Shown in pieces: positions 1 to 64,000 of a stretch of 64,000 bases of DNA. Made by a program: the position numbers and the translations under genes. How positions within the stretch are numbered: position 1 is the first letter of the stretch; each line of letters starts with the position of its first letter. Location: contig NZ_CP063169.1 of NCBI RefSeq assembly GCF_014960965.1, positions 3,505,581-3,569,580 on the forward strand, in the 5' to 3' direction. The notes below the pieces were generated by a model, which had not been told where the DNA came from, made no database searches, and was given only the letters and a program-made list of their open reading frames with translations. This stretch comes from Ruania alkalisoli (GTDB lineage: Bacteria; Actinomycetota; Actinomycetes; Actinomycetales; Beutenbergiaceae).

Positions 1-638
1 AGGCCCAGGCAGTACAGCAGCACCAGCACGAGCGCGCGAGCCGGATCGGCACCACCGATCGCCAGACTCTGCACCGCGGCAAGCGTCGGACCGATACAGG
101 GCGCCCAGCCGATGCCGAAGACCACGCCGAGCAGCGGCGCACCCCATACCCCGGCGCGTGGGGAGAAGTGCAGTCGGCGCTCCCGCTGCAAGAACGGCAG
201 CGTGCCGAGGAAGGCCAGCCCCATGACGATCACCACCACGCCGAGGCCGCGCAACAGCTCGTCCTGCCAGCGGATCAGCGCCACGCCGATCCCGGCAAGC
301 GCCATCGTGGTGGCGGTGAACACCGCCGTAAAACCAGCGATGAAGCCGAGCACGCCGAGGACGAGCCGCGTGCGGGCACGGCGGGTGAATGTCGCTCCGC
401 GGCCGCGCCCTGCCCGGCCGGTACCGACGCTCACGCTAGCGCCACCTCCGGCCGCCCCACCGGCATCGGCTCCCACCATTCCCCCGACGTAACCGAGGTA
501 CCCCGGAACCAGCGGCAGCACGCACGGCGACGCGAACGAGATGAACCCGGCCAGCAGTGCCACCGGGGCTGCCGCCAGCAGCGGCCCCGAGAAGACGGTC
601 TCGGCGAAGGTGCGGCCGAGCTGCTCCCACCAGGTCAC
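1..638 (-). CDS. ccdA: Cytochrome c biogenesis membrane protein CcdA (3' end outside window)
   Basis: Polytopic membrane protein that, by family knowledge, passes electrons from cytoplasmic thioredoxin to extracytoplasmic thiol proteins for cytochrome c maturation. The translated minus strand shows the two CcdA cysteine motifs, FASPCVLPLVPGYLGYVGG near residue 30 and GIGWAPCIGP further on, separated by hydrophobic segments and a Gly/Ala/Arg-rich loop. The GTG start at 638 overlaps the TGA stop of the upstream TlpA-like gene (GTGA), which implies translational coupling. About 212 codons are visible; the C-terminus runs off the left edge. The pairing with a TlpA/ResA protein is typical of the actinobacterial system II assembly locus. 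Confidence 0.88.
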   Translation of the reverse strand, partial: MTWWEQLGRTFAETVFSGPLLAAAPVALLAGFISFASPCVLPLVPGYLGYVGGMVGADAGGAAGGGASVSVGTGRAGRGRGATFTRRARTRLVLGVLGFIAGFTAVFTATTMALAGIGVALIRWQDELLRGLGVVVIVMGLAFLGTLPFLQRERRLHFSPRAGVWGAPLLGVVFGIGWAPCIGPTLAAVQSLAIGGADPARALVLVLLYCLG

Positions 639-1231
639 GGCGCCTCGGCCAGTACGTCGTCGATCAGTGCGCTCAGCGTGCTCGCCTCCACCCGGCCCAC
701 GACCCGGGCGGCCACGCGGCCGTCCTGATCGATCACCACCGTGCTAGGCATCGCCTGCAACGGCACCACCCCCTGCAACGCCGCCACCCCGGCGGCGTCG
801 GAGTCGTACAGGCTCGGATACGGCACCTCGAAGCGCCGCTCGAACGCGAGTGCCGTCGCCGGCTCGTTGGTGTGGTTCACGCCGAGCAGATGCACGCCCT
901 CGTCGGAGTACTCCTCGTGCACCTGGGCCAGATCGGGAGCCTCCGCCCGGCAGGGCGGGCACTCGGCGTACCAGAAGTTCAGCACGGTGATATCGCCGCG
1001 CCAGTCGGCCAGATCGACCGTCTCGTCCTCGAACGTGACCCCCGCGAGCTCGACGACGTCGCCACGCTCGCCGCGCGGCCAGGTCTGCACACTGCCATCT
1101 CCGGAGACGTAGCCGGTGTCGACGTCAGCGTCGGCGGTGGTGGTGGCGTCCGCACTGCACGCCGCCACGGTCAGCCCGGCGACTACGGCCAGCGCCCCGG
1201 TGACCACACGGCGCCGCGAGGGACCGGTCAT
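635..1231 (-). CDS. TlpA/ResA-type thioredoxin lipoprotein
   Basis: Extracytoplasmic thiol-disulfide reductase, probably keeping apocytochrome c haem-binding cysteines reduced and supplied with electrons by the adjacent CcdA. From the ATG at 1231 (198 residues) there is an arginine-rich N-terminus, a hydrophobic stretch and a lipobox (TVAACSA) near residue 25, so it is probably membrane anchored. The thioredoxin fold carries the redox motif AECPPCRAE after the beta strand ITVLNFWYA. The start overlaps the stop of the upstream phosphatase gene (ATGA). A longer reading from 1273 is open but would bury the signal sequence. Confidence 0.87.
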   Translation of the reverse strand: MTGPSRRRVVTGALAVVAGLTVAACSADATTTADADVDTGYVSGDGSVQTWPRGERGDVVELAGVTFEDETVDLADWRGDITVLNFWYAECPPCRAEAPDLAQVHEEYSDEGVHLLGVNHTNEPATALAFERRFEVPYPSLYDSDAAGVAALQGVVPLQAMPSTVVIDQDGRVAARVVGRVEASTLSALIDDVLAEAP

Positions 1232-1872
1232 GGAAGGACCGCCGTCGAGGAGTCCGGCAGCAGGTCGCGGCACGGTTCGGCGTAGTCGACAGTGATGAGC
1301 GTGCCGTCATCGAAGGTGAGCGAGGTGATCGAGGCGAGCGTGGTGTTGCGCTTGCGCGGGTCGTGCACCATGCTCCGGCCCTCGAGATGGCGGCGCATGG
1401 TCCAGATGGGCAACTGATGGGAGACCAGCACGGCCTCGTGGCCGACTGCCCGGGCGCGTGCATCGCGGATCGCGGCGGTCATCCGCTCGATCACCTCGAC
1501 GTAGGGCTCCCCCCAGGAAGGCTTCCACGGGTTGATCAGCTTGACCATCCGCGCCGGTCGCAGCAGGTGGGTAGGGTCCTTCGCCACAGAAGTCCCCTCG
1601 AAGTGGTTACCGGCCTCGATCACCCGCTCATCGGTGCCGAGATCGAGCCCGAACCCCTCGGCGATCGGGGTGGCGGTCTGCTGAGCGCGCAGCAGTGGCG
1701 AGGCCGTCACGTCCACGATGTCGGCACCCTGCTCCTGCAGGGTGGAGGCCACTCGCTCGGCCATCTCGCGCCCACGGGCCGACAAGGGATACCCCTCGAG
1801 ACGGCCGTAGAGCACCCGGTCGGGGTTATAGACCTCGCCGTGCCGGATCAGATGGACCGTCGTGTAGACCAT
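1228..1872 (-). CDS. Histidine phosphatase family protein (phosphoglycerate-mutase-like)
   Basis: Member of the histidine phosphatase superfamily, 214 residues from the ATG at 1872. The catalytic LIRHGE motif lies at about residues 8-13 and the second histidine at SHQLPIW, with further phosphate-pocket arginines (RLEGYPLSARG, SPLLRAQQT). Substrate cannot be told from sequence. In many actinobacteria a gene of this type lies directly upstream of the TlpA/CcdA genes, as here, where it overlaps the thioredoxin gene by 4 bases and likely heads the operon. An upstream in-frame extension to 1923 adds residues that do not resemble the family start. Confidence 0.85.
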   Translation of the reverse strand: MVYTTVHLIRHGEVYNPDRVLYGRLEGYPLSARGREMAERVASTLQEQGADIVDVTASPLLRAQQTATPIAEGFGLDLGTDERVIEAGNHFEGTSVAKDPTHLLRPARMVKLINPWKPSWGEPYVEVIERMTAAIRDARARAVGHEAVLVSHQLPIWTMRRHLEGRSMVHDPRKRNTTLASITSLTFDDGTLITVDYAEPCRDLLPDSSTAVLP

Positions 1873-1950
1873 GGCACCAGTGTCGCAAACCCCGACGACG
1901 TCCCTCACCCTCGTGCGCGGCAACCGGCGTGAAGCCGGTCACCTCACGTC

Positions 1951-2415
1951 TCAGCGATCGCGTCGGTCGATCTCCCGGATGATCTCGGTGAACGCCTCCC
2001 CCACGGTCGCCAGTTGCTCCGGGGTGAGGACGTCGACGAGACGACGACGCACCGACTCCACATGGGCTGGGGCCGCCGCTTTCAGTTGTTCGAACCCGAC
2101 GTCGGTGAGCACGCAGTCCACGCCACGCCCGTCGTCGGCGGCACTGCGGCGCTGGACCAGTCCGGCCGCCTCCATCCGCCGCACCGTGTGCGTCAAGCGC
2201 GACCGTGAGGAGACGACATCGTGAGCCAGGCGCGACATGCGCATCGTCCGATCCTCGCACTCACTGAGCCGCACCATCACCTCGTACTCGTTCATCGACA
2301 GACCAGCCGCCTCTTCGAGGTCCCGGCCGAGCGCGTCGAACAGCGACCACGTCCCTTCGAGCAACGCACGCCAGTGCCGCTGCTGATCAGCGTCCAGCCA
2401 TCGTGGTTCTGCCAT
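1951..2415 (-). CDS. MarR family transcriptional regulator
   Basis: Winged-helix repressor of 154 residues. The core reads MNEYEVMVRLSECEDRTMRM, SRLAHDVVSSRSRLTHTVRRM (recognition helix) and GLVQRRSAADDGRGVDCVLT (wing), followed by C-terminal dimerisation helices. It is divergent from the YceI gene, and the 113-bp gap holds a 10-bp perfect palindrome at 2479-2488, so regulation of yceI and of itself is plausible. A YceI-MarR pair is recurrent in actinobacteria; the ligand is unknown. Confidence 0.88.
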   Translation of the reverse strand: MAEPRWLDADQQRHWRALLEGTWSLFDALGRDLEEAAGLSMNEYEVMVRLSECEDRTMRMSRLAHDVVSSRSRLTHTVRRMEAAGLVQRRSAADDGRGVDCVLTDVGFEQLKAAAPAHVESVRRRLVDVLTPEQLATVGEAFTEIIREIDRRDR

Positions 2416-2478
2416 GTCGTCCCTCTCACGTGATCAATCTCGACCGACCTCTTGACAGCAAGGGTAGTTGTCCCGCAC

Positions 2479-2488
2479 AGTAATTACT
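2479..2488. promoter_or_regulatory. Candidate MarR operator palindrome
   Basis: AGTAATTACT is a perfect 10-bp palindrome in an AT-rich patch between the divergent MarR and YceI genes. It lies 40 bases before the yceI start, where a bound repressor could block transcription. A TTGACA hexamer sits at 2452-2457, but no well-spaced -10 was found. The role is inferred from position and symmetry only. Confidence 0.4.
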
Positions 2489-2528
2489 ACAAGATTCAAC
2501 TATATCCTTCGACCCGAGGAGATCCATC

Positions 2529-3080
2529 GTGAGCACCATCCCCGCCGGCATCTACACCATTGACCCCGTCCACAGCGAGGTCGGCTTCGTCGTCCGTCAC
2601 TCGGGCATCTCCAAGGTGCGTGGCCGGTTCACCGAGTTCGCCGGCTCCTTCACCATCGCCGACGACTTCGCCGACTCCTCCGCCCAGGTGACGATTCAGT
2701 CGGCATCGGTGCACACCGGAAACGAGCAGCGCGACGGCCACCTGACGAGCCCTGACTTCTGGGACGCCGCCTCCAATCCCGAGTGGACCTTCACCTCGAC
2801 CTCCGTCGAGGGCAGCGGCGAGGAGTTCACCGTGCACGGGGACCTCACCATCAACGGCGTCACCAAGCAGGTGTCACTCGAGGTTGAGTTCGAGGGTGCA
2901 CTCGCCAGCGGCGAGGGCGAGGAGAAGGTCGGCTTCTCCGCCCAGACCACCATCTCCCGCAAGGACTACGGCCTGACCTGGAACGTCGCCCTCGAGGGTG
3001 GCGGCCTCCTCGTCGGCGACAAGGTCACCATCTCCATCGAGGTCCAGGCCGCGAAGCAGGCCGTCGCCAGCCAGGCCTGA
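2529..3080 (+). CDS. yceI: YceI family protein
   Basis: Lipocalin-like YceI-fold protein of 183 residues; the family binds isoprenoid-type lipids and is often stress associated, but this member has no visible signal peptide. The family opening TYTIDPVHSEVGFVVRH (here GIYTIDPVHSEVGF), the YceI strand pattern (FDAASNPEWTFTS-type region, DLTINGVTKQVSLEVEF) and the C-terminal VGDKVTISIEVQA are all seen. The GTG start at 2529 is preceded by GAGGAG at 2516-2521. Divergent from the MarR gene, which probably controls it; the IS element begins 52 bases downstream. Confidence 0.9.
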   Translation: MSTIPAGIYTIDPVHSEVGFVVRHSGISKVRGRFTEFAGSFTIADDFADSSAQVTIQSASVHTGNEQRDGHLTSPDFWDAASNPEWTFTSTSVEGSGEEFTVHGDLTINGVTKQVSLEVEFEGALASGEGEEKVGFSAQTTISRKDYGLTWNVALEGGGLLVGDKVTISIEVQAAKQAVASQA

Positions 3081-3132
3081 CCCTCCCCCGGTTCAGCCGG
3101 TTCAGCACTGCCCGGTTCCGCGCCGTACGAAA

Positions 3133-3172
3133 TGACGGCCCTCAGCGACTCCACGCCAAATGGGCGGTGTCA
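3133..3172. repeat. IS30-type left inverted repeat
   Basis: Forty bases matching the complement of 4443-4482 except in the central part. The last three bases (3170-3172) are the transposase stop codon read on the minus strand, so element end and gene end share sequence. Confidence 0.8.
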
Positions 3173-4434
3173 AGTGGTGAGTGCACTGGTGATGAGTTGG
3201 TCGAGTTTCTCTGCCGGTGTCATCCCGTCGAGGGTCGCGCGGGGTCGGATGTTGAGGAGGTCCTGGGCGGTGTGGATGTCGGCGTCAAAGACGGTGCGGA
3301 AGTTGATGCCTTTGGGGAAGAACTCCCGGATCAGGCCGTTCGTGTTCTCGTTGGTGCCACGCTGCCATGGTGAGTGCGGGTCGCAGAAGTAGACCGCCAT
3401 GTTGGTGGCTATCGTGAAGTCGCGGTGTCGAGCGAGTTCATCGCCTTGGTCCCAGGTCAGGCTCTTACGCAGGGCTTGCGGTAGTGAGCTCATCATCGCG
3501 ACGAGTTCTGCGGTGACGGTTCCGGTGAGGTGATCGGCAGGAAGACGCCGGATCAAGGTGAAGCGTGAAGCACGTTCGACCAGGGTGATGATCGCGGACT
3601 GGTTCTTGGCCCCGAGCACGAGATCACCCTCCCAATGCCCGGGAACGGCCCGGTCGGCCGCCTCAGCGGGTCGGGTCGAGATATGACAGCCCTCCACCCA
3701 ACTGCGGGTGCGGCCCGTGGTGAGCCGTGATCGCGGGATCCGCGTCGTCCGGCCGGTTCGTAGGGCCTTCTCGCGCCGGATCTCCTCGCGCAGACTGCCG
3801 CGCCCCTGCACATACAGTGCTTGATAGATCGTCTCGTGTGACACTCGCATGTCCTCACGGTCGAGGTAGTGGCGCCGCAGGTGCAAAACTACCTGTCCCG
3901 GGGAGAAGTGCTTATTCAAGCACTCCACCACGACCCGGCGCAGGTGGGTGTTCTGCTCCAGCTTCGCCATCTTGGGGCGCCGCTTGAGCCGATCCGCCCC
4001 CACCTGGGCGCGGCGGGCGAAATAGTGCCCGCCAGCGGTTCGATGCTTGTTGATCTCGCGAGTGATCGTCGAGGCCGAGCAGCCCACCAGCCCAGCGATC
4101 TGGGCATGAGTCTTGCCCTGGGCCCGATACACCTCGATCAGCGTTCGATGGTAGATATCCAACCGGCGTCCATGACCTGTGTGCACCACCGGCCGAGTCT
4201 GCCAGCCATCAGCGAACTCGACCCGAGGGCGAGCCCCGCCCCCTGACGGCCCGAGCGGAACCGGTACCCATACTCGGCCACCCAATCCCTGAGAGTTTCC
4301 TTGTTGAACCCCATCCGTCGTGCCACCGACGCCAACGACTCACCATCCTCGACCCTGGACAGCGCCTCAACCCTGAACTCCCACGACAACACCCGAACCA
4401 CAGCAACCCCATCCACACGACCAGCACAGTGCAC
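3170..4434 (-). CDS. IS30 family transposase, two frames joined by a -1 shift at a G run
   Basis: DDE transposase. The main frame (4285 to 3170) has the IS30 HTH (THAQIAGLVGCSASTITREINKHR in part) and the catalytic acidic residues in HWEGDLV, TWDQGDEL and GTNENTNGLIREFFPKG. An upstream frame from 4434 encodes another HTH (SLASVARRMGFNKETLRDWV) ending YRFRSGRQG. The two frames overlap, and the expected protein is restored only if reading slips -1 at AGGGGG (4244-4239 on the minus strand), giving GRQGGGARPRVEF. This may be programmed frameshifting or a fixed frameshift mutation; the sequence alone cannot decide. Confidence 0.82.
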
Positions 4435-4442
4435 TCATCGTC

Positions 4443-4482
4443 TGACACCGCCAATGTGGCACGAAGTCGCTGAGGGCCGTCA
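4443..4482. repeat. IS30-type right inverted repeat
   Basis: Right terminal repeat, upstream of the transposase reading frame that opens at 4434. It pairs with 3133-3172. The promoter for the transposase should lie in or near it; no convincing hexamers were found. Confidence 0.8.
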
Positions 4483-4499
4483 CTTGCATACTGAGCCCA

Positions 4500-4736
4500 T
4501 CAGCCCAGCGCAGCCTCCAGCCGCGCCGGGTCGATCCGGTAGTACCCGACCTGCTCGCCGTCGACCACGACGACCGGGACCAACTCCCCGAACCGAGCAG
4601 TGAGGTCAGCGTCGGAATCGACGTCCACCTCGGCCCACGTCGCTCCTCGACGCTCACTGATCACCCGGACCACACGCCTGGCGGCATCGCACAGGTGGCA
4701 GCCGTCCCGGGAGTAGAGAATCACGCGCGCATCCAC
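4500..4736 (-). CDS. Glutaredoxin-like protein
   Basis: Small thioredoxin-fold protein of 78 residues from the GTG at 4736. It opens with the strand ARVILYSRDGCHLCDAARRVV, containing the CxxC redox pair, and ends with the glutaredoxin-type cis-Pro segment VPVVVVDGEQVGYYRID. This resembles the short glutaredoxin-like family (DUF836 type) common in actinobacteria. A longer in-frame reading to 4931 crosses a terminator-like hairpin and the adjacent bS22 gene region, so it was rejected. Its stop is 17 bases from the IS right end. Confidence 0.78.
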   Translation of the reverse strand: MDARVILYSRDGCHLCDAARRVVRVISERRGATWAEVDVDSDADLTARFGELVPVVVVDGEQVGYYRIDPARLEAALG

Positions 4737-4813
4737 AATCCCAGGGTACGGGTAGCGAGCCAGGAGCCGAGCGTCAGTTCTGGCCCGAGCCGAGCGTCTG
4801 AGGGCACGCGAAA

Positions 4814-4852
4814 GGGCCGGACCGGCTCCACTGGGGAGCAGCGGTCCGGCCC
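4814..4852 (-). terminator. Hairpin downstream of the bS22 gene
   Basis: GGGCCGGACCG (4814-4824) and CGGTCCGGCCC (4842-4852) form a perfect 11-bp stem with a 17-base loop. On the minus strand it is followed by TTTCG. It lies about 75 bases past the bS22 stop and probably separates that transcript from the glutaredoxin-like gene. Confidence 0.65.
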
Positions 4853-4927
4853 AGCGCAGGTGAGCGTCGCGTCGAGGTGCCGCTAGTAGGGCGATGCGGG
4901 CTGCGCGGCCCTTACTAGCGGAACCTC

Positions 4928-5026
4928 TCACTTCTTGTTGCGGCGCTGGTGACGCGTCCTGCGGAGCAGCTTGCGGTGCTTCTTCTTCGCCATCCGCTTA
5001 CGACGCTTCTTGATGACCGAACCCAC
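4928..5026 (-). CDS. Small ribosomal subunit protein bS22-like (AURKAIP1/COX24 domain)
   Basis: A 32-residue, extremely basic protein reading VGSVIKKRRKRMAKKKHR at its start and ending HQRRNKK. This matches the actinobacterial bS22 (COX24/AURKAIP1-domain) protein, which binds the small ribosomal subunit. The GTG start at 5026 is preceded by TGAGG on the minus strand. The gene is 118 bases downstream of the excisionase-type HTH gene, an arrangement I recall from mycobacteria (proC, HTH gene, bS22 gene in order); proC lies about 4.4 kb away here. A hairpin at 4814-4852 follows. Confidence 0.9.
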   Translation of the reverse strand: MGSVIKKRRKRMAKKKHRKLLRRTRHQRRNKK

Positions 5027-5144
5027 GGGACCTCACTACGACTCAGGCGATCACGCGAACGCTCCGGGGAATCCCCGGCGCTCGCGTCGGACAGAACATC
5101 GAGCTATCTTACCTGCCCGGGAGGGCAGCACCCGCCGGGGCGGG

Positions 5145-5360
5145 TCAGCGACCGGAAGCGGCTCGCGGATCGCCCCAGTCACCCAGGCCGCCCGAGAGCA
5201 TCTCCTCCACTGCGGCCTGCGGTACCCGGTAGGACTTCCCCACCCGGATCGCCGGCAGCTCACCGGAGTGAACCATCCGGTACACCGTCATCCGGGAGAC
5301 ACGGGCCATCTCGGCCACCTCGGCAACCGTGAGGAAGCGCGGTGCACCGTCGTCGGCCAT
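5145..5360 (-). CDS. Excisionase-family helix-turn-helix protein
   Basis: A 71-residue protein with one MerR/excisionase-type HTH: RFLTVAEVAEMARVSRMTVY (first helices) followed by RMVHSGELPAIRVGKSYRVP (recognition helix and wing) and a short acidic/Gly tail. These small DNA-binding proteins are highly conserved in actinobacteria next to the bS22 gene; the target is not known to me. The ATG at 5360 has GAGAGACGAGG just upstream. A longer frame to 5447 lacks conserved sequence. Confidence 0.85.
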   Translation of the reverse strand: MADDGAPRFLTVAEVAEMARVSRMTVYRMVHSGELPAIRVGKSYRVPQAAVEEMLSGGLGDWGDPRAASGR

Positions 5361-5489
5361 CCTCGTCTCTCCCTCTGTCGGTCGTCGCACCTGGTAGCCC
5401 GGCGAACGTGCGCCTCGTCGGACATGGACAAAGCCCCAGACGAGCATCTTAGGGGTAAAACGCCGGCGACGGGAACCGCCGGAGGCAGA

Positions 5490-6671
5490 TCAGTCCGCCG
5501 TGAGTGGGTCAAGTCCGCGCCAAGGAAAGGCCGCGCGTCGTGTCGCGGCGATCGACTGGTCCACCGGATCTGCGGGATCGTAACCGTCGACCCAGCACCT
5601 GAAATCCGTGTCACCACCGTCAGACATGGTGGTCGGGCCGTCTCCGTCGACCAGGTCACGCACCCGCTCCAACCACCCGGCGGGCAGGTCGGTCTGTACC
5701 GCGAGTGGCACCCCGGCACTCACCGCAACCAGATGCGCCCAGGAACGTGGGACGGTCCAGATGACGTCGTACCCCCCACCACCGGTGGCCAGCCATCGCC
5801 CACCGGCGTGCTCCGACGCCCACCGGCCCACCATCTCCGCCGCAGCGCGCTGGGCGTCGATCGTGATGTCCAGCCCTGTCAGCGGGTCTCGCCGGTGCGT
5901 GTCGCATCCGTGCTGGCTGACGATGACCTGTGGTGCGAACTCACGGACCACAGGCCCGGCGACCGCTTCGATGCCCCGCAACCAGGCGACATCGCCTGTA
6001 CCTTCCGGAAGTGCGAGGTTGATCGCCGATCCCCGCGCGTCCGGGCCCCCCACATCCTGGGCGAAGCCCGTTCCCGGGAACAGTGTCTGCCCGCTCTGGT
6101 GCACCGAGATCGTCACCACCCGCGGATCGTCCCAGAACGCCCGCTCCACCCCGTCGCCGTGGTGGGCGTCGATGTCCAGGTACAGCACACGCTCACAGCC
6201 GGCCGCCAGCAGCCAGGAGATCGCCACCGCGGCATCGTTGTAGATGCAGAACCCGCCGGCGCGGCCGGGCATCGCATGATGCATGCCTCCGGCGATGCTC
6301 ACCGCACGGGCCGGACCCTCCTGCCACACCGCCTGCGCTCCTGCCAGCGTCGCTCCCACGATCCGGGCCGAGGCTTCATGCATCCCGGCGAAGATGGGGT
6401 CGTCGATGGTGCCGAGCCCACGGGAGCGATCCGGGACGCCCTCGGAGGCAGCCTGGACCGCCGCAATGTAGGCCCGCTCGTGCACGCGAGCGAGTTCGTC
6501 GTCAGACGCCGGCTCGGCGTCGACCACCCGCACCCCCGGAGCGGACAGCAACCCGAGCGCGGACAGCAACTCGACCGTCAGGCGCAACCGGACCGGTGCC
6601 ATGGGGTGCCCGGCGCCGAAGTCGTACGCCAGAAGCTGCTCGTTCCAGGGCAGCGTGACGGGGCAGGGCAT
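5490..6671 (-). CDS. acuC: Acetoin utilization protein AcuC (class I/II histone deacetylase fold)
   Basis: Zinc-dependent amidohydrolase of the arginase/deacetylase superfamily, 393 residues. Family motifs are in order: WNEQLLAYDFGAGHPMAPVR at the start, GGMHHAMPGRAGGFCIYND (active-site His pair), LYLDIDAHHGDGVERAFW (zinc ligands), TISVHQSGQTLFPGTG, and GGGGYDVIWTVPRSW near the C-terminus. In Bacillus, AcuC deacetylates acetyl-CoA synthetase; the same is likely but unproven here. The ATG at 6671 follows TACCGT by five bases, so it may be leaderless. Divergent from trkH. Confidence 0.9.
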   Translation of the reverse strand: MPCPVTLPWNEQLLAYDFGAGHPMAPVRLRLTVELLSALGLLSAPGVRVVDAEPASDDELARVHERAYIAAVQAASEGVPDRSRGLGTIDDPIFAGMHEASARIVGATLAGAQAVWQEGPARAVSIAGGMHHAMPGRAGGFCIYNDAAVAISWLLAAGCERVLYLDIDAHHGDGVERAFWDDPRVVTISVHQSGQTLFPGTGFAQDVGGPDARGSAINLALPEGTGDVAWLRGIEAVAGPVVREFAPQVIVSQHGCDTHRRDPLTGLDITIDAQRAAAEMVGRWASEHAGGRWLATGGGGYDVIWTVPRSWAHLVAVSAGVPLAVQTDLPAGWLERVRDLVDGDGPTTMSDGGDTDFRCWVDGYDPADPVDQSIAATRRAAFPWRGLDPLTAD

Positions 6672-6819
6672 ACCTCACGGTAGCGCGAACGACCCCGCCT
6701 CGATGCCTCCTGCGGCCGGATCCGCCATCAAGCTGACCGACCCGCCCGTGACCGCCTGCTCCGGCATGGATCGACGTGGCACAGTAGGCACGTCCCGACC
6801 GCAGGCTGTCAGGAGAGAC

Positions 6820-8217
6820 GTGGCACGCGAGCAGACCCCTCGCCCCGGCGACGATGTCGGGGTGCTCACCCGCCTGCGTGAAGCCGTCGATGACGTCGCC
6901 CGGCACTCCCCAGCACGGATGACCCTGGTGGTGTTCGCCTCGGTCGTCGGGATCGTGACAGCGCTGCTCTCGTTGCCGATCGCCACCAGCACCGGTCAGC
7001 GCGCTCCCTTCGCCGACGCCCTGTTCACCGCCACCTCCGCTGTGTGCGTGACGGGACTGGTCACGGTCGATACCGCTACCTACTGGTCCCCGTTCGGCCA
7101 GGTGGTGATCCTCGTCGGGATCCAGATCGGCGGGCTCGGGGTGATGACCCTCGCCTCGATCCTGGGTCTCGCCGTCTCTCGTCGGATCGGGCTGACGCAG
7201 AAGCTGCTAGCTGCGGCCGAGACGAAGACCACCCGGCTCGGCGAGGTCGGGTCACTCCTGCGCGCCGTCCTGGCGACCATCGCCGTGATCGAGGGGGCAC
7301 TGTGGATCGTCCTGTTCCCGAAGTACCTCCTCATCGGCTACCCGCTCGGAGAAGCGCTCTGGCACAGCCTGTTCCAGGCGATCTCGATCTTCAACAACGC
7401 GGGCTTCATCATCGAAGAAGGTGGTCTGGGCCAGTACGCCGGCGACTGGTGGATGGTGATGCCCATCATCATCGGGGCATTCATCGGTGCGCTGGGATTC
7501 CCCGCCATCCTCTCGATCAGCCGGAACTGGCGCCGCCCCCGGCAGTGGTCGCTGCACGCGAAGCTCACCGTGGCCACGAGCACGATCCTCTGGGTCGTCG
7601 GGACCCTCGCCATCGGCTTGCTGGAATGGGCCAACCCTCGTTCATTCGGGACCCTCCCGGCTGCCGACCGGATCCTCAACGCGATGCTCGCCGGAATGAC
7701 CCCACGATCGTCCGGGTTCTCGACTGTGGACATCGCGACGATGACCGAGAGCACCTGGTTCATCCAGGACGCGTTGATGTTCGTCGGTGGCGGCAGCGCC
7801 TCCACCGGAGGCGGGATCAAGGTGACCACCTTCGCCGTCATGGTGCTCGCGATCCTTGCCGAGGCACGAGGCGACCCGGACATCGAAGCGTTCGGACGGC
7901 GGATCGCGCCCACCGTGCTCCGGCTCGCCGTGGCGGTAGCTTTCGTGGGCGCCACCCTCGTGGGCGCCGGAACGCTCGCCCTGCTCGTCCTGACCGACCT
8001 GCACCTGGACGTGGTCCTGTTCGAGGTGATCTCCGCCTTCGCCACCTGCGGACTCAGCACCGGGATCACCGCCAACCTGCCCGATTCCGCCAAGTACGTC
8101 CTGAGCGCCCTGATGTTCACCGGGCGGCTCGGCACGATGACGATGGCCGCGGCCCTCGCCCTGCGGGACCGCCGCCGTGTGATCCGACTTCCCGAAGAGA
8201 GGCCGACCATTGGATAA
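6820..8217 (+). CDS. TrkH/KtrB-type potassium transporter, membrane subunit
   Basis: Integral membrane potassium translocator, 465 residues from the GTG at 6820, which has AGGAGAG directly upstream. Four pore-loop repeats are recognisable: TATSAVCVTGLVTVDT, SIFNNAGFIIEEGG, MTPRSSGFSTVDIATM and SAFATCGLSTGITANL, the family's selectivity-filter glycine regions. Ten or so hydrophobic segments lie between them. The length favours the KtrB-like TrkH subgroup. It overlaps the next gene, its regulatory subunit, by 8 bases. Reading further upstream is open to 6601 but overlaps the divergent acuC gene. Confidence 0.92.
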   Translation: MAREQTPRPGDDVGVLTRLREAVDDVARHSPARMTLVVFASVVGIVTALLSLPIATSTGQRAPFADALFTATSAVCVTGLVTVDTATYWSPFGQVVILVGIQIGGLGVMTLASILGLAVSRRIGLTQKLLAAAETKTTRLGEVGSLLRAVLATIAVIEGALWIVLFPKYLLIGYPLGEALWHSLFQAISIFNNAGFIIEEGGLGQYAGDWWMVMPIIIGAFIGALGFPAILSISRNWRRPRQWSLHAKLTVATSTILWVVGTLAIGLLEWANPRSFGTLPAADRILNAMLAGMTPRSSGFSTVDIATMTESTWFIQDALMFVGGGSASTGGGIKVTTFAVMVLAILAEARGDPDIEAFGRRIAPTVLRLAVAVAFVGATLVGAGTLALLVLTDLHLDVVLFEVISAFATCGLSTGITANLPDSAKYVLSALMFTGRLGTMTMAAALALRDRRRVIRLPEERPTIG

Positions 8218-8905
8218 GAAGTTTCCGCGCGGGAGCACCCCGGATCTCGATCAAGGCGCCGATGCGAGTGTTCTGGTGATCGGACTGGGCCGATTCGGTG
8301 GAGCGCTGGCAGCGACCCTGGACGAGCTGGGGCGCGACGTCCTCGCCGTCGAGCGGGATCCTGACCTGATCCGCGACTGGACGGGCCGCATCCCGCTGGT
8401 GGAGGCCGATGCCTCCAACCCTGTCGCCCTCGAGCAACTCGGGGTCAAGGACTTCCCGATCGCCGTCGTCGGGGTGGGAACCTCACTGGAGGCAAGCGTG
8501 CTGATCACTGGGAACCTGGTGGACCTCGGCACCCCATTGATCTGGGCGAAGGCGATCTCCGCCGAGCACGGGCGCATCCTCCAGCGCATCGGCGCCCACC
8601 ACGTCGTCTACCCCGAGCATGACGCCGGGGCGCGGGTGGCACACCTGGTCTCGGGCCGGATGCTCGACTTCATCGAGCTCGAGGACGGTTTCACGATCGT
8701 GAAGATGCGTCCGCCGAAGGAGACGCACGGGTTCACCGTCGGCGAGGCGGAGATCAAGAGCAAGTACGGGGTGACCGTGATCGGCGTGAAGCAGCCGGGG
8801 CAGCCGTTCGAGTACGCCACCGCCGAAACCCGGATCGACGCCGGCGACACGCTCATCCTCTCCGGTGACACGGCGCTGCTGGAGAAGTTCGCCGCCCGGC
8901 CATGA
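8210..8905 (+). CDS. TrkA/KtrA-type RCK regulatory subunit
   Basis: Cytoplasmic gating subunit of the potassium transporter, 231 residues. The Rossmann RCK_N domain has the nucleotide motif VLVIGLGRFGGALAATL with the acidic strand-end residue in LAVERD. The RCK_C domain follows from about residue 150 (FTIVKMRPPKETHGFTVGE and the closing AGDTLILSGDTALLEKF). The start is TTG at 8210, inside the end of trkH, implying coupled translation. Its stop is 4 bases from the stop of a convergent gene. Confidence 0.9.
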   Translation: MDKKFPRGSTPDLDQGADASVLVIGLGRFGGALAATLDELGRDVLAVERDPDLIRDWTGRIPLVEADASNPVALEQLGVKDFPIAVVGVGTSLEASVLITGNLVDLGTPLIWAKAISAEHGRILQRIGAHHVVYPEHDAGARVAHLVSGRMLDFIELEDGFTIVKMRPPKETHGFTVGEAEIKSKYGVTVIGVKQPGQPFEYATAETRIDAGDTLILSGDTALLEKFAARP

Positions 8906-8909
8906 GGCG

Positions 8910-9626
8910 CTACTTCACGTCGTAGGCATCGACCGCCGTCGCCTTCTTGCCCGGCTTCGGGTTGATCACCACGACGGCCTGCCGGTCGCGCTTGCGGATG
9001 CTCAGCACGGGGCCCTCCGGCGTTCCCGGGACGTACCGCGCCAAGGGGAAGGGCCGGCCCGTAGACCGCGCCTTGCTCATGGTGGTCTCCCACTCGACGA
9101 CCTGCGGCCCACCGGCAGCCACCTGCTGGCGCACGTACTGGAGCAGGCTCTCGTTGTCCTGCTCGGACAGGGAGGGGTGGGTGAGCAGGTCGACGCTGAG
9201 CACCTCGCCCTTCTTCCCCGTGGAGACCCGCAAACCGGTCTCGCGAGCGAGGGCCAGGTAGCCGCGCTCGAGATAGGCCTGGTGCAGGCGCCGGTAGAGC
9301 GCATTCTGGGAGATCATCGCGTAGGCGAAGAGCAGGGCCGCGAGCACCAGCAGGATCGGCGGGCCGTAGACGACGAAGTTCAGCCACACCGAGGTGACCT
9401 GGTCCTCGCCGAGCGTGGACCAGAACACCCGCCAGAAGCGGGAGGAACCGATCGCGGAGAAGTCGTTGTCGAGCGTGCGTATCGTGGAACGGAGATTCCA
9501 CAGCAGCCCGACGACGGCGAACATCAGCACGAGACCTGCGAACGCCATCGCTGGTCGTTCGATGCGCAACGACTTGCCGAAACGATGTGGGTCGGTGAAC
9601 TGGCTCTGCAGTTGGGTGATCGACAC
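8910..9626 (-). CDS. Membrane protein of unknown function
   Basis: Not recognised. From the GTG at 9626 it has 238 residues, with a hydrophobic segment at about 30-50 (AMAFAGLVLMFAVVGLLW) and another at about 90-115 (VVYGPPILLVLAALLFAYAM). A soluble C-terminal half of about 120 residues is rich in charged residues and ends with a lysine-rich stretch. The start was chosen because a good promoter (TTGACG, 16 bp, TACAGT) places the transcript start at or next to this GTG; longer readings to 9683 would begin upstream of it. It lies downstream of proC. Confidence 0.6.
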   Translation of the reverse strand: MSITQLQSQFTDPHRFGKSLRIERPAMAFAGLVLMFAVVGLLWNLRSTIRTLDNDFSAIGSSRFWRVFWSTLGEDQVTSVWLNFVVYGPPILLVLAALLFAYAMISQNALYRRLHQAYLERGYLALARETGLRVSTGKKGEVLSVDLLTHPSLSEQDNESLLQYVRQQVAAGGPQVVEWETTMSKARSTGRPFPLARYVPGTPEGPVLSIRKRDRQAVVVINPKPGKKATAVDAYDVK

Positions 9627-9633
9627 GAGCAGC

Positions 9634-9661
9634 ACTGTAGCGGGACTGGCGGAACCGTCAA
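9634..9661 (-). promoter_or_regulatory. Promoter giving a probable leaderless transcript
   Basis: On the minus strand a -35 TTGACG (9661-9656) and a -10 TACAGT (9639-9634) are separated by 16 bp. The GTG at 9626 begins 7 bases after the -10, so transcription should start at or beside the start codon with no ribosome-binding site. It gives the downstream gene its own promoter, independent of proC. Confidence 0.6.
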
Positions 9662-9715
9662 CCGCCACTGGGGGATCTGTCACCCGCGTGATAACTCGCC
9701 CGCGGCTCGTGCAGG

Positions 9716-10528
9716 TCAGTCCGCGAGCTCGCGCCCCATCTCGATCGACCGCAGCCGCACCGTCTCGGCGGCGGCGATCACCGCAGCCCGCACTCCCCGC
9801 TCGTCCAGCTCCCGGATCGCCGCAACAGTCGTCCCGGCCGGGGAGCTGACGCGTTCACGCAGGACCACCGGGTGCTCACCGGTCTGCTGAGCCATCGCCC
9901 CGGCGCCGGCGACTGTCTGCACGGCCAGATCGCGAGCGAGTTCACGGCTGAGACCGCCGAGCACCCCGGCCTCGGCGAGGGCGTCGATGAGGTAGAAGAC
10001 ATACGCGGGACCGGATCCGGAGATGGCGGTGACGGCATCCTGATAGGACTCCTCGACCCGGTGGACGGCGCCTGTCCCGGCCAGCAACGAGGCCACCTGG
10101 TCGAGATGGTCACCGGTGGCGTGCTCCCCAGCGCTGAGCACGCTCACCCCGGCACCGATCGTGGCGGGGGTGTTGGGCATGACACGCACCACGGGGGTGC
10201 CTGCGGGCAGGCGGGAGGCGAGGTACGCCGTCGAGATCCCAGCCGCCACGCTCACCACGATGGCGCCCGGTGCGAGCGCCGGAGCGATCTCGGTGGCGAC
10301 TCCACCGATGTCCTTCGGCTTGACGGCGAGGATCACCACGTCAGCACCGGTGACCGCCTCGGTGTTGCTGTCGGCTGCCTGCACACCGAGGGCCGCAGCG
10401 CGGGTGCGGGCGTGCTCCGGGCGCCCGTCCGCCACACGCACGCCTCCAGCATCCACAGTCGGCAGCATCGAAGTGAGGATGGCCTCCCCCATCACTCCGA
10501 CGCCGATCAGGGAAATACGTTCTGCCAT
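9716..10528 (-). CDS. proC: Pyrroline-5-carboxylate reductase
   Basis: Final enzyme of proline synthesis, reducing 1-pyrroline-5-carboxylate with NAD(P)H. It has 270 residues. The N-terminal Rossmann motif is ISLIGVGVMGEAILTSML, followed by VILAVKPKDIGGV, VRVMPNTPATIGAG and the family signature AISGSGPAYVFYLIDALAEAG; the C-terminal dimer helices end with SSPAGTTVAAIRELDERGVR. TGGAG precedes the ATG at 10528. It lies 46 bases downstream of a membrane-protein gene on the same strand. Confidence 0.95.
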   Translation of the reverse strand: MAERISLIGVGVMGEAILTSMLPTVDAGGVRVADGRPEHARTRAAALGVQAADSNTEAVTGADVVILAVKPKDIGGVATEIAPALAPGAIVVSVAAGISTAYLASRLPAGTPVVRVMPNTPATIGAGVSVLSAGEHATGDHLDQVASLLAGTGAVHRVEESYQDAVTAISGSGPAYVFYLIDALAEAGVLGGLSRELARDLAVQTVAGAGAMAQQTGEHPVVLRERVSSPAGTTVAAIRELDERGVRAAVIAAAETVRLRSIEMGRELAD

Positions 10529-10574
10529 GGCGGACTCCAGTCAGTCGTGCTTGGTCATGCGGCCAGTATTCACA

Positions 10575-11222
10575 TCACAGGGGGTAGGCACGGTAGAAGG
10601 TCGTGACGGTCTCGACGTCCGGCCCCTCGGCGAGCAGCATGACAGTGGCGTTGGTCCATGCCACCCGGGCACCGTCGTCGGTCTCCCACACCACGTAGCG
10701 TCCAGCGACCTCACCGTCGACGTCCACCTCACCGGTCTCAACCGGGTCCGTGCCCTCGGTCAGGGTCGAGAGTGTCTCGTCCGCCTCGCCGGCTTCCTTC
10801 CATTGCGCGATGCGGAGGGTGACGGCGTCGCTCGGCCCGGTGTAGGTCAGGTGCCAGCTCTCCAGGGCGTTCGGGTCGAGGGGCTCGGGGTCAGCGTCCT
10901 GGGCGGTGACAGCGTAGGGGGCCGTGGCTTCCACAGTGTCCGGCAGAGCGGCGAGCAGGGGGGTGGAGGTCTCGCGTTCGATCGGGTCCGGGGCAGCCGT
11001 CGTGGCGTGCTCGGAGGCCGTGGACGACGGGCTCGCGCCAGGCTCGGCTTCGTCTCCCAGCCGAGGGACCAGCAGGACCACCAGCACGATGAGCAGGCCC
11101 ACGACGAGGGCGATCAAAGTGGGCAGCAGCCAGCGTGGGCGGCGGCCCTTCGACTCACCTCGGCCGAGTCCGTCGGAGCCAGGCCCGTGACCGGGCCCGC
11201 CTGCATCTGTCTGGCTCGTCAT
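10575..11222 (-). CDS. Single-pass membrane protein with extracytoplasmic domain, unknown function
   Basis: Not recognised. It has 215 residues: a Gly/Arg-rich cytoplasmic N-terminus of about 30, a transmembrane helix (LLPTLIALVVGLLIVLVVLL, about 32-52), a Ser/Thr/Ala/Pro-rich linker, and a globular part of about 130 residues with alternating hydrophobic pattern (SWHLTYTGPSDAVTLRIAQW, GRYVVWETDDGARVAWTNAT). No catalytic motif is visible. A gene 2.9 kb away (14130-14861) has the same general plan but no clear similarity. It is divergent from the radA operon and upstream of proC. Confidence 0.7.
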   Translation of the reverse strand: MTSQTDAGGPGHGPGSDGLGRGESKGRRPRWLLPTLIALVVGLLIVLVVLLVPRLGDEAEPGASPSSTASEHATTAAPDPIERETSTPLLAALPDTVEATAPYAVTAQDADPEPLDPNALESWHLTYTGPSDAVTLRIAQWKEAGEADETLSTLTEGTDPVETGEVDVDGEVAGRYVVWETDDGARVAWTNATVMLLAEGPDVETVTTFYRAYPL

Positions 11223-11426
11223 CTCGCCTTCTCAACTCCCGCCGTCGGCCCACATCGATGGACCTGCCTGCCCTGCCTGGGCCTGTGCTCTGCTGCCCCG
11301 CACTGTACGCGGCGCCCGGGCGAGGCGCGGCTGACGTCTGGTTTCCGAACACGCCTGCGGGCGCCGTCCACAGCTGGCGGGCCCACCCAGGGGCCAGATG
11401 TCGGCGCAGGCGGCTACCGTGGCGCC

Positions 11427-11486
11427 ATGGCGACGACGGGGCAGGGCCGACAGGGCCGACAGGGCCGACGAGGGCAGGATCGATGA
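11427..11486 (+). CDS. Possible 19-codon leader ORF coupled to radA
   Basis: An ATG at 11427 opens a short frame ([19 protein letters not shown]) that stops at 11484-11486, overlapping the radA start as ATGA. TACCGT at 11415-11420 could be a -10, which would make this ATG nearly leaderless. The arginine-rich coding repeat results from three 9-bp DNA units at 11443-11469. It may simply be untranslated leader; there is no independent evidence of translation. Confidence 0.3.
   Translation: MATTGQGRQGRQGRRGQDR
11443..11469 (+). repeat. Three tandem 9-bp repeats upstream of radA
   Basis: AGGGCCGAC occurs three times in a row, ending 14 bases before the radA ATG. Being a multiple of three, copy-number change would keep the short upstream frame open while altering the distance between the promoter region and radA. 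Confidence 0.75.
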
Positions 11487-12955
11487 GGGCACGGGCGACG
11501 TTCGCATGCACGGGCTGTGGTGCCGAGTATGCGAAGTGGTACGGACGTTGCCAGCAGTGCGGGGCCTACGCCACGATCGAGGAGCAGGCGGCAGCGCCCG
11601 CGAATGCCGGTCTGAAGTCGACGCGCACCACCCGAGCTCCGGCCCGTCCTGCGCGCCGCGTGCGCGAGATCGAGGTCGATTCGCGGCAGGCGCGCACCTC
11701 GACCGGCCTGCGGGAACTGGACCGGGTCCTCGGCGGGGGCCTGGTGCCTGGGCAGGTCGTCCTGCTCGCCGGGGAGCCGGGGGCAGGTAAGTCCACGCTG
11801 CTGCTCTCGGCCGCCGATGCGGTCGCCGAGTCCACCGGACGGCCGGTGCTGTACGTCTCCGGTGAGGAGTCGGTCCACCAACTCGCCGCGCGCGCCCGCA
11901 GGATCGAGGCCACCAGCGAGCACCTGCTCCTCGCGGACAGCAATGAGCTCGGGGAGGCGCTCGGGCATCTCGAGGCCGTCGAGGGTGAACCGGCTCTGCT
12001 GATCGTCGACTCGGTGCAGGCGATCGCCTCGGCCGAGGTCGAGGGCCGCGCCGGCGGTGTGGCTCAGGTGATGGAGGTCGCCTCCACCCTGACCCGGCTG
12101 GCGAAGTCCCGGAACCTGCCGATGTTCCTGGTCGGTCAGGTCACGAAGGAGTCCACGCTCGCCGGTCCGCGAGCGCTGGAGCACATCGCCGACACCACGC
12201 TGGCGATGGAGGGCGAGAAGCAGACGCCACTGCGGATGCTGCGCACCATCAAGAACCGCTTCGGCCCGGCCGACGAGGTCGCCTGCTTCGAGCAGACCGA
12301 CACCGGGGTCGTCGAGGTGCCAGACCCGAGCAGTCTGTTCCGCAGCCTGCGCGCCTCACCGGTCCCCGGGACGTGCCTGACCGTGACGGTCGAGGGCCGC
12401 CGGCCGATGATCGCCGAGATGCAGGCGCTCGTCTCGCCCAGCACCACCCCGAACCCGCGGCGTGGGGTCAGCGGTCTCGATACCTCCAGGGTGTCGATGC
12501 TGGTCGCGATCACGGAACGCCTGGGAGGCGTGCGCCTGCATGACAAGGACGTCTTCGCCGCGACAGTGGGCGGGATGCGCTCCAGCGATCCGGCGACGGA
12601 TCTGGCGGTGTGCCTGGCGATCGCCTCCGCCTCCCAGGACCTGCTGGTCCCCCTCGATGTCGCCGCCATCGGCGAGGTCTCGCTCTCCGGGGACATCCGC
12701 CGGGTGGGCATGATGACGCAGCGGCTGGCTGAGGCCAGGCGCCTGGGGTACCGCCGGGTGATGGTCCCCCTCGGAACCGGCAGCTCGCTCGGGCACCAGT
12801 CCGACGGTGTGGAGCTGCTGGAGGTCGCGACGATCCACAATGCCTTCTTCACGCTGACGCAGTTGCAGCCCAGTGCCCGCGAGTCCACGGGGGCGCCGTC
12901 TACGATGGATCGCGAGCGAGGTCGGCTCACCTCGATCAGACCGGTCGATTCGTGA
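11483..12955 (+). CDS. radA: DNA repair protein RadA
   Basis: RecA-like ATPase that processes recombination intermediates by driving branch migration. It has 490 residues. The N-terminal zinc finger is [20 protein letters not shown]; the Walker A is [11 protein letters not shown]; the Walker B is [11 protein letters not shown]; and the RadA signature KNRFG follows. The C-terminal Lon-protease-like domain includes [13 protein letters not shown] and [13 protein letters not shown]. The ATG at 11483 is the first start that keeps the zinc finger at the N-terminus; its GGGCAGG may serve as ribosome-binding site. It overlaps disA (GTGA). Confidence 0.95.
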
Positions 12956-14067
12956 CCACGACCACCGCCCTGCAGAAAGGTTCCCGGGTGCCCGCCTCCA
13001 CTCTCCCACCACTCCTGCGTGAGACGTTGCGCGCCGTCGCACCCGGTACCGAACTGCGGGACGGGCTGGAACGGATCCTGCGTGGCCGCACCGGTGCGCT
13101 GATCGTGCTCGGCTACGACGAGACGGTCGCTCAGATCTGCTCGGGCGGCTTCGAACTCGACGTTCCGTTCTCCTCCACGCGGTTGCGCGAGCTGGCCAAG
13201 ATGGACGGGGCAATCGTGGTCGACAACCGTGCCGGCCGGATCTTGCGGGCTGCCGTGCAGATGCTGCCGGACGCTTCGATCGAGACGACCGAATCCGGCA
13301 CGCGACACCGCACCGCCGAACGGACGGCGAAGCAGACCGGGTTCCCGGTGATCTCGGTGAGCCAGTCGATGCGCATCGTGGCTCTGTACGTCGGCGGCCA
13401 GCGGTACGTGCTCGAAGACTCCGACACGATCCTCTCGCGCGCGAATCAGGCCCTCGCGACCCTGGAGCGCTACAAGTCCCGGTTGGATGAGGTCACCGGC
13501 ACGCTGTCTGCCCTGGAGATCGAGGATCTCGTCACGGTGCGGGATGTGGCCGCGGTGGTGCAGCGGCTGGAGATGGTGCGACGGATCTCGGCGGAGATCT
13601 CCGACTACGTGGTCGAGCTCGGGACGAACGGCCGGCTCCTGTCACTGCAGTTCGACGAGCTCATCGGCGGCGTGGGACCGGATCTGGAACTCGTGGTCCG
13701 GGACTATCTCGACCCGCGCAGCGCCCGATCCCTGGACGATGTGCTCGACGCGCTGGGTGGCCTCGACTCGACTCAGCTGATCGACCTGACCCAGCTGGCC
13801 CGCATCCTCGGCGTAGGCGGCCGGCAGGGCGATTCGCTGGATTCGGCTCTCTCGCCGCGTGGATACCGCATGCTGACGCGGATCCCGCGGTTGCCGATGA
13901 CTGTGGTGAACGATCTGGTGGAGCACTTCGGGTCGCTGCAGAAGATGCTCGCCGCCACCACCGACGATCTCGAGGTGGTCCACAGCGTCGGTGGCCAGCG
14001 TGCCCGGACGGTGCGCGAGGGGCTCTCCCGGCAGGCGGAGTCCTCACTGCTGGAGCGTTTCGCCTGA
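12952..14067 (+). CDS. disA: DNA integrity scanning diadenylate cyclase DisA
   Basis: Octameric enzyme that makes cyclic di-AMP from two ATP and is inhibited at branched DNA. It has 371 residues. The N-terminal DAC domain has the catalytic MDGAIVVDN (DGA motif) and the GTRHRTAER loop (RHR motif). A helical linker follows, and the C-terminal HhH DNA-binding domain is at about 310-360 ([23 protein letters not shown]). The GTG start overlaps the radA stop, so the repair ATPase and the messenger synthase are co-translated; in Mycobacterium RadA is reported to modulate DisA. Confidence 0.95.
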
Positions 14068-14129
14068 GGCTTCCTCGCGAACTCCGGAGTAGGCGGCACG
14101 CGTAGCACCGCAGCGGTGCAACGCACCGG

Positions 14130-14861
14130 TCAGCGCAGCGTGAGCGCCTGTTCTGTCGCGACGCGGCTCTCTCCCACTGTGAGCGCTACCTCCAGCACAT
14201 ACGTCCCGGCCTCGGCCATCGCCGTGTCGCCCGGACAGCCCTCGGCGCTCCGGCGCCCGCTCCAGGTGAGGGTGCGCTGCTCCTCGGCGCCGATGTCCAG
14301 CAGAATCGGAATCTCCGATGATCCCGCCGGGCACTCAACGCTCGTCCACACCTGATCCTCGCCGGAGGTGACGGTCATCTGCAGGGCGGCGTGGCCGACG
14401 TCCAGGAGGCATGGCACCTGCCCGCGGTTGGTGACCGTGACCGATGCGGGCACGTCGGAGCCTGCACTCACCTGGGTCGAGTCGAGCGCCGTGACGACGT
14501 CGATCGCCTGCGGCACGCATCCCACCGGATTGGCGAGCGCCTCCTCGTCCGGCGTGGCCTCGGGAGCCGGGGTGGTGGCCGCATCGGTGGCAGGCTCGGT
14601 CGCGGTCGGTCCCTCGCCTGGTCCGAATCGCTCCAGCAGGGCCCGCACGCCGAGGGTCCCGGCGAGCGCGACGAGGGCCACGAGCACCAACGCGAGAAGA
14701 CCGACCACGAGGCGACGACGGCGGTAGGAGGCCTTGCTCGGACGGGAGGTCGCGTTCGCACGCCCCCGTGAGGCACCGGTCCCCCGGTTCACGGCCCTGT
14801 CGGTACCGCTGCGCCTTGAACGCGTGCGGTGCCCAGCATCACGAGGGGTTCGGTTCGGCAC
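14130..14861 (-). CDS. Single-pass membrane protein with extracytoplasmic domain, unknown function
   Basis: Not recognised. From the GTG at 14861 it has 243 residues: an arginine-rich cytoplasmic N-terminus of about 50, a transmembrane helix (VVGLLALVLVALVALAGTLG), a Thr/Ala/Pro linker, then an immunoglobulin-like domain of about 120 residues with repeated beta pattern (SAGSDVPASVTVTNRGQVPC, QRTLTWSGRR). Four cysteines could form two disulfides. A TACCGT hexamer 7 bases before the GTG suggests a leaderless start; a longer frame to 14924 is possible. It is convergent with disA. Confidence 0.65.
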   Translation of the reverse strand: MPNRTPRDAGHRTRSRRSGTDRAVNRGTGASRGRANATSRPSKASYRRRRLVVGLLALVLVALVALAGTLGVRALLERFGPGEGPTATEPATDAATTPAPEATPDEEALANPVGCVPQAIDVVTALDSTQVSAGSDVPASVTVTNRGQVPCLLDVGHAALQMTVTSGEDQVWTSVECPAGSSEIPILLDIGAEEQRTLTWSGRRSAEGCPGDTAMAEAGTYVLEVALTVGESRVATEQALTLR

Positions 14862-14942
14862 GGTACAGACGGTATCCCGCGCCCCCGGGGCACGCGCGGA
14901 GCCACGTCGAGGACGCGCGCACACCAGGTCTCGTGATGACCG

Positions 14943-15356
14943 TCAGGAGTGCGGGCGCGGGCGGTTGCCGGACTCGGCCCGCGCCCGACGCTCGGCCTCA
15001 TTCTCCCGTCGGCGCTGATCCTGCTGCCGCGTGTCCTCCTGGACCGCGCGCTCGGCAGTCAGCCAGTCCGGCGGGTCGTCTCGCAGTTCATTGATCTCGG
15101 CGGTCGTGAGCGCTCCCTCGATACCGGCCCGGGTCAGACCGGAGATCGAGATGCCCAATCGGCCGGCCACCACCGGCCGCGGGTGCGGGCCGTTGCGACG
15201 CAGGTCGGTCAGCCAGTCCGGTGGGTGTCGTTCGAGCTCCTCCACCTCTTGCCGGCTGAGCTGGGCCGCCTGGAACTCCTGCGGCGCAGCCGGAAGGTAG
15301 ATACCGAGCTTCTTCGCGGCTGTGATCGCCTTCATTCGTTGCTGGTCGGCTCCCAT
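14943..15356 (-). CDS. DUF5997 family protein
   Basis: A 137-residue actinobacterial protein of unknown function. Two similar segments each end in DWLT (ELERHPPDWLTDLRRNGPHP and ELRDDPPDWLTAERAVQ), so the protein is an internal duplication of about 55 residues. Each half has a helix-turn-helix-like ARKLG/AGRLG element (AAKKLGIYLPAAP, VAGRLGISISGL), which could bind DNA, although this is not shown. The C-terminal 30 residues are highly charged. It is divergent from a LysR effector-domain protein across 33 bases, a pairing I recall from other actinobacteria. Confidence 0.78.
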   Translation of the reverse strand: MGADQQRMKAITAAKKLGIYLPAAPQEFQAAQLSRQEVEELERHPPDWLTDLRRNGPHPRPVVAGRLGISISGLTRAGIEGALTTAEINELRDDPPDWLTAERAVQEDTRQQDQRRRENEAERRARAESGNRPRPHS

Positions 15357-15389
15357 GGGAGCAGTATGCCCGCTCGCTAGGCTGGGCGC

Positions 15390-16139
15390 GTGACCACGCC
15401 ACCGTTCAGACTCGGCTACGTCCCCGGCGTGACCCCCGCGAAGTGGGCAGGGATCTGGCGGGAGCGTCACCGCACCGAGCTCGAACTGGTACCTCTCGCC
15501 GTCGGGGACGCCGAACGCGCAGTGCGCGAGGGTGAGGTCGCGGCCGCGCTGCTGCGGCCCCCGGTGGACCGGGAGATGCTCAGCGCGATTGTGCTCTACG
15601 AGGAGGCGTGCGTCGTGGTGACGCCGATCGATCACGTGATCGCGGCCCTCGATCGGGATGAGCCGGTCACCTCAGAGGACTTGGCGGACGAGGTCATGCT
15701 GTACCCGGCCGACGACGTCCTGGGCAGACCTCCGGGCCAGCTGGCCGGCTATCGTCCGCCGACGACCGCCGAGGCGATCACTCTCGTCGCGGCCGGTACC
15801 GGACTGCTGATCGTCCCGCAGTCCTTGGCGCGCCTGCACCACCGGCGCGACCTGACCTACCGGTTCCTCGACGGCGGGCCGGCAGCACCTGTGGCGCTGT
15901 GCTGGCAGACCGATCGCACCACCGACGAGGTGGAGGATCTGATCGGCGTGGTGCGGGGCCGGACCGTGAACTCTTCTCGGGGGCGGCCGACTCCACCGTC
16001 GACGAAGCCGGTCCGGCCAGAGCAAGGCGCGCGCAGCTCCTCAGCAGGACGCGGCTCCGGTGGACGCAGTTCCTCGGCTGGACGCCGATCCGCCCGCCGC
16101 GGCCCGAACCAGCGGGGCAACCGCCGCGGGCGGCCCTGA
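15390..16139 (+). CDS. LysR-type substrate-binding domain protein without HTH, with basic tail
   Basis: About 195 residues resemble the periplasmic-binding-like effector domain of LysR regulators (FRLGYVPGVTPAKWAGIW at the start, EAITLVAAGTGLLIVPQSLA near residue 130), but there is no N-terminal DNA-binding domain. The last 50 residues are low complexity, rich in Ser, Gly and Arg, and could bind nucleic acid. TAGGCT lies 6 bases before the GTG at 15390, so the gene is probably leaderless. It is divergent from the DUF5997 gene; the two may form a split regulator, which is inference. Confidence 0.75.
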   Translation: MTTPPFRLGYVPGVTPAKWAGIWRERHRTELELVPLAVGDAERAVREGEVAAALLRPPVDREMLSAIVLYEEACVVVTPIDHVIAALDRDEPVTSEDLADEVMLYPADDVLGRPPGQLAGYRPPTTAEAITLVAAGTGLLIVPQSLARLHHRRDLTYRFLDGGPAAPVALCWQTDRTTDEVEDLIGVVRGRTVNSSRGRPTPPSTKPVRPEQGARSSSAGRGSGGRSSSAGRRSARRGPNQRGNRRGRP

Positions 16140-16189
16140 TCGCGGCGCAGCACAGGCGGATCCTGCGCGACCTCTACGCTGGAGCAGCG

Positions 16190-17113
16190 ATGACCACTGC
16201 CCCCGACTGCCCGTGCACCGGCTGCGCCTCGACCCTGCACGAGGCGATCCTGACCTGGTACGACGATCATGCCCGCGACCTGCCGTGGCGTGCACCGGAG
16301 ACGAACGGGTGGGCGGTGCTGGTCAGCGAGATCATGCTGCAGCAGACACCAGTGGTGCGGGTGGAACCCGCGTGGCAGGCGTGGATGCACCGCTGGCCCA
16401 CCCCCGCGGATCTGGCGGCAGCGAGCCCGGCGGAGGTGTTGCGCGCGTGGGACCGGCTCGGCTACCCGCGGCGTGCGCTGCGACTGCGCGAGGCGGCTCG
16501 CACGATCGTGGCCGACCATGGCGGCGCGGTGCCCGCCGACGAAGCGGCCCTGCGTGCGCTTCCGGGGATCGGGGCCTACACGGCAGCGGCAGTTGCTGCT
16601 TTCGCCTACGGACGGCGCACGGTCGTCCTGGACACGAACGTGCGCCGGGTGCTGGGTCGCCTGGTATCGGGGATGGCGCTGCCACCGCCCTCGCAGCGTC
16701 GTGCGGAGAACGAGACGGCGGCGGCGATGCTGCCCGAGGAGCCGGAGCGATCCGCGCGCTGGAACGTGGCGATGATGGAGCTCGGCGCACTCGTGTGCAC
16801 GGCCCGCTCACCGCAGTGCGGTCAATGCCCGGTGGCGACCCACTGCCGGTGGCGGGCTGCTGAGTATCCGGCGGACGAGTTCGCCACCGCTCGTCGCACC
16901 CAGGCCTGGCACGGTACCGACCGTCAGGCGCGGGGCCGGGTCCTCGCTGCGCTGCGCCGTCAGGACGAGCTGCGGCCGGACGAGGCCGGTGACCTGTGGC
17001 CGGACCCCGCCCAGCTGCAGCGGGTGCTGGCAAGCCTGTGCACCGACCGGTTGATCGTGGCCGAGACCGACTCCGACGGTGTGGTGACCGGGTACCGGTT
17101 GCCACAGCAGTGA
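16190..17113 (+). CDS. mutY: A/G-specific adenine glycosylase MutY
   Basis: Base-excision enzyme that removes adenine mispaired with 8-oxoguanine. It has 307 residues from the ATG at 16190, preceded by GGAGCAGCG. It shows VSEIMLQQTPVVRVEPAW (catalytic Glu in the helix), the helix-hairpin-helix LPGIGAYTAAAVAAFAYG, the catalytic Asp in VLDTNVRRVLGR, and an iron-sulfur loop CTARSPQCGQCPVATHC (C-x6-C-x2-C-x5-C). The C-terminal NUDIX-like recognition domain is short or missing, as in many actinobacterial homologues. A perfect hairpin follows. Confidence 0.93.
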   Translation: MTTAPDCPCTGCASTLHEAILTWYDDHARDLPWRAPETNGWAVLVSEIMLQQTPVVRVEPAWQAWMHRWPTPADLAAASPAEVLRAWDRLGYPRRALRLREAARTIVADHGGAVPADEAALRALPGIGAYTAAAVAAFAYGRRTVVLDTNVRRVLGRLVSGMALPPPSQRRAENETAAAMLPEEPERSARWNVAMMELGALVCTARSPQCGQCPVATHCRWRAAEYPADEFATARRTQAWHGTDRQARGRVLAALRRQDELRPDEAGDLWPDPAQLQRVLASLCTDRLIVAETDSDGVVTGYRLPQQ

Positions 17114-17149
17114 GCATGCACTTCGGCGATTCGCCGCCGGGACGTGCAT

Positions 17150-17195
17150 GAGGTATCGCCCGCAGCGGCGTCTCAGCCGCTGCGGGCGATACCTC
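17150..17195. terminator. Strong bidirectional terminator hairpin
   Basis: GAGGTATCGCCCGCAGCGGC (17150-17169) and its exact reverse complement (17176-17195) form a 20-bp stem with a 6-base loop. It lies between the convergent ends of mutY and the first GH43 gene, 36 bases past the mutY stop. No U-tract follows, as is common in high-GC genomes. Confidence 0.85.
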
Positions 17196-17238
17196 CGGAG
17201 TGACCTGTCGTCACTGCCGCCTCCGCCGGACTTCGGGA

Positions 17239-20200
17239 TCAGTGCGTGGTGAAACCACTGGCCTTGTCCTCGAGCGGGATCGGGTTGATGCTCATCGTGT
17301 ACTCGGCATCTAGCGGTGCCGGATGTCCCGAACCATCACCGATGGTGAGGCCATCCTGACCCGCCACGTACGGCTCGATGAAGGCGTACCTGGCCGTCTG
17401 GGTGTTCGGCCCCGGCCGCGCCTGGAACATGAACCAGTCGGTGCCCTCGTGATCGGTGAAGGTGGGGCCCGTACCGGTCCCGACAACCTCATCGTTCTTG
17501 CTCATCACAGGGGTCGGGTTCTTCGCCCAGTTCGAGGCGTCCATCGGGTCTCCCCCCGTGTAGCGCAGGTATCCGATCGCGTAGTGGATGGTCCAGTAGC
17601 CGCTGGCGGAGTAGGCCATGTACACCTCGCCGTCGTGACCGTAGACGGCGGTCGCGCCCTCCACGACCTTCGGCCACCACATGTTGGGGTCGCTCGAGGA
17701 CTGGGCGTACCCGTGCTCCTCCCACTCATACTCCGGCACGGCGATGATGCTCGGCTCCCCGGTCAGCGTCCACGGATTGACCATGTGACTGAGGTTGAGC
17801 CTCTGATGGAACTCCGAGGTACCTCGATACGCTTCGGTCACGTACGAGATGTAGGTCTCGCCACCGATCCGGAACACAGACGTTCCGGCGACGAACTCAT
17901 CGGTGTTGAACTCGGGATCATCCTCGTTCGTAATGCGTTCCGGGACGTTCGCCGCACCGGTGACGGGGTTGCCCCACGTGCCCAGCAGATCATCGCCGTC
18001 GAGAGCCTTGAGCACGTACTGGCGCTGCCCCTCAGCTGCAGGATCACTCGGGTCCGTCGCGGACAGGAACAGGTACCACCCCGCGTTCTCCTCACCGACG
18101 TCCTCTGCGGTCAGGTGGTGGATCTCCGGTGACCACAGGTTCCGCATCTCGTCGGGGGCGAAGATCACCGACCCCACCGACTCGCTCATGTCCGAGGGGT
18201 TCGCGACCTTGTGCAGGGACAGTGTGGAGCCGCCGGTGGCGATGAAGTAGTACTGCCCCTCGTGGGTGAACATGTACGGATCGGCGGCACGGACCAGTGG
18301 GTTCGTGAACGTCAGGTCCCCCTCCGGCGCTGCCTGGGCGATCGCGGGGTCGACGTGGAGGGCACTGACCATGTCCCCTGCGAACCCCTCGCTCCCCAGG
18401 AGATCGGTGAGGTGCCCGAAGTCGCCGCCTTCGACGGTGAGGTCATAGGTGCCCGAGAGGACCGTGCTGCGGGACTTCGCCGGGGCGATCGTCGCCCAGA
18501 ACTCACCGCCGTTGACGGTGATGTCCGCGTCATAGTCGACGGCGTAGTCACTGCCATCCTCCTCGTAGACCGCGTAGACGCCGCGCATGAACGTGCCTGC
18601 GTTGATGGTCGCGGACGCTGATCCCGAGCTCTCACCACGATGCGAGAGGACGACCGGCCCGTAGAAGGTGCCCCCATCGACCTGGACGGAGATGTCTGCG
18701 CCGGCGGTCACCGCTCCGGTGTGGTCGGAACCGCCACGCAGGCCGGCCCACTGGCCGCCCTCGACCGTCACCGAGGTGGACGGCGCGGGCACCGTGTCGT
18801 TGCTTCCGCCGATGATGGTCAGGTAGGTCTCGCCACGACGGGTGAACTCGGTGTCGACGCCGGTGCCGATGGTCAGCTGTTGCCCCATGGCGTAGATGGC
18901 GCCGTCGACGGTCGGGGACTGCAGCAGCAGGTTCTCGAACGTGGTCGGGCCGCCCAGTCGCATGGCACCCTCGATCTGCAGTGCCGCTCCGTCGGCGGCG
19001 AAGTCGAGGTCGCCGTCGTCGGAGGTGAGCACGACGCGGGAGGTGTACTCGCCGAGGTCGTAGCCCTCCTCGACCGTGTAGGGGCCGGTCACCACCACGC
19101 GTCCGTCGCCGCTGAGCTCGGCGATCGCTGTACTCAGGTCGCCGCTGGCGTGGGTCGGGCTGCTGCCGTCACCGTCGCCGCCGGGAGCCAGGTAGACGAC
19201 GTCATCGTCGATGACGGTGGACACCTGGTCCGCGAGCTGGTCGACGAGGTCGTCCTCGGCTCCGGGCAGGCGCACGAGCACGCGTTCGGATCCGTCGGCA
19301 GCCTCCCAGCCCGAGATGCTGAGGTCCTTGATCTCCACGCTGCCGATCCGAAGGCGGGCGTCGGTCTCGACGCGCTCGAGCGCCGCGGTTGCGATCTCGC
19401 CGTCGATCAGCCGTGCGGTGAGCGAACCGAGCCCGGCTGCGGATGCGTGCAGGGTCTCGATCTCACCTCCGTCGATCGTCACCATCGCGTTCTCGACGTC
19501 GTAGGGCTGGTCGGTTCCGGCCCACACCTCTTCGATCTCGCCGCCGGCGATTGTGACATCCGTGCTGCCGGCGAAGGCGCTGTTCAGCCCGGAGATGCCC
19601 ACGACCCGGGCGATCTCGCCACTCTCGATCGTGATCTGGCTGTCATCGGCGATCGCGACCACGCTGACCTGACGGCCCTCCTCCATTGTCACCCCTGCGC
19701 CCAGCGCGAGGTGTGCGCCATCGGCTTGGAGCTCAAGGCTGCCAGCGTTCGCGAGCCGTACCCCTTCGAAGGTGACGTCCCGTGCCAGCGGTACCTCTGC
19801 GTCGTCGGGAAAGGCGATCGAAGCATCGCCGGCACCGGTAAACGTGATCTGCCCCGCTCCCGCGGCAAGCGTGCCGGGATCGACATCCCAGGAGACGTCG
19901 CCATGGACCGTGATGGCACCGCCGTCGGCGGCCAGTAGGCCCAGCGCGGCCTCGAGACTGCTGCACGGGTTCTCAGCGCTGCACTCGGCGCCGCCACCAT
20001 CGGCGCTGACGTGGACGTCCGCGGTGTTGATCAGGACGTCGAAGATCTCCTTGAGCGCGGCCACCTGATCGGCCGTGTAGTACTGCCCCGCGAAGACCAC
20101 CGTCCGGACCGCCGCAAATTCGAGGATCTGCTGGTGGCGACCTTCACCGCCCCAGGCGTTCTGAGCTTGAATGGCCTCGTAGTCCACCCCGTCGAGCGTC

Positions 20201-21069
20201 AGGTTGACGTCTTCGACGACGTTGTTGATGTCGATCGTGTTGATGTGCCCGCCGGTGAGTTCGACGTCTGCGCTGCCCACGATGTAGCGGGTCACATCGC
20301 CAGCAGTGTGCAGGGCACCCACGCGACCGCCGGTCATCGTGATCTCAGTGCTGCCTGAGTAATGGTTCTCGAGCGATGCCCCGAAAACCTCCTGGATGAC
20401 GCCGCCGTTGATGGTGATGTGCGAGGTCCCGGTGTAGGTCTGCGTCCCGACGCCCTTGCCTCGTGTGAAACCGGAGACCTTGTAGAAGGTGCCCGAGTTG
20501 ATCGTGATGTAGGAGTCGGCATCACGCACGGTGTCCTCATCGGAGGGCCCGTGATAGCCGCCGACGACGAACACTTGCCGTTTGCCCGGTGTGGGCACGC
20601 TCTCCATCGTGACCCCCTCACCGAAGGTGATCGGGTTCCAGTTCGCGGCGAAGACCGACCACTGTGAATGAACAACACCGAGATCTGCAAAGGTCGTGGG
20701 TCCGGCGAGGTTGTACTCGATGAAGGGCGTGTCCCCGAAGACCAGCCGGCCCGGATAGGTGTTCTCGCCGTCGGTACTCGTGACGAGAATCGGTTCGGTG
20801 TGGTCCGGCTCGACGAGCGTGGCATCGAGCGGGTAGTCACCCATGAGGACGACCCGGCCGCCGTCACCAGCCACAAGCGTCAGCGCTGCTTCGAGCGTCT
20901 GGACGGGCTCGGCCGGGTCGGTGCCGGGAGCGGCATCGTCGCCGGCGACGGCGTCGACGTAGGCGACCATCTGGCCGTCGGCGACTGCTGGTGGTGCTGC
21001 AGACAGTCCGCACAGAACCATGACAAGTGCGGTGAGGACCGCGGTGAACGACGTGGACACGCGAGTCAT
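17239..21069 (-). CDS. Secreted beta-helix repeat protein with C-terminal GH43 domain (paralogue 1)
   Basis: Predicted exported glycoside hydrolase of 1276 residues. A signal peptide (about 1-31, cleavage near PAVADG) is followed by three modules starting near residues 37, 352 and 621. Each opens with a pectate-lyase-like signature (YVDAVAGDDAAPGTDPAEP; VHVSADGGGAECSAENPCSS; VYLAPGGDGDGSSPT) and continues with short G-x-(I/V)-x-x-(I/V)-x-G beta-helix repeats such as ITINSGTFYKVSGFTRG. The GH43 propeller spans about 922-1276: general base in RAADPYMF (Asp near 929), WSPEIHHL, and proposed acid in KVVEGATAVYG. It is a close paralogue of 28122-31955. It is divergent from the ABC transporter; substrate unknown, probably an arabinose- or xylose-containing polymer. 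Confidence 0.85.
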   Translation of the reverse strand: MTRVSTSFTAVLTALVMVLCGLSAAPPAVADGQMVAYVDAVAGDDAAPGTDPAEPVQTLEAALTLVAGDGGRVVLMGDYPLDATLVEPDHTEPILVTSTDGENTYPGRLVFGDTPFIEYNLAGPTTFADLGVVHSQWSVFAANWNPITFGEGVTMESVPTPGKRQVFVVGGYHGPSDEDTVRDADSYITINSGTFYKVSGFTRGKGVGTQTYTGTSHITINGGVIQEVFGASLENHYSGSTEITMTGGRVGALHTAGDVTRYIVGSADVELTGGHINTIDINNVVEDVNLTLDGVDYEAIQAQNAWGGEGRHQQILEFAAVRTVVFAGQYYTADQVAALKEIFDVLINTADVHVSADGGGAECSAENPCSSLEAALGLLAADGGAITVHGDVSWDVDPGTLAAGAGQITFTGAGDASIAFPDDAEVPLARDVTFEGVRLANAGSLELQADGAHLALGAGVTMEEGRQVSVVAIADDSQITIESGEIARVVGISGLNSAFAGSTDVTIAGGEIEEVWAGTDQPYDVENAMVTIDGGEIETLHASAAGLGSLTARLIDGEIATAALERVETDARLRIGSVEIKDLSISGWEAADGSERVLVRLPGAEDDLVDQLADQVSTVIDDDVVYLAPGGDGDGSSPTHASGDLSTAIAELSGDGRVVVTGPYTVEEGYDLGEYTSRVVLTSDDGDLDFAADGAALQIEGAMRLGGPTTFENLLLQSPTVDGAIYAMGQQLTIGTGVDTEFTRRGETYLTIIGGSNDTVPAPSTSVTVEGGQWAGLRGGSDHTGAVTAGADISVQVDGGTFYGPVVLSHRGESSGSASATINAGTFMRGVYAVYEEDGSDYAVDYDADITVNGGEFWATIAPAKSRSTVLSGTYDLTVEGGDFGHLTDLLGSEGFAGDMVSALHVDPAIAQAAPEGDLTFTNPLVRAADPYMFTHEGQYYFIATGGSTLSLHKVANPSDMSESVGSVIFAPDEMRNLWSPEIHHLTAEDVGEENAGWYLFLSATDPSDPAAEGQRQYVLKALDGDDLLGTWGNPVTGAANVPERITNEDDPEFNTDEFVAGTSVFRIGGETYISYVTEAYRGTSEFHQRLNLSHMVNPWTLTGEPSIIAVPEYEWEEHGYAQSSSDPNMWWPKVVEGATAVYGHDGEVYMAYSASGYWTIHYAIGYLRYTGGDPMDASNWAKNPTPVMSKNDEVVGTGTGPTFTDHEGTDWFMFQARPGPNTQTARYAFIEPYVAGQDGLTIGDGSGHPAPLDAEYTMSINPIPLEDKASGFTTH

Positions 21070-21158
21070 GAAGGGCTCCCAAGGAGTGAGTTCTCGGCTC
21101 GGGCTACGCATCCACAACGTCGGTGGTGGGATGTTGGCGTAGCACGATATTTGTAAGA

Positions 21159-21173
21159 ACAACTAACTGTTGT
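21159..21173. promoter_or_regulatory. Short palindrome upstream of GH43 paralogue 1
   Basis: ACAAC-TAACT-GTTGT is a 15-bp inverted repeat with 5-bp arms, 90 bases before the minus-strand start at 21069 and inside a locally AT-rich stretch (21141-21186). It could be an operator, but no regulator can be assigned. Confidence 0.3.
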
Positions 21174-21342
21174 GTTTGTTCGAATGTCACCGTAGCGGGA
21201 TGATGTGCCCAGGTCAACGGTTCAACTCCGACCACCCGACCACCAAGCGACTGGGCGACCCGGCGAACTGGGTCATCCTGAGATCTCACCTGCGTCGTCT
21301 CGAGCATGGGCGGCTACGCCGACCCAGGAAGTCTGGTCACTA

Positions 21343-21358
21343 AAATGTCCATACATTT
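21343..21358. promoter_or_regulatory. Candidate GntR operator in the divergent GH43/ABC promoter region
   Basis: AAATGT-CCAT-ACATTT is a perfect 16-bp inverted repeat in the 532-bp gap between GH43 paralogue 1 and the ABC operon. Its ATGT-N4-ACAT core recurs at 35815-35826 and 37704-37715 in the catabolic cluster. The rest of the gap, apart from the ABC promoter at 21506-21535 and the palindrome at 21159, shows nothing I can interpret. Confidence 0.5.
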
Positions 21359-21505
21359 AGTCACTCGTTCGTGCGCGACGACACGAAGTGCCATCACCCA
21401 GGGGGCCGCGTGCACAAGATCCACGGCCGACGCCCGGCATCTGGCTACTGAGCCAGCTCGACGACTCACAGCATCCATCTGTAGAAATGTAAGTAACACC
21501 GGACA

Positions 21506-21535
21506 TTGACACAACCTGTCAGGCAGGGCTAGCCT
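21506..21535 (+). promoter_or_regulatory. Sigma70-type promoter of the sugar ABC operon
   Basis: TTGACA (21506-21511) and TAGCCT (21530-21535) are separated by 18 bp. This predicts a transcript start near 21542 and a leader of about 60 bases ending in a strong AAGGAGG ribosome-binding site (21587-21593) before the GTG at 21602. Confidence 0.65.
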
Positions 21536-21601
21536 GCGTGAAGCACCGTTTGGGAGAGCGCCACCAGTGGCTCTCACTCATAAAACAAGGAGGTTGTCAC
21601 G

Positions 21602-22960
21602 GTGATCACTAGCAATCAGAGGCTCAGCCGACGCGGTCTGCTGGGTGGCGCACTCGGTCTTACGGCAGGGGTGGGCGCGCTCTCGGCGTGCGGTCCGGGC
21701 GATGGCGGCGGAAGCGGCGACGAGCCGCCCGAGGACATGGGCTCGGCAGAAGAAGGTCGGCTCGTCGTGTGGGGCGGTCTGCCCCCGGAGATGGGCCCGC
21801 AGGCGCTCGTGGACGCGTTCACGGCGAAGTACCCAGACATCGAGGTCGAGTACGTTCGCTTCGTCAACAACGCCGAGGGCATCCTGAAGCTCGACACAGC
21901 GCTGCAAGGCGGAGTTCCGATCGACGTCTTCTTCTCTTACGGCACGGTCGATGTCGTCCGTCGCGCGCAGGCCGGGCTCGCTCTGGACCTCACTGATCTG
22001 GCCCGAGAGGACGATCTCGCTCAGGTCTTCGTGCAGGATGAGCCGATCAGCACGCTGATCGACGGAAAGCTCTACTCGATCCCGACGACCCACTGGCCAC
22101 AGTTCGTCGTGCTCAACCAGGACGCGATGGAATCGGCGGGCATCGAGATCCCGTTCGACTGGACGGTGGAGGATTACCACCGGGTGGCACGGGAGTTCAA
22201 GAGCGCCGGATTCGACGTGGGTGCCTACCACCCGCCCCGCATGGCTTCCACGTCCTTGGGTGGTGACTACATCTACAAGAACGGCGGCCAGGAGTCCAAC
22301 CTCGACGATCCCTTGTTCAAGCAGGAACTGGAGCTCATCCTGGCGATGGAAGACGACGGATCGATCTTCACCCAGGAGCGGATCACCGCCGAACAGCTCG
22401 GCGGCTACGTGCAGAACTACTTTGTCGACGGCACGTTCCCGATGTACATCGACGGCACGACCGCGCTACGGTTCCTCAAGAACCTCGACGAGTACCCGCA
22501 CGACTTCCGCACCACGTTCAGGCCCTACCCAGCGCCGACTGCCGGTGCGGACTACTTCAATCCGGGCGTTCGAGGCGACGATGTCCAGATCTCCTCGAAG
22601 TCTCAGTACCCGTCGGCGGCCTGGACGTTCGTGAAGTTCTGGATCGACGAGGGCGCGAACCACATGTCACCGGCAGGCAAGGTGTCGCCGTACCAGTTCG
22701 ACAACCCGACCGACGAGATGATGGATGCGCTGTTCGGGCCGGAACGGGACCGGCTGTTCAATGTGGACGATTTCCACGAGACGTTCTTCGTTCCCGAGCC
22801 TCCGTTGTCGGTCCGAAGCATCACGACCGCCTACACCGAGATCGCCAGCCTCAAGTCGCAGATCGAAGACGAGATCCGGCTTCGGACGAAGTCGGTCGAC
22901 GACGGTATCGCCGAGATGAAGCAAGAGGCAGACGCGGCTATCGCGGACTGGCTCGGCTGA
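21602..22960 (+). CDS. Sugar ABC transporter substrate-binding lipoprotein
   Basis: Extracytoplasmic binding protein of the MalE-like (family 1) class, 452 residues. The N-terminus has paired arginines (SRRGLLGGALG) and a lipobox (ALSACG at about 30-35), suggesting a lipoprotein that may use the Tat route. The mature protein has the typical opening RLVVWGGLPPEMGPQALVDAF and PDIEVEYVRF, with aromatic ligand-pocket residues further on. The GTG start has AAGGAGG 8 bases upstream. It is the first gene of an operon with two permeases and two cytoplasmic proteins; ligand inferred to be an oligosaccharide from the GH43 proteins. Confidence 0.9.
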   Translation: MITSNQRLSRRGLLGGALGLTAGVGALSACGPGDGGGSGDEPPEDMGSAEEGRLVVWGGLPPEMGPQALVDAFTAKYPDIEVEYVRFVNNAEGILKLDTALQGGVPIDVFFSYGTVDVVRRAQAGLALDLTDLAREDDLAQVFVQDEPISTLIDGKLYSIPTTHWPQFVVLNQDAMESAGIEIPFDWTVEDYHRVAREFKSAGFDVGAYHPPRMASTSLGGDYIYKNGGQESNLDDPLFKQELELILAMEDDGSIFTQERITAEQLGGYVQNYFVDGTFPMYIDGTTALRFLKNLDEYPHDFRTTFRPYPAPTAGADYFNPGVRGDDVQISSKSQYPSAAWTFVKFWIDEGANHMSPAGKVSPYQFDNPTDEMMDALFGPERDRLFNVDDFHETFFVPEPPLSVRSITTAYTEIASLKSQIEDEIRLRTKSVDDGIAEMKQEADAAIADWLG

Positions 22961-22972
22961 GGAGAGTTCTGC

Positions 22973-23959
22973 GTGACTCCCCTGATCGAAGACACTGCGA
23001 AGCCGGGCCGCGCGGGAACCGACTCCCACGACGGCTCGGCTCCGCCATCGGCTACCACGAAACGCTCATCCCGCCTGGTGAATGGTTACAAGTGGTGGAT
23101 TCCGTGGGTGTTCCTGCTACCAACCATAGTCGCGGTTCTTGCGTTCCTGATCGTCCCACTCACCGCGGGTCTGTTCATCGCCTTCACCGAGTGGAACGTC
23201 GTCTCCGGGATCGGAGGCATCAGATGGGTGGGGTTCGGCAACTTCCAGGAGCTGTTCCAGGACGACATGTTCTGGTCCTCGGCCGTGCGGACCCTGTTCT
23301 ACGCAGGAGTTGGGACGCCACTCGCCGTCACTTGCGGGATGTTTCTTGGGCTCGCGCTGAATCGGCCAATGCCTGCCAGAGGCGTCATTCGGGCGATCTT
23401 CTTCCTGCCGTCGCTGGTCAACGTCATCGCGGCCGGAACGGTCTGGCTGACACTCCTCAACCCCAGATCCGGGATGGTCAATCAGTTCCTGCGCGCAGTC
23501 GGCCTCGACAATCCGCCGGGCTGGTTCACGTCGCAGCAGTGGGCCCTACCGGCGATCGTGCTGATGTCAGTCTGGGTCAGTGCCGGCTATGTGGCGATCC
23601 TCATCATCGCCGCCCTCCAGGACCTTCCTACGGAGTTGTACGAGTCCGCGAAGCTGGACGGTGCCGGCACTATCCGGCAGTTCACCACCATCACGTTCCC
23701 GGGTCTGGTTCCCGTCCTGACATTCCTGCTGATCACATCCTTCATCGGCAGATCGCAGGGCTTTGGCCTGATTCAGTTCATGACCAGCGGAGGACCCGGC
23801 GATGCGACGACGGTCCTCTCCTACTACATGTATGAGGTGGGATTCCATTGGTACCGCTTCGGGTATGCCGCATCCATCGGTGTGATGAGCATGCTGGCCG
23901 TCCTGGCGTTGTCGATCGCGCTGTTCAAGCTGCAACGGGGACGAGGGCTGTACACATGA
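22973..23959 (+). CDS. Sugar ABC transporter permease, MalF type
   Basis: Inner-membrane permease of 328 residues with a hydrophilic N-terminus of about 40, six hydrophobic segments and the EAA loop LPTELYESAKLDGAGTIRQF near residue 225, the site that contacts the ATPase. The GTG start at 22973 lies 12 bases after the binding-protein stop, with GAGGAG just before. No ATP-binding subunit is encoded in the operon, so a shared MsiK-type ATPase elsewhere is likely. Confidence 0.9.
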   Translation: MTPLIEDTAKPGRAGTDSHDGSAPPSATTKRSSRLVNGYKWWIPWVFLLPTIVAVLAFLIVPLTAGLFIAFTEWNVVSGIGGIRWVGFGNFQELFQDDMFWSSAVRTLFYAGVGTPLAVTCGMFLGLALNRPMPARGVIRAIFFLPSLVNVIAAGTVWLTLLNPRSGMVNQFLRAVGLDNPPGWFTSQQWALPAIVLMSVWVSAGYVAILIIAALQDLPTELYESAKLDGAGTIRQFTTITFPGLVPVLTFLLITSFIGRSQGFGLIQFMTSGGPGDATTVLSYYMYEVGFHWYRFGYAASIGVMSMLAVLALSIALFKLQRGRGLYT

Positions 23960-23969
23960 GGAGCATGCG

Positions 23970-24857
23970 ATGAGCACTACCACCGCACTGGCAGCTCACC
24001 ACGCACCGCGCCCCGGCCTCATCCGACGTCAGCGCAAGGAGCGGATGGCCTGGATCGTTCGCGGCGTCCTGATGTCACTACTTGCCCTGCTGTTCCTGGT
24101 CCCGTTCGCGTGGATGGTTTCGTCCTCGCTGAAGCAGAACCTCGACATCTTCGAGATCCCGCTCCGATGGATCCCGAACCCCCTCGTGTGGGACAACTAC
24201 GCCGACGTCTGGACCGGCGAGCGGTCGATGCTGCGCTACTTCAGCAATTCCACGGTCGTGGTTGTTGCGACGATCGTGGGCGAGTTGGCCGTGGTGTCGC
24301 TCGCTGGCTACGCGTTCGGGCAACTACGTTTCAAGGGCCAGAACGCACTGTTCCTCGCGTTTCTGGCTACCTCGATGGTTCCTGCTCAGCTCCTGCTGGT
24401 CCCACGGTTCATGTTCTTCCGCCAGATCGGGCTCTACGACACGCTGTGGGCGCTGATCCTGCCCGGCCTCGCATCGGTGTTCGCGACGTTCCTGCTGCGG
24501 CAGCATTTCGCCTCGGCACCGCGTGAGCTCGGGGAGGCAGCCCGGATCGATGGTGCCGGTGAGGGCCGGATCTTCTGGTCGATCTATCTCCCGATGGCGA
24601 GGCCAGCTCTCGCGGCCTTGGCCATCCTGATCTTCGACTCGACTTGGAACGACTACGAGAGCGCACTCATCATGATCACGGATGAGGCGAAATACACGGT
24701 GCCGCTGGGATTGACCCGGTTCATGTCCGAGGACGGCACGGTCTCGATGGGCCCGGCGATGGCCGGCTCGGTCTCCTCGCTCATCCCGGTTCTGGTGATC
24801 TTCCTGATCTTCCAGCGGCACTTCCTGCGTTCGATGGCCCGCGTGGGCCTCCGGTGA
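23970..24857 (+). CDS. Sugar ABC transporter permease, MalG type
   Basis: Second permease, 295 residues, with six hydrophobic segments and the EAA motif RELGEAARIDGAGEGRIFWS near residue 190. A basic N-terminus (IRRQRKERMAW) precedes the first membrane helix. The ATG at 23970 follows the MalF-type stop by 10 bases with GAGGAGC upstream. It pairs with the preceding permease to form the translocation pore. Confidence 0.9.
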   Translation: MSTTTALAAHHAPRPGLIRRQRKERMAWIVRGVLMSLLALLFLVPFAWMVSSSLKQNLDIFEIPLRWIPNPLVWDNYADVWTGERSMLRYFSNSTVVVVATIVGELAVVSLAGYAFGQLRFKGQNALFLAFLATSMVPAQLLLVPRFMFFRQIGLYDTLWALILPGLASVFATFLLRQHFASAPRELGEAARIDGAGEGRIFWSIYLPMARPALAALAILIFDSTWNDYESALIMITDEAKYTVPLGLTRFMSEDGTVSMGPAMAGSVSSLIPVLVIFLIFQRHFLRSMARVGLR

Positions 24858-24861
24858 GTCG

Positions 24862-25845
24862 ATGAGAGCCGTCGAGCACCAGGAAACCGCCGTCTCGGGC
24901 TGGCCCGCACTCGGACTGTCGAACGAGCGGGTCGAACTGACCGTCGTGCCGGGCAAGGGCGCGGACATCACGTCGATGATCGACCGCTCCACGGGGACCG
25001 AGCTGATGTGGTCCACCCGGTGGGGGCTTCGCCCACCGACGGCACTCGCGCCTCCCGGCAACCCGGAGGCGGAGGCTCTCGACCGGTCCGGCGGCGGCTG
25101 GCACACACTCTTCCCGAACGCCGGTCGGGCCTGCGTGGAGCAGGGGGTCGAGTGGGGTTTTCACGGCGAGGCCTGGCTCGCCCCGTACGAGTGCGCACCG
25201 ACCGCTGCAGGGCTCCGACTGCACACCACATTGGCGCGCAGCCCGTTCGCTGTGGTCAAGGACATCACCCTCGACGGCGATCGCGTGCGAGTGACCGAGA
25301 CCGTCACCCATATCGGGGCGCACCCGGTCGATGTGATGTGGTGGCAGCACCCGACCTTCGGCGCGCCACTCATCGGCCCGGACACCACCATCAGCATCAC
25401 CGGCTGTTCCGTTCACCCGGACATGCCGGACGACATACCCGGCACCGCGCCGCCGCCCCGTTGGCCCGAACACCACCCACCGGGCGCCGAACCGGTGGAT
25501 CTGTCGCGGTTGACCGCAGCACGCGTGGGCGGCAGCCGGCTGGCGTTCCTCGGCGAGTTCGACAGCGAGCAGGTCTGCGCGCAGGTCCGCAACCCCACCC
25601 TCGGCCTCGGTGTCGACGTGGAGTGGTTGGCCAGTGACTTCCCCTACGCGTGCTACTGGTACGAGGCGGGCGGGCGACTCGGCTACCCCTGGTACGGGGC
25701 CGCGCACGGGTTCTCCATCGAGCCGGCGACCGGCTACCCGAGCGGCCTGGCGCGAGCGCGGGCACTCACCGGCACAGAGCTGTCCATCGGCCCGGAGGAG
25801 ACAGTGAGCAAGTCCGTCACCGTACGCGTGCGCTCCTCGCGCTAG
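24862..25845 (+). CDS. Aldose 1-epimerase-like (galactose-mutarotase fold) protein
   Basis: Cytoplasmic protein of 327 residues with the mutarotase-like beta-sandwich pattern: LGLSNERVELTVVPGKGADITSMIDRS at the start, HTLFPNAGRACVEQGVEWGFHGE (conserved His/Glu region), and WWQHPTFGAPL. It resembles the aldose 1-epimerase/DUF4432 group, whose members interconvert anomers or bind sugars. It starts 4 bases after the MalG-type permease stop, so it is in the transport operon. It could prepare the imported sugar for the next enzyme; the substrate is not known. Confidence 0.78.
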   Translation: MRAVEHQETAVSGWPALGLSNERVELTVVPGKGADITSMIDRSTGTELMWSTRWGLRPPTALAPPGNPEAEALDRSGGGWHTLFPNAGRACVEQGVEWGFHGEAWLAPYECAPTAAGLRLHTTLARSPFAVVKDITLDGDRVRVTETVTHIGAHPVDVMWWQHPTFGAPLIGPDTTISITGCSVHPDMPDDIPGTAPPPRWPEHHPPGAEPVDLSRLTAARVGGSRLAFLGEFDSEQVCAQVRNPTLGLGVDVEWLASDFPYACYWYEAGGRLGYPWYGAAHGFSIEPATGYPSGLARARALTGTELSIGPEETVSKSVTVRVRSSR

Positions 25846-25880
25846 TCCAGCCAAGCCGAACTCTGAGAGGTAGCAATTCC

Positions 25881-28043
25881 ATGCACGTCCTGACCAATGC
25901 CGACGGGTCCTTCGGCCTGAGCGTGACCGCACCTGGCGGAGCGTCCGCAGCACAGACGGCGCCGCTGCGGGCCACGGTCTGGCCCGGGCAGGCGGATGCC
26001 GAGCCGGTCACCGTCTCCGGCGGTTACGAGTCGCTGCGCGGCACCGGCGGCGAGTGGCTCGGGACGGGCCGCCTTGAGGCCACGAGCGGCGCAGAGCTGG
26101 AGTTCGCCGATCGCTGGACACTCGAGGAGGAGACAATGCGCTTGCGTCGCGAGGTGCGGGTGCACGGCGATGCTTCGGGCGGTTTCACCAGCGTCGCCGC
26201 GCTGCGCGTCGTGGACGCCCGGCCGTGGCCGCAGATGGAGTGGTTCGCGCCCGGAATGATCTACGGCAACTTCGACCACATGCGCGACAACTCTTTCGGT
26301 GCCGGCAACTACTACGAGCCCGGCAACTACACCGTATGGATCCGTGAGGACCGGATGCCCGCGCCGCTGCTGGCGACCCGGCTTCCCAATGGCGCGACGC
26401 TCGCGGTCCTGAACTCGTCACCGGACTCGCGGACGACGGCAGCCGAGAGCCAGAGTTTCTCCCGAGAGCCGATGGTCGGTGCGGAGTTCCGCTTCGGCGC
26501 CATTCTCGCCGAGGAGCGGCCGGATGGCACCACGCTCGGCTATGCGGTCCCCGGCTCGGAGGGCACGCTGAGCTACGGACTGAAGGGGGGCGGCGAGACG
26601 GGCGCGACGGCGGAGCAACAGTGGCGGCACCGGTTCAACCCGCTCACGGATGGATTCACGCAACGTTACGAGGTGACGTTCCGGTTCGACCGCGCAGCCG
26701 GCACCAACGAGCTGATCACCCGCTCGTGGCGGTGGGCCTGGAGTGTGCTCGACCCGCGTCCGAACCCGCAGGACATCCACACCATGCGCACGACCATGGT
26801 CGATGTGCTTGCCGAGAACTTCATCCAGGTGAACGACCGCGCCGGTGTGCGGTTCGTGACGCCGGCCCGGCCCCTCGGCGGCCGGGAGCACCCGGACTCG
26901 AAGGTCGTCCTCGGCTTTACCGGCTACGCGCTGGGTTGCGCCGAGATGATGCTGGTCGAGGCGGCACGGGATCCGGAGTCGCAACGCAGCCAGGTGCTCG
27001 TGCGGAACGCTGAAAGGGCGATCGATTCCTTCCTGCGCAGGCCGGTCGCGCCGCCGCTCGACGAGGGGTTCATGCTGGGCTCTGGCGAGCCTGTCGCGTC
27101 TACGTGGCCGACAGGTCGCATGCTGACCAGCGAGCAGTCGATCTACCTCCGCAGCTTCACCGACGACATGAAGTCACTCCTGCGTGCGTACGAGCGCGAA
27201 CAGGCAGCGGGCCGGGAGCGCACGGCCTGGCTCGACTGGGTCCGTACCTTCGCGGATTGGCTGCTCACCCAGGAGCAGCCCGGGGGCGGCTTCCCCCGCT
27301 CGTGGCATGCATTGACGGGTGAGCTGTTCTCGGCCTCGACCACCGGCACCTACAACGCCGTGCCGCTGTACGCGCAGCTGTACCGGATCACCGGCCACGA
27401 GCCCTACCGGAGCGCCGCCGTGCGTGCTGGTGAGTTCGCATGGGCATCCGACGACCACGCACACAGCCACGGCCGGTTCACCGGTGGCACAATCGACAAT
27501 CCGGATGTGGTCGACAAGGAGGCCGCCACCATCGCCCTGGAGGCGTACCTCGCGCTTCACACGCTCACCGGAGACGAGGTCTGGCTGGATCGGGCACGCA
27601 TTGCTGCGGACGTGGCCGAGACCTGGATGTACATCTGGAACGTGCCGATGCCCGAGGACGCCGACGCCGAGGACCTCGACTGGAAGCACGGTGCACCGAC
27701 GGTCGGCATCCAGCTGATCGCCACCGGCCACTCGTTGAACGACGCGTACATGGCCTGGGACGTCGAGAGCTACGCGCGGCTGGCGGGTGCGACGGGCGAC
27801 TCCCACTATCTGGACGTGGCACGCATCCTCCTGCACAACACCAAGGCCATGGTGGGCACGCCGGAGGATCATCGCGGCACGCGGGGCCCCGGATGGCAGC
27901 AGGAGCACTATTCCTTCACCCTCCCTCGTGGGTTCGGCCGTCACCGCGAGTGGCTGCCGTGGGTCACGGTCAGCCATCTGCGCGGGATCAACGACCTGAT
28001 CGACTACGACGCCGAGCTGTACGACGAGCTCGCGACAGGCTGA
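25881..28043 (+). CDS. Putative alpha-barrel carbohydrate-active protein of unknown function
   Basis: Not assigned to a family with confidence. It has 720 residues and no signal peptide. The N-terminal 280 residues look like a beta-sandwich (many alternating strands, with Asn/Tyr/Gly-rich GNFDHMRDNSFGAGNYYEPG). The C-terminal 430 residues have helix-pair repeats of an (alpha/alpha)6 barrel (ALGCAEMMLVEAARDPESQ, DWLLTQEQPGGGFPRSWHA, ATIALEAYLALHTLTGDEVW, LDRARIAADVAETWMYIWN). This two-domain plan is seen in several intracellular glycosidases and polysaccharide lyases. It follows the mutarotase-like gene with GAGAGG before the ATG, so it probably degrades the imported oligosaccharide. Confidence 0.7.
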   Translation: MHVLTNADGSFGLSVTAPGGASAAQTAPLRATVWPGQADAEPVTVSGGYESLRGTGGEWLGTGRLEATSGAELEFADRWTLEEETMRLRREVRVHGDASGGFTSVAALRVVDARPWPQMEWFAPGMIYGNFDHMRDNSFGAGNYYEPGNYTVWIREDRMPAPLLATRLPNGATLAVLNSSPDSRTTAAESQSFSREPMVGAEFRFGAILAEERPDGTTLGYAVPGSEGTLSYGLKGGGETGATAEQQWRHRFNPLTDGFTQRYEVTFRFDRAAGTNELITRSWRWAWSVLDPRPNPQDIHTMRTTMVDVLAENFIQVNDRAGVRFVTPARPLGGREHPDSKVVLGFTGYALGCAEMMLVEAARDPESQRSQVLVRNAERAIDSFLRRPVAPPLDEGFMLGSGEPVASTWPTGRMLTSEQSIYLRSFTDDMKSLLRAYEREQAAGRERTAWLDWVRTFADWLLTQEQPGGGFPRSWHALTGELFSASTTGTYNAVPLYAQLYRITGHEPYRSAAVRAGEFAWASDDHAHSHGRFTGGTIDNPDVVDKEAATIALEAYLALHTLTGDEVWLDRARIAADVAETWMYIWNVPMPEDADAEDLDWKHGAPTVGIQLIATGHSLNDAYMAWDVESYARLAGATGDSHYLDVARILLHNTKAMVGTPEDHRGTRGPGWQQEHYSFTLPRGFGRHREWLPWVTVSHLRGINDLIDYDAELYDELATG

Positions 28044-28079
28044 CGGCCACCCTGACTGAGAACTGTGACCAGGCGTGAG

Positions 28080-28099
28080 CGCACGCATCGACGCGTGCG
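28080..28099. other. Hairpin between the alpha-barrel gene and GH43 paralogue 2
   Basis: CGCACGC (28080-28086) and GCGTGCG (28093-28099) form a 7-bp stem with a 6-base loop, 36 bases past the upstream stop and 22 before the next start. It could attenuate transcription or protect mRNA ends within the operon. Confidence 0.5.
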
Positions 28100-28121
28100 C
28101 CTCGATCGATATGGAGTTGCG

Positions 28122-31100
28122 ATGACGAAGAAGTCGTTCAGTCCCCGGGTGCTGGCCCTTGTGGCCGCGTTGATGTTGCTGTTCGCGGGCCTACCGAGTG
28201 CGCCCGCGACCGCGACGCATGACGTGCTCTATGTCAATGCCAGCAGCGGTAGCGACTCGGCCACCGGCCAGTCCCCCTCGTCACCCTTGAGGACGATCAA
28301 GGAGTCCGTCCGGCGGATGGCGGACGATGGCGGCACGATCGTCGTGATGACGACGCATCCGATCCCGCTCAACATGACCGAGCCTGCGCACAGCGGTCAG
28401 ATCACGATCACCAACACGATCGGTTCCACGACCTATCCGGGCGCCCTGGAGTTCCAAGGTGCGTTCCGTGAGTACAACCTCTCGGGCCCCACCACGTTCA
28501 CGAACATCGAGGTACGGGCATCGGAGTGGGCCATCTTCGCGGCCAACTTCCATCCGATCACCTTCAATCAAGGCGTCGTCACCGTGAATCCGGTCTCGCC
28601 GTCCGTGCGACGGGTGTTCGTCCTCGGTGGACACCACGCACCCACATCGGGTGACACGCTCCTGAGCGCGGACTCCCACATCACGATCCGATCCGGGACC
28701 TTCTACAAGGTCGTCGGCTTCACGCGTGCGATGGGCAACGGGACACGGACGTACACGGGTACGTCCCACATCGACATCTCGGGGGGCGACATCGCTCACG
28801 TCTTCGGAGCGTCAATCGAGAACCACTACTCCGGCAGTACCGATATCAGCGTCACCGGGGGCGTCGTCGGCGCCCTGCATACCGCCGGTGACGGCTCTCG
28901 GTACCTGCTCGGTTCAGCGGCGCTGTCGCTGACCGGCGGGACGGTTGGCACCATCGACGTGAACAACGTGGTCGAGGATGTCGATCTCACATTAGCGGGA
29001 ACGGCCTTCACGACCATCCAGGCCAGCAACGCCAGCTCCAAGTGGACCGTCAACGAGGCGATCCGCGAAGCGGCCGGCGTCCGGACGGTGGAGTACGCGG
29101 CGCAGTACTACACGGCTGCCCAGGTCGCCGCTGTGCGTTCGATCTTCGACGAGGCCGCCAACATCGGGCGGGTCTACGTCTCCGCCGGTGGCAGCGGATC
29201 CGCATGCACGCAGGCGGCGCCGTGCGCGAGCCTGTCCGCTGCGGTAGCCCAGCTCGCCTCGGACGGCGGCACGGTAGAGGTCAGCGGTTCGGTGCCGTGG
29301 AACGTCTCTGCGGCCACGCTCGACGCCGGCCTTGGGCGTGTCGTCCTCTCCGGCGTCTCCTCGGCTCAGCTCACCTTCGCATCGAGCACGACTCTGCACA
29401 CGAGCAGAGACCTGACGTTCGAGAACCTGACGCTGGCGAATGCCGGCGACCTCGTCCTGCAGGCAGATGGTTCGAGCCTGGAGATCGGCAGCGGTGTGAC
29501 GACGTCGAACCCGTCGGCTACCCAGCTGATGGGCGTCAGCGACGGGGCGGAGGTCGTCGTCGGCTCAGGCCAGTTCCAGAAAGTCACCGGGATCAGCGGG
29601 CTGTCGGCCGACTTCACCGGCTCCACGTCCGTCACGGTCAGTGGTGGCACCGTGACCGAGCTGTGGGCCGGAACCGACCAGTCCGCCTACGACGTCGCCA
29701 CGAGCCTGCTCACCGTGTCCGGGGGCACCGTGACCACCCTGCACGCCTCGGCGGCACGCACGACGGAGTCGCTCACCGCGCGGTTCCTGGGCGGCACCGT
29801 CACCACGCTCCATCTCGACGACGTCGATGCCGACGCGCACGTACGCCTCGGTACCACCTCCGTGGGAAGTGTCACGACCGCGGGATGGGCGCCGTCATCG
29901 AGTGCGACCCGCAGCCTGATCGAGCTCCCGGGAGCCGATGCCGGCACCATCGCCGCGATCGAGACCGCCTTCACCGAGATCACCCAGGACCGCTACCTGT
30001 ACTTCGCCCGGGGCGGAACCGGAGACGGCCTCAGCCCGCAGAACCCACTCGGAACCCTCAGCGCGGCCGGCAGCGCTCTCGGCGGCCCCGGTCACGTGGT
30101 CCTGGTCGGCAACTACACCATCCGCAACGACTCGACCATGGCCGCCCACGCCTACCCGATCGAGCTGACCTCGCACGACGGCGACATCGACTTCCGCACC
30201 AACGGCGCGAACATGTCGATCGAGGCAGCCTTCCGGCTCGGCGGTGAACTCGCCATCGATCGGATCACGTTGCGTTCGCCGACGATCTCCGGTGCCGTGT
30301 ACGGGATGGGTTTGCCGTTGACGATCGGCGCGGACGTCCAGACCGAACTGTCCCGGCGGGGAGACACCTATCTCAGCCTGGTCGGCGGACGGCACGACAC
30401 GCTCGCCGCACCGGCGATCACGCTCTCGGTGGCATCGGGGCACTGGAACGGCCTGCGCGGCGGCTCCGATGCCACCGGCGCCGTCACGACCGCGATCCAG
30501 ACCGACGTGGAGATCACCGACGGCGTGTTCGACGGCCCCGTGGCGCTGGCACACCGGGGTGAGGGATCCGGCTCGATCGTCGCGGACGTCTCGGGCGGCG
30601 TCTTCCGTGCCGGTCTGTACGCCGTACTGGAAGAGGACGGCTCAGCCTACGCGGCCGACTACGACGTGGACCTGACGATCACCGGGGGTGACTTCTGGGG
30701 CATGATCGCACCGGCCCGCTCTCGTACCACCGACCTCAGCGGCAGCTTCGATGTCGAGGTCACCGGAGGCACCTTCGGGCATCTCACCGATCTCAGCGGT
30801 AGCGACGACTACGCCGGAGACATGACAAGCTCGCTGACCGTCGGCCCGGCAGTGGACCTGAATGCCCAGCCCACCGGCAACGTCACCTTCACCAATACGC
30901 TGCGAGAAGCAGCCGACCCGTACATGTTCACCCATGACGGCCAGTACTACTTCCTCTCCACCGCGGGAAGCACGATGCGGCTGCACAAGGTCGCGAACCC
31001 GTCCGACCTGCCGTACTCGATCGGTTCGGTGATCTTCGCTCCCAGCAACCTGGAGAACCTCTGGTCTCCGGAGATCCACTTCCTCAGCGCCGCCGACGTC

Positions 31101-31955
31101 GGCGCGGCCAACGAGGGCTGGTACCTGTACCTATCGGCCAGCGATCCGAACGACCCGGCTGCGGCCGGCCAACGGCAGTACGTGCTGAAGGCACTCGACG
31201 GCGATGACCTGCTCGGCCGCTGGGGCAACCCCGTCACCGGACAGGTGAATGTCCCGGAGCGGATCGTCAACGCCGACAATCCGGACTTCAACGTCGATGA
31301 GTTCGTCGCCGGCATCTCCATCATGCGCGTGGCCGGCGATACCTACATCACCTACGTCGCAGAGGAGGGCCGTGGAACCTCGGCCTTCCACCAGACGATC
31401 AATCTCAGCGCCATGGACAACCCGTGGACACTCTCCGGGACCCCGAGCGTGATCACCCAGTCCGAGTACGCATGGGAGGAGGTCGGCTACGGGCAGTCCA
31501 TCAACAACCCGGATCTCTGGTGGCCGAAGGTGGTCGAGGGGGCGACCGCCGTCTACGGCGACAACGGCGAGGTCTTCATGGCCTATTCCGCCAGCGGGTA
31601 CTGGACGACGGCCTACGCGATCGGCTACCTGCGTTACACCGGGGGCGACCCGTTCGACCCCGCCAACTGGGTCAAGAACCCGACGCCGATCATGTCCAAG
31701 AACGAGTACGTCATCTCCACCGGCACCGGGCCCACGTTCACCGACCACGACGGCAACGACTGGTTCACGTACCAGGCCCGTCCCGGCACCAACCGCGGCG
31801 CCGCCCGGGAGGCCTTCATCGAGCCCTACGTAGCGAGCGGCACCACGTTGAGCATCGGCAACGGTACGGGGCATCCCGCCCCGCTTTCGACCGAGTACAC
31901 GATGACCATCAACCCGATCGCACTGGCCGACAAGATCAGCGCCTTCGTGCCCTGA
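28122..31955 (+). CDS. Secreted beta-helix repeat protein with C-terminal GH43 domain (paralogue 2)
   Basis: Second member of the pair, 1277 residues. A signal peptide (about 1-32, cleavage near ATATHD) precedes three modules opening with LYVNASSGSDSATGQSPSSP, VYVSAGGSGSACTQAAPCAS and LYFARGGTGDGLSPQNP. Beta-helix repeats follow, including ITIRSGTFYKVVGFTRAMG, closely matching paralogue 1. The GH43 domain begins near 922 with REAADPYMFTHDGQYYF (Asp near 930), then WSPEIHFL and KVVEGATAVYG. TGGAG lies before the ATG at 28122. It is the last gene of the transport operon, whereas paralogue 1 is divergent from it. The duplicates may attack different linkages or positions of one polymer. Confidence 0.85.
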   Translation: MTKKSFSPRVLALVAALMLLFAGLPSAPATATHDVLYVNASSGSDSATGQSPSSPLRTIKESVRRMADDGGTIVVMTTHPIPLNMTEPAHSGQITITNTIGSTTYPGALEFQGAFREYNLSGPTTFTNIEVRASEWAIFAANFHPITFNQGVVTVNPVSPSVRRVFVLGGHHAPTSGDTLLSADSHITIRSGTFYKVVGFTRAMGNGTRTYTGTSHIDISGGDIAHVFGASIENHYSGSTDISVTGGVVGALHTAGDGSRYLLGSAALSLTGGTVGTIDVNNVVEDVDLTLAGTAFTTIQASNASSKWTVNEAIREAAGVRTVEYAAQYYTAAQVAAVRSIFDEAANIGRVYVSAGGSGSACTQAAPCASLSAAVAQLASDGGTVEVSGSVPWNVSAATLDAGLGRVVLSGVSSAQLTFASSTTLHTSRDLTFENLTLANAGDLVLQADGSSLEIGSGVTTSNPSATQLMGVSDGAEVVVGSGQFQKVTGISGLSADFTGSTSVTVSGGTVTELWAGTDQSAYDVATSLLTVSGGTVTTLHASAARTTESLTARFLGGTVTTLHLDDVDADAHVRLGTTSVGSVTTAGWAPSSSATRSLIELPGADAGTIAAIETAFTEITQDRYLYFARGGTGDGLSPQNPLGTLSAAGSALGGPGHVVLVGNYTIRNDSTMAAHAYPIELTSHDGDIDFRTNGANMSIEAAFRLGGELAIDRITLRSPTISGAVYGMGLPLTIGADVQTELSRRGDTYLSLVGGRHDTLAAPAITLSVASGHWNGLRGGSDATGAVTTAIQTDVEITDGVFDGPVALAHRGEGSGSIVADVSGGVFRAGLYAVLEEDGSAYAADYDVDLTITGGDFWGMIAPARSRTTDLSGSFDVEVTGGTFGHLTDLSGSDDYAGDMTSSLTVGPAVDLNAQPTGNVTFTNTLREAADPYMFTHDGQYYFLSTAGSTMRLHKVANPSDLPYSIGSVIFAPSNLENLWSPEIHFLSAADVGAANEGWYLYLSASDPNDPAAAGQRQYVLKALDGDDLLGRWGNPVTGQVNVPERIVNADNPDFNVDEFVAGISIMRVAGDTYITYVAEEGRGTSAFHQTINLSAMDNPWTLSGTPSVITQSEYAWEEVGYGQSINNPDLWWPKVVEGATAVYGDNGEVFMAYSASGYWTTAYAIGYLRYTGGDPFDPANWVKNPTPIMSKNEYVISTGTGPTFTDHDGNDWFTYQARPGTNRGAAREAFIEPYVASGTTLSIGNGTGHPAPLSTEYTMTINPIALADKISAFVP

Positions 31956-32044
31956 CCATGAATGGAGGGCACCGTCGCGACCCTGGCCGATCTGTCGTGG
32001 CGCGTGCGTCGCGAGCAGTTGGTGCTCAGTGTCGATCTGGGTCT

Positions 32045-32694
32045 TCACACCGTCAACCATGCGAGGGAGATCGTAATCGAGTGCGCTAGGAGCCAAGGCG
32101 CCTGCCAATCGGGCGCCCGGGCGCCAAGCAGGACGTTGTCCGCGATCGTGTCGCCCAGGACGTGTGGCGTCTGAGGTGTCAGCGACATGAGCGGTGGAGT
32201 CATCGCGATGCCAGGAGGGAGCTCTCGCCCGCGGACCCTCACGCTGCCGGCGGAACGCGCAGGGTTCCCTGGATCGCACGGAGCAGCGTCGTCGGGCCGG
32301 CGCCGACTCCTCCGGTGATCACGATCAGTTCCCCCGCACGTGCCGTCAGGTCGATTCCGCGCACGCCGGTGTGCGCCCGGGTGGTCATGGCTCAGGCCAC
32401 GGACCTCCAGAACGGGAGGATCGCCGTCGGGGCCAGCGCCGTTGGCCTTGAGGGTCTCGATCCTGGCGAAACACTCACGGAGCAGGGCAGACACATCGCC
32501 CGCGGTCTGGCGGGTGCGCTGCTGCAGGGCGCCAGGACGAGCACTCCGTCGATGAACTCCCGCACCACGAATGGGCTGGCCAGCGCCGCTGCCGTCGCTC
32601 CCAGAAGCGCGCCGCCGAGGGCCGCGAGTCGTCGCCACTCACGACGAAAGTAGTGCCACAGGGACAGCCAGCTCCCGTCGCCGCCAGGCCTCAC
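32045..32694 (-). pseudogene. Remnant of an ABC exporter (fused membrane/ATPase) gene
   Basis: Pieces of one ABC exporter lie in different minus-strand frames. There is an N-terminal membrane segment (WHYFRREWRRLAALGGALLG from 32694), a linker before the ATPase (ARIETLKANGAGPDGDPPVL), a Walker A region reading GGVGAGPTTLLRAIQG with Pro in place of the essential Lys, and a Q-loop-like piece (MSLTPQTPHVLGDTIADNVL). Frameshifts, a stop and the loss of most of the membrane domain show it is dead. It lies between GH43 paralogue 2 and the catabolic cluster. Confidence 0.75.
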
Positions 32695-32712
32695 TGGCTC
32701 GCGGCCGCTTAC

Positions 32713-33501
32713 TCAGTACGCGTCGTCCAGCATGGCATCGATCGAACCATCGATCGACTGACCGCCGTCGACCGTGATCGTCTGACCCACGATGAACCGA
32801 CTCTTGCTCTTGTCTGCCAGGAAGATCGCAAGCTCGGCGATGTCGGCAGGTTCTCCACCACCACCGAACGGGATCTTGCGGTTGAAGCCGTTGAGGTCGC
32901 GCTCGGAGTAGCGATCGAGCGCCTTGGTATGGATCAGCCCCGGAGCGATGCAGTTGACGTTGATGCCGTGCGCGATCAGCTCGACTCCGAGGGACTTGGT
33001 CAACATGTTCAGGCCCGCCTTGGCGGCCGAGTACGGCAGCGCCTTGCGGCGCACCCAGGTGACGTCACCGTGGATCGAGGAGATGTTGATGATCGCTCCC
33101 GCCACGTTCTGGGCGATCATCGCCCGCGCCGCGGCCTGGGAGCCGTAGGTGGCGGCGCTCAGGTTCAACGCGATCTGGCTGTCCCAGTAGTCGGTCGGCA
33201 TGTCGACGAAGCCGCCCGGCGGCATCCGCAACGCTCCCCCCGCATTGTTGACGAGCACGTCGATCCGGCCGAAGCGTTCGACGAAGCGCTCGACCATGCC
33301 GCGGGCCTGGTCGGCGTCGGCCACATCGGCGGCGAAGACGTCCGCCTCGACACCCAGCTCACGGCAATGCTGCGCGATCCGTTCGGCGTCCTCACCTGAG
33401 GACCGGTGATTGATCCCCACGGCGTATCCCTCGCGGGCGAACGCGAGCGCGCAACCGGCGCCGATTCCGCGTGAAGCCCCTGTGATGAGCGCAGCGCTCA
33501 T
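32713..33501 (-). CDS. Short-chain dehydrogenase/reductase
   Basis: Classical SDR of 262 residues: the nucleotide motif TGASRGIGAGCALAFAREG, NNAGGALRMPP, the active-site YSAAKAGLNMLTK, and a C-terminal GQTITVDGGQSIDGS. It probably oxidises or reduces a sugar or cyclitol hydroxyl with NAD(P). Two ATGs exist: 33510 abuts AGGAG with almost no spacing, whereas 33501 has AGGAG about 9 bases upstream, so 33501 is preferred. Last gene of the minus-strand arm; its start is close to the stop of the MBL-fold gene. Confidence 0.85.
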   Translation of the reverse strand: MSAALITGASRGIGAGCALAFAREGYAVGINHRSSGEDAERIAQHCRELGVEADVFAADVADADQARGMVERFVERFGRIDVLVNNAGGALRMPPGGFVDMPTDYWDSQIALNLSAATYGSQAAARAMIAQNVAGAIINISSIHGDVTWVRRKALPYSAAKAGLNMLTKSLGVELIAHGINVNCIAPGLIHTKALDRYSERDLNGFNRKIPFGGGGEPADIAELAIFLADKSKSRFIVGQTITVDGGQSIDGSIDAMLDDAY

Positions 33502-33506
33502 ATCCG

Positions 33507-34382
33507 TCATCTCCTGTCTGCCTCCTGGAAGGCGGCGACCGTGTGCATCGGTAGGAACAACTTGGCAGGCTCCACACCACCGACGGCGGCGACCAGCGCC
33601 CGCGCCACGGTGTGGGGGTCGGTGACGCCTGCCGCCGCCATACCGGCGACGAATCCGCGGTCGTGCTCGTAGCAGCCGAGGCAGGCGGCGAGGAACTGGC
33701 GGGCTGCGACATCACCGACGGCGACCTCACCGAGCGGCAGGTACGGATGCCCGCAGATAATGTTCTGCACCGGCATGGCCAGCAGCCGCAGCAGCGATGC
33801 CCGGTACCGTGCGGGATCGAACAGGAGCGAGCACCCCTGCGAGGTCGTGCCGTTCAGCTGGAGCGAGTCGCCGGTGATCAGCGTGCCGGAGCGCACGTCG
33901 AAGAAGCAGCAGGCGTCGGTGTCGTGGCCGGGCGTGTGGATGGTCTGGAGCGGTCCGACCATGTCGCCGTCGTCGAGCAACCGGTCGGGTACGACACCGT
34001 CGAGCACCGGCGGTGGCGCCGCGCTGTGCTCGGGGAACTTCGCCCGGATCTCGCGACTGTAGGCGAGCGGATCACGCATACGCGCATCCGATTCACGGAG
34101 CACACCTACCTGGATCGACGGCGCCAGCTCACGCATCCGGGCGATGCCGCCGACATGGTCGCCGTGGATATGGGTGGCGAGCACCCAGCCGATGTCCGCG
34201 AGCGTGATGTCCAGCTCAGCCAGTGCCGGCACGATGGTCGAATCGACCGTCTCGGCGAACCCGCCGCTGTCGACCAGGATCGGCGCCCCCTCCCCCAGGA
34301 CCAGCGTGACGCCGGTCCAGACCCCGGTGAAGGGGACCTTCAACAAGTAGACGTTCTCGGTGATGCGGGTGAAGGACTCCAT
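33507..34382 (-). CDS. MBL-fold metallo-hydrolase
   Basis: Metallo-beta-lactamase-fold protein of 291 residues. The metal site THIHGDHVGG is at about 80-90 and further ligands are in IHTPGHDTDACCFF and IICGHPY. The opening ITENVYLLKVPFTGVWTGVT is typical of small MBL hydrolases acting on esters, lactones or thioesters. The ATG at 34382 lies 4 bases after the stop of the upstream oxidoreductase gene, with TGAGGA overlapping that stop. Within this cluster it could open a lactone or cyclic ketone formed by the dehydrogenases; that is inference. Confidence 0.8.
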   Translation of the reverse strand: MESFTRITENVYLLKVPFTGVWTGVTLVLGEGAPILVDSGGFAETVDSTIVPALAELDITLADIGWVLATHIHGDHVGGIARMRELAPSIQVGVLRESDARMRDPLAYSREIRAKFPEHSAAPPPVLDGVVPDRLLDDGDMVGPLQTIHTPGHDTDACCFFDVRSGTLITGDSLQLNGTTSQGCSLLFDPARYRASLLRLLAMPVQNIICGHPYLPLGEVAVGDVAARQFLAACLGCYEHDRGFVAGMAAAGVTDPHTVARALVAAVGGVEPAKLFLPMHTVAAFQEADRR

Positions 34383-34386
34383 GTCC

Positions 34387-35658
34387 TCAGACCTCGCAAC
34401 CGATGGCCTGGTTGATACTCGCCTGGTAGCCACCGATCGAACCGTCCAGAACGGCGTCGACGGCGACGATCGTGCCGCCGGCGGCCCCGGACTCCATCAT
34501 CGCGTAGCAGACGGCGATGGCGCGCATCCCCTCGTCGAAGCCGACCTCGGGTTCGCTGCGCGAGGCGATGCAGGAGCCGAACTCGGCGTACTCGACAGCC
34601 AGCAAGAGTCGGTCGACGGTCTCGAAGTCGAGCCCGTACGCGGTGGCCTGGTCACCACCGAACAGCGCGGCGGTCACCTCGTCGAGCCGGAAGTCCGGGA
34701 CGAGGGGGAGGATCTCCGCTCCGGTGTAGGTGTTCTTCCGATCCAGGGTCAGGACCAGCGGCTGACCGCTGCGGTCCTTGGGGATCTCGACGGCGCCCGC
34801 GGAGCCGTGCACGCTTCGCGCCCAGGCGTCGCGTCCGTGCTCGGCCCGGTTCTCCGCGTACTGACCGATCGCCCCGGAGGCGAAGTTGACCATCGCGTAC
34901 AGGGCGTCCTCGGCCGTCGCCTCGAACTGCGCGGGCATCGCTGCCTGGGACTTACCGTACACGCCGCCCGGGTTGGAGGCCGGGGCGCCGCCGGTGGCTG
35001 CCGGGTTATACCGGATCGTCTCGAACAGCCGCATCTGGGCGTAGACGCTGGTGACCGGGCCGAGGTAGTACTCCATCATGTCGGTGTAGTGCGTGCCGGC
35101 GTCGAACAGGATGCCACTCTCGTCCTTCATGTGACGCCACTTCGAGATCGCCATCAAGTTGCCGCCACCACCTGAGCTCTGGTGGAAGTACCGGGGCTCT
35201 CCGAGGATGCCACCGTCGATCAGGGTCTTCACGAGCCGGTTAGTCGGGTCGCGTCGGAAGTTCTCCGCCACGCTGAGGATCCGGTCCGAGCCAGCGATCT
35301 TCTCCCGCAGCTCTCGCGCTGCGGCAATCGTGAGCCCGACGGGCTTTTCCACCATCACATCCAGGCCGAGCCCAATTGCCTCAGCGGCGAGGCTGTGGTG
35401 GGCCTGGGGGACCGTGGTGATATCGATGGCCACCGCACCGGCCCGCTGCGCCGCTTCGAGGTCCGCGCACGGCGTTGGGCGACGACCGAGCAGCGTCTGC
35501 GCCTGAGTGGCCACATCGTCAGCTCGGGCGGAGTCCACGTCGCAGACAGCCACCAGATCGAACGGGTTCAGGCCCGCCCCCTCGAGTTCTGCCAGGCCAA
35601 ACAGGTGCCGCGTGCCCATGCCACCACAGCCGACGATCGCGATGGGAATCCGGTCCAT
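34387..35658 (-). CDS. Gfo/Idh/MocA family oxidoreductase
   Basis: NAD(P)-dependent sugar or cyclitol dehydrogenase of 423 residues. The Rossmann motif IPIAIVGCGGMGTRHLFGLA, the cofactor-binding EKPVGLTI and a C-terminal alpha/beta domain are seen. GTHYTDMMEYYLG supplies the family's catalytic His region. The ATG at 35658 has GAGAGG upstream; a longer frame to 35787 lacks family sequence. It is the first gene of the minus arm, with a palindromic operator 154 bases upstream. Confidence 0.87.
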   Translation of the reverse strand: MDRIPIAIVGCGGMGTRHLFGLAELEGAGLNPFDLVAVCDVDSARADDVATQAQTLLGRRPTPCADLEAAQRAGAVAIDITTVPQAHHSLAAEAIGLGLDVMVEKPVGLTIAAARELREKIAGSDRILSVAENFRRDPTNRLVKTLIDGGILGEPRYFHQSSGGGGNLMAISKWRHMKDESGILFDAGTHYTDMMEYYLGPVTSVYAQMRLFETIRYNPAATGGAPASNPGGVYGKSQAAMPAQFEATAEDALYAMVNFASGAIGQYAENRAEHGRDAWARSVHGSAGAVEIPKDRSGQPLVLTLDRKNTYTGAEILPLVPDFRLDEVTAALFGGDQATAYGLDFETVDRLLLAVEYAEFGSCIASRSEPEVGFDEGMRAIAVCYAMMESGAAGGTIVAVDAVLDGSIGGYQASINQAIGCEV

Positions 35659-35811
35659 GCCGATGCACCTCTCACACGCTTGATATGACTCCAGCTGAGC
35701 GTCCGGCCTCGTACGGCCGAACGGCGTCGCACAGCCCAGCAGGGCACGACAGCGATCGCGGCGAAGCGTCACTGCTCGTCGACACACCCCGAGCCTAGAT
35801 GGTCATACGTT

Positions 35812-35829
35812 AATATGTCAACACATATT
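35812..35829. promoter_or_regulatory. Candidate GntR operator upstream of the minus-strand catabolic arm
   Basis: AATATGT-CAAC-ACATATT is a perfect 18-bp inverted repeat in an AT-rich patch between the Gfo/Idh gene and the GntR gene. The core TATGTCAACACA recurs, with one change, over the iolC start at 37677-37690, and the spacing matches 21343-21358. It is the best candidate binding site of the GntR protein. Confidence 0.6.
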
Positions 35830-35870
35830 CGCAGCAAGAGATGAGTCTGCCAGTCATGGCACGCAGGGAG

Positions 35871-36614
35871 TCAGTTCTCCTCGAGCACGAGGTCGATCGT
35901 GTACCCATCAGATCGGTACACATGCTCGGCATGCTCAACAGGAGCACCGGTCGGCTCGAACGCCGTCCGCGAGACCGCGATCACCGGGAGTCGACTCGAG
36001 ATCTTGAGCACCCCGCGCTCCTCCACCGTGGGCAGGCGCGCAGCGACAGACTGGTGGGCCACCACCGAACCGACTCCATGATCCCGGAGCAACGAATACA
36101 GACCTCGGGCTTCGAGCTGCTCCCGCGTGATGGAGCTGTGGCGAGGCGGGAGCCAGTTCCGCATGATCGCCAGCGGCTCGCCGTCAGCAAGGCGCAGCCG
36201 CTTGACGGCGAGCAGCTGCGTATCAGCATCGAGGTCCAGCGAGCCCGCCGCCTTCGGCTCATTCTCGATTCCGTATTCCAGTACGTGCGTACTGGGCTTA
36301 CGCCCCTGACTCGAGAGGTCGTCGTAAAGACTGCCCCTGCTCGCTCGACGATGAACACGGCGGCTGGCGACGAAGGTACCGAGTCCCCGCTGGCGCACGA
36401 GCAAGCCTTGATCGACGAGGTGGTGGATGGCTCGGCGCACGGTCGGGCGGGACAACCCGAGTCGCTCGCTCATGGCAACTTCATTCTCGAAAGAATCGCC
36501 CGCCTGAGCCTTGCCGTCGGTGATCGCCGCGGTGAGCTGCTCGGCAAGCTGGAAGTAGAGCGGGACAGGGGAAGCTCGATCGAGCGCCACCTGTACCACC
36601 GCTTCATCAGCCAC
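35871..36614 (-). CDS. GntR family transcriptional regulator (HutC/UTRA type)
   Basis: Repressor of 247 residues. The winged HTH occupies about 10-75 (PLYFQLAEQLTAAITDGKAQ, SERLGLSRPTVRRAIHHLVD, QRGLGTFV). A UTRA effector domain follows from about 90, with LLAVKRLRLADGEPLAIMRN typical of sugar-phosphate or sugar-acid sensors. The GTG at 36614 is chosen because AAGGG lies 8 bases upstream; 36623 is also open. It sits in the middle of the catabolic cluster and likely controls both arms and possibly the transport locus. Confidence 0.87.
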   Translation of the reverse strand: MADEAVVQVALDRASPVPLYFQLAEQLTAAITDGKAQAGDSFENEVAMSERLGLSRPTVRRAIHHLVDQGLLVRQRGLGTFVASRRVHRRASRGSLYDDLSSQGRKPSTHVLEYGIENEPKAAGSLDLDADTQLLAVKRLRLADGEPLAIMRNWLPPRHSSITREQLEARGLYSLLRDHGVGSVVAHQSVAARLPTVEERGVLKISSRLPVIAVSRTAFEPTGAPVEHAEHVYRSDGYTIDLVLEEN

Positions 36615-36641
36615 CGCTACCACCCTTCGCGTACATACAAC

Positions 36642-36661
36642 TTGTCATATCAATGTGACAA
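36642..36661. promoter_or_regulatory. Inverted repeat upstream of the GntR gene
   Basis: TTGTCA-TATCAATG-TGACAA is a 20-bp inverted repeat with 6-bp arms, 27 bases upstream of the regulator start. Its half-sites differ from the ATGT-N4-ACAT sites, but its position suits autoregulation. Confidence 0.4.
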
Positions 36662-36698
36662 TACCGGCGCGATGCAGGTGAGACAAGCGGAGATCACG

Positions 36699-37688
36699 TC
36701 AGGAACAATGGACGTCTCCCCCCTGGCCGCAGCCCTGACGGTCAGCATCCGCGACGAGCTCTGCCACCTCGGCGGCTGTGGGCATCGCCACGGAACAGCC
36801 ACGACGCGAGGCCACGATCGAGCCGGCCGCGGCCGCATGGCGCAGCATGTCGGCCAGCGACCATCCGGCGATCATTCCCTTGACGATATAGCCGCCGAAC
36901 GCATCACCTGCACCCAGCCCGTTGACAACCTCGGCCGGATACGCCGCTTGCTCCGTCACGCCATCAACCGTGGCGGCCAGGGCCCCTTCGGCGCCGAGCT
37001 TGACGATCGCGAGCCGAGGACCGGTGCGCAGCAAGCCGAGCGCAAGCTCGCGCGGACTCCCTGGCACACCGAGGGCAATCTCGGCCTCTTCAACGTTGCC
37101 GATCACCGTGTCGACATGCGGCAGCACCGAACGCAGTCGCTCATGCAGATCACGCTTGTCGCGCCAGAAGTCACGCCGGTAGTCGAGGTCGAGCACCAAG
37201 CGCTCCGGGACACCCAGCACCGCGTCGTGAGCTCGAGCCGACCGCGGCGTCGCGAAACCGGACGCCGTGAGCCACAGGACGCGCGCCACACTCGCGGCAG
37301 CGATGAGCCCCTCGCCCTCGAGAGCATCTTCGGGAGGTTGTGCGTGGCGGAAGAAGTCCAGACCGGGCACGGACGGCTCCTCGAGATCGCACACCGCGAG
37401 CGTTGTACGGGACCCGGAGACCGAACGCACCCATCGTGTGTCGACACCGAATCGCTCCAGCTGGTCGACGACGAAATCATGGAAGAGGTCGTCACCGGTG
37501 CGCGTCACCACGGCTGCCCTGAGGCCGGCTCGAGCCGCCGCGACGGCGACGTTGGTGGGAGATCCGCCCAGGTACTGACGGTAGGACTCCACACTCTTCG
37601 GCGCACGCGCATCCTCGCCCGGATACAGGTCGACGACCGCTCGCCCGACGGTGACGACATCAAATTCCTTGGTCATCTGTGTTGACAT
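36699..37688 (-). CDS. iolC: PfkB carbohydrate kinase, 5-dehydro-2-deoxygluconokinase (IolC-like)
   Basis: Ribokinase-family enzyme of 329 residues that in the inositol pathway phosphorylates 5-dehydro-2-deoxy-D-gluconate. It shows FDVVTVGRAVVDLYPGE, the first PfkB signature YLGGSPTNVAVAAARAGL, and the second signature VVNGLGAGDAFGGYIV with the catalytic Asp. FRHAQPPEDAL matches IolC-type proteins. Starts at 37688 and 37676 are both possible; no clear ribosome-binding site is seen, and a candidate operator overlaps the first. It is divergent from the DUF2090 aldolase gene, whose expected product acts next. Confidence 0.82.
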   Translation of the reverse strand: MSTQMTKEFDVVTVGRAVVDLYPGEDARAPKSVESYRQYLGGSPTNVAVAAARAGLRAAVVTRTGDDLFHDFVVDQLERFGVDTRWVRSVSGSRTTLAVCDLEEPSVPGLDFFRHAQPPEDALEGEGLIAAASVARVLWLTASGFATPRSARAHDAVLGVPERLVLDLDYRRDFWRDKRDLHERLRSVLPHVDTVIGNVEEAEIALGVPGSPRELALGLLRTGPRLAIVKLGAEGALAATVDGVTEQAAYPAEVVNGLGAGDAFGGYIVKGMIAGWSLADMLRHAAAAGSIVASRRGCSVAMPTAAEVAELVADADRQGCGQGGDVHCS

Positions 37689-37715
37689 AGATACATACTA
37701 ACAATGTGCTAACAT
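37677..37715. promoter_or_regulatory. Paired candidate operators between iolC and the aldolase gene
   Basis: Two sites in the 33-bp gap and at the iolC start: CTGT-GTTG-ACAT at 37677-37688, the near-complement of the 35812 palindrome, and ATGT-GCTA-ACAT at 37704-37715. Their centres are 27 bp apart. Bound repressor would cover the starts of both divergent transcripts. A TTGACA at 37682-37687 may be the plus-strand -35, with no clear -10. Confidence 0.5.
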
Positions 37716-37721
37716 GCGGTC

Positions 37722-38630
37722 ATGTTCACAAGTCAGGGGAAGCCGGTAGAGGGCAACGACCCCATGCAGCCGTGGGCCGTGCTGGCGTTCGACCATCGCG
37801 AACGCGCGTTCGCAGCGGTTCGCGCCACGGGGATGACCCACGATGAGATCCGCCTGTCCAAGCAACTCATCCTCGAGGCGTACACACTCGCTGTCGACCG
37901 TGGACTCGGGCAGGTGCAGCCGGGACTGCTCGTCGACGAAGAGTTCGGCGCGCCCATCGCCCGTGAGGCTGCCGCACGCGGCCACGTCGTGTCGATGCCG
38001 GTCGAACGGGCATCGGAAGCGGTCTTCACCTTCGAATATGGCAGCGACTACCAGCAGCATCTGCTGGAGTTCCGGCCCACCTTCGCCAAGGCGCTCGTGC
38101 ACTACCGCACGACGGACACTGACCAGACCAAGCAGACCCAGCTCACCAGGCTGCGCGAACTTTCAGACTTCCTGGCCGAACAGTCGATCGCCTTCATGCT
38201 CGAGCTGATCGTCGGGCAGACCAGCGGCACCAGCGGACCCGACGGAGCGGTCCCCACTGTCGACGTCGACGAGCTCTGTAGATCGATGGCAGAGATACAG
38301 CACGCAGGCGTACAGGTGGACCTGTGGAAGGTCGAGGGCGTCTCCTCGCAGGAGAACGCGGCTCGGGTTGCCGCCCAAGCGATGCTGACCGACCCGCTGG
38401 CCACGTGCGTGGTTCTGGGAGCAGGTGCGCCCAGCGACATCGTCGGCCACTGGCTCGACGTCGCCGCCGCCACCCCCGGGTTCAGCGGATTCGCCATCGG
38501 GCGGAGCATCTGGGGCGAGCCGGTCGCCGCCTGGTTGGATGGCAGACTGTCACGCGAGGATGCGATCGAACAGATCGCCTCCACCTACAGATCCTGCGCG
38601 ATGCGCTACACAGGAGTACGGGTCGGCTGA
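37722..38630 (+). CDS. DUF2090-type aldolase (2-deoxy-5-keto-gluconate-6-phosphate aldolase-like)
   Basis: TIM-barrel protein of 302 residues opening with WAVLAFDHRERAF, which matches the FDHR motif of the DUF2090 domain fused to IolC in some proteobacteria. There it cleaves 5-dehydro-2-deoxygluconate 6-phosphate to dihydroxyacetone phosphate and malonate semialdehyde. Other conserved parts are GLLVDEEFGAPIAREAAARG, ALVHYRT, MLELIVG and FAIGRSIWGEPVAAWL at the phosphate site. It is the first gene of the plus arm, with the separate kinase divergent from it. It overlaps the dehydrogenase start (TGATG). Confidence 0.78.
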   Translation: MFTSQGKPVEGNDPMQPWAVLAFDHRERAFAAVRATGMTHDEIRLSKQLILEAYTLAVDRGLGQVQPGLLVDEEFGAPIAREAAARGHVVSMPVERASEAVFTFEYGSDYQQHLLEFRPTFAKALVHYRTTDTDQTKQTQLTRLRELSDFLAEQSIAFMLELIVGQTSGTSGPDGAVPTVDVDELCRSMAEIQHAGVQVDLWKVEGVSSQENAARVAAQAMLTDPLATCVVLGAGAPSDIVGHWLDVAAATPGFSGFAIGRSIWGEPVAAWLDGRLSREDAIEQIASTYRSCAMRYTGVRVG

Positions 38631-39655
38631 TGCAAGCACTGCCTCTGATGCAAGCACTGCGCAAGACCGGACCCGGCCCCGGTGACCTCGAACTGCAGGA
38701 CGTCCCCCGTCCCACCGCTGGCGCAGGTCAGGTCGTGATCGATGTCGCGGCGGCAGGTCTGTGCGGGACCGATCTGCACATCCTGGACGGCAGCTACGGC
38801 TCCCGGCCACCGGTGACGCTGGGCCATGAAGTCAGCGGCACGATCACCGCCGTCGGAACGGGCGTCGACAGCGCGCGCATGGGCCAGCGAGTCGCCCTGG
38901 AGACATTTTTCTCGACCTGTGGCGAATGCCGCGACTGCCGCACCGGCTCACCGAACCGCTGCCAGTCCCGGGTCTCGATAGGTTCCGGCGCCGACGGTGG
39001 ATTCGCTGAGCAGATGGTCCCGCCCGCCCGCAACGCACGCGTGTTGCCAGCGCATGTCTCGCTCGCCGCCGGGGCACTCAGTGAGCCCCTGGCATGCGTG
39101 TGCCGATCCCTGTTCCAGCCGACACCGGCTGTGTGCCCGGGTGATCGTGTGCTCGTGATCGGACCCGGAGCGATCGGGCTTCTCGCGGCGCAGGTTGCCC
39201 GGGTCTCGGGTGGGCATCCGACCGTTCTCGGTACCCCAGCGGATTCCGAGCGCCTCGAGATCGCGCGCACCCTGGGGCTGCCCGGGACCACCGACCCTGG
39301 GCAAGTGCCAGACGACGTCGACGTCGTGCTGGAGTGCTCCGGTTCGGGCCCGGGAATGGCGCTGGGGATCGAACGAGTCCGCCGCGGCGGCCGCTACGTC
39401 CAGATCGGCCAGCGCGGGGACGCAGTGCCGATCAACCTGGCACTGGCCTCCTTCCACGAACTCATCATCACCGGCGGGTTCGCCAGCACACCCGAATCAT
39501 GGGACCGCGCCATGCGCCTCCTGGACAGCAGGCTCATCGATCTCGAGCCGCTGGTCAGCCGGAGATACTCCCTGCGCGACTGGCAGGAAGCGCTCGACGC
39601 CGTGCGCGGGAGCGCCGGCGTCAAGCAACTGCTGTGCCCGGACGGAGCGCTGTGA
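38630..39655 (+). CDS. Zinc-binding alcohol dehydrogenase (MDR family)
   Basis: Medium-chain dehydrogenase of 341 residues. The catalytic zinc site is in GLCGTDLHIL and VTLGHEVSGTI, and the structural zinc lobe is CGECRDCRTGSPNRC. The Rossmann motif is VLVIGPGAIGLLAAQVA. The family includes sorbitol and threonine dehydrogenases, so a polyol or cyclitol is a likely substrate. Two candidate ATGs (38630, 38648) lie in an exact 12-base duplication (ATGCAAGCACTG); either keeps the fold. The next gene overlaps as GTGA. Confidence 0.87.
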   Translation: MQALPLMQALRKTGPGPGDLELQDVPRPTAGAGQVVIDVAAAGLCGTDLHILDGSYGSRPPVTLGHEVSGTITAVGTGVDSARMGQRVALETFFSTCGECRDCRTGSPNRCQSRVSIGSGADGGFAEQMVPPARNARVLPAHVSLAAGALSEPLACVCRSLFQPTPAVCPGDRVLVIGPGAIGLLAAQVARVSGGHPTVLGTPADSERLEIARTLGLPGTTDPGQVPDDVDVVLECSGSGPGMALGIERVRRGGRYVQIGQRGDAVPINLALASFHELIITGGFASTPESWDRAMRLLDSRLIDLEPLVSRRYSLRDWQEALDAVRGSAGVKQLLCPDGAL

Positions 39656-40557
39656 AGCTCGGGTACAACACCTGGTCGACGCCGTCGCTGCCGTTCGACG
39701 AGGCGGCCCGCACCCTCGCGCGGATCGGGTACGACAGTATCGAGGTCACTGTCTGCGACGGGTGGCCCACCGATGCGCTCACCTCGACCAACGACGATGT
39801 CGAGAGTTGGAGGGCAACCGCTGCTGAGAACGGGCTCGAGATCTCCAGCGTCACCGCGAACGCACCGTTGGTGTGCGACGAGGACATCTGGTCCCGCAGC
39901 CGGCACCGGCTGATCCGGTCATTCGAGATCGCCGCCCTGCTCGGCGCAGGCACGCCCCTGCCAGTCAGCCTCGGAGCGCACCGGCCCAAGCCCCCACTGT
40001 TGGGCGGCAGTCCGCCGCCGATCGTGGCTCAGACCACCTGGGACGCCGACCGGCACCTGATCGAGGACCGCTTCGGCGACCTGGCAGAACTCGCCACAGC
40101 CGCCGGCTGCGGGCTCGCACTGGAGCCGCACTCCGGTGCCGTCGTCTCCACGCCCGAACAAGCGCTCGCGGTTCTCGCGGCCGTCGACTCCCCCACGCTG
40201 GGGATCAACCTCGACATCTCACATTTCGCGGTGCGTGACTTCGTCCTCGAGGATGTGGTCGCCCAGCTCCTGCCCCACACACTCGTCGTCGAGGTGAAGG
40301 ACCACGTCCGCACCGACACCGGCTTCGACTTCCTTGTACCCGGTGAGGGCGAGTTCGCCTACGTGCCGTTCCTGTCACAGTTGCAGCAGCTGGGCTATGA
40401 CGGGACGGTCTCGGTCGAGATCAGTGTCCGGCGGCAGGCCAAGCCCGGGTTCGACGAGATCGAGGCAGCGGAGTTGTCCTACCGGACTTTGGTTCAGGCC
40501 TGCGCCGATGCAGGAGTTCACAGAATGCAGAAGATCGAGGAGGATCACGATGCCTAG
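39652..40557 (+). CDS. Sugar phosphate isomerase/epimerase (IolE-like TIM barrel)
   Basis: Xylose-isomerase-like TIM barrel of 301 residues. It starts KLGYNTWSTPSLPFDEAA and carries metal-site acidic residues on strand ends (GLALEPHSGAV, LGINLDISHFAV, LVVEVKDH, GTVSVEIS). IolE (inosose dehydratase), tagatose epimerases and levoglucosan-pathway lyases share this fold, so the reaction (dehydration, epimerisation or ring opening) is open. The GTG start overlaps the dehydrogenase stop, and its end overlaps the next oxidoreductase by 8 bases. Confidence 0.82.
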   Translation: MKLGYNTWSTPSLPFDEAARTLARIGYDSIEVTVCDGWPTDALTSTNDDVESWRATAAENGLEISSVTANAPLVCDEDIWSRSRHRLIRSFEIAALLGAGTPLPVSLGAHRPKPPLLGGSPPPIVAQTTWDADRHLIEDRFGDLAELATAAGCGLALEPHSGAVVSTPEQALAVLAAVDSPTLGINLDISHFAVRDFVLEDVVAQLLPHTLVVEVKDHVRTDTGFDFLVPGEGEFAYVPFLSQLQQLGYDGTVSVEISVRRQAKPGFDEIEAAELSYRTLVQACADAGVHRMQKIEEDHDA

Positions 40558-41695
40558 GGACCTGCGAGTAGCCGTGATCGGCTGCGGCAAGATCGGTGCC
40601 ACCCACGCTGAGGCCGCCTCGGCCCTGCCAGGGGTTGAGCTCGTCGCCGTGTGTGACCGCACCGTCGAACGGGCACGGGAGTTGGCCGGTCGGTTCCCGA
40701 ACGTGGTGTTCTATGACGCCGTCGAGGCCATGCTCGCCGAGGCCGAACTCGATGCCGTGCTGGTGGCGACCGCGCACAAGCACCATTTCGAGCCCGCGAT
40801 GCAGGCGATCCGCAGTGGCGTCGCGGTACTCGTCGAGAAGCCCCTGACCACTTCGCTCGCGGAGGCCAGCGAGTTGGTGCAGGCGGCCGAGGACGCTGGC
40901 GTGACGCTCGGGACGGTGTTTCAACGCCGGTTCTTCCCGGCCGCGCAGCGCATGCACGACGCCATCCAGAGTGGACGGCTGGGGTCGGTAGTCGCAGCCG
41001 AGTGCCTCGCGCACCTGGGCCGTGACCGCACCTACTTCGAGCGCGACGACTGGCGCGGCTCCTGGGTGGGCGAAGGGGGCGGAGCCCTGCTCACCATGGC
41101 CATCCACTACATCGACATGATGAACTGGATGCTTGGCACCCCCACCTCCGTGTACGGGCGGTGGGCAACGCTCAAGCATGCCGACTACATCGACGTCGAG
41201 GACGTCGCCGGCGCTGTCGTCACCTATGACAGTGGCGCTATCGCCACCATCCAGGCGATGACCACCTTCGAGAACGGCTTCGCCTCCGAACCCAGTCCAA
41301 CGGTCCGCTACCAGGCCCCCGGCTTCCGGCTCGCCATGCACGGATCCATGGGCCACAGCGTCGGCCTGCAGGAGAGTCCGGAACTCGCCCAGGCCACGAC
41401 GGACCTGTGGACCTTCGACGGCGAGGCGGAGCAGGCTGCACAGTGGCGTGAGCAGGAAGCGGGCCGGCCCAGCCTGCCGGAGTTCCATCGACTACAGATC
41501 GCCGAGTTCGTCGAGGCGGTGCGGGCCGGTCGCCCACCGGCCATCACCGGGCGGGATGGACTCCTCGCGCTCGAAGTTGTCAAGGGGGTCTACCTCTCCC
41601 AAGCCCGGAACGCTCCGGTTTCACTGCCGATGTCCGACGCCGACCGCCTCGCCGCCGACGAACTGACCGAGAGTGCCCGTGAGGCGGTCCGGTGA
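40550..41695 (+). CDS. Gfo/Idh/MocA family oxidoreductase
   Basis: Second dehydrogenase of this family in the cluster, 381 residues. It has the Rossmann motif VAVIGCGKIGATHAEAAS, the cofactor motif LVEKPLTTSLAEA, and AIHYIDMMNWMLG as the catalytic His region. A strong GAGGAGGATCACG ribosome-binding region precedes the ATG at 40550. It likely oxidises a cyclitol or sugar to a keto intermediate. It overlaps the next SDR as GTGA. Confidence 0.87.
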   Translation: MPRDLRVAVIGCGKIGATHAEAASALPGVELVAVCDRTVERARELAGRFPNVVFYDAVEAMLAEAELDAVLVATAHKHHFEPAMQAIRSGVAVLVEKPLTTSLAEASELVQAAEDAGVTLGTVFQRRFFPAAQRMHDAIQSGRLGSVVAAECLAHLGRDRTYFERDDWRGSWVGEGGGALLTMAIHYIDMMNWMLGTPTSVYGRWATLKHADYIDVEDVAGAVVTYDSGAIATIQAMTTFENGFASEPSPTVRYQAPGFRLAMHGSMGHSVGLQESPELAQATTDLWTFDGEAEQAAQWREQEAGRPSLPEFHRLQIAEFVEAVRAGRPPAITGRDGLLALEVVKGVYLSQARNAPVSLPMSDADRLAADELTESAREAVR

Positions 41696-42459
41696 GCACC
41701 GATGGCCGGGTCGCACTCGTCACCGGTGGAGCCACTGGGATCGGCCGCGCAACATGTCTGGAGTTGGCCCGTCGCGGCATCGAGGAGATCCACATCGGAC
41801 ACTCACGATCGGCCGAGGCGGCCGAGGAACTCGTCACCGAGTTGCAGGCCCTCGGTGCCACGGCCCACCCGCTGCACATCGAGGTCTCCGACCGTGACGC
41901 CGTCAATCGGGCGACGTCCCAGCTGCTGCAGACCAGCGGTGGCCTCGACGTACTGGTCAACAGCGCCGGAACCACCCAGAAGATCGAGTTCGCCGACCTC
42001 GACGCGATCACACCCCAACTCTGGGACGACCTGCTCGGTGTGAACCTGCTCGGCGCATTCTGGGTCTGCCAGGCCTTCGCGGAATCGTTGAAGGAACGCG
42101 GCGGCACGATCGTCAACGTCACTTCGATCTCAGGCACACGCGTCGTCGGGAGCTCGTTGCCGTACGGCGTCAGCAAGGCAGCACTGGCACAGATGACGCG
42201 GGCACTCGCCCTCGCTCTCGCCCCCACGGTGCGGGTCAACGCCATCGCCCCCGGGACCGTCATCTCGGGCTGGCACGAGCGCCTCGTCGGCGCCGACGCC
42301 GCCCAGAGCAACTTCGAAGCCGAGGCAGACCTCGTTCCGCTTCAGCGCCTTGCTGGTGCCGTGGACATCGGCAGGGCCATCGTCACCGTTGCACTCGACC
42401 TCACTTTCGTCACGGGGCAGGAAATCATTGCCGACGGCGGTAAGGCCCTGCGTTACTGA
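41692..42459 (+). CDS. Short-chain dehydrogenase/reductase
   Basis: SDR of 255 residues: RVALVTGGATGIGRATCLEL, NSAGTTQKIEF, active-site YGVSKAALAQMTRALA, and GQEIIADGGKALRY at the end. The GTG start overlaps the upstream stop. It is similar in type to, but clearly distinct from, the SDR at 32713-33501 (different spacing and motif sequence), so the two probably act on different hydroxyls. Confidence 0.85.
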   Translation: MSTDGRVALVTGGATGIGRATCLELARRGIEEIHIGHSRSAEAAEELVTELQALGATAHPLHIEVSDRDAVNRATSQLLQTSGGLDVLVNSAGTTQKIEFADLDAITPQLWDDLLGVNLLGAFWVCQAFAESLKERGGTIVNVTSISGTRVVGSSLPYGVSKAALAQMTRALALALAPTVRVNAIAPGTVISGWHERLVGADAAQSNFEAEADLVPLQRLAGAVDIGRAIVTVALDLTFVTGQEIIADGGKALRY

Positions 42460-42529
42460 GGTCACCTGCAGCAACCCTTCAGTCCCGCCACCTCAGCCCG
42501 TCACTGCGCACCCCCAAGGGAGCTATGCC

Positions 42530-44023
42530 ATGCCCGAGCACCACGACCTGCAGCATTGGATCAACGGGAGACCGCACGCCGGCAGTTCCGGCCGCTCCCT
42601 GCCCGTCCTCGATCCCGCGAGTGGAGCCGAGGTGACCATCGCCCCACTCGCCTCGGCCCAGGAGGTCGACGAGGCCGTTGCCGCTGCCGCGAGCGCCGCC
42701 CGAACCTGGCGCGCCACGTCCCTCGCACGACGAGCGGAGGTGCTGTACGCCTTCCGGAACGTCCTGCGAGAGCGGGCCGACGAACTCGCGCGCGTCATCT
42801 CGCGCGAGAACGGCAAGACCCACGGCGATGCCCTCGGCGAGGTCGCCCGTGGTGCCGAGAACGCTGACTTCGCAACCGGCATCCCGGAGCTGCTGAAGGG
42901 CTCGTTCTCCGAGCAGGTCTCGACGGGTGTCGACGTCCACTCCATCCGGCAGCCGCTCGGAGTCGTCGCAGGTATCACCCCGTTCAACTTCCCGGCGATG
43001 GTGCCGCTGTGGATGTGCACCACGGCGATCGCGTGCGGCAACGCCTTCATCCTCAAACCCAGCGAGAAGGTGCCCACGTCCGCCATCCTGCTGGCACAGA
43101 TGTGGCGCGATGCGGGCTTGCCCAACGGGGTGTTCTCCGTCCTACACGGGGACAGGGAGACCGTCGACGCACTGATCGCGCACCCCAAGATCGCGGCGAT
43201 CAGCTTCGTGGGATCCACACCCGTTGCCCGCCACATCTATACCTCGGGCACCGCGGCCGGCAAGCGCGTTCAGGCGCTCGGCGGCGCGAAGAACCACATG
43301 GTGGTGCTGCCGGACGCCGACATCGACGCGGCCGCTGATGCCGCGGTCAGTGCTGCGTTCGGGTCGGCGGGCGAACGCTGCATGGCAATCTCCGTCGTCG
43401 TGCCGGTCGGTGACATCGCCGAGCCGCTTCTGGCAGCGATCAAGGACCGCATCTCCGCACTGCGGGTGGGGCCCGCCTCGGACCCGGACGCTGACATCGG
43501 GCCACTCATCTCGGCGGAGCACCGCGATCGCGTCCTCAGCTACGTCGCGGCGGGGATGGCCGAGGGCGCCGACCTCGTGGTCGACGGTCGCACCGGCGAT
43601 CATCCCGGCGATGGCTACTTCATGGGGCCGTGCGTGCTGGACCGTGTGACACCCACAATGAGTGTCTACACCGACGAGATCTTCGGCCCCGTGCTGGCCG
43701 TGTCCCGAGTCAACACATATGACGAGGCTCTCGCGCTTGTGAACGAGCACGAGTTCGGCAACGGCGCCGCGATCTTCACCCGCAGCGGCGGCGCTGCCCG
43801 GCAGTTCTCGTTCGACGTCGAGGCGGGCATGGTGGGCATCAACGTGCCGGTGCCAGTTCCTGTTGCCCACTTCTCGTTCGGCGGTTGGAAGGCGTCCCTA
43901 TTCGGCGACGCGCGAATCTACGGCCCCGACGGCGTCCGGTTCTACACCCGCGAGAAGGTCGTCACGAGCCGGTGGCAGACAGAGGACACGTCGAGGATGA
44001 GTTTGCACTTTCCGAGCACATGA
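42530..44023 (+). CDS. iolA: CoA-acylating (methyl)malonate-semialdehyde dehydrogenase
   Basis: Aldehyde dehydrogenase of 497 residues, converting malonate semialdehyde to acetyl-CoA and CO2 (or methylmalonate semialdehyde to propionyl-CoA). It shows the family's WINGRPHAGSSGRSLPV opening, GITPFNFPAMVPLWM, SFVGSTPVARHIY, KRVQALGGAKNHMVVLPDAD and the catalytic Cys in GSAGERCMAIS. It starts 70 bases after the SDR stop, the only sizeable gap in the plus arm. It would consume the malonate semialdehyde released by the DUF2090 aldolase. Confidence 0.92.
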   Translation: MPEHHDLQHWINGRPHAGSSGRSLPVLDPASGAEVTIAPLASAQEVDEAVAAAASAARTWRATSLARRAEVLYAFRNVLRERADELARVISRENGKTHGDALGEVARGAENADFATGIPELLKGSFSEQVSTGVDVHSIRQPLGVVAGITPFNFPAMVPLWMCTTAIACGNAFILKPSEKVPTSAILLAQMWRDAGLPNGVFSVLHGDRETVDALIAHPKIAAISFVGSTPVARHIYTSGTAAGKRVQALGGAKNHMVVLPDADIDAAADAAVSAAFGSAGERCMAISVVVPVGDIAEPLLAAIKDRISALRVGPASDPDADIGPLISAEHRDRVLSYVAAGMAEGADLVVDGRTGDHPGDGYFMGPCVLDRVTPTMSVYTDEIFGPVLAVSRVNTYDEALALVNEHEFGNGAAIFTRSGGAARQFSFDVEAGMVGINVPVPVPVAHFSFGGWKASLFGDARIYGPDGVRFYTREKVVTSRWQTEDTSRMSLHFPST

Positions 44024-44051
44024 CCTCTTCCGAGATGATGCGGCGTGCGTG

Positions 44052-44076
44052 GCGATCACTCAGGTCGGTTGATCGC
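44052..44076 (+). terminator. Hairpin after the catabolic operon
   Basis: GCGATCA (44052-44058) and TGATCGC (44070-44076) form a 7-bp stem with an 11-base loop, about 30 bases past the iolA-like stop. There is no U-tract. It is the likely end of the plus-strand operon. Confidence 0.45.
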
Positions 44077-44100
44077 TACGGACTCATCTAGGCTCGGCCT

Positions 44101-44613
44101 GTGCCCTCCGGAACTCTCCCGCCCGATGTGGTGATCGCGCGCACCCTGCGCGCTCACACACGCACCTTGGTCGCGATGTGCACGATGGTGGTGGTGTTGA
44201 TGCTCATCGGCGCGGGGGCCCTGAGCATGGCCGGCGGGAATGCCGGCGACCCGCGGGTGGTGGCCGGCCTGACGATGCTGGGGGCGGGACAGGTGCTGGC
44301 GCTCGCCGCGGCTGCATTCGCGGGTGCCGGATGGCTGCACATCGTGCGCGCTGTCGGAACGCCGGGGAGTACGCAGAGCGCCCGGGCGGTCGCCGACGGT
44401 ATCCCGGTCGAGCAGGTTCAGGTGACTGGCCGCCGTCTGGCCCTGCTACTGCGCGTGACGCTCGGCGTCGCGGTGCTGGGCGTGACGGCCTGGGCGGTGA
44501 TCGCGGTCGAGGGCGTGATCGGCGCGGCCGTCGGCGCGGTGCTGGTGGCACAGGTCGCCGTGGTGATCACGCTGGTGCGCACGCACCTGCTGCTGCATCC
44601 ACGACGTCCTTGA
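44101..44613 (+). CDS. Small membrane protein, unknown function
   Basis: Not recognised. It has 170 residues with about four hydrophobic segments (LVAMCTMVVVLMLIGAGALS, MLGAGQVLALAAAAFAGAGW, LLLRVTLGVAVLGVTAW, IGAAVGAVLVAQVAVVITLV) and short charged loops. TAGGCT lies 6 bases before the GTG at 44101, so the transcript may be leaderless. It appears unrelated to the catabolic operon it follows. Confidence 0.65.
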   Translation: MPSGTLPPDVVIARTLRAHTRTLVAMCTMVVVLMLIGAGALSMAGGNAGDPRVVAGLTMLGAGQVLALAAAAFAGAGWLHIVRAVGTPGSTQSARAVADGIPVEQVQVTGRRLALLLRVTLGVAVLGVTAWAVIAVEGVIGAAVGAVLVAQVAVVITLVRTHLLLHPRRP

Positions 44614-44749
44614 GCTCCGGGCTGCAGAGTCGGCTTCGCGTCAGCAGGAGAGACGCTGACCTCGCGCACGGACGCCGGTAATCGAATCATCATGGCCACG
44701 TTGGCCGCCTCCGGTGCGCCGCGCAGTTGTCGCCTGGTCCAAGACAATG

Positions 44750-45370
44750 TCAGACACGCCCTGGGCGTCTTTTCATCCAAGCGTGGATGATGAGCGCGGC
44801 GACCGCTGGTACAGACGCACCGAGAAGCGCACCGAACGCGACGTCGTGCAGGTAGTGGACGCCTTGCAAGATGCGACCCGTCCCGACAAGGATCGCAGTG
44901 GTCAACGCCGCCCAGGTCACCCATGCATGGCGTGTGGCGAGAGCGATGACGATCACAGCGCCGAATGCCAACGTCGCGTGATTCGATGGGAGCGACCAGT
45001 CGCCCGGCGGCGGGCATTCGCCCGGTAGGGCCCATCGAGTGCACGGCCGCTCCTGCGCGAACAACAACTTTGCGGTTTCGCTGAGCCCATAGGCACACAC
45101 GACCCCGGCCGACGCTGCGAAGAGAAGCGCACGGCGTTCCTTGCTACGACGCCACGCGAGGATCCCGGTTGCTGCTGTCGCGAGAGCGAGCGCGAGCAAC
45201 GTCACCTCCGAGAGCAACTCGATCCCGTTCATCTCAGCCCACGTTGAAGCGAGGGAGCGAGTGACGACGACACTCAAGCTGCCCGGGAAAGGAACGACGA
45301 GAAGCGCCGCTGCCAGCACAAAGCCGGCAATGAGAGGGACACGCTGCTCGCGTGTGATCAAGGATCTCAT
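44750..45370 (-). CDS. PAP2-family membrane phosphatase
   Basis: Membrane phosphatase of the phosphatidic-acid-phosphatase type 2 superfamily, 206 residues from the ATG at 45370. All three family motifs are present in order: KLLFAQERP, the PSNHA motif in SLPSNHAT, and GRILQGVHYLHD with the nucleophile His. Five to six hydrophobic segments surround them. The substrate (lipid phosphate or undecaprenyl pyrophosphate) cannot be told. A start at 45433 is also open. The 258 bases upstream (45371-45628) show no gene I can support. Confidence 0.82.
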   Translation of the reverse strand: MRSLITREQRVPLIAGFVLAAALLVVPFPGSLSVVVTRSLASTWAEMNGIELLSEVTLLALALATAATGILAWRRSKERRALLFAASAGVVCAYGLSETAKLLFAQERPCTRWALPGECPPPGDWSLPSNHATLAFGAVIVIALATRHAWVTWAALTTAILVGTGRILQGVHYLHDVAFGALLGASVPAVAALIIHAWMKRRPGRV

Positions 45371-45628
45371 TCCATTCAAGGTACGGGCGGTGGACAGTGG
45401 TTGCGTCCTCCCGCGGGTGGATGCGGGCGTCATGCTCCGAGAGCATGTTCAGGGCGCGCACCGTCACTTTGTCCGTAGCGATGAAGTCCTGCAGTGCACG
45501 CGATGGCCGAGCGTCTGGCGGCCAAGGGCGGCGATGAGGGCCACCGCTGCGGCCGGGTGGTCCCCAAGCGGCCGGCCGGGTTGAACCTAGCGATCACCTT
45601 GGAGGAGGCCCAAGACAGTACGGCGGCT

Positions 45629-46633
45629 TCAGGTGCCTGCGGCGGCACGGATCTGTGCCGCACTGAAGGCCCCCGGACCGAATCCCTCGCGCGCCGCCCG
45701 GTGCGCTAGGCCGACCAGCGCAGCGTTGACCGGGGTCTGCACCTGATGGGCCCGGCCGAGCGCGACGATCTCCCCGTTGAGATAGTCCACCTCGATCGAT
45801 CCGGTACCGCGCTGGAGCGACTGCCAGCTCGAGCCGCCGCCGCGCTGGTGACCGGGAACCTCACCCAGCCGGGCACGTTCCTGCGCCTGCTCTTCCTCCA
45901 GTGAGGCGAAGGAGATTCCGGCGGCGGTGAGTGCTTCCGCTGCCTCGGCGCGCGCCTGCCGGGCGAGCTCCTGAGCCTCATCACCAGCAAGCGAGCCGAC
46001 GAGCGCCTCGACCGCGTTCGCGAGGTTGCTGAGCAGCTTGGCGTACTTCCACCGCATGACGTCCTCGCGCACCGGAGCCAGGAACTCGCTGGCCTCCAGG
46101 TCCGCGGCGACCACGAGGTCAGTGTCGTCGGTTCCCTCGGGATAGCGCCCTAAATGCAGCACTCCCCGGTGCGGGACGCCTTCTGCCACCACGACGCCCG
46201 CCCGCAGATGGGTGGCCGGAAGCCACACGCACACCCCGTGCACACGCGAGAAGACCCGGGCTGCAGCCGGTTCGTTCGCGACGCCGTTCTGGGCGCACAG
46301 CAACGGCAGCCGTTGAGCTGCAGTCCCGCCGGAGGCCACCGGGACGTCCGCCCAGACCTGCAAGGCCGCGGCCGTGTCCTGCCCTTTGACGGCAAGCACG
46401 AGTACATCGTTCTCGGTCAGTCCCCCATCGTCACGGATCAACTCCTCTGGTCCGTTCACCACCCGGGGGTGCAATGTGCTCGTGCCGTCCGGCGTCAGCA
46501 ACGTCAACCCGTCCGACGCCATGACCCGCCCGTGCTCGCCGCGAGCCACCAGGACGACGTCGTGCCCGTCTGCGTGCAACTGCCCGCCGATGGTGCCACC
46601 CACGGCACCGGCTCCGATCACCACATAACGCAT
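45629..46633 (-). CDS. panE: Ketopantoate reductase family protein (PanE/ApbA)
   Basis: NADPH-dependent 2-dehydropantoate 2-reductase-like protein of 334 residues. The N-terminal motif is RYVVIGAGAVGGTIGGQLHA; ENDVLVLAVKGQDTAAAL and LLCAQNGVANE follow. The C-terminal helical domain starts with the family's WKYAKLLSNLANAVEAL (conserved Lys and Asn). Pantothenate synthesis is the textbook role, but many paralogues of this fold reduce other keto acids, so the symbol is tentative. The ATG at 46633 immediately precedes the Rossmann strand. Confidence 0.82.
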   Translation of the reverse strand: MRYVVIGAGAVGGTIGGQLHADGHDVVLVARGEHGRVMASDGLTLLTPDGTSTLHPRVVNGPEELIRDDGGLTENDVLVLAVKGQDTAAALQVWADVPVASGGTAAQRLPLLCAQNGVANEPAAARVFSRVHGVCVWLPATHLRAGVVVAEGVPHRGVLHLGRYPEGTDDTDLVVAADLEASEFLAPVREDVMRWKYAKLLSNLANAVEALVGSLAGDEAQELARQARAEAAEALTAAGISFASLEEEQAQERARLGEVPGHQRGGGSSWQSLQRGTGSIEVDYLNGEIVALGRAHQVQTPVNAALVGLAHRAAREGFGPGAFSAAQIRAAAGT

Positions 46634-46676
46634 GTACCCAGCATCCCACCGGTGCGGTCCGTGTGCGGTGTTGCCC

Positions 46677-46958
46677 TCAGCCGGAGAAGCGTAAGTAGAG
46701 GACCACGATGACGGCGATGACCGCCACCAGCCACCACCACGAGCCCGACGCGGTGCCCCTGCTGCTGGAGCCGTGGTAGCGGTCGGACGACCATGACCTG
46801 CGACCAGACCTGCGATGGGTCGAACGACGCGCGCTTCGACCGAAGGACGAGGAAGAACCTCGCGAACGGCGTGAGGATCCGAAGGACCGGCCGCCGGATC
46901 GGCGGCCGAATGAGCGGCCGCCCGAACGGCGGCCGATACTGCCCATGCGTTTGCCCAT
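46677..46958 (-). CDS. Arg/Ser/Gly-rich tail-anchored small membrane protein
   Basis: Not recognised. It has 93 residues. The first 70 are almost wholly Arg, Ser and Gly with repeated GGRSFG units, and the last 20 form one transmembrane helix (SWWWLVAVIAVIVVLYLRF). The basic domain could bind nucleic acid, teichoic acid or phospholipid. Codon third positions stay GC-rich in this frame, but the composition makes a spurious ORF possible. It lies 43 bases upstream of panE on the same strand. Confidence 0.5.
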   Translation of the reverse strand: MGKRMGSIGRRSGGRSFGRRSGGRSFGSSRRSRGSSSSFGRSARRSTHRRSGRRSWSSDRYHGSSSRGTASGSWWWLVAVIAVIVVLYLRFSG

Positions 46959-47015
46959 GCGGAGACGGTAGTGGGCGCCCGGACGCCCTGCACTGGGCAG
47001 AACTCCCCTGACCCG

Positions 47016-47057
47016 CGATCTGCGATCTGCGATCTGCGATCTGCGATCTGCGATCTG
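47016..47057. repeat. Six tandem copies of a 7-bp unit
   Basis: CGATCTG is repeated six times without variation between the Arg/Ser-rich gene and the argA-type gene. A 7-bp unit cannot preserve a frame and no gene crosses it. It also creates six GATC sites in 42 bases. It is likely to vary in copy number between strains. Confidence 0.9.
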
Positions 47058-47103
47058 GTCGTGCCAGGTTGGTGCGTACCAGTCCGGTCAGCGCTCAGGG
47101 GCC

Positions 47104-47613
47104 TCAGACCAGTCGGCGCAGCATCCGAGTGTTTCCCAGTGTGTTCGGTTTGACCCGGGCCAGATCAAGAAACTCGGCGATCCCGTCATCGCGGGAGAGG
47201 AGCATCTCCTGGTAGACCTCAGGATCCACGACATCCCCCTCGATCTCGGAGAAGCCGTGCCGGGCGAAGAAGTCCACCTCGAAGGTCAGGCAGAACAGGC
47301 GGATCAGGCCGAAGTCGCGGGCGCGGTCCACCAATGCCTCCAGCAGCGCGTGCCCGACACCCTGGCCGAGCATGTCGCTGCGCACAGCCAGCGTGCGTAC
47401 CTCAGCCAGGTCTTCCCACATCACATGCAACGCACCACAGCCGACGACGGATCCGTCTCTGGTTGCGACGAGGAACTCCTGCACGGACTCGTAGTAGCCC
47501 ACCATGTCCTTGGCCAGCAGGATGCGCTCGTCCGCATACGGTTCGACCAGCCCTCGGATCGCGCCGACGTCTGCGGGCCGGGCCGGGCGGATCTCGATCG
47601 AAGCGTCAGTCAT
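47104..47613 (-). CDS. argA: Amino-acid N-acetyltransferase (ArgA-type GNAT)
   Basis: GNAT acetyltransferase of 169 residues. It opens IEIRPARPADVGAIRGLVEP and has the acetyl-CoA site VRTLAVRSDMLGQGVGHALL; FDLIRLFCLTFEVDFFARHG-type sequence (here GLIRLFCLTFEVDFFARHGF) is typical of the stand-alone actinobacterial N-acetylglutamate synthase seen in mycobacteria, the first step of arginine synthesis. The ATG at 47613 is preferred over 47625. It lies 18 bases after the SorC-family gene stop on the same strand, an unrelated neighbour. Confidence 0.8.
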   Translation of the reverse strand: MTDASIEIRPARPADVGAIRGLVEPYADERILLAKDMVGYYESVQEFLVATRDGSVVGCGALHVMWEDLAEVRTLAVRSDMLGQGVGHALLEALVDRARDFGLIRLFCLTFEVDFFARHGFSEIEGDVVDPEVYQEMLLSRDDGIAEFLDLARVKPNTLGNTRMLRRLV

Positions 47614-47631
47614 GGATCCCATCATCCCTGA

Positions 47632-48594
47632 CTATGGCCGGACCGAACCCCGCAGCCGGTCGAGCAGCGACCGAGCGGTCGTCTCGTCGATGATGAGATC
47701 GGTCGCCACCCGCGCTCGCAACGCACCGAGCAATGCCGGCACCTTCGCCTCCCCGACCGCCACGCACACCCGCCTAGCGAGCTGGCGCAGATCACCGGGC
47801 GAAGGACCAGTCGCGCGTGCGTTGATCGCGATGTCGCGATAGCTGCCGTCCTCGCGCAGGAAGACGGTGCACACGTCACCGACCACCCGGTCTGCGGTGA
47901 GCCGGGCCATCTCCGCATCGTCCAGGTATCCGGCGTTGTAGACGTGAGAGGGCACATCAGCGGCCACCGCACCGACACCGAACAGCGCCAGATCGACGTG
48001 CCGCTGGACATCCAGCACGCGCCGGACACTGCGCTCACGCCACATCGCCGCCTTCGTCTCGGCGAAGTCGAAGAAGGCAGGAACTGGGAAGAGGTACGGG
48101 GTGGAGTCGAAGGCGCGTGCGAACGACGCGATGAGGTCGCCGGCGTAGGTGACACCACCTGCCGCGGTGCTTGCGGCCCCGTTCAGCTGCACCACCGAAC
48201 TGCCGCGCACGGGGGTGGGTGTCAGGTGGCGTGCGATCGCCGTGACGGTCGTCCCCCAGGCGATGCCGAGCACCATCTGAGGCGTGGCCCACTCGGTCAG
48301 CAATCGCGCAGCCACCATCGCCACCTGCTCCAGCCTGTAGACCTCCGTGGCGTGCTCGCGCACCGGGACCACGTGCGTCTTGATACCGAAGGTCGCCGAC
48401 AGCCGATGGCCGACGTCGGTGCCGCTGCCGCTGGGCTGACGCACCGAGATCCGCACGACGCCCTCCTCGCGTGCCGACTTGATCAGCCGGGAGACCGTGG
48501 ACCGGGAGACGCCCAGCGTTTTGGCGATGACCTCCATCGTCTGATCCTGCAGGTAGTACATCGTCGCTGCGCGGTAGGCATCGTCCTCACGCAC
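47632..48594 (-). CDS. SorC/DeoR-like sugar-binding transcriptional regulator
   Basis: Repressor or activator of 320 residues: an N-terminal HTH (MEVIAKTLGVSRSTVSRLIK at about 20-40) and a SorC-type NagB-like sugar-phosphate-binding domain (MVLGIAWGTTVTAIARHL, GVGAVAADVPSHVYNAGYL, GDVCTVFLREDG). The GTG at 48594 is selected because AGGAGA lies 6 bases upstream; 48600 would abut it. It is divergent from glpF-glpK with two GCAC/GTGC palindromes between, so it probably responds to glycerol 3-phosphate or a related compound. Confidence 0.88.
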   Translation of the reverse strand: MREDDAYRAATMYYLQDQTMEVIAKTLGVSRSTVSRLIKSAREEGVVRISVRQPSGSGTDVGHRLSATFGIKTHVVPVREHATEVYRLEQVAMVAARLLTEWATPQMVLGIAWGTTVTAIARHLTPTPVRGSSVVQLNGAASTAAGGVTYAGDLIASFARAFDSTPYLFPVPAFFDFAETKAAMWRERSVRRVLDVQRHVDLALFGVGAVAADVPSHVYNAGYLDDAEMARLTADRVVGDVCTVFLREDGSYRDIAINARATGPSPGDLRQLARRVCVAVGEAKVPALLGALRARVATDLIIDETTARSLLDRLRGSVRP

Positions 48595-48616
48595 TCTCAC
48601 TCTCCTGTCGCCGTAG

Positions 48617-48652
48617 TGCACATCTGTGCATGATGGTTGCGCACTCGTGCGC
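48617..48652. promoter_or_regulatory. Tandem palindromes, candidate SorC operators
   Basis: TGCACA-TC-TGTGCA (48617-48630) and GCGCAC-TC-GTGCGC (48639-48652) are both perfect with the same TC centre. Centres are 22 bp apart, about two helical turns, so two dimers or a tetramer could bind the same DNA face. They begin 23 bases upstream of the regulator start. Confidence 0.6.
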
Positions 48653-48855
48653 TGAGGGCAAGCATGGGCGGCCAGAGGGGTCCGCCACATTCGGTCGGCC
48701 ACCTCGATCACACGGCTCGAAGGGGAGAGGTGACGTGCCTACGCACATCGGGCTCCGACGTCGGAGACCACAACCAGGCACCAACCACGCCCAGAGACGT
48801 GCGAGCGGCGCTTCGACCCAACGCGCCGCGTCCTACTCCTAATGAGAAAGAGAGT

Positions 48856-49614
48856 GTGATCGTGAACTTTTCCGCGATCTTCATCCCCGAACTGTTCGGA
48901 ACCATGATGCTGACACTGCTCGGTTGCGGTGTGGTGGCCAACGTGGCACTACCTCGCACCAAGGGCAATGGCGGCGGCTTCCTGATGGTCAACTTCGGAT
49001 GGGGTCTGGCCGTCTTCGCCGGTGTGTTCGTCGCGATCTCCAGCGGAGCCCACATCAACCCGGCGGTCACGATCGGGCTCATCGCCAACGGCGCGGAGAA
49101 CTTCGCCGACGGCATCCCGGTCAACGCCGCCAACACGCTGATCTACATCCTGGCTCAGCTGGCGGGTGCATTCCTCGGTGCGGTGTTCTGCTGGCTCGCC
49201 TACAAGACCCACTTCGACGCCGACAGCGACGGACCCACCAAGCTCGGCGTGTTCTCTACTGGCCCGGCGATGCGCTCCTACGGTTGGAACGTCGTGACCG
49301 AGGTGATCGGCACCTTCGTGCTGGTGTTCGTCGTGATCTCCTTCGGCTGGGCCGGCGAGAACGCCAGCACCGCCGCTGGACAGCTCGGCCCGCTGGCCGT
49401 CGCCCTCCTGGTGGTCGGCATCGGCGCCAGCCTCGGTGGCCCGACCGGCTACGCCATCAACCCTGCACGTGACCTCGGTCCTCGCATTGCGCACGCACTG
49501 CTGCCGATCAAGGGCAAGGGCGGCAGCGACTGGAGCTACGCCTGGGTCCCGGTGGTCGGTCCGATCATCGGCGGCGTGCTCGGTGGCCTCGTGGCTGCCG
49601 CGGTCTTCGTCTGA
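48856..49614 (+). CDS. glpF: Glycerol uptake facilitator (MIP/aquaglyceroporin)
   Basis: Channel of 252 residues with six transmembrane helices and both NPA-box loops, SGAHINPAVTIG and TGYAINPARDLGPR; the Asp after the second NPA-R is the aquaglyceroporin hallmark. The central stretch of about 20 extra residues (KTHFDADSDGPTKLGVFSTG) resembles glycerol facilitators of Gram-positive bacteria. GTG starts at 48856 and 48862 are both possible behind GAGAAAGAGA. It forms an operon with glpK and is divergent from the SorC regulator. Confidence 0.92.
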   Translation: MIVNFSAIFIPELFGTMMLTLLGCGVVANVALPRTKGNGGGFLMVNFGWGLAVFAGVFVAISSGAHINPAVTIGLIANGAENFADGIPVNAANTLIYILAQLAGAFLGAVFCWLAYKTHFDADSDGPTKLGVFSTGPAMRSYGWNVVTEVIGTFVLVFVVISFGWAGENASTAAGQLGPLAVALLVVGIGASLGGPTGYAINPARDLGPRIAHALLPIKGKGGSDWSYAWVPVVGPIIGGVLGGLVAAAVFV

Positions 49615-49627
49615 GCACACCCACCAC

Positions 49628-49652
49628 CGGTGCGGCGACGAACGCCGCACCG
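49628..49652 (+). other. Hairpin between glpF and glpK
   Basis: CGGTGCGGCG (49628-49637) and CGCCGCACCG (49643-49652) form a 10-bp stem with a 5-base loop, 14 bases past the glpF stop and 50 before glpK. It may act as an attenuator or mRNA-stability element tuning channel to kinase ratio. Confidence 0.55.
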
Positions 49653-49701
49653 CTCATGAACAGTCCGCGACCTGCGGACACCCCACCACCGAAGGAGCAT
49701 C

Positions 49702-51216
49702 ATGGCGGACTACGTCCTCGCCATCGACCAGGGCACCACAAGCACCCGGGCGATCATCTTCAACCACGCCGGCGAGATCGTCGACAGCGGTCAGCTCGAG
49801 CACGAGCAGATCTTCCCGAAGGCGGGATGGGTCGAGCACGACCCGATGGAGATCTGGCGCAACACCCGCGAGGTGGTGGGCCTGGCCCTCACCCGCGCGA
49901 ACATCACCTCCACCGATCTTGCCGCCGTCGGCATCACCAACCAGCGTGAGACCACCGTCGTGTGGGACAAGAACACCGGTGAGCCGGTCTACAACGCGAT
50001 CGTCTGGCAGGACACCCGCACCCAGAAGATCGCCGATGAACTGGCCGGCGACGAAGGCGCTGAGAAGTACAAGGCGATTTGCGGCCTTCCGCTGGCCACC
50101 TACTTCTCCGGCCCGAAGGTGAAGTGGATCCTCGACAACGTCGAGGGTGCACGCGCCAAGGCCGAAGCTGGTGACCTGCTGTTCGGCAACACCGACTGCT
50201 GGCTGCTCTGGAACATGACCGGCGGTGTCGAAGGAGGCGTGCACGTCACCGACGTCACCAACGCCTCCCGCACCATGCTGATGAACCTCGACTCGCTCAG
50301 CTGGAATGCCGATATTGCCGCTGACATGGGCATTCCGCTGTCGATGCTGCCCGAGATCAAGTCCTCTTCCGAGGTGTACGGGGACGGCCGCCCGAAGGGG
50401 ATGCTGCCCGGTGTGCCGATCGCCGGGATCCTCGGGGACCAGCAGGCCGCGACCTTCGGGCAGGCGTGCTTCGAGGTCGGGATGGCCAAGAACACCTACG
50501 GCACGGGCAACTTCATGCTCATCAACACCGGTGAGGAGATCGTCCCCTCGGAGAACGGCCTGCTCACCACGGTTGCGTACAAGATCGGTGACCGCAAGCC
50601 GATCTACGCACTCGAGGGTTCGATCGCCGTCACCGGTTCACTGATCCAGTGGCTGCGGGACAACCTGGGACTGATCTCCTCCGCGCCCGAGGTCGAGGAC
50701 CTCGCCAAGACGGTCGAGGACAACGGCGGCGCCTACTTCGTACCCGCATTCTCCGGCCTGTTCGCTCCGTACTGGCGCGGTGACGCCCGCGGTGTGCTGG
50801 TAGGGCTGACCCGGTTCGTGAACAAGGGCCACATCGCCCGGGCCGCACTGGAGGCGACGGCGTTCCAGACCCGCGAGGTGCTGGACGCGATGAACGCCGA
50901 CTCCGGGGTGGACCTGACCGAGCTGAAGGTCGACGGCGGCATGATCGCCAACGAGACCCTCATGCAGTTCCAGGCTGACATCCTCGGCGTGCCGGTAGTG
51001 CGCCCGAAGATCGCCGAGACCACTGCCCTCGGAGCCGCCTACGCAGCCGGGATCGCCGTCGGGTTCTGGTCGGGTGAGCAGGATGTCATCGACAACTGGG
51101 CCGAGGACAAGCGCTGGGAGCCTGCCATGGACGCCGACGAGCGCGAGCGCACCTACCGGCTCTGGAAGAAGGCCGTCACCAAGTCCTTCGACTGGGTGGA
51201 TGCCGACAACGACTAG
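49702..51216 (+). CDS. glpK: Glycerol kinase
   Basis: FGGY-family kinase of 504 residues, phosphorylating glycerol with ATP. It shows the phosphate-binding opening [37 protein letters not shown] (active-site Asp), [28 protein letters not shown] and the C-terminal signature [27 protein letters not shown] precedes the ATG at 49702. Full length for the family. It follows glpF and ends in a terminator hairpin. Confidence 0.96.
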
Positions 51217-51228
51217 GTTCGCGCAGTC

Positions 51229-51274
51229 GCGGCCGACGGGCGGGTATGGGTGACTCCCCCCGTCCGTCGGCCGC
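51229..51274 (+). terminator. Terminator hairpin after glpK
   Basis: GCGGCCGACGG (51229-51239) and CCGTCGGCCGC (51264-51274) form a perfect 11-bp stem, with G-rich and C-rich inner sequence able to extend it. It starts 13 bases past the glpK stop. Confidence 0.75.
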
Positions 51275-51360
51275 CTGTTGCCGCGTTCTGTCGCCCGACC
51301 TCTCGCGCACCCGACGATTCGGGGCAACGCGCCAGCGCCGACGTGGGCACCGACCACGCA

Positions 51361-51382
51361 GGAACCGGTTTCTGCCTAGGAT
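51361..51382 (+). promoter_or_regulatory. LacI-type operator next to a -10 element
   Basis: GGAACCGGTTTC (51361-51372) contains the palindrome AACCGGTT, close to the common LacI-family operator pattern with a central CG. TAGGAT at 51377-51382 could be the -10 of the LacI gene. The overlap predicts autorepression. Confidence 0.5.
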
Positions 51383-51421
51383 GGTCGGAGATCGACAGAC
51401 CACACACCCCGGGCAGGCACA

Positions 51422-52426
51422 GTGAGCAGCGACGGCGTCACCACCATCGCCGAGGTGGCGCGTCAAGCCGGGGTCTCCCGGGCAACCGTCTCCCGGGTGA
51501 TGAACGACCGCGCCACTGTCGACCCGCAGCTCGCCGCCCGGGTACGTGAGGTGGCCGCCCGGCTGAACTACTCACCCAGCCGCGTCGCACGCAGCCTCTC
51601 GCTCGGCCGCACCCAGACCGTGGGGCTGCTCGTGCCTGATCTCGGGAACCCCATGTTCCAGCAGGTGCTGCGCGGGGCGAACCAGGCCGCGCGCCGGTCC
51701 GGGTACCGGATCCTGGTCGCCGACAGCATCGAGGAGCCGCAGCGAGAGGCCGAGCTCGCGATCGAAGCCCGGCGCCGCTGCGACGCTCTCATCCTGTGCT
51801 CACCGCGGATGCCGGAAGCCGAGCTGGTGCAGGTACTCAACGCCACCCGGCCGGTGGTCCTTGTCAACCGCGAGCTGACCGGCTCGGACGTGCCCACCCT
51901 CACCGTCGACTACGTGCACGGAATCCGGGCCGTCGCCCAGCATCTGCTCGAGCTGGGCCACCACCGCATCGTCTATCTCGCCGGGCCCACCGAAAGCGCC
52001 TCCAACGCGGCCCGACTGGCCGGGTTACGCGAGTGGCAGGCCGAGCACCCCGAGGTGACGATCGAGCCGGTGCCCTGCGGTTCGATGATCGAGGACGGCT
52101 ACCGCGCCATCGACACCGTGCTCGGCTCCGGCGCCACCGCCGTGATCGCGTTCAACGACCTGGTGGCCTTCGGGTTGCTCGGCAAGCTGGACGAGGCCGG
52201 GGTGGACGTACCAGGTGCGCTCTCCGTGGCCGGTTTCGACGACATCGACTTCGCCCGCTACGCGCGCCCCTCACTGACGACGATGTCGGTCCCCCAGGCC
52301 GAGCTCGGGCAGCAGGCCTGGGACCATCTGCGCGAGCTACTGGAAGAACCCGGGCAGGCCACACCCCGCACGCAGTACTTCCGGCCTCAGCTGATCGTCC
52401 GGGCAAGCACCGGAAGCCGCTCGTGA
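51422..52426 (+). CDS. LacI family transcriptional regulator
   Basis: Repressor of 334 residues: the HTH and hinge (TIAEVARQAGVSRATVSRVM, VAARLNYSPSRVARSLSLGR) and the periplasmic-binding-like effector domain (TVGLLVPDLGNPMFQQVLRG, VAGFDDIDFARYARPSLTTM). The GTG start at 51422 keeps the HTH at the very N-terminus. The GTGA overlap with the AEC-family gene suggests it controls that transporter; the ligand is unknown. An operator-like palindrome lies 50 bases upstream. Confidence 0.9.
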   Translation: MSSDGVTTIAEVARQAGVSRATVSRVMNDRATVDPQLAARVREVAARLNYSPSRVARSLSLGRTQTVGLLVPDLGNPMFQQVLRGANQAARRSGYRILVADSIEEPQREAELAIEARRRCDALILCSPRMPEAELVQVLNATRPVVLVNRELTGSDVPTLTVDYVHGIRAVAQHLLELGHHRIVYLAGPTESASNAARLAGLREWQAEHPEVTIEPVPCGSMIEDGYRAIDTVLGSGATAVIAFNDLVAFGLLGKLDEAGVDVPGALSVAGFDDIDFARYARPSLTTMSVPQAELGQQAWDHLRELLEEPGQATPRTQYFRPQLIVRASTGSRS

Positions 52427-53370
52427 GCGCTGTCCTCTCCGCACTCGCCACCATGGCGGTCATCGCCTTCGCCGGCTGGGTGCTGGCCACCTTCCGGGTG
52501 CTCGGGGAGGGCGCCCAGCAGGTGCTCGCACGCCTGGTGTTCGCCCTCGCCACACCGTCTCTCCTGATCACCACCATCGGCGAAGCAGACCTGGCCCTGC
52601 TCCTCACCCGTACGGCCGCCACCACCTGGGTGAGCACACTGACCGTGGCGACGGCCGCCGTCGTGATCTTCGGCGTGCTGCTACGACGTGGCCGGGGGCA
52701 GACCACGGTGGCCAGCCTCGCCGCCAGCTACGTCAACGCCGGCAACATCGGCATCCCGGTGGCGATCTATGTGCTCGCCGACGCGCTCGCCGTGGTGCCC
52801 ACGATGCTCATGCAGCTGCTCGTGCTGGCCCCGGTCGCCTACGCGGTGCTGGACACGGCCGGGGCGAGCCGGCGCGAGCTGCTGTTACGCCCGCTCCGCA
52901 GTCCGCTGACGATCGGGGCGCTCATCGGCCTGACGCTGGCGGTGGTGCCGTGGACCCCGCCCGATGCGGTGCTGCAGCCGTTGCGACTGGTGGGGACGAC
53001 GGCCGCTCCGCTGGCACTGCTGACGCTCGGGATGTCCTTTGCGCCGAAACGACGCGGCGAGACACCCAGTTCCGAGCCAGCCACATCTGCCGATGCCAGG
53101 CCGCCCGGCCACTGGGTCGACGTGTCGATCGTGGCCGCGCTGCGCGCCGTGGTGCATCCCGCACTGACCTTTGCCGTGGCGCACGGTCTGGGAGTGGACG
53201 AGGAACACATGCTGGGCGTGGTGCTGATGGCCGCCCTCCCGACGGCGCAGAACGTGCTGGTCTACGCGCTGCAGTTCGACCGGGGGTTGCGGATCGCCCG
53301 CGACGCGCAGGTGATCACCACGGCACTGTCGGTGCCGCTGCTGGTGGGCGTGGTGGCGTTGTTGCACTGA
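52423..53370 (+). CDS. AEC family transporter (auxin efflux carrier fold)
   Basis: Membrane transporter of 315 residues with about ten hydrophobic segments. The conserved middle helix YVNAGNIGIPVAIYVLADAL and the C-terminal crossover region MAALPTAQNVLVYALQFDRG are characteristic of the AEC/MdcF (PF03547) family, which carries organic acids such as malonate or lactate, or auxin-like compounds. Its GTG start overlaps the LacI stop. Convergent with xylB. Confidence 0.87.
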   Translation: MSAVLSALATMAVIAFAGWVLATFRVLGEGAQQVLARLVFALATPSLLITTIGEADLALLLTRTAATTWVSTLTVATAAVVIFGVLLRRGRGQTTVASLAASYVNAGNIGIPVAIYVLADALAVVPTMLMQLLVLAPVAYAVLDTAGASRRELLLRPLRSPLTIGALIGLTLAVVPWTPPDAVLQPLRLVGTTAAPLALLTLGMSFAPKRRGETPSSEPATSADARPPGHWVDVSIVAALRAVVHPALTFAVAHGLGVDEEHMLGVVLMAALPTAQNVLVYALQFDRGLRIARDAQVITTALSVPLLVGVVALLH

Positions 53371-53397
53371 CGGCCGCGACGTCCAGCAGGCAACTGC

Positions 53398-54873
53398 TCA
53401 GGCGCCGAAGGTCATCTCCCGTGCCTGTGCGTACCGGTCGGTAAGGGAGGCGTCCCGCTCGGCGGGCACGTCGTACTCCTTCGCGCCGGCCAGGCCCCAC
53501 TCTGGCGGCTGATCGGCGCCGGAGAGCGCCCATGCGGCCTGGCGAGCGGCGCCGTCGGCGACGTACTCCCCCGGCTGCGGCACCGTCACCGGCACCCCGA
53601 GCACCGCGGGGGCGATCTGTCGCACCGCCGCCGACTGCGCGGCACCACCGATGAGAAGCACCCGTTCGACCGGCACGCCCTGCGCCTGCAGCGCACCCAG
53701 CCCGTCGGCCAGGGAGCACAACACCCCCTCGACGGCGGCCCTCGCCACGTGCGCGGGGGTCGTGTTCCCGAGCCGCACCCCGTGCAGGGCGCCGCTGGCA
53801 TCGGGCTTGTTCGGGGTGCGCTCACCTTCGAGGTAGGGCACGAACGTGAGTCCATCGGCGCCTGCGGGGGCAGAGAGAGCGAGTGCGGCGAACTCCTGGT
53901 GGTCCACGCTGAGGAGGCGGCCGACGGCGTCGAAGACGCGGCTGCCGTTGAGAGTGCAGGCCAGGGGCAGGTAGCGGCCGGTGGCGTCGGCGAAGCCTGC
54001 CACCAGACCTTCCGGGTCAGACACCGATGCGTCGCTGACTGCGCTCACCACGCCCGAGGTGCCGATCGAGATCGCGACGTCACCGGCCCCCATGCCGAGC
54101 CCGAGTGCGGCACCGGCGTTGTCCCCTGCCCCGGCCCCGAGTACGAAGGTGTCGGTGGTCCGTGCGACGGCGCCGGGAGCCACCACCTGGGGCACACCGA
54201 TCCGGCGACCGAAGGCACGCTCGAGCAGGTCGAACCGGTACTCGCCGCTGGCCGCGTCGAAGTAGCCGGTGCCGGAGGCGTCGGAGCGGTCAGTGGTCAG
54301 ACGCTCCAGTCCGTCCGCGCCGCTGCCGGGGCCGTCCCCGGCGAGCCGCCACGTGAGCCAGTCGTGAGGAAGTGCCACGGCGGCGACCTTGGCGGCGTTC
54401 TCGGGTTCGTGCTGGGCCAACCAGCGCAGCTTGGTGATGGTGAACGAGGCCACTGGCACGACGCCCACCTGCTCGGCCCAGGCACGCGCTCCCGCCTCGG
54501 CATCGCCCTCGCCGAGCTCGTCGATCAGGTCGAGGGCAGCCCCGGCGCTGCGGGTGTCGTTCCACAACAGCGCCGAGCGGACCACGTTCCCGTCGGCATC
54601 CAGGGCGACCATGCCGTGCTGCTGACCGCCCACGGCGACGGCAGCGACGTCGTCGAGACCACCGGCGGCGGAGACCGCCACCTGGAGGGCGTCCCACCAC
54701 GCCCCGGGGTCCACCTCGGTGCCGTCCGGGTGCGGCGCGGAGCCGAAGCGCTTCAGCGCCCCGGTCTCCGCGTCCCGGATGACCACCTTGCAGGACTGGG
54801 TCGAGGAGTCGATCCCTGCGACGAGCTGCCCCGCGAGAGAGCGAGGGGAGGATTGCGGTGTCGACGACGTCAT
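53398..54873 (-). CDS. xylB: Xylulokinase
   Basis: FGGY kinase of 491 residues, phosphorylating D-xylulose. It has the opening [32 protein letters not shown] (substrate site), [31 protein letters not shown] and [20 protein letters not shown]. It starts 9 bases downstream of the xylA stop on the minus strand, so the two form the standard xylose operon. Confidence 0.93.
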
Positions 54874-54882
54874 CGGGCTAGT

Positions 54883-56064
54883 TCACCCGATCAGGTGGCG
54901 GATGGCCAACTGGTTGAGCCGGACGAAGCCGGCGTTGCGCTCACCGGAGGCGTCGGCGTCGAAGTCCTCGAAGGCGGAGCGGTCGGCCAGCAGGTCGGCC
55001 AGGCTCTCCCCCTCAGCCAGCGTCGGCTGGGAGAGCTCGAAGACGCCGGAGGCCTCCAGCGCTGCCTGCACCTCGGGGTCGGCACGGTAAGCCCTGGCCT
55101 TCTCCGCCAGCAGCAGGTAGGTCTCCATGTTGGCCCGGGCTGAATCCCAGACTCCCTCGAAGCCCTCAGTGCGGGAGGGCTTGTAGTCGAAGTGGCGCGG
55201 ACCGTCGTAGGTGGGGCCACCGCCGGGGAAGCCGTTCTCGATGAGGTCCACCGTGAAGAAGGCCGAGAGCAGGTCGCCGTGGCCGAAGACGAGGTCCTGG
55301 TCGTACTTGATGGAGCGCTGGCCGTTGAGGTCGATGTGGAAGAGCTTGCCGGCCCACAGCGCCTGGGCGATACCGTGCGTGTAGTTCAGCCCGGCCATCT
55401 GCTCGTGCCCGGTTTCGGGGTTGAGGCCAACGATGTCGCCGTGCTCGAGTTCGGCGATGAAGCCCAGTGCGTGGCCGACGGTCGGCAGCAGGATGTCCCC
55501 GCGGGGCTCATTCGGCTTCGGCTCGAGCGCGATCTTGAGGTCGTAGCCCTGGGACTTGATGTAGGCGGCGACGGTGTCCACACCCTCGCGGTAGCGGTCG
55601 AGGGCGGCGTTGACGTCCTTCGCGCCGTCGTACTCGCTTCCCTCACGGCCACCCCACATCACGAACGTGGTGGCGCCGAGCGAGGCGGCGAGGTCGACGT
55701 TGCGGATCACCTTGCGCAGGCCGAAGCGGCGTACAGAGCGGTCGTTCGCAGTGAAGCCGCCGTCCTTGAACACCGGGTGAGAGAACAGATTGGTCGTCAC
55801 CATCTCGATGGTCAGACCGGCGGCGTCAGCGGCCTTCTTGAAGTCGGCAAAGCCCTTCTCCCGGGTGGCGTCGTCAGCGCCGAAGGGCACGACGTCGTCG
55901 TCGTGGAACGTGACTCCCCAGGCACCGGCCTCGGCGAGATGGGGCAGGTATTCAGTGGGGTCCAGTGCCGGGCGGGTGGCCTGACCGAACTGGTCCTGGG
56001 CGGCCCAGCCGACGGTCCACAGACCGAAGGAGAACTTGTCGTCAGGGGTTGGCGTGCGCGCCAT
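54883..56064 (-). CDS. xylA: Xylose isomerase
   Basis: Metal-dependent isomerase converting D-xylose to D-xylulose, 393 residues, the usual length of the actinobacterial class I enzyme. It shows [17 protein letters not shown], the catalytic [23 protein letters not shown], the metal-site [28 protein letters not shown] and HIDLNGQ. The ATG at 56064 has GAGGAG upstream. It is transcribed from a promoter at 56123-56152 and is divergent from the ROK repressor gene. Confidence 0.96.
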
Positions 56065-56108
56065 GGCGGGCTCCTCGTCGCAGCAGGAAGGTGATGGCCT
56101 GTCGTTGT

Positions 56109-56152
56109 TTGTTGCGCTGCACAACTTATCGGCTTGTTTCGGCTAAGGTCAA
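56109..56152 (-). promoter_or_regulatory. xylA promoter with overlapping XylR-type operator
   Basis: On the minus strand a -35 TTGACC (56152-56147) and a -10 TAAGTT (56128-56123) are 18 bp apart, giving a start near 56116. The inverted repeat TTGT-N8-ACAA (56109-56124) covers the -10 and start point, a good repressor site. On the plus strand TAAGGT (56144-56149) may be the -10 of a leaderless xylR transcript. Confidence 0.6.
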
Positions 56153-56157
56153 CAGTC

Positions 56158-57372
56158 ATGGACGGATATCCCGACCGGCCGCGGCGCGCAGCGCGCCAGG
56201 AGAGCCTGCGAGAACACAACCTCGCGCTGGTGGCGCGGACCGTCCTGCTCGCCCCGGGACCGCCCTCGCGCGCCGATGTGGCGGCACGCACCGGGCTCAA
56301 CCGCGCCACCGTCTCCCGGCTCGTGGCGGAACTGGTTGCCGGTGGCCTGCTCAGTGAGGACGATCCGGTCGCCGCCGGCGCGGGGCGACCCGCCACTCCC
56401 CTGCGCCCGGCCGCTGGAACGGTCGCCGGCCTCGGGCTGGAGATCAACATCGACTTCGTGGGTGCGCGGCTGATCGATCTCGCCGGAGGGGTGGTCGCCG
56501 AACGAATCACCCCCGGCCACTTCCGCGACACCGATCCGGACGAGATCCTGGGCCTCGCTGCTCACCTGGGCCAGCAGACCCTCGACTCCGCACCGGACGT
56601 ACCGACCGCAGGCACGGCGCTGGCCCTGCCCGGACTGGTACGTGAGAACCGGTTGCTGACCGCGCCCAACCTCGACTGGCACGACCTCGACCCGGCGGAT
56701 GTGCTCACCCGGGCCGCGCCGGGACTGGGGCCGGTCACGCTGGACAACGAAGCGCGGTTGGCCGCGCTCGCCGAGCTCGCGGCCGATCCGGCCGCCTCGT
56801 TCCTGTACGTCTCGGGAGAGGTGGGGATCGGTGCGGCGATCGTCCGCGATGGCGAGATCGTCACGGGGGTGCACGGTTTCGGGGCAGAGCTCGGCCACCT
56901 CATGGTCGATCCGGGCGGGCACCGATGCCGCTGCGGCGCCACCGGATGCCTGGAGACAGTGGCCGGTACGGATGCGCTTCTCGCAGCAGCCGGGCTACCG
57001 GGCGCGAGCATGGCAGAGCTCGCCGAACGGCTGGTGACCGGCGAGGCTCAGGCGAGGGCCGCCGTCGAGCGTGCCGCGATAGCCCTGGGGCAAGCTCTGG
57101 CGGCGTTCGTGAACCTCGTGGACGTGCCCACGATCGTGCTCGGAAACACTCTCGCCCAGCTCACCGAGGCCCTCCGACCCGGGATCGAGAACGAACTCAG
57201 GGCTCGGGTACTGGCGGCGCGATGGGCCCCACCGCAGCTACGGAGGGCGGCACCCTTGACTCACCCGGCCCTGACCGGTGCCGCCCGGGCGGCGCTCGCG
57301 CCGGTGGTCGAGGACCCAAGTGCGTGGCTCTCGCGGGCAAGTGGATTCCAGCACGCCGAGTCGACAGACTGA
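56158..57372 (+). CDS. xylR: ROK family regulator, XylR-like repressor
   Basis: Repressor of 404 residues: an N-terminal winged HTH ([20 protein letters not shown] at about 40-60) and a ROK kinase-like domain with GVGIGAAIV-type glycine motif (here [20 protein letters not shown]) and the zinc motif [10 protein letters not shown]. Divergence from xylA-xylB and the operator on the xylA promoter support a role as xylose repressor. TAAGGT lies 8 bases before the ATG, so its mRNA may be leaderless. Confidence 0.88.
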
Positions 57373-57376
57373 CACC

Positions 57377-58459
57377 ATGGCACGCACCGACTCACGTTCC
57401 GACCGCGCCTGGTGCGACGAGGCGATCCGCAAGGTGCAGGCGGACGCGCAGCGATCGGCCGACACCCACCTGCACCAGCTCCAACTCCCGCAGGACTGGG
57501 GCATCGACGTCTACCTCAAGGACGAGTCGGTCCATCCCACCGGCAGCCTGAAGCACCGGCTCGCCCGGTCGCTGTTCCTCTATGCGCTCGCGAACGGCTG
57601 GCTGAGCGAGCACACCACGGTGATCGAGGCGACGAGCGGGAACACGGCCGTCTCCGAGGCCTACTTCGCGCGCATGCTCGGCCTCGACTACATCGCGGTG
57701 ATGCCACGCTCCACCTCCCAGACCAAGATCGAGCGGATCGAGGCCTACGGCGGCCGGTGCCACTTCGTCGACGCTGCACCCGACATCTACGCCGAGGCCG
57801 AACGACTCGCCGAAGAGAGCGGCGGGTGCTACCTGGACCAGTTCACCTACGCCGAGCGCGCCACCGACTGGCGCGGCAACAACAACATCGCCGAGTCGAT
57901 CTTCGAACAGATGAGCGCCGAACGGCACCCGGTGCCCACCTGGGTGGTGGCGGCCGCGGGAACAGGTGGGACGTCGTCAACGATCGGGCGCTACCTGCGC
58001 TACCGCCGCTTTCCCACCCGGCTGGCTGTCGTGGACCCAGAGAACTCCGCCTACTACCCGGGATGGTGCGACCGAGTCTCGGACTACACCACTGGGATGC
58101 CGTCCCGGATCGAGGGCATCGGCCGGCCCCGGATTGAAGCCAGCTTCGTCCCGTCGGTGATCGACCACATGATCCCCGTGCCGGATGGTGCCAGCGTGGC
58201 CGCCATGCACCACCTGGACGAGGCGTTCCGGCGCCGCGCGGGCGCCTCCACCGGCACCTGCCTGTGGGGCGTGTGGACCCTGGTGGAGCAGATGCGCGAC
58301 TCCGGAGAGACGGGCAGCATCGTCAGCCTCATCTGCGACTCCGGTGACCTGTACGGCTCCACCTACTACGACGACGCCTGGCTCGCCGGTCAAGGAATCG
58401 ACCCCGCCCCCTACCGCGAGCGCCTGGAACGCTTCTTCGCCGGGGGAGCGCTGGGCTGA
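57377..58459 (+). CDS. PLP-dependent cysteine desulfhydrase/synthase family protein (Cds1-like)
   Basis: Fold-type II PLP enzyme of 360 residues. The PLP lysine lies in [12 protein letters not shown], the substrate loop is [15 protein letters not shown], and the phosphate-binding glycine loop is [15 protein letters not shown]. It resembles the actinobacterial Cds1 group, which degrades L-cysteine to pyruvate, sulfide and ammonia, rather than CysK. It starts 4 bases after xylR but has no functional link to xylose that I can see. Confidence 0.83.
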
Positions 58460-58622
58460 GGCCGCGTAGCACGTCCCTCAGGTGAGGGCAGGAGTACGTG
58501 CGGCGACGGCGCCTCACCGATGCGAGCGCGCGATGAACCGAGACGACGGCAGAGGGCACGACCGTGCCACATCTGGCACAGAGGCGCTGTGGGCCGTCGG
58601 TTGTGTACAGCCCTGACAGCGT

Positions 58623-58637
58623 GAGAGCGCTTACCAT
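58623..58637 (+). promoter_or_regulatory. Candidate LacI operator overlapping a -10 element
   Basis: GAGAGCGCTTAC (58623-58634) has the central AGCGCT palindrome typical of LacI-family sites. TACCAT at 58632-58637 can serve as a -10, 6 bases before the ATG at 58644, implying a leaderless, autoregulated transcript. Confidence 0.45.
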
Positions 58638-58643
58638 GTGCCC

Positions 58644-59684
58644 ATGGCCTCCGTGACCCTCAGCGATGTGGCCCGCGAGGCGGGCGTCTCCTTGGCGACG
58701 GCGTCACGCGCCATCAACGGCAGCGCCAACCGGACCGTGCGCCCCGACCTGCAGCAACGCGTGCTCGCCGCGGCAGCCCGGCTCGGGTACTCCCCCGATG
58801 CCAACGCCCAGGCGATGGCGCGCGGTCGCACGTCCACCTTGGGCTTGATCGTCCACGACATCGCCGACCCGTACTTCTCCTCCATCGCCGCGGGGGTCAC
58901 GACGGCGACGGAGGCCGCTGGGCTGATGGTCACGCTCGCCAGCACCGGGCATCGTCCGGAGAAGGAGCTGGCGTTCATCGACTTGCTGCAGAGCCAGCGG
59001 GCGCGCGCCATCGTCATCGCCGGTGGCCGCCAGGACGCCGAGGAGGCCAATGAGCGCCTACGAGCCGCCCTCGCCACCTACCGCTCTCGCGGCGGCACCG
59101 TGGCCGTGATCGGTCAGCCGATCCTGGACGTGCACACGGTCGCGATCGACAACGTCGGTGGGGCGGCCGAGCTGGCACGCGCGCTGCACGGGCGCGGCTA
59201 CCGGCAGTTCGCGGTCCTCACCGGGCCCGCACCGCACCTGACTGCCCGCGAGCGCACCGAAGGATTCACGACGGCGTTGGCCGGCCTCGGCGTGGAGGTA
59301 CCCGCCGATCGCGTGGTCGCCTCCGAATTCACCCGCGACGGCGGCTATGAGGCCATGACCGAGCTGATCTCTCGGCAGGCCGATCATCGGCGCCGGGACG
59401 GTCTCGGCTCTCTTGCCGTCTTCGCTGTCAACGACGTGATGGCGATGGGAGCGATGGCCGCCACCCGGGATGCCGGCATGCGGGTGGGTGAGGACGTCGG
59501 GATCGCCGGCTTCGACGACATCGTCACTCTGCGGGACGTCACGCCCGGGCTGAGCACGGTGGCGGTCCCGCTCGTGGATGCGGGCGTGCGTGCCACCCGG
59601 ATGGCGCTGGACTCTGACGGTGACGCTGTCGTGGAGCAGTTGGACACCGTAGTGGTGCTGCGGGACTCGACCCCAGGGCCCTGA
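58644..59684 (+). CDS. LacI family transcriptional regulator
   Basis: Repressor of 346 residues: HTH and hinge (TLSDVAREAGVSLATASRAI, YSPDANAQAMARGRTSTLGL) and an effector domain (DIADPYFSSIAAGVTTATEA, AGFDDIVTLRDVTPGLSTVA). The ATG at 58644 is preferred to the GTG at 58638 because of the HTH spacing and the -10 position. No adjacent transporter or enzyme indicates its ligand; the upstream Cds1-like gene is co-directional, 184 bases away. Confidence 0.88.
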   Translation: MASVTLSDVAREAGVSLATASRAINGSANRTVRPDLQQRVLAAAARLGYSPDANAQAMARGRTSTLGLIVHDIADPYFSSIAAGVTTATEAAGLMVTLASTGHRPEKELAFIDLLQSQRARAIVIAGGRQDAEEANERLRAALATYRSRGGTVAVIGQPILDVHTVAIDNVGGAAELARALHGRGYRQFAVLTGPAPHLTARERTEGFTTALAGLGVEVPADRVVASEFTRDGGYEAMTELISRQADHRRRDGLGSLAVFAVNDVMAMGAMAATRDAGMRVGEDVGIAGFDDIVTLRDVTPGLSTVAVPLVDAGVRATRMALDSDGDAVVEQLDTVVVLRDSTPGP

Positions 59685-59722
59685 CTGACCGCAGCACCAC
59701 CACGGAAGAGACGTGCTCAGGG

Positions 59723-60553
59723 TCAGCCGATGAACTGGCTCAGCCAGGCCAGATCGTCCGGCTGGTCGATCCGGTAGGAGCCGCCGATACCGGTGCAGGT
59801 GGAGTTCACCCCGTAGGAAGTCACTCCGGCGACGACGTTGGAGTCCTCGATGAAGGTGGGCCCGCCGGAATCACCGGAGCAGGTGCCGCCGGTGTTGGCG
59901 TTGTTGGTGAGCGTCACGGAGTTGCCCGCGCCCTGCTCGCCGAACATCCGGTCATCCCGGATGAGGTCCACGGTGGCCTGCAGCTTGATCCATTCGGCCT
60001 CGGTGAGCTGGGCAGTTCCGTTGTCCGGGAGGCTGCGCTGAAGGCCGTAGCCGACCACGTCGAAGGAGTCACGGTCCTTCTTCTTGGTGGCGAGCTGGTC
60101 GTCCCAGTACCCCTGCTCGGGCAGTTGACCGTAGGAGTCGAAGGCGACCGGTTCGTCGAGTTCGACCACGCCGACGTCGTGCAGGTAGAACGCGGCGTCG
60201 TCGTACTCCGGGTGGGAGTAGGGGGTGCCGGTGGCGTCGGCCGCGTCGAGGTCGAAGATGTCCGGTCGTTCGTCCCCCTGGAGGTCGTCGGCGAACCAGA
60301 TCGCTACGGCATCGGCGCCGAAGGTGCAGTGGCCGGCGGTGAGGTAGGTGTCGGGGTCCATCATCGTGCCGGAACAGCGCCAGGATGGCTGCAGGACTCC
60401 TGACTCATCCTCCACGTAGGCAATCATGAGACCGACGTTGGGGTGCTCACCGGCGTCGTCCTCGCCGTAGCGGATGGCGCTGGCCGGTGCCGCGGTGGCG
60501 GCGATGACTGCCAGGCCGATCGCGCCGGCGGCGAGTGTGCGGATGCGCGTCAT
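59723..60553 (-). CDS. Secreted trypsin-like serine protease
   Basis: Chymotrypsin-fold (S1) protease of 276 residues with a signal peptide (MTRIRTLAAGAIGLAVIAAT, cleavage near ASAIR). The catalytic triad is visible: His in YLTAGHCTF, Asp in YLHDVGVVEL, Ser in CSGDSGGPTF. There is little or no pro-region between the signal and IRYGED, so activation may not need processing. The ATG at 60553 follows GAGAGGAATCACGCA on the minus strand. A secreted-inhibitor gene lies on the other side of a 307-bp gap. Confidence 0.9.
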   Translation of the reverse strand: MTRIRTLAAGAIGLAVIAATAAPASAIRYGEDDAGEHPNVGLMIAYVEDESGVLQPSWRCSGTMMDPDTYLTAGHCTFGADAVAIWFADDLQGDERPDIFDLDAADATGTPYSHPEYDDAAFYLHDVGVVELDEPVAFDSYGQLPEQGYWDDQLATKKKDRDSFDVVGYGLQRSLPDNGTAQLTEAEWIKLQATVDLIRDDRMFGEQGAGNSVTLTNNANTGGTCSGDSGGPTFIEDSNVVAGVTSYGVNSTCTGIGGSYRIDQPDDLAWLSQFIG

Positions 60554-60860
60554 TGCGTGATTCCTCTCGTATGGGCAAAGCGGTGTGGGAACAGTACGAC
60601 ACGGCGGGCCCGTCGGCTCGACGAACGGAGAAGCTCCTTCACCACAGTGACCACTTCTCGGCACCGATGAGTCGGGAGCACGCGCCGGACTCCTGCGCCT
60701 GCTGCGTGAACGCCTTGGCGAGGCAACACACCAGGAGGTCACGGTTTGATAACACCCACGACGCGGCACCCGCCACCGACCAGATGCGTGATAGGAATGA
60801 ACTACCAAAGTCTCCCGTAGACAGAGGGGGGGGGCGATGACATTGGAGGGGGAATTCTTG
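60554..60860. other. Divergent intergenic region with a nine-G tract
   Basis: The gap between the trypsin-like gene and the I36-type gene contains no ORF I can support. Its main feature is an uninterrupted run of nine G at 60826-60834, just before an ATG at 60837 and upstream of the preferred start at 60861. Nothing resembling a riboswitch or operator was found in the rest. Confidence 0.6.
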
Positions 60861-61280
60861 ATGAGTTCTCGAATTGCACGCGCAGCAGGTTCAGTCCCCA
60901 TCGCTGGTGGCCTTATCGTCGGCATGGCTGCCGCGCCGGCTGCTGCTGGAACAGGATGCGCAAGCGGATACGTCTGCTACTTCGACGACCACTTCAACTC
61001 CACGCTTCGCGAACAAGCGGATGGCGGCGACAACTGGAGTTTCGAGGGCGAGAACTGGCGTCGCTACAACTCCGATGGCACGTGGTACGGACTCCCTGGA
61101 ACGAACGTCGACAACTCGATCGAGGCCGCCAACATCCAGTGGAACATCGACGATGCCTACTTCTTTACCGCAAACGGCTACGCTGGCTCTGTCGTCGAAC
61201 GCTACCTGGTTGGCGACAGAGGTTTCCGGAACTGGTATGGCAACGATCGGAACGTTGCCTCCTCCCTCGAGGCCAGGTGA
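60861..61280 (+). CDS. Secreted peptidase-inhibitor-like protein (I36 family)
   Basis: Exported protein of 139 residues with a signal peptide ending near PAAAGTG. The mature part starts CASGYVCYFDDHFNSTLREQ, the conserved two-cysteine opening of peptidase inhibitor family I36 (Streptomyces metalloprotease inhibitor type), and is rich in Asn, Trp and Tyr. GGAGGGGG lies before the ATG at 60861; an upstream ATG at 60837 would place the signal 8 residues in. Its stop overlaps the next gene (GTGA). Divergent from the trypsin-like gene. Confidence 0.72.
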   Translation: MSSRIARAAGSVPIAGGLIVGMAAAPAAAGTGCASGYVCYFDDHFNSTLREQADGGDNWSFEGENWRRYNSDGTWYGLPGTNVDNSIEAANIQWNIDDAYFFTANGYAGSVVERYLVGDRGFRNWYGNDRNVASSLEAR

Positions 61281-62206
61281 CCTCAGCGAAGAGTAGCGCA
61301 CGATCAGGGCTGGCTCCACGGCAGCGAGCGCGCTCGTTCGCGCTCGCTGCCGGATTGATCCTCGGAGTCGTCGCATGCTCAGACCCGGTGGAACCTCTCG
61401 ACGAGTCGGACCTGGACGAGTCGAGCAACTTCGCCGGCGCGTACGCCACGCCGCTTGAGCCCGTCACCAACCCGGATCCGGTTCGCTACGACGCGATGCA
61501 GCAATCCATCGTCACCGCCGTCAATGCCTGTATGGCCGAGCAGGGCTTTCCCGAGTACCGGCACGAGGCGCGGGAGGCTGCGGAGATGCGGATTTATGGG
61601 GTTACTGACCCAACGGTGGCGCAGGTATGGGGGTATCAACACGAGGGCGGGATCTCCGATGAGGCGCTCGACGATGACGAACCTCCACCCCCGCAAAATT
61701 CCGCACCTATCGAGGACGAGATTGTCGCATTGATTGGCACGGAGCAATCATCGACTGAGGAAGTGCGCTCGGACGATGGCACGGTCACCTTCCGCTACGA
61801 CCCAGATTCTTGTTTGTATCCGTCTACCTTGGACGTCTTTCCTGATTTCTTCACCATGCACAATCTGCAAGAACAGGCATTCGAGATTCAAGGGCGGGCA
61901 TCGATCGAGGTTCTCGAAAGTGACGAGTTCGCTGACGCATTCGCCGAATGGGACCAGTGCGTCGTGGATGCTGGCGGGACGGCTGCAGCTTCGCCTAGTG
62001 ACGCCATATCGCGCGAAGGCGCAACCGCCGAGTTGTCTGAGGAACAAATCGAATCGGCCGTTCGTGACGCCACCTGTAAGCAAGAGACAGGGTTTCTGCG
62101 AGAGTGGTCCTTCCTCCAGGCCCAGGAGGAGCACGAGCGCCTCGCGGAGCACCCGGGCCTCGTGACCGAGTACCTGGAGCTGCTGGATGCGGCCGCCAGC
62201 ACGTAG
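61277..62206 (+). CDS. Lipoprotein of unknown function (paralogue A)
   Basis: Not recognised. It has 309 residues from the GTG at 61277, with a lipobox ILGVVACSD near residue 30. The mature protein is acidic, with scattered conserved cysteines (ACMAEQGFPEY, RYDPDSCLYPST, EWDQCVVDAGG, ATCKQETG). The same order is found in the next gene (RCMEARGVDY, TYDPDSCLSSGT, EWSECMAARGH, AECKEVTQ), so the two are tandem paralogues. It is coupled to the I36-type gene by overlap and extends 20 bases into the next. Confidence 0.7.
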   Translation: MTSAKSSARSGLAPRQRARSFALAAGLILGVVACSDPVEPLDESDLDESSNFAGAYATPLEPVTNPDPVRYDAMQQSIVTAVNACMAEQGFPEYRHEAREAAEMRIYGVTDPTVAQVWGYQHEGGISDEALDDDEPPPPQNSAPIEDEIVALIGTEQSSTEEVRSDDGTVTFRYDPDSCLYPSTLDVFPDFFTMHNLQEQAFEIQGRASIEVLESDEFADAFAEWDQCVVDAGGTAAASPSDAISREGATAELSEEQIESAVRDATCKQETGFLREWSFLQAQEEHERLAEHPGLVTEYLELLDAAAST

Positions 62207-63083
62207 GAGATGGCGCATCGCCACCGTCGTCACAGCAGCACTGGGGATCACATGCGCCGGAGGATGCACATCAGAGGAGCCAGCCCATCCACCGCCAGCG
62301 TCGGAGTCCGTAGCGATCGAATCAGCCTGGAGCCTGCCGCTGGACCCGCTGCTATGGCCCGACCACGAATCTGAGACCGCGTTGTTCGATGCGGTGCAGC
62401 TGGCGATCGGCCGTTGTATGGAGGCACGCGGCGTGGACTATCAGCCCGGATCGTACGAGCCGGGATCGTATCCAGCCTTCTACGGCATCGTCTCGCGCGA
62501 GCGGGCTGCCGCCTCGGGCTACCGGCCGGCGCGCGCAGGTGGTGACCAAGAACCCGAGTCCGCGCCTGCCGAAGAACTCAATCGGGCATCAGTTGAGGCG
62601 CTGATCGGCACTGGGACGAGCACGGTGGATATTCGCGCCGACGACGGTGAGTTGCTCGGAACCTACGATCCTGACTCCTGCCTCAGTTCTGGGACTGCCG
62701 AGGTCCGGCCGGAGTGGGTAGAACTGGTCCAGCTCGAAGCACAGTTGCGATCGGTGATCAATCCGTCCATCGAGGCGTCGAACGATGATCCGGCCGTGCT
62801 CGACGCATGGTCTGAATGGTCGGAGTGCATGGCGGCTCGCGGCCACACGTTCGAGACACCGTGGGCGCCGTACTACTCCGTCTGGCCCGGCGATGAGCCG
62901 GGCGAGGAGGAGATCGCGACGGCCATCGCCGACGCGGAGTGCAAGGAAGTGACGCAGCTCATCCCGCTGTGGTCGTCGGTTCTCGCCGACATCCAGGGCG
63001 AGATGCTCGCCGAACTCATGCCGGGCGTCCTTGATCGATGGAGTGAGCTACGGGCTGCCGATGTCGAGCGGGTACAGACATGA
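62187..63083 (+). CDS. Lipoprotein of unknown function (paralogue B)
   Basis: Not recognised. It has 298 residues with an Arg-rich start, a hydrophobic stretch and a lipobox (ITCAGGCTS at about 20-26). It shares four cysteine motifs with paralogue A in the same order (see that entry). The ATG at 62187 lies inside the end of paralogue A. The two may sense or bind a common partner at the cell surface, or one may protect the cell against the other's target; no function can be stated. Confidence 0.7.
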   Translation: MRPPARRRWRIATVVTAALGITCAGGCTSEEPAHPPPASESVAIESAWSLPLDPLLWPDHESETALFDAVQLAIGRCMEARGVDYQPGSYEPGSYPAFYGIVSRERAAASGYRPARAGGDQEPESAPAEELNRASVEALIGTGTSTVDIRADDGELLGTYDPDSCLSSGTAEVRPEWVELVQLEAQLRSVINPSIEASNDDPAVLDAWSEWSECMAARGHTFETPWAPYYSVWPGDEPGEEEIATAIADAECKEVTQLIPLWSSVLADIQGEMLAELMPGVLDRWSELRAADVERVQT

Positions 63084-63126
63084 GCGGCGACCTCGGCAAG
63101 ACCGCCCCCGACGGAACGGACATCTG

Positions 63127-64000
63127 GTGAAGCGCCTCGCAAGGATCGTCGTCGCCCTGATCGTGGTGGCAGGCCTCGTGGTCGCAGGATGGGCCGCCCG
63201 CGGGGTGATCCAGACGCCCGCCGAGGCCTCACTTCCCGAACCCACACCGATCGCCGTCTTCACCGACGTCACGTCCGGCCCCATCTCCACCAGGCTGACC
63301 GGCTCCGGAACCATCCAGACCAGCGAGAGCACCTCGGTAGTGGCCAGCACCAGTGCCGGGCGCGCGGTGATCTCGGACACGCCGGTCGAGGTGGGTGAGG
63401 CTCTCCCCCTCTGCTCGGCGGCCATCGAGATCTCCGGGCGGCCCATCATCGCGCTTGAGGGAGTGGTGGTCTCCTATCGCGACCTAGGTCCGGGAATGAC
63501 GGGCGATGACGTCGAACAACTCCAAGTCGCCCTCGAAGCCTGTGGATATCCCCTCGTGACCGACGGGGTGTTCGGAGCCCAGACTGCCTCCGCAGTGCGC
63601 GAACTGTACGAATCCGCAGGCTACGACCCCCCGACGCGACCAGCCACACCGGAGAACACAGGCCCGGGGGACGACCCAGAAGCTGCCGACAACTCCGCGG
63701 AAGAGCCCGACGCCGGAGACAGCGCGCCGCAGGCGCCCCAACGCGAGGTGTACGTCCCGTTCAACGAGATCGCCTACCTGGACTCCAGCGGAGTCGTGTC
63801 ACAGGTCGCAGGCGTCAACAGCGTCGTCGGGGCCGATCCTGTCCTCACCGTTGACCATGGTGCGCTCACCTTCAGAGCCGAACTCACTGGCGCGGCGCGT
63901 GTGGCGATCACCACCGATGCCACGATGAGGATCGACATCGGCTCAGGTGTCGAGGTCGCCGTCCCAGACCTTCCCACAGCTCCCACGACAAACGGTGCGG
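63127..64000 (+). CDS. Peptidoglycan-binding membrane-fusion-like protein (3' end outside window)
   Basis: Begins VKRLARIVVALIVVAGLVVAGWAARG, an N-terminal membrane anchor, then a beta-rich segment like efflux adaptor (HlyD/MacA) proteins (VTSGPISTRLTGSGTIQTSE). A peptidoglycan-binding type 1 repeat follows at about 125-165 (PGMTGDDVEQLQVALEACGY, GVFGAQTASAVRELYESAGY), then an acidic Pro-rich insert. At least 291 residues; the end is missing. Such proteins usually precede MacB-like ABC transporter genes, so an export system probably continues to the right. Confidence 0.78.
   Translation, partial: MKRLARIVVALIVVAGLVVAGWAARGVIQTPAEASLPEPTPIAVFTDVTSGPISTRLTGSGTIQTSESTSVVASTSAGRAVISDTPVEVGEALPLCSAAIEISGRPIIALEGVVVSYRDLGPGMTGDDVEQLQVALEACGYPLVTDGVFGAQTASAVRELYESAGYDPPTRPATPENTGPGDDPEAADNSAEEPDAGDSAPQAPQREVYVPFNEIAYLDSSGVVSQVAGVNSVVGADPVLTVDHGALTFRAELTGAARVAITTDATMRIDIGSGVEVAVPDLPTAPTTNGA

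Follow-up and report, generated by a model that had tools for sequence, protein, structure and literature searches.

What do two large secreted proteins of the same build do on either side of a single sugar import operon? The question is raised by a 64,000-nucleotide stretch of Ruania alkalisoli DNA (hereafter the window), in which the two proteins, TwinA (P0001) and TwinB (P0002), lie in reading frames open over 17239-21162 on the minus strand and 28065-31955 on the plus strand. We placed the start ATG at 21069 for TwinA and at 28122 for TwinB; each opens a Sec-type signal peptide as judged by eye. A sequence-only reading had described a pair of exported proteins, 1276 and 1277 residues long, with the same order of parts, the first divergent from an importer operon and the second its last gene. 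This description was borne out by end-to-end BLASTP alignment of the twins (693/1256 identities, 55%, 6 gap positions), by the Pfam match of both to GH43, by cross-matches of the modules to stretches in relatives and by the gene arrangement (Table 1); the "1.28-kDa" in its heading is a slip for the residue counts.

Table 1. Features of the locus in window coordinates.
Feature	Position	Strand	Remarks
TwinA (P0001)	17239..21069	-	1276 aa: signal peptide, three beta-helix modules, C-terminal GH43
TwinA GH43 domain	17350..18309	-	PF04616, 53.1 bits
TwinA modules 1-3	18328..20979	-	boundaries inferred from alignment to TwinB
Palindrome AAATGTCCATACATTT	21343..21358	.	lies between TwinA and the oppositely oriented importer genes; candidate operator
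ABC importer substrate-binding protein	21602..22960	+	SBP_bac_1
ABC importer permease	22973..23959	+	BPD_transp_1
Second ABC importer permease	23970..24857	+	BPD_transp_1
DUF4432 mutarotase-like protein	24862..25845	+	Pfam
P3, 720 aa	25881..28043	+	(alpha/alpha)6-type glycosidase-like, weak GH76/GH127; no signal peptide by eye
TwinB (P0002)	28122..31955	+	1277 aa: signal peptide, three beta-helix modules, C-terminal GH43
TwinB module 1	28215..29159	+	AF2, cross-matches, residue alignment
TwinB module 2	29160..29984	+	AF2, cross-matches; least conserved (by eye)
TwinB module 3	29985..30869	+	AF2, cross-matches
TwinB GH43 domain	30909..31826	+	PF04616, 57.4 bits
Codon of Gly at GH43 pKa-modulator Asp position (D283 of AtAbf43C)	31311..31313	+	TwinB alignment
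SDR oxidoreductase	32716..33501	-	
MBL-fold hydrolase	33507..34433	-	lactonase role a guess
Gfo/Idh/MocA dehydrogenase	34387..35787	-	frame as opened; real start probably inside
Palindrome ATATGTCAACACATAT	35813..35828	.	beside GntR regulator gene; candidate operator
GntR-UTRA regulator	35874..36584	-	73% identical to Pfam-typed L012 gene
PfkB kinase, IolC-like	36699..37688	-	below NCBIfam cutoff
DUF2090 aldolase-like	37722..38630	+	
Zn-dehydrogenase, TIM-barrel epimerase/isomerase, Gfo/Idh/MocA (IolG-like), SDR, MMSDH	38324..44023	+	frames as opened

The operon between the twins had been read as an ABC importer, a mutarotase-like protein and a 720-residue alpha-barrel protein, and Pfam agreed with this assignment (SBP_bac_1, two BPD_transp_1, DUF4432 and weak GH76/GH127 matches); none of the genes scanned was recognised as an importer ATPase. 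P3 barely exceeded the GH76 gathering cutoff (26.6 versus 25.9 bits) and contains an Asp-Asp pair within its GH76-like region, a possible counterpart of the GH76 catalytic Asp pair. GH76 proteins were its top Foldseek matches, and epimerases also matched, but the P3 model is poor (pLDDT 45.8), so that these matches support at most an (alpha/alpha)6 barrel. A P3 of at least 77% identity was present in three of the six other actinobacterial carriers of the twin protein; in Jiangella and both Microbacterium genomes, nothing closer than a remote P3-like protein (approximately 28%) occurs.

GH43 (PF04616) was the sole Pfam family detected in the twins at E<=1, covering residues 952-1271 of P0001 and 949-1254 of P0002 with scores above the gathering cutoff of 32.2. 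The catalytic base Asp and the catalytic acid Glu, which align with D168 and E344 of AtAbf43C (positions counted by hand), are kept in 16/16 full-length members. The position of the pKa-modulating Asp is occupied by Gly in all 19 clade members (16/16 full-length and 3/3 further); in the HMMER alignment it faces the Asp of 9nxj, 9nxg (D283) and 5m8b, while 3akf and 3k1u are gapped differently there. Among six sister GH43s of the same gut genomes, four keep the Asp and two have Ser (L070). Given that the Ala mutant of AtAbf43C at this Asp is dead (PMC12493170) and that Gly is found in 19/19 members, hydrolysis by the twins' GH43 domain is not assured. On the reading favoured below, the domain must either do without the customary pKa-modulating Asp or use another acid in its place.

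Among solved structures, those ranked highest as relatives of the GH43 part are GH43s of arabinofuranosidase or xylosidase type, and the nearest solved chains share 20-24% identity with it (top ten Foldseek matches); the AF2 model of the twin is poor in this part. The twins resemble the GH43_26 exo-1,5-alpha-L-arabinofuranosidases (AtAbf43C, 9NXG/9NXJ; SaAraf43A, 3AKF) in the GH43 fold and in the aligned base Asp and acid Glu, but differ from them by the Gly, by insertions and by an identity of 20-24%; as characterised GH43_26 enzymes are 49-63% identical to AtAbf43C (PMC12493170), assignment to this subfamily by identity failed. In AtAbf43C a CBM42 binding module is fused to the catalytic domain (PMC12493170), whereas the twins have three beta-helix modules instead. 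The ultra-multimodular arabinanase AbnA is likewise an extracellular GH43 of large size and has two CBM families that are new and uncharacterised, although its abstract, unlike our description of the twins, does not call its modules beta-helices (PMC9110388).

The GH43 domain may be active by means of a substitute acid, for example from the extra loop that precedes the lost Asp in this clade, and would then represent a new GH43 subfamily of new specificity. We give this possibility, a sharper form of the reading favoured below and compatible with it, slightly less than an even chance. The GH43_24 exo-beta-1,3-galactanases (Pc1,3Gal43A) are also described as a GH43 subfamily without one canonical catalytic carboxylate, and are active with Gln as base; there the missing residue is the base Asp, in the twins the pKa modulator (PMC7939473). 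Moreover, the clade insertion before the Gly site holds an acidic residue in most members (by eye), the clade also occurs as a lone GH43 domain with no module detected (L076:5170-6213), and the neighbourhood of the gene is kept across genera, as expected of a working enzyme. However, the loop acid is not strictly invariant, and the model is unreliable in this part of the active site.

The approximately 890 residues upstream of GH43 matched no Pfam family at E<=1 and came near the cutoff of no NCBIfam model in either twin, and a search of PDB sequences with module profile A4 (E<=10) gave one spurious match and no relative. The profile check proposed for this region, made against Pfam and NCBIfam, found no family, and a known Pfam or PDB domain was ruled out by these searches; in Pfam, no beta-helix polysaccharide lyase or GH28 profile matched the twins at E<=1. 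Modules 1, 2 and 3 each matched the same stretches in relatives and are hence three mutually homologous modules. Read for strand repeats, the AF2 model shows strand-rich repeats in the module region with pLDDT mostly of 75-95, which upholds the earlier description of this region as beta-helix-like. The first 50 Foldseek matches included no beta-helix recognisable by title and no CBM89; with no PDB sequence relative either, the module fold is a prediction drawn from AF2. CBM89, the xylan-binding module of CapGH10 (7JVI), is likewise reported to be a large beta-helix that precedes a GH domain in a protein of a gut bacterium (PMC8810776); the twins differ in having three tandem copies, and no sequence relationship was found in a PDB set that may not contain 7JVI. 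No description of beta-helix modules combined with GH43, nor of DUF4432, was found in titles and abstract openings of the open-licence PMC literature.

In gut Clostridia the module was found with GDSL, VanY, GH31 and dockerin domains, which makes a binding rather than a catalytic role probable. GDSL, VanY, M14, GH31 or dockerin domains are carried by seven of eight Pfam-scanned module proteins without GH43. Single-module proteins (L068) and module-only exported proteins exist, and all eight loci retrieved when only the N-terminal region served as query carry this GH43 as well. His59, Arg171, Asp226, Arg229 and Asn251 (TwinB module 1 numbering) are invariant in 14/14 aligned modules, four of which come from proteins without GH43; these residues fit a ligand site built into the module. 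The module is probably a glycan-binding module, for which CBM89 is a precedent, and not the second catalytic site entertained in the sequence-only reading, since it accompanies such diverse domains and GH43s of the same clade occur without detected modules. The processive track also suggested there is neither favoured nor disfavoured by these results. The reverse assignment, with modules acting as a new lyase or hydrolase and a GH43 turned into a sugar-binding domain, appears unlikely. It would explain the missing Asp, whose replacement by Gly is universal in the clade members seen, and could draw on the invariant charged residues of the modules, on the exported module-only proteins and on the fact that GH clan N, CE8 and several lyase families include right-handed beta-helices (as described in PMC8810776). 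Furthermore, the island showed no recognisable secreted enzyme besides the twins, and because L064, a module protein without GH43, has no catalytic Pfam domain and single-module proteins occur, the module could itself be an enzyme. Yet modules stand beside unrelated catalytic domains and resemble no Pfam lyase or GH28, while the GH43 domain, with base and acid kept in 16/16 and as the better conserved part between the twins (71% against 49%), does not look like a decaying domain.

The conserved neighbourhood does not end with TwinB at 31955, where the unit had been closed, but extends to about 44023. This island (approximately 17239-44023) comprises the secreted enzyme, the ABC importer, the mutarotase-like protein, the alpha/alpha-barrel hydrolase, dehydrogenases, an MBL-fold hydrolase, a GntR regulator and an inositol-type kinase, aldolase and MMSDH; in certain genomes part of this set is absent or lies elsewhere. 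The sequence-only reading was silent on the larger island and on the loss of the pKa-modulating Asp. In 6/6 other actinobacterial carriers the genes for the enzyme, the SBP, permease F and DUF4432 adjoin those for SDR, MBL, Gfo/Idh/MocA and GntR, and also the block of Zn-dehydrogenase, epimerase, Gfo/Idh/MocA and SDR; the orientation and place of the enzyme gene vary. Within the carrier neighbourhoods DUF2090 had no match in Microbacterium and the kinase none in Pseudactinotalea, and an MMSDH follows the Zn-dehydrogenase block in only two of the six (G008 and G016). A main role for the twins as adhesins or surface scaffolds, their GH43 being degenerate, is improbable: long beta-helix stalks, SLH-like C-termini of clostridial members (by eye) and Pfam-detected SLH domains in the immediately following ORFs of L017 and L018 would suit such a role, but linkage to the importer and to cytosolic sugar-metabolism genes is conserved and two of three catalytic residues are kept.

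In its Gfo/Idh/MocA, TIM-barrel epimerase-like, IolC-like kinase, aldolase-like DUF2090 and MMSDH members the island is akin to the iol, lgu and levoglucosan pathways. Among the matches listed, only MMSDH of the block's ten frames passes its NCBIfam cutoff. A canonical iol (myo-inositol) cluster was ruled out, as the island differs from the inositol pathway in that neither IolB nor IolD was among the NCBIfam matches listed for 18 window frames (32.7-56.1 kb). The L-glucose/L-galactose lgu pathway, described as using a dehydratase, KDG kinase and KDPG aldolase (PMC12632266), was rejected too, no match to these enzymes having stood out among the scanned island frames. Arabinofuranosides as substrate would fit the GH43 relationship, but the genes scanned yielded neither an arabinose isomerase nor a ribulokinase, so that a different sugar has at least an equal chance.

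The palindrome AWATGTNNNNACATWT, a motif chosen after its two sites were seen, has just these two sites in the whole 4.45 Mb genome, each of them within the island, and had 0 occurrences in 100 shuffles of the window; the reversed control pattern occurs at one place in the genome. The palindrome may tie the two halves of the island together. In L011, L013 and L086, scanned for AAATGTNNNNACATTT with up to two mismatches in place of the final palindrome, no form of it was detected upstream of the enzyme gene. A promoter/terminator scan 3' of TwinB found none.

The paired arrangement, which had been taken as a unit, is not conserved: two full-length copies were present only in the host genome among seven actinobacterial carriers examined, and in the host's family the protein was found in 4/24 genomes (E<=1e-60), again with two copies only in the host. 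A single full-length copy is present in each of G009, G011 and G012. A twin pair conserved elsewhere was ruled out by these counts, those of the genome surveys being made at E<=1e-60; several genome surveys scored part of the first-look candidates, so that copy numbers there are lower bounds, and relatives in genome contigs were found by two N-terminal peptide patterns, those without the patterns being missed. In the tree (midpoint root, Paenibacillus next) TwinB is the outgroup to the seven other actinobacterial copies with support 100/100. A recent random duplication, raised earlier as an alternative, is rejected on this tree; the twins appear to be old paralogues or xenologues. Across 348 genomes of the phylum of the Paenibacillus genome, of which part of the candidates were scored, the module matched only in the centre genome itself. 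None of 22 plasmid records reached at least 80% query coverage, the ten best matching the GH43 domain only at 27-31% identity, and Foldseek against viral models gave weak, low-TM matches only.

Going beyond the architecture, relationships, conserved gene neighbourhood, candidate-operator distribution and catalytic-residue pattern observed here, we lean, with modest confidence, towards the twins being secreted glycan-degrading enzymes whose modules are non-catalytic binders and which feed a dedicated conserved catabolic island. Three tandem, hitherto undescribed beta-helix modules, most likely glycan-binding, would hold the enzyme on its polymer while the GH43-type beta-propeller would trim glycosyl units. 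The ABC importer would take up the released sugar or oligosaccharide, to be processed by the presumed cytosolic hydrolase P3 and the mutarotase-like DUF4432 protein. Gfo/Idh/MocA and SDR dehydrogenases and the MBL-fold hydrolase would then oxidise the sugar, and the inositol-pathway-like kinase, aldolase and MMSDH would lead it into central metabolism, the whole putatively governed by one GntR regulator. More tentatively, and with clearly less confidence, we suggest that a new GH43 subfamily hydrolysing without the canonical pKa-modulating Asp, a new tandem beta-helix glycan-binding family and an undescribed pathway that oxidises an unusual sugar of plant or microbial origin are joined in one island in scattered Actinomycetota.

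For the GH43 family, the twins' domain offers a natural, testable exception to the three-carboxylate rule. The modules constitute a candidate new family of beta-helix binding modules, which one group of gut Clostridia has multiplied alongside dockerins and cell-wall enzymes. The island itself is a compact genetic system whose substrate could be traced through tests of growth and induction.

The genome carrying the window is complete (one 4.45 Mb sequence), and a genome search found no third copy resembling TwinA or TwinB, the two exported proteins built of a signal peptide, three beta-helix modules and a C-terminal GH43 domain. The twins are 55% identical over 1256 aligned positions, and GH43 was the sole Pfam match of either at E<=1. 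Between them lie the genes for an ABC-importer binding protein, two permeases, a DUF4432 mutarotase-like protein and the 720-residue protein P3. Intact frames, Pfam matches and alignment bear out the sequence-only reading in its description of the twin proteins and the genes that they enclose. The twin arrangement itself, presented there as the layout of a system, is limited to this genome: among seven carriers, Ruania alone has two full-length copies, the second match in one Microbacterium (G009) being a GH43 domain on its own. The architecture is genuine and unusual, a variant on the multimodular GH43 theme; this main verdict rests on the partner domains of the modules, the pattern of catalytic residues and the common gene content.

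Features of the window (positions in nucleotides)
Feature	Position	Strand	Remarks
TwinA	17239-21069	minus	1276 aa, intact
ACAACTAACTGTTGT	21159-21173		second palindrome; TwinA promoter region
AWATGTNNNNACATWT	21343		between TwinA and importer
P3	25881-28043	plus	borderline similarity to GH76
TwinB	28122-31955	plus	1277 aa, intact
AWATGTNNNNACATWT	35813		beside GntR gene
Inositol-pathway-like block	36699-44023		common to carriers of several genera; IolC-like kinase, DUF2090 aldolase, IolM/IolG-like dehydrogenases, TIM-barrel epimerase, MMSDH
Xylose isomerase and xylulokinase	53398-56124		TIGR02631, over cutoff; TIGR01312, at cutoff; outside block, ~9 kb past island

Searching genome contigs with the N-terminal region alone matched eight loci, in Occultella, two Microbacterium, Pseudactinotalea, Jiangella, Paenibacillus and two gut Clostridia MAGs, and the GH43 domain was also present in all eight. 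At E<=1e-60 the distribution was patchy, the protein occurring in 4/24 genomes of the host's family, 11/196 of the family of one gut MAG, 2/104 of the Paenibacillus genome's family and 1/396 of the host's phylum, the last being the window's own genome. At both gut Clostridia loci a Type I 3-dehydroquinase homologue lies immediately upstream of the full-length gene (L017:9190-9978, L018:9237-10031).

The six other actinobacterial carriers (G008 Occultella, G009 and G011 Microbacterium, G010 Pseudactinotalea, G012 Jiangella and G016 of the host's family) have far more in common with the window than the importer operon. Among the listed matches of at least 40% identity, an SDR, an MBL-fold hydrolase, a Gfo/Idh/MocA protein and the GntR regulator were found in all six at 72-89% identity, as were a Zn-dehydrogenase, a TIM-barrel epimerase, a second Gfo/Idh/MocA protein and a second SDR at 62-86%. 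The importer SBP, permease F and DUF4432 were likewise found in 6/6; the comparison for permease G covered the first five loci. P3 has counterparts of at least 77% identity in G008, G010 and G016, and a P3-like protein (~28%) is encoded by the remaining three. The IolC-like kinase is present in five of the six (absent from G010) and DUF2090 in four (absent from Microbacterium). MMSDH follows the block in G008 (54%) and G016 (82%) and lies upstream of the importer in Microbacterium (55-57%); none was found in the stretch examined for G010 and G012.

The position of the enzyme gene varies among carriers. It comes first and shares the importer's strand in G008, G010, G012 and G016, and comes last, after DUF4432, in the two Microbacterium genomes. 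Both places are occupied in the window, with TwinA, inverted and hence divergent, at the head and TwinB, flanked by P3 and the SDR gene, at the tail; at L011 and L013, P3 leads straight into the SDR gene. In a midpoint-rooted tree TwinB falls outside the group of the seven other actinobacterial sequences, those of Microbacterium among them, and Paenibacillus comes next. TwinB is thus either an old paralogue that other genomes have lost or was acquired from an unsampled lineage. Its GC content (66.5%) is like that of the neighbouring genes.

The palindrome AWATGTNNNNACATWT, selected after the fact, has no occurrence in the whole genome beyond its two sites in the window. It appeared in 0/100 shuffles of the window, and the control, the pattern read backwards, was found at one genomic place, so that chance could plausibly give about one site per genome. 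That both sites fall inside the island speaks for a function, as a candidate operator. Exact or with one mismatch, it recurs in the Gfo-GntR gap of six of the seven carriers (not G009); near the relatives' importer or enzyme genes it occurs only in mismatched forms (L012, L014, L015), with none at L011, L013 and L086. At L011 and L013, forms of ACAACTAACTGTTGT with one or two mismatches precede the enzyme gene.

We propose a pathway, ordered by gene content only, in which the modules would bind a glycan, GH43 would trim it in exo fashion, import would be followed by cleavage by P3 inside the cell, the dehydrogenases and MBL-fold hydrolase would perform oxidation, and the kinase, aldolase and MMSDH would act last. 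Among the frames scanned there was no IolB or IolD, and neither an arabinose isomerase nor a ribulokinase scored over cutoff.

The solved chains closest to the GH43 domain are 3akf, 9nxj/9nxg, 5m8b and 3k1u. For AtAbf43C, PMC12493170 describes D168, D283 and E344 as base, pKa modulator and acid, conserved in GH43 generally, with pNPAra activity fully lost in the Ala mutant of each. In our alignment, base and acid are retained in 16/16 full-length family members, and all 16 carry Gly at the D283 position, as do three further clade members, two of them with no detected modules. By HMMER alignment this Gly faces Asp of 9nxj, 9nxg and 5m8b, the site being gapped differently with 3akf and 3k1u; six other GH43 domains from the same gut genomes have Asp (4/6) or Ser (2/6) there. 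Gly in all of these members implies that a substitute acid would be used or that the domain would not be a normal hydrolase. Catalytic exceptions in GH43 can be active, as described for GH43_24, where the base Asp is missing and Gln serves as base (PMC7939473). Because conservation between TwinA and TwinB is higher in the GH43 domain (71% versus 49%), an active, altered GH43 appears more likely than a non-hydrolase domain. The Gly makes the twins' domains a naturally occurring exception to the GH43 catalytic triad. By eye, at the GTGP motif of the TwinB domain (window ~31.6 kb), the actinobacterial members and one of the Paenibacillus copies lack the His that seems to align with AtAbf43C H408, and most clostridial members have it. 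Activity is reported as not lowered in H408A (PMC12493170).

Modules 1, 2 and 3 match one and the same set of stretches in relatives and are thus copies of one module. An AF2 model of TwinB residues 97-1296 (10 sequences; the first 96 residues, ~46 of them in module 1, omitted) gave strand-rich repeats for the modules, with pLDDT mostly 75-95, and several stretches below 50 in the GH43 part. A profile of 14 modules, four of them from proteins without blastp-detected GH43, found no beta-helix relatives in the PDB by sequence at E<=10. His59, Arg171, Asp226, Arg229 and Asn251 (TwinB module 1 numbering) are among the residues invariant in all 14.

At E<=0.001 the two gut MAGs yielded 32 and 53 matches. 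In these genomes GH43 stands with no detected module or with one, two or three, and there are module proteins, the longest of 2814 aa, that lack GH43. Dockerins were found in six of eight of the latter scanned with Pfam, and GDSL, VanY, M14 and GH31 domains among the eight; the L064 protein matched Cu_amine_oxidN1 only. Such free combination with other domains is typical of an accessory module. Large gut Clostridia proteins (L061, L062, L063, L071, from G014/G015; 1235-2814 aa) combine several beta-helix modules with a dockerin and with a GDSL esterase, VanY or M14 peptidase, and are putative cell-wall or glycan machinery, so far undescribed. CBM89 is described as a beta-helix binding module (PMC8810776) and provides a precedent; the module is a candidate new binding-module family. 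Two neighbouring single-module proteins of 430 and 398 aa, adjoining a DUF5107-TPR protein (L068:3868-6478), could reveal whether a lone module has activity.
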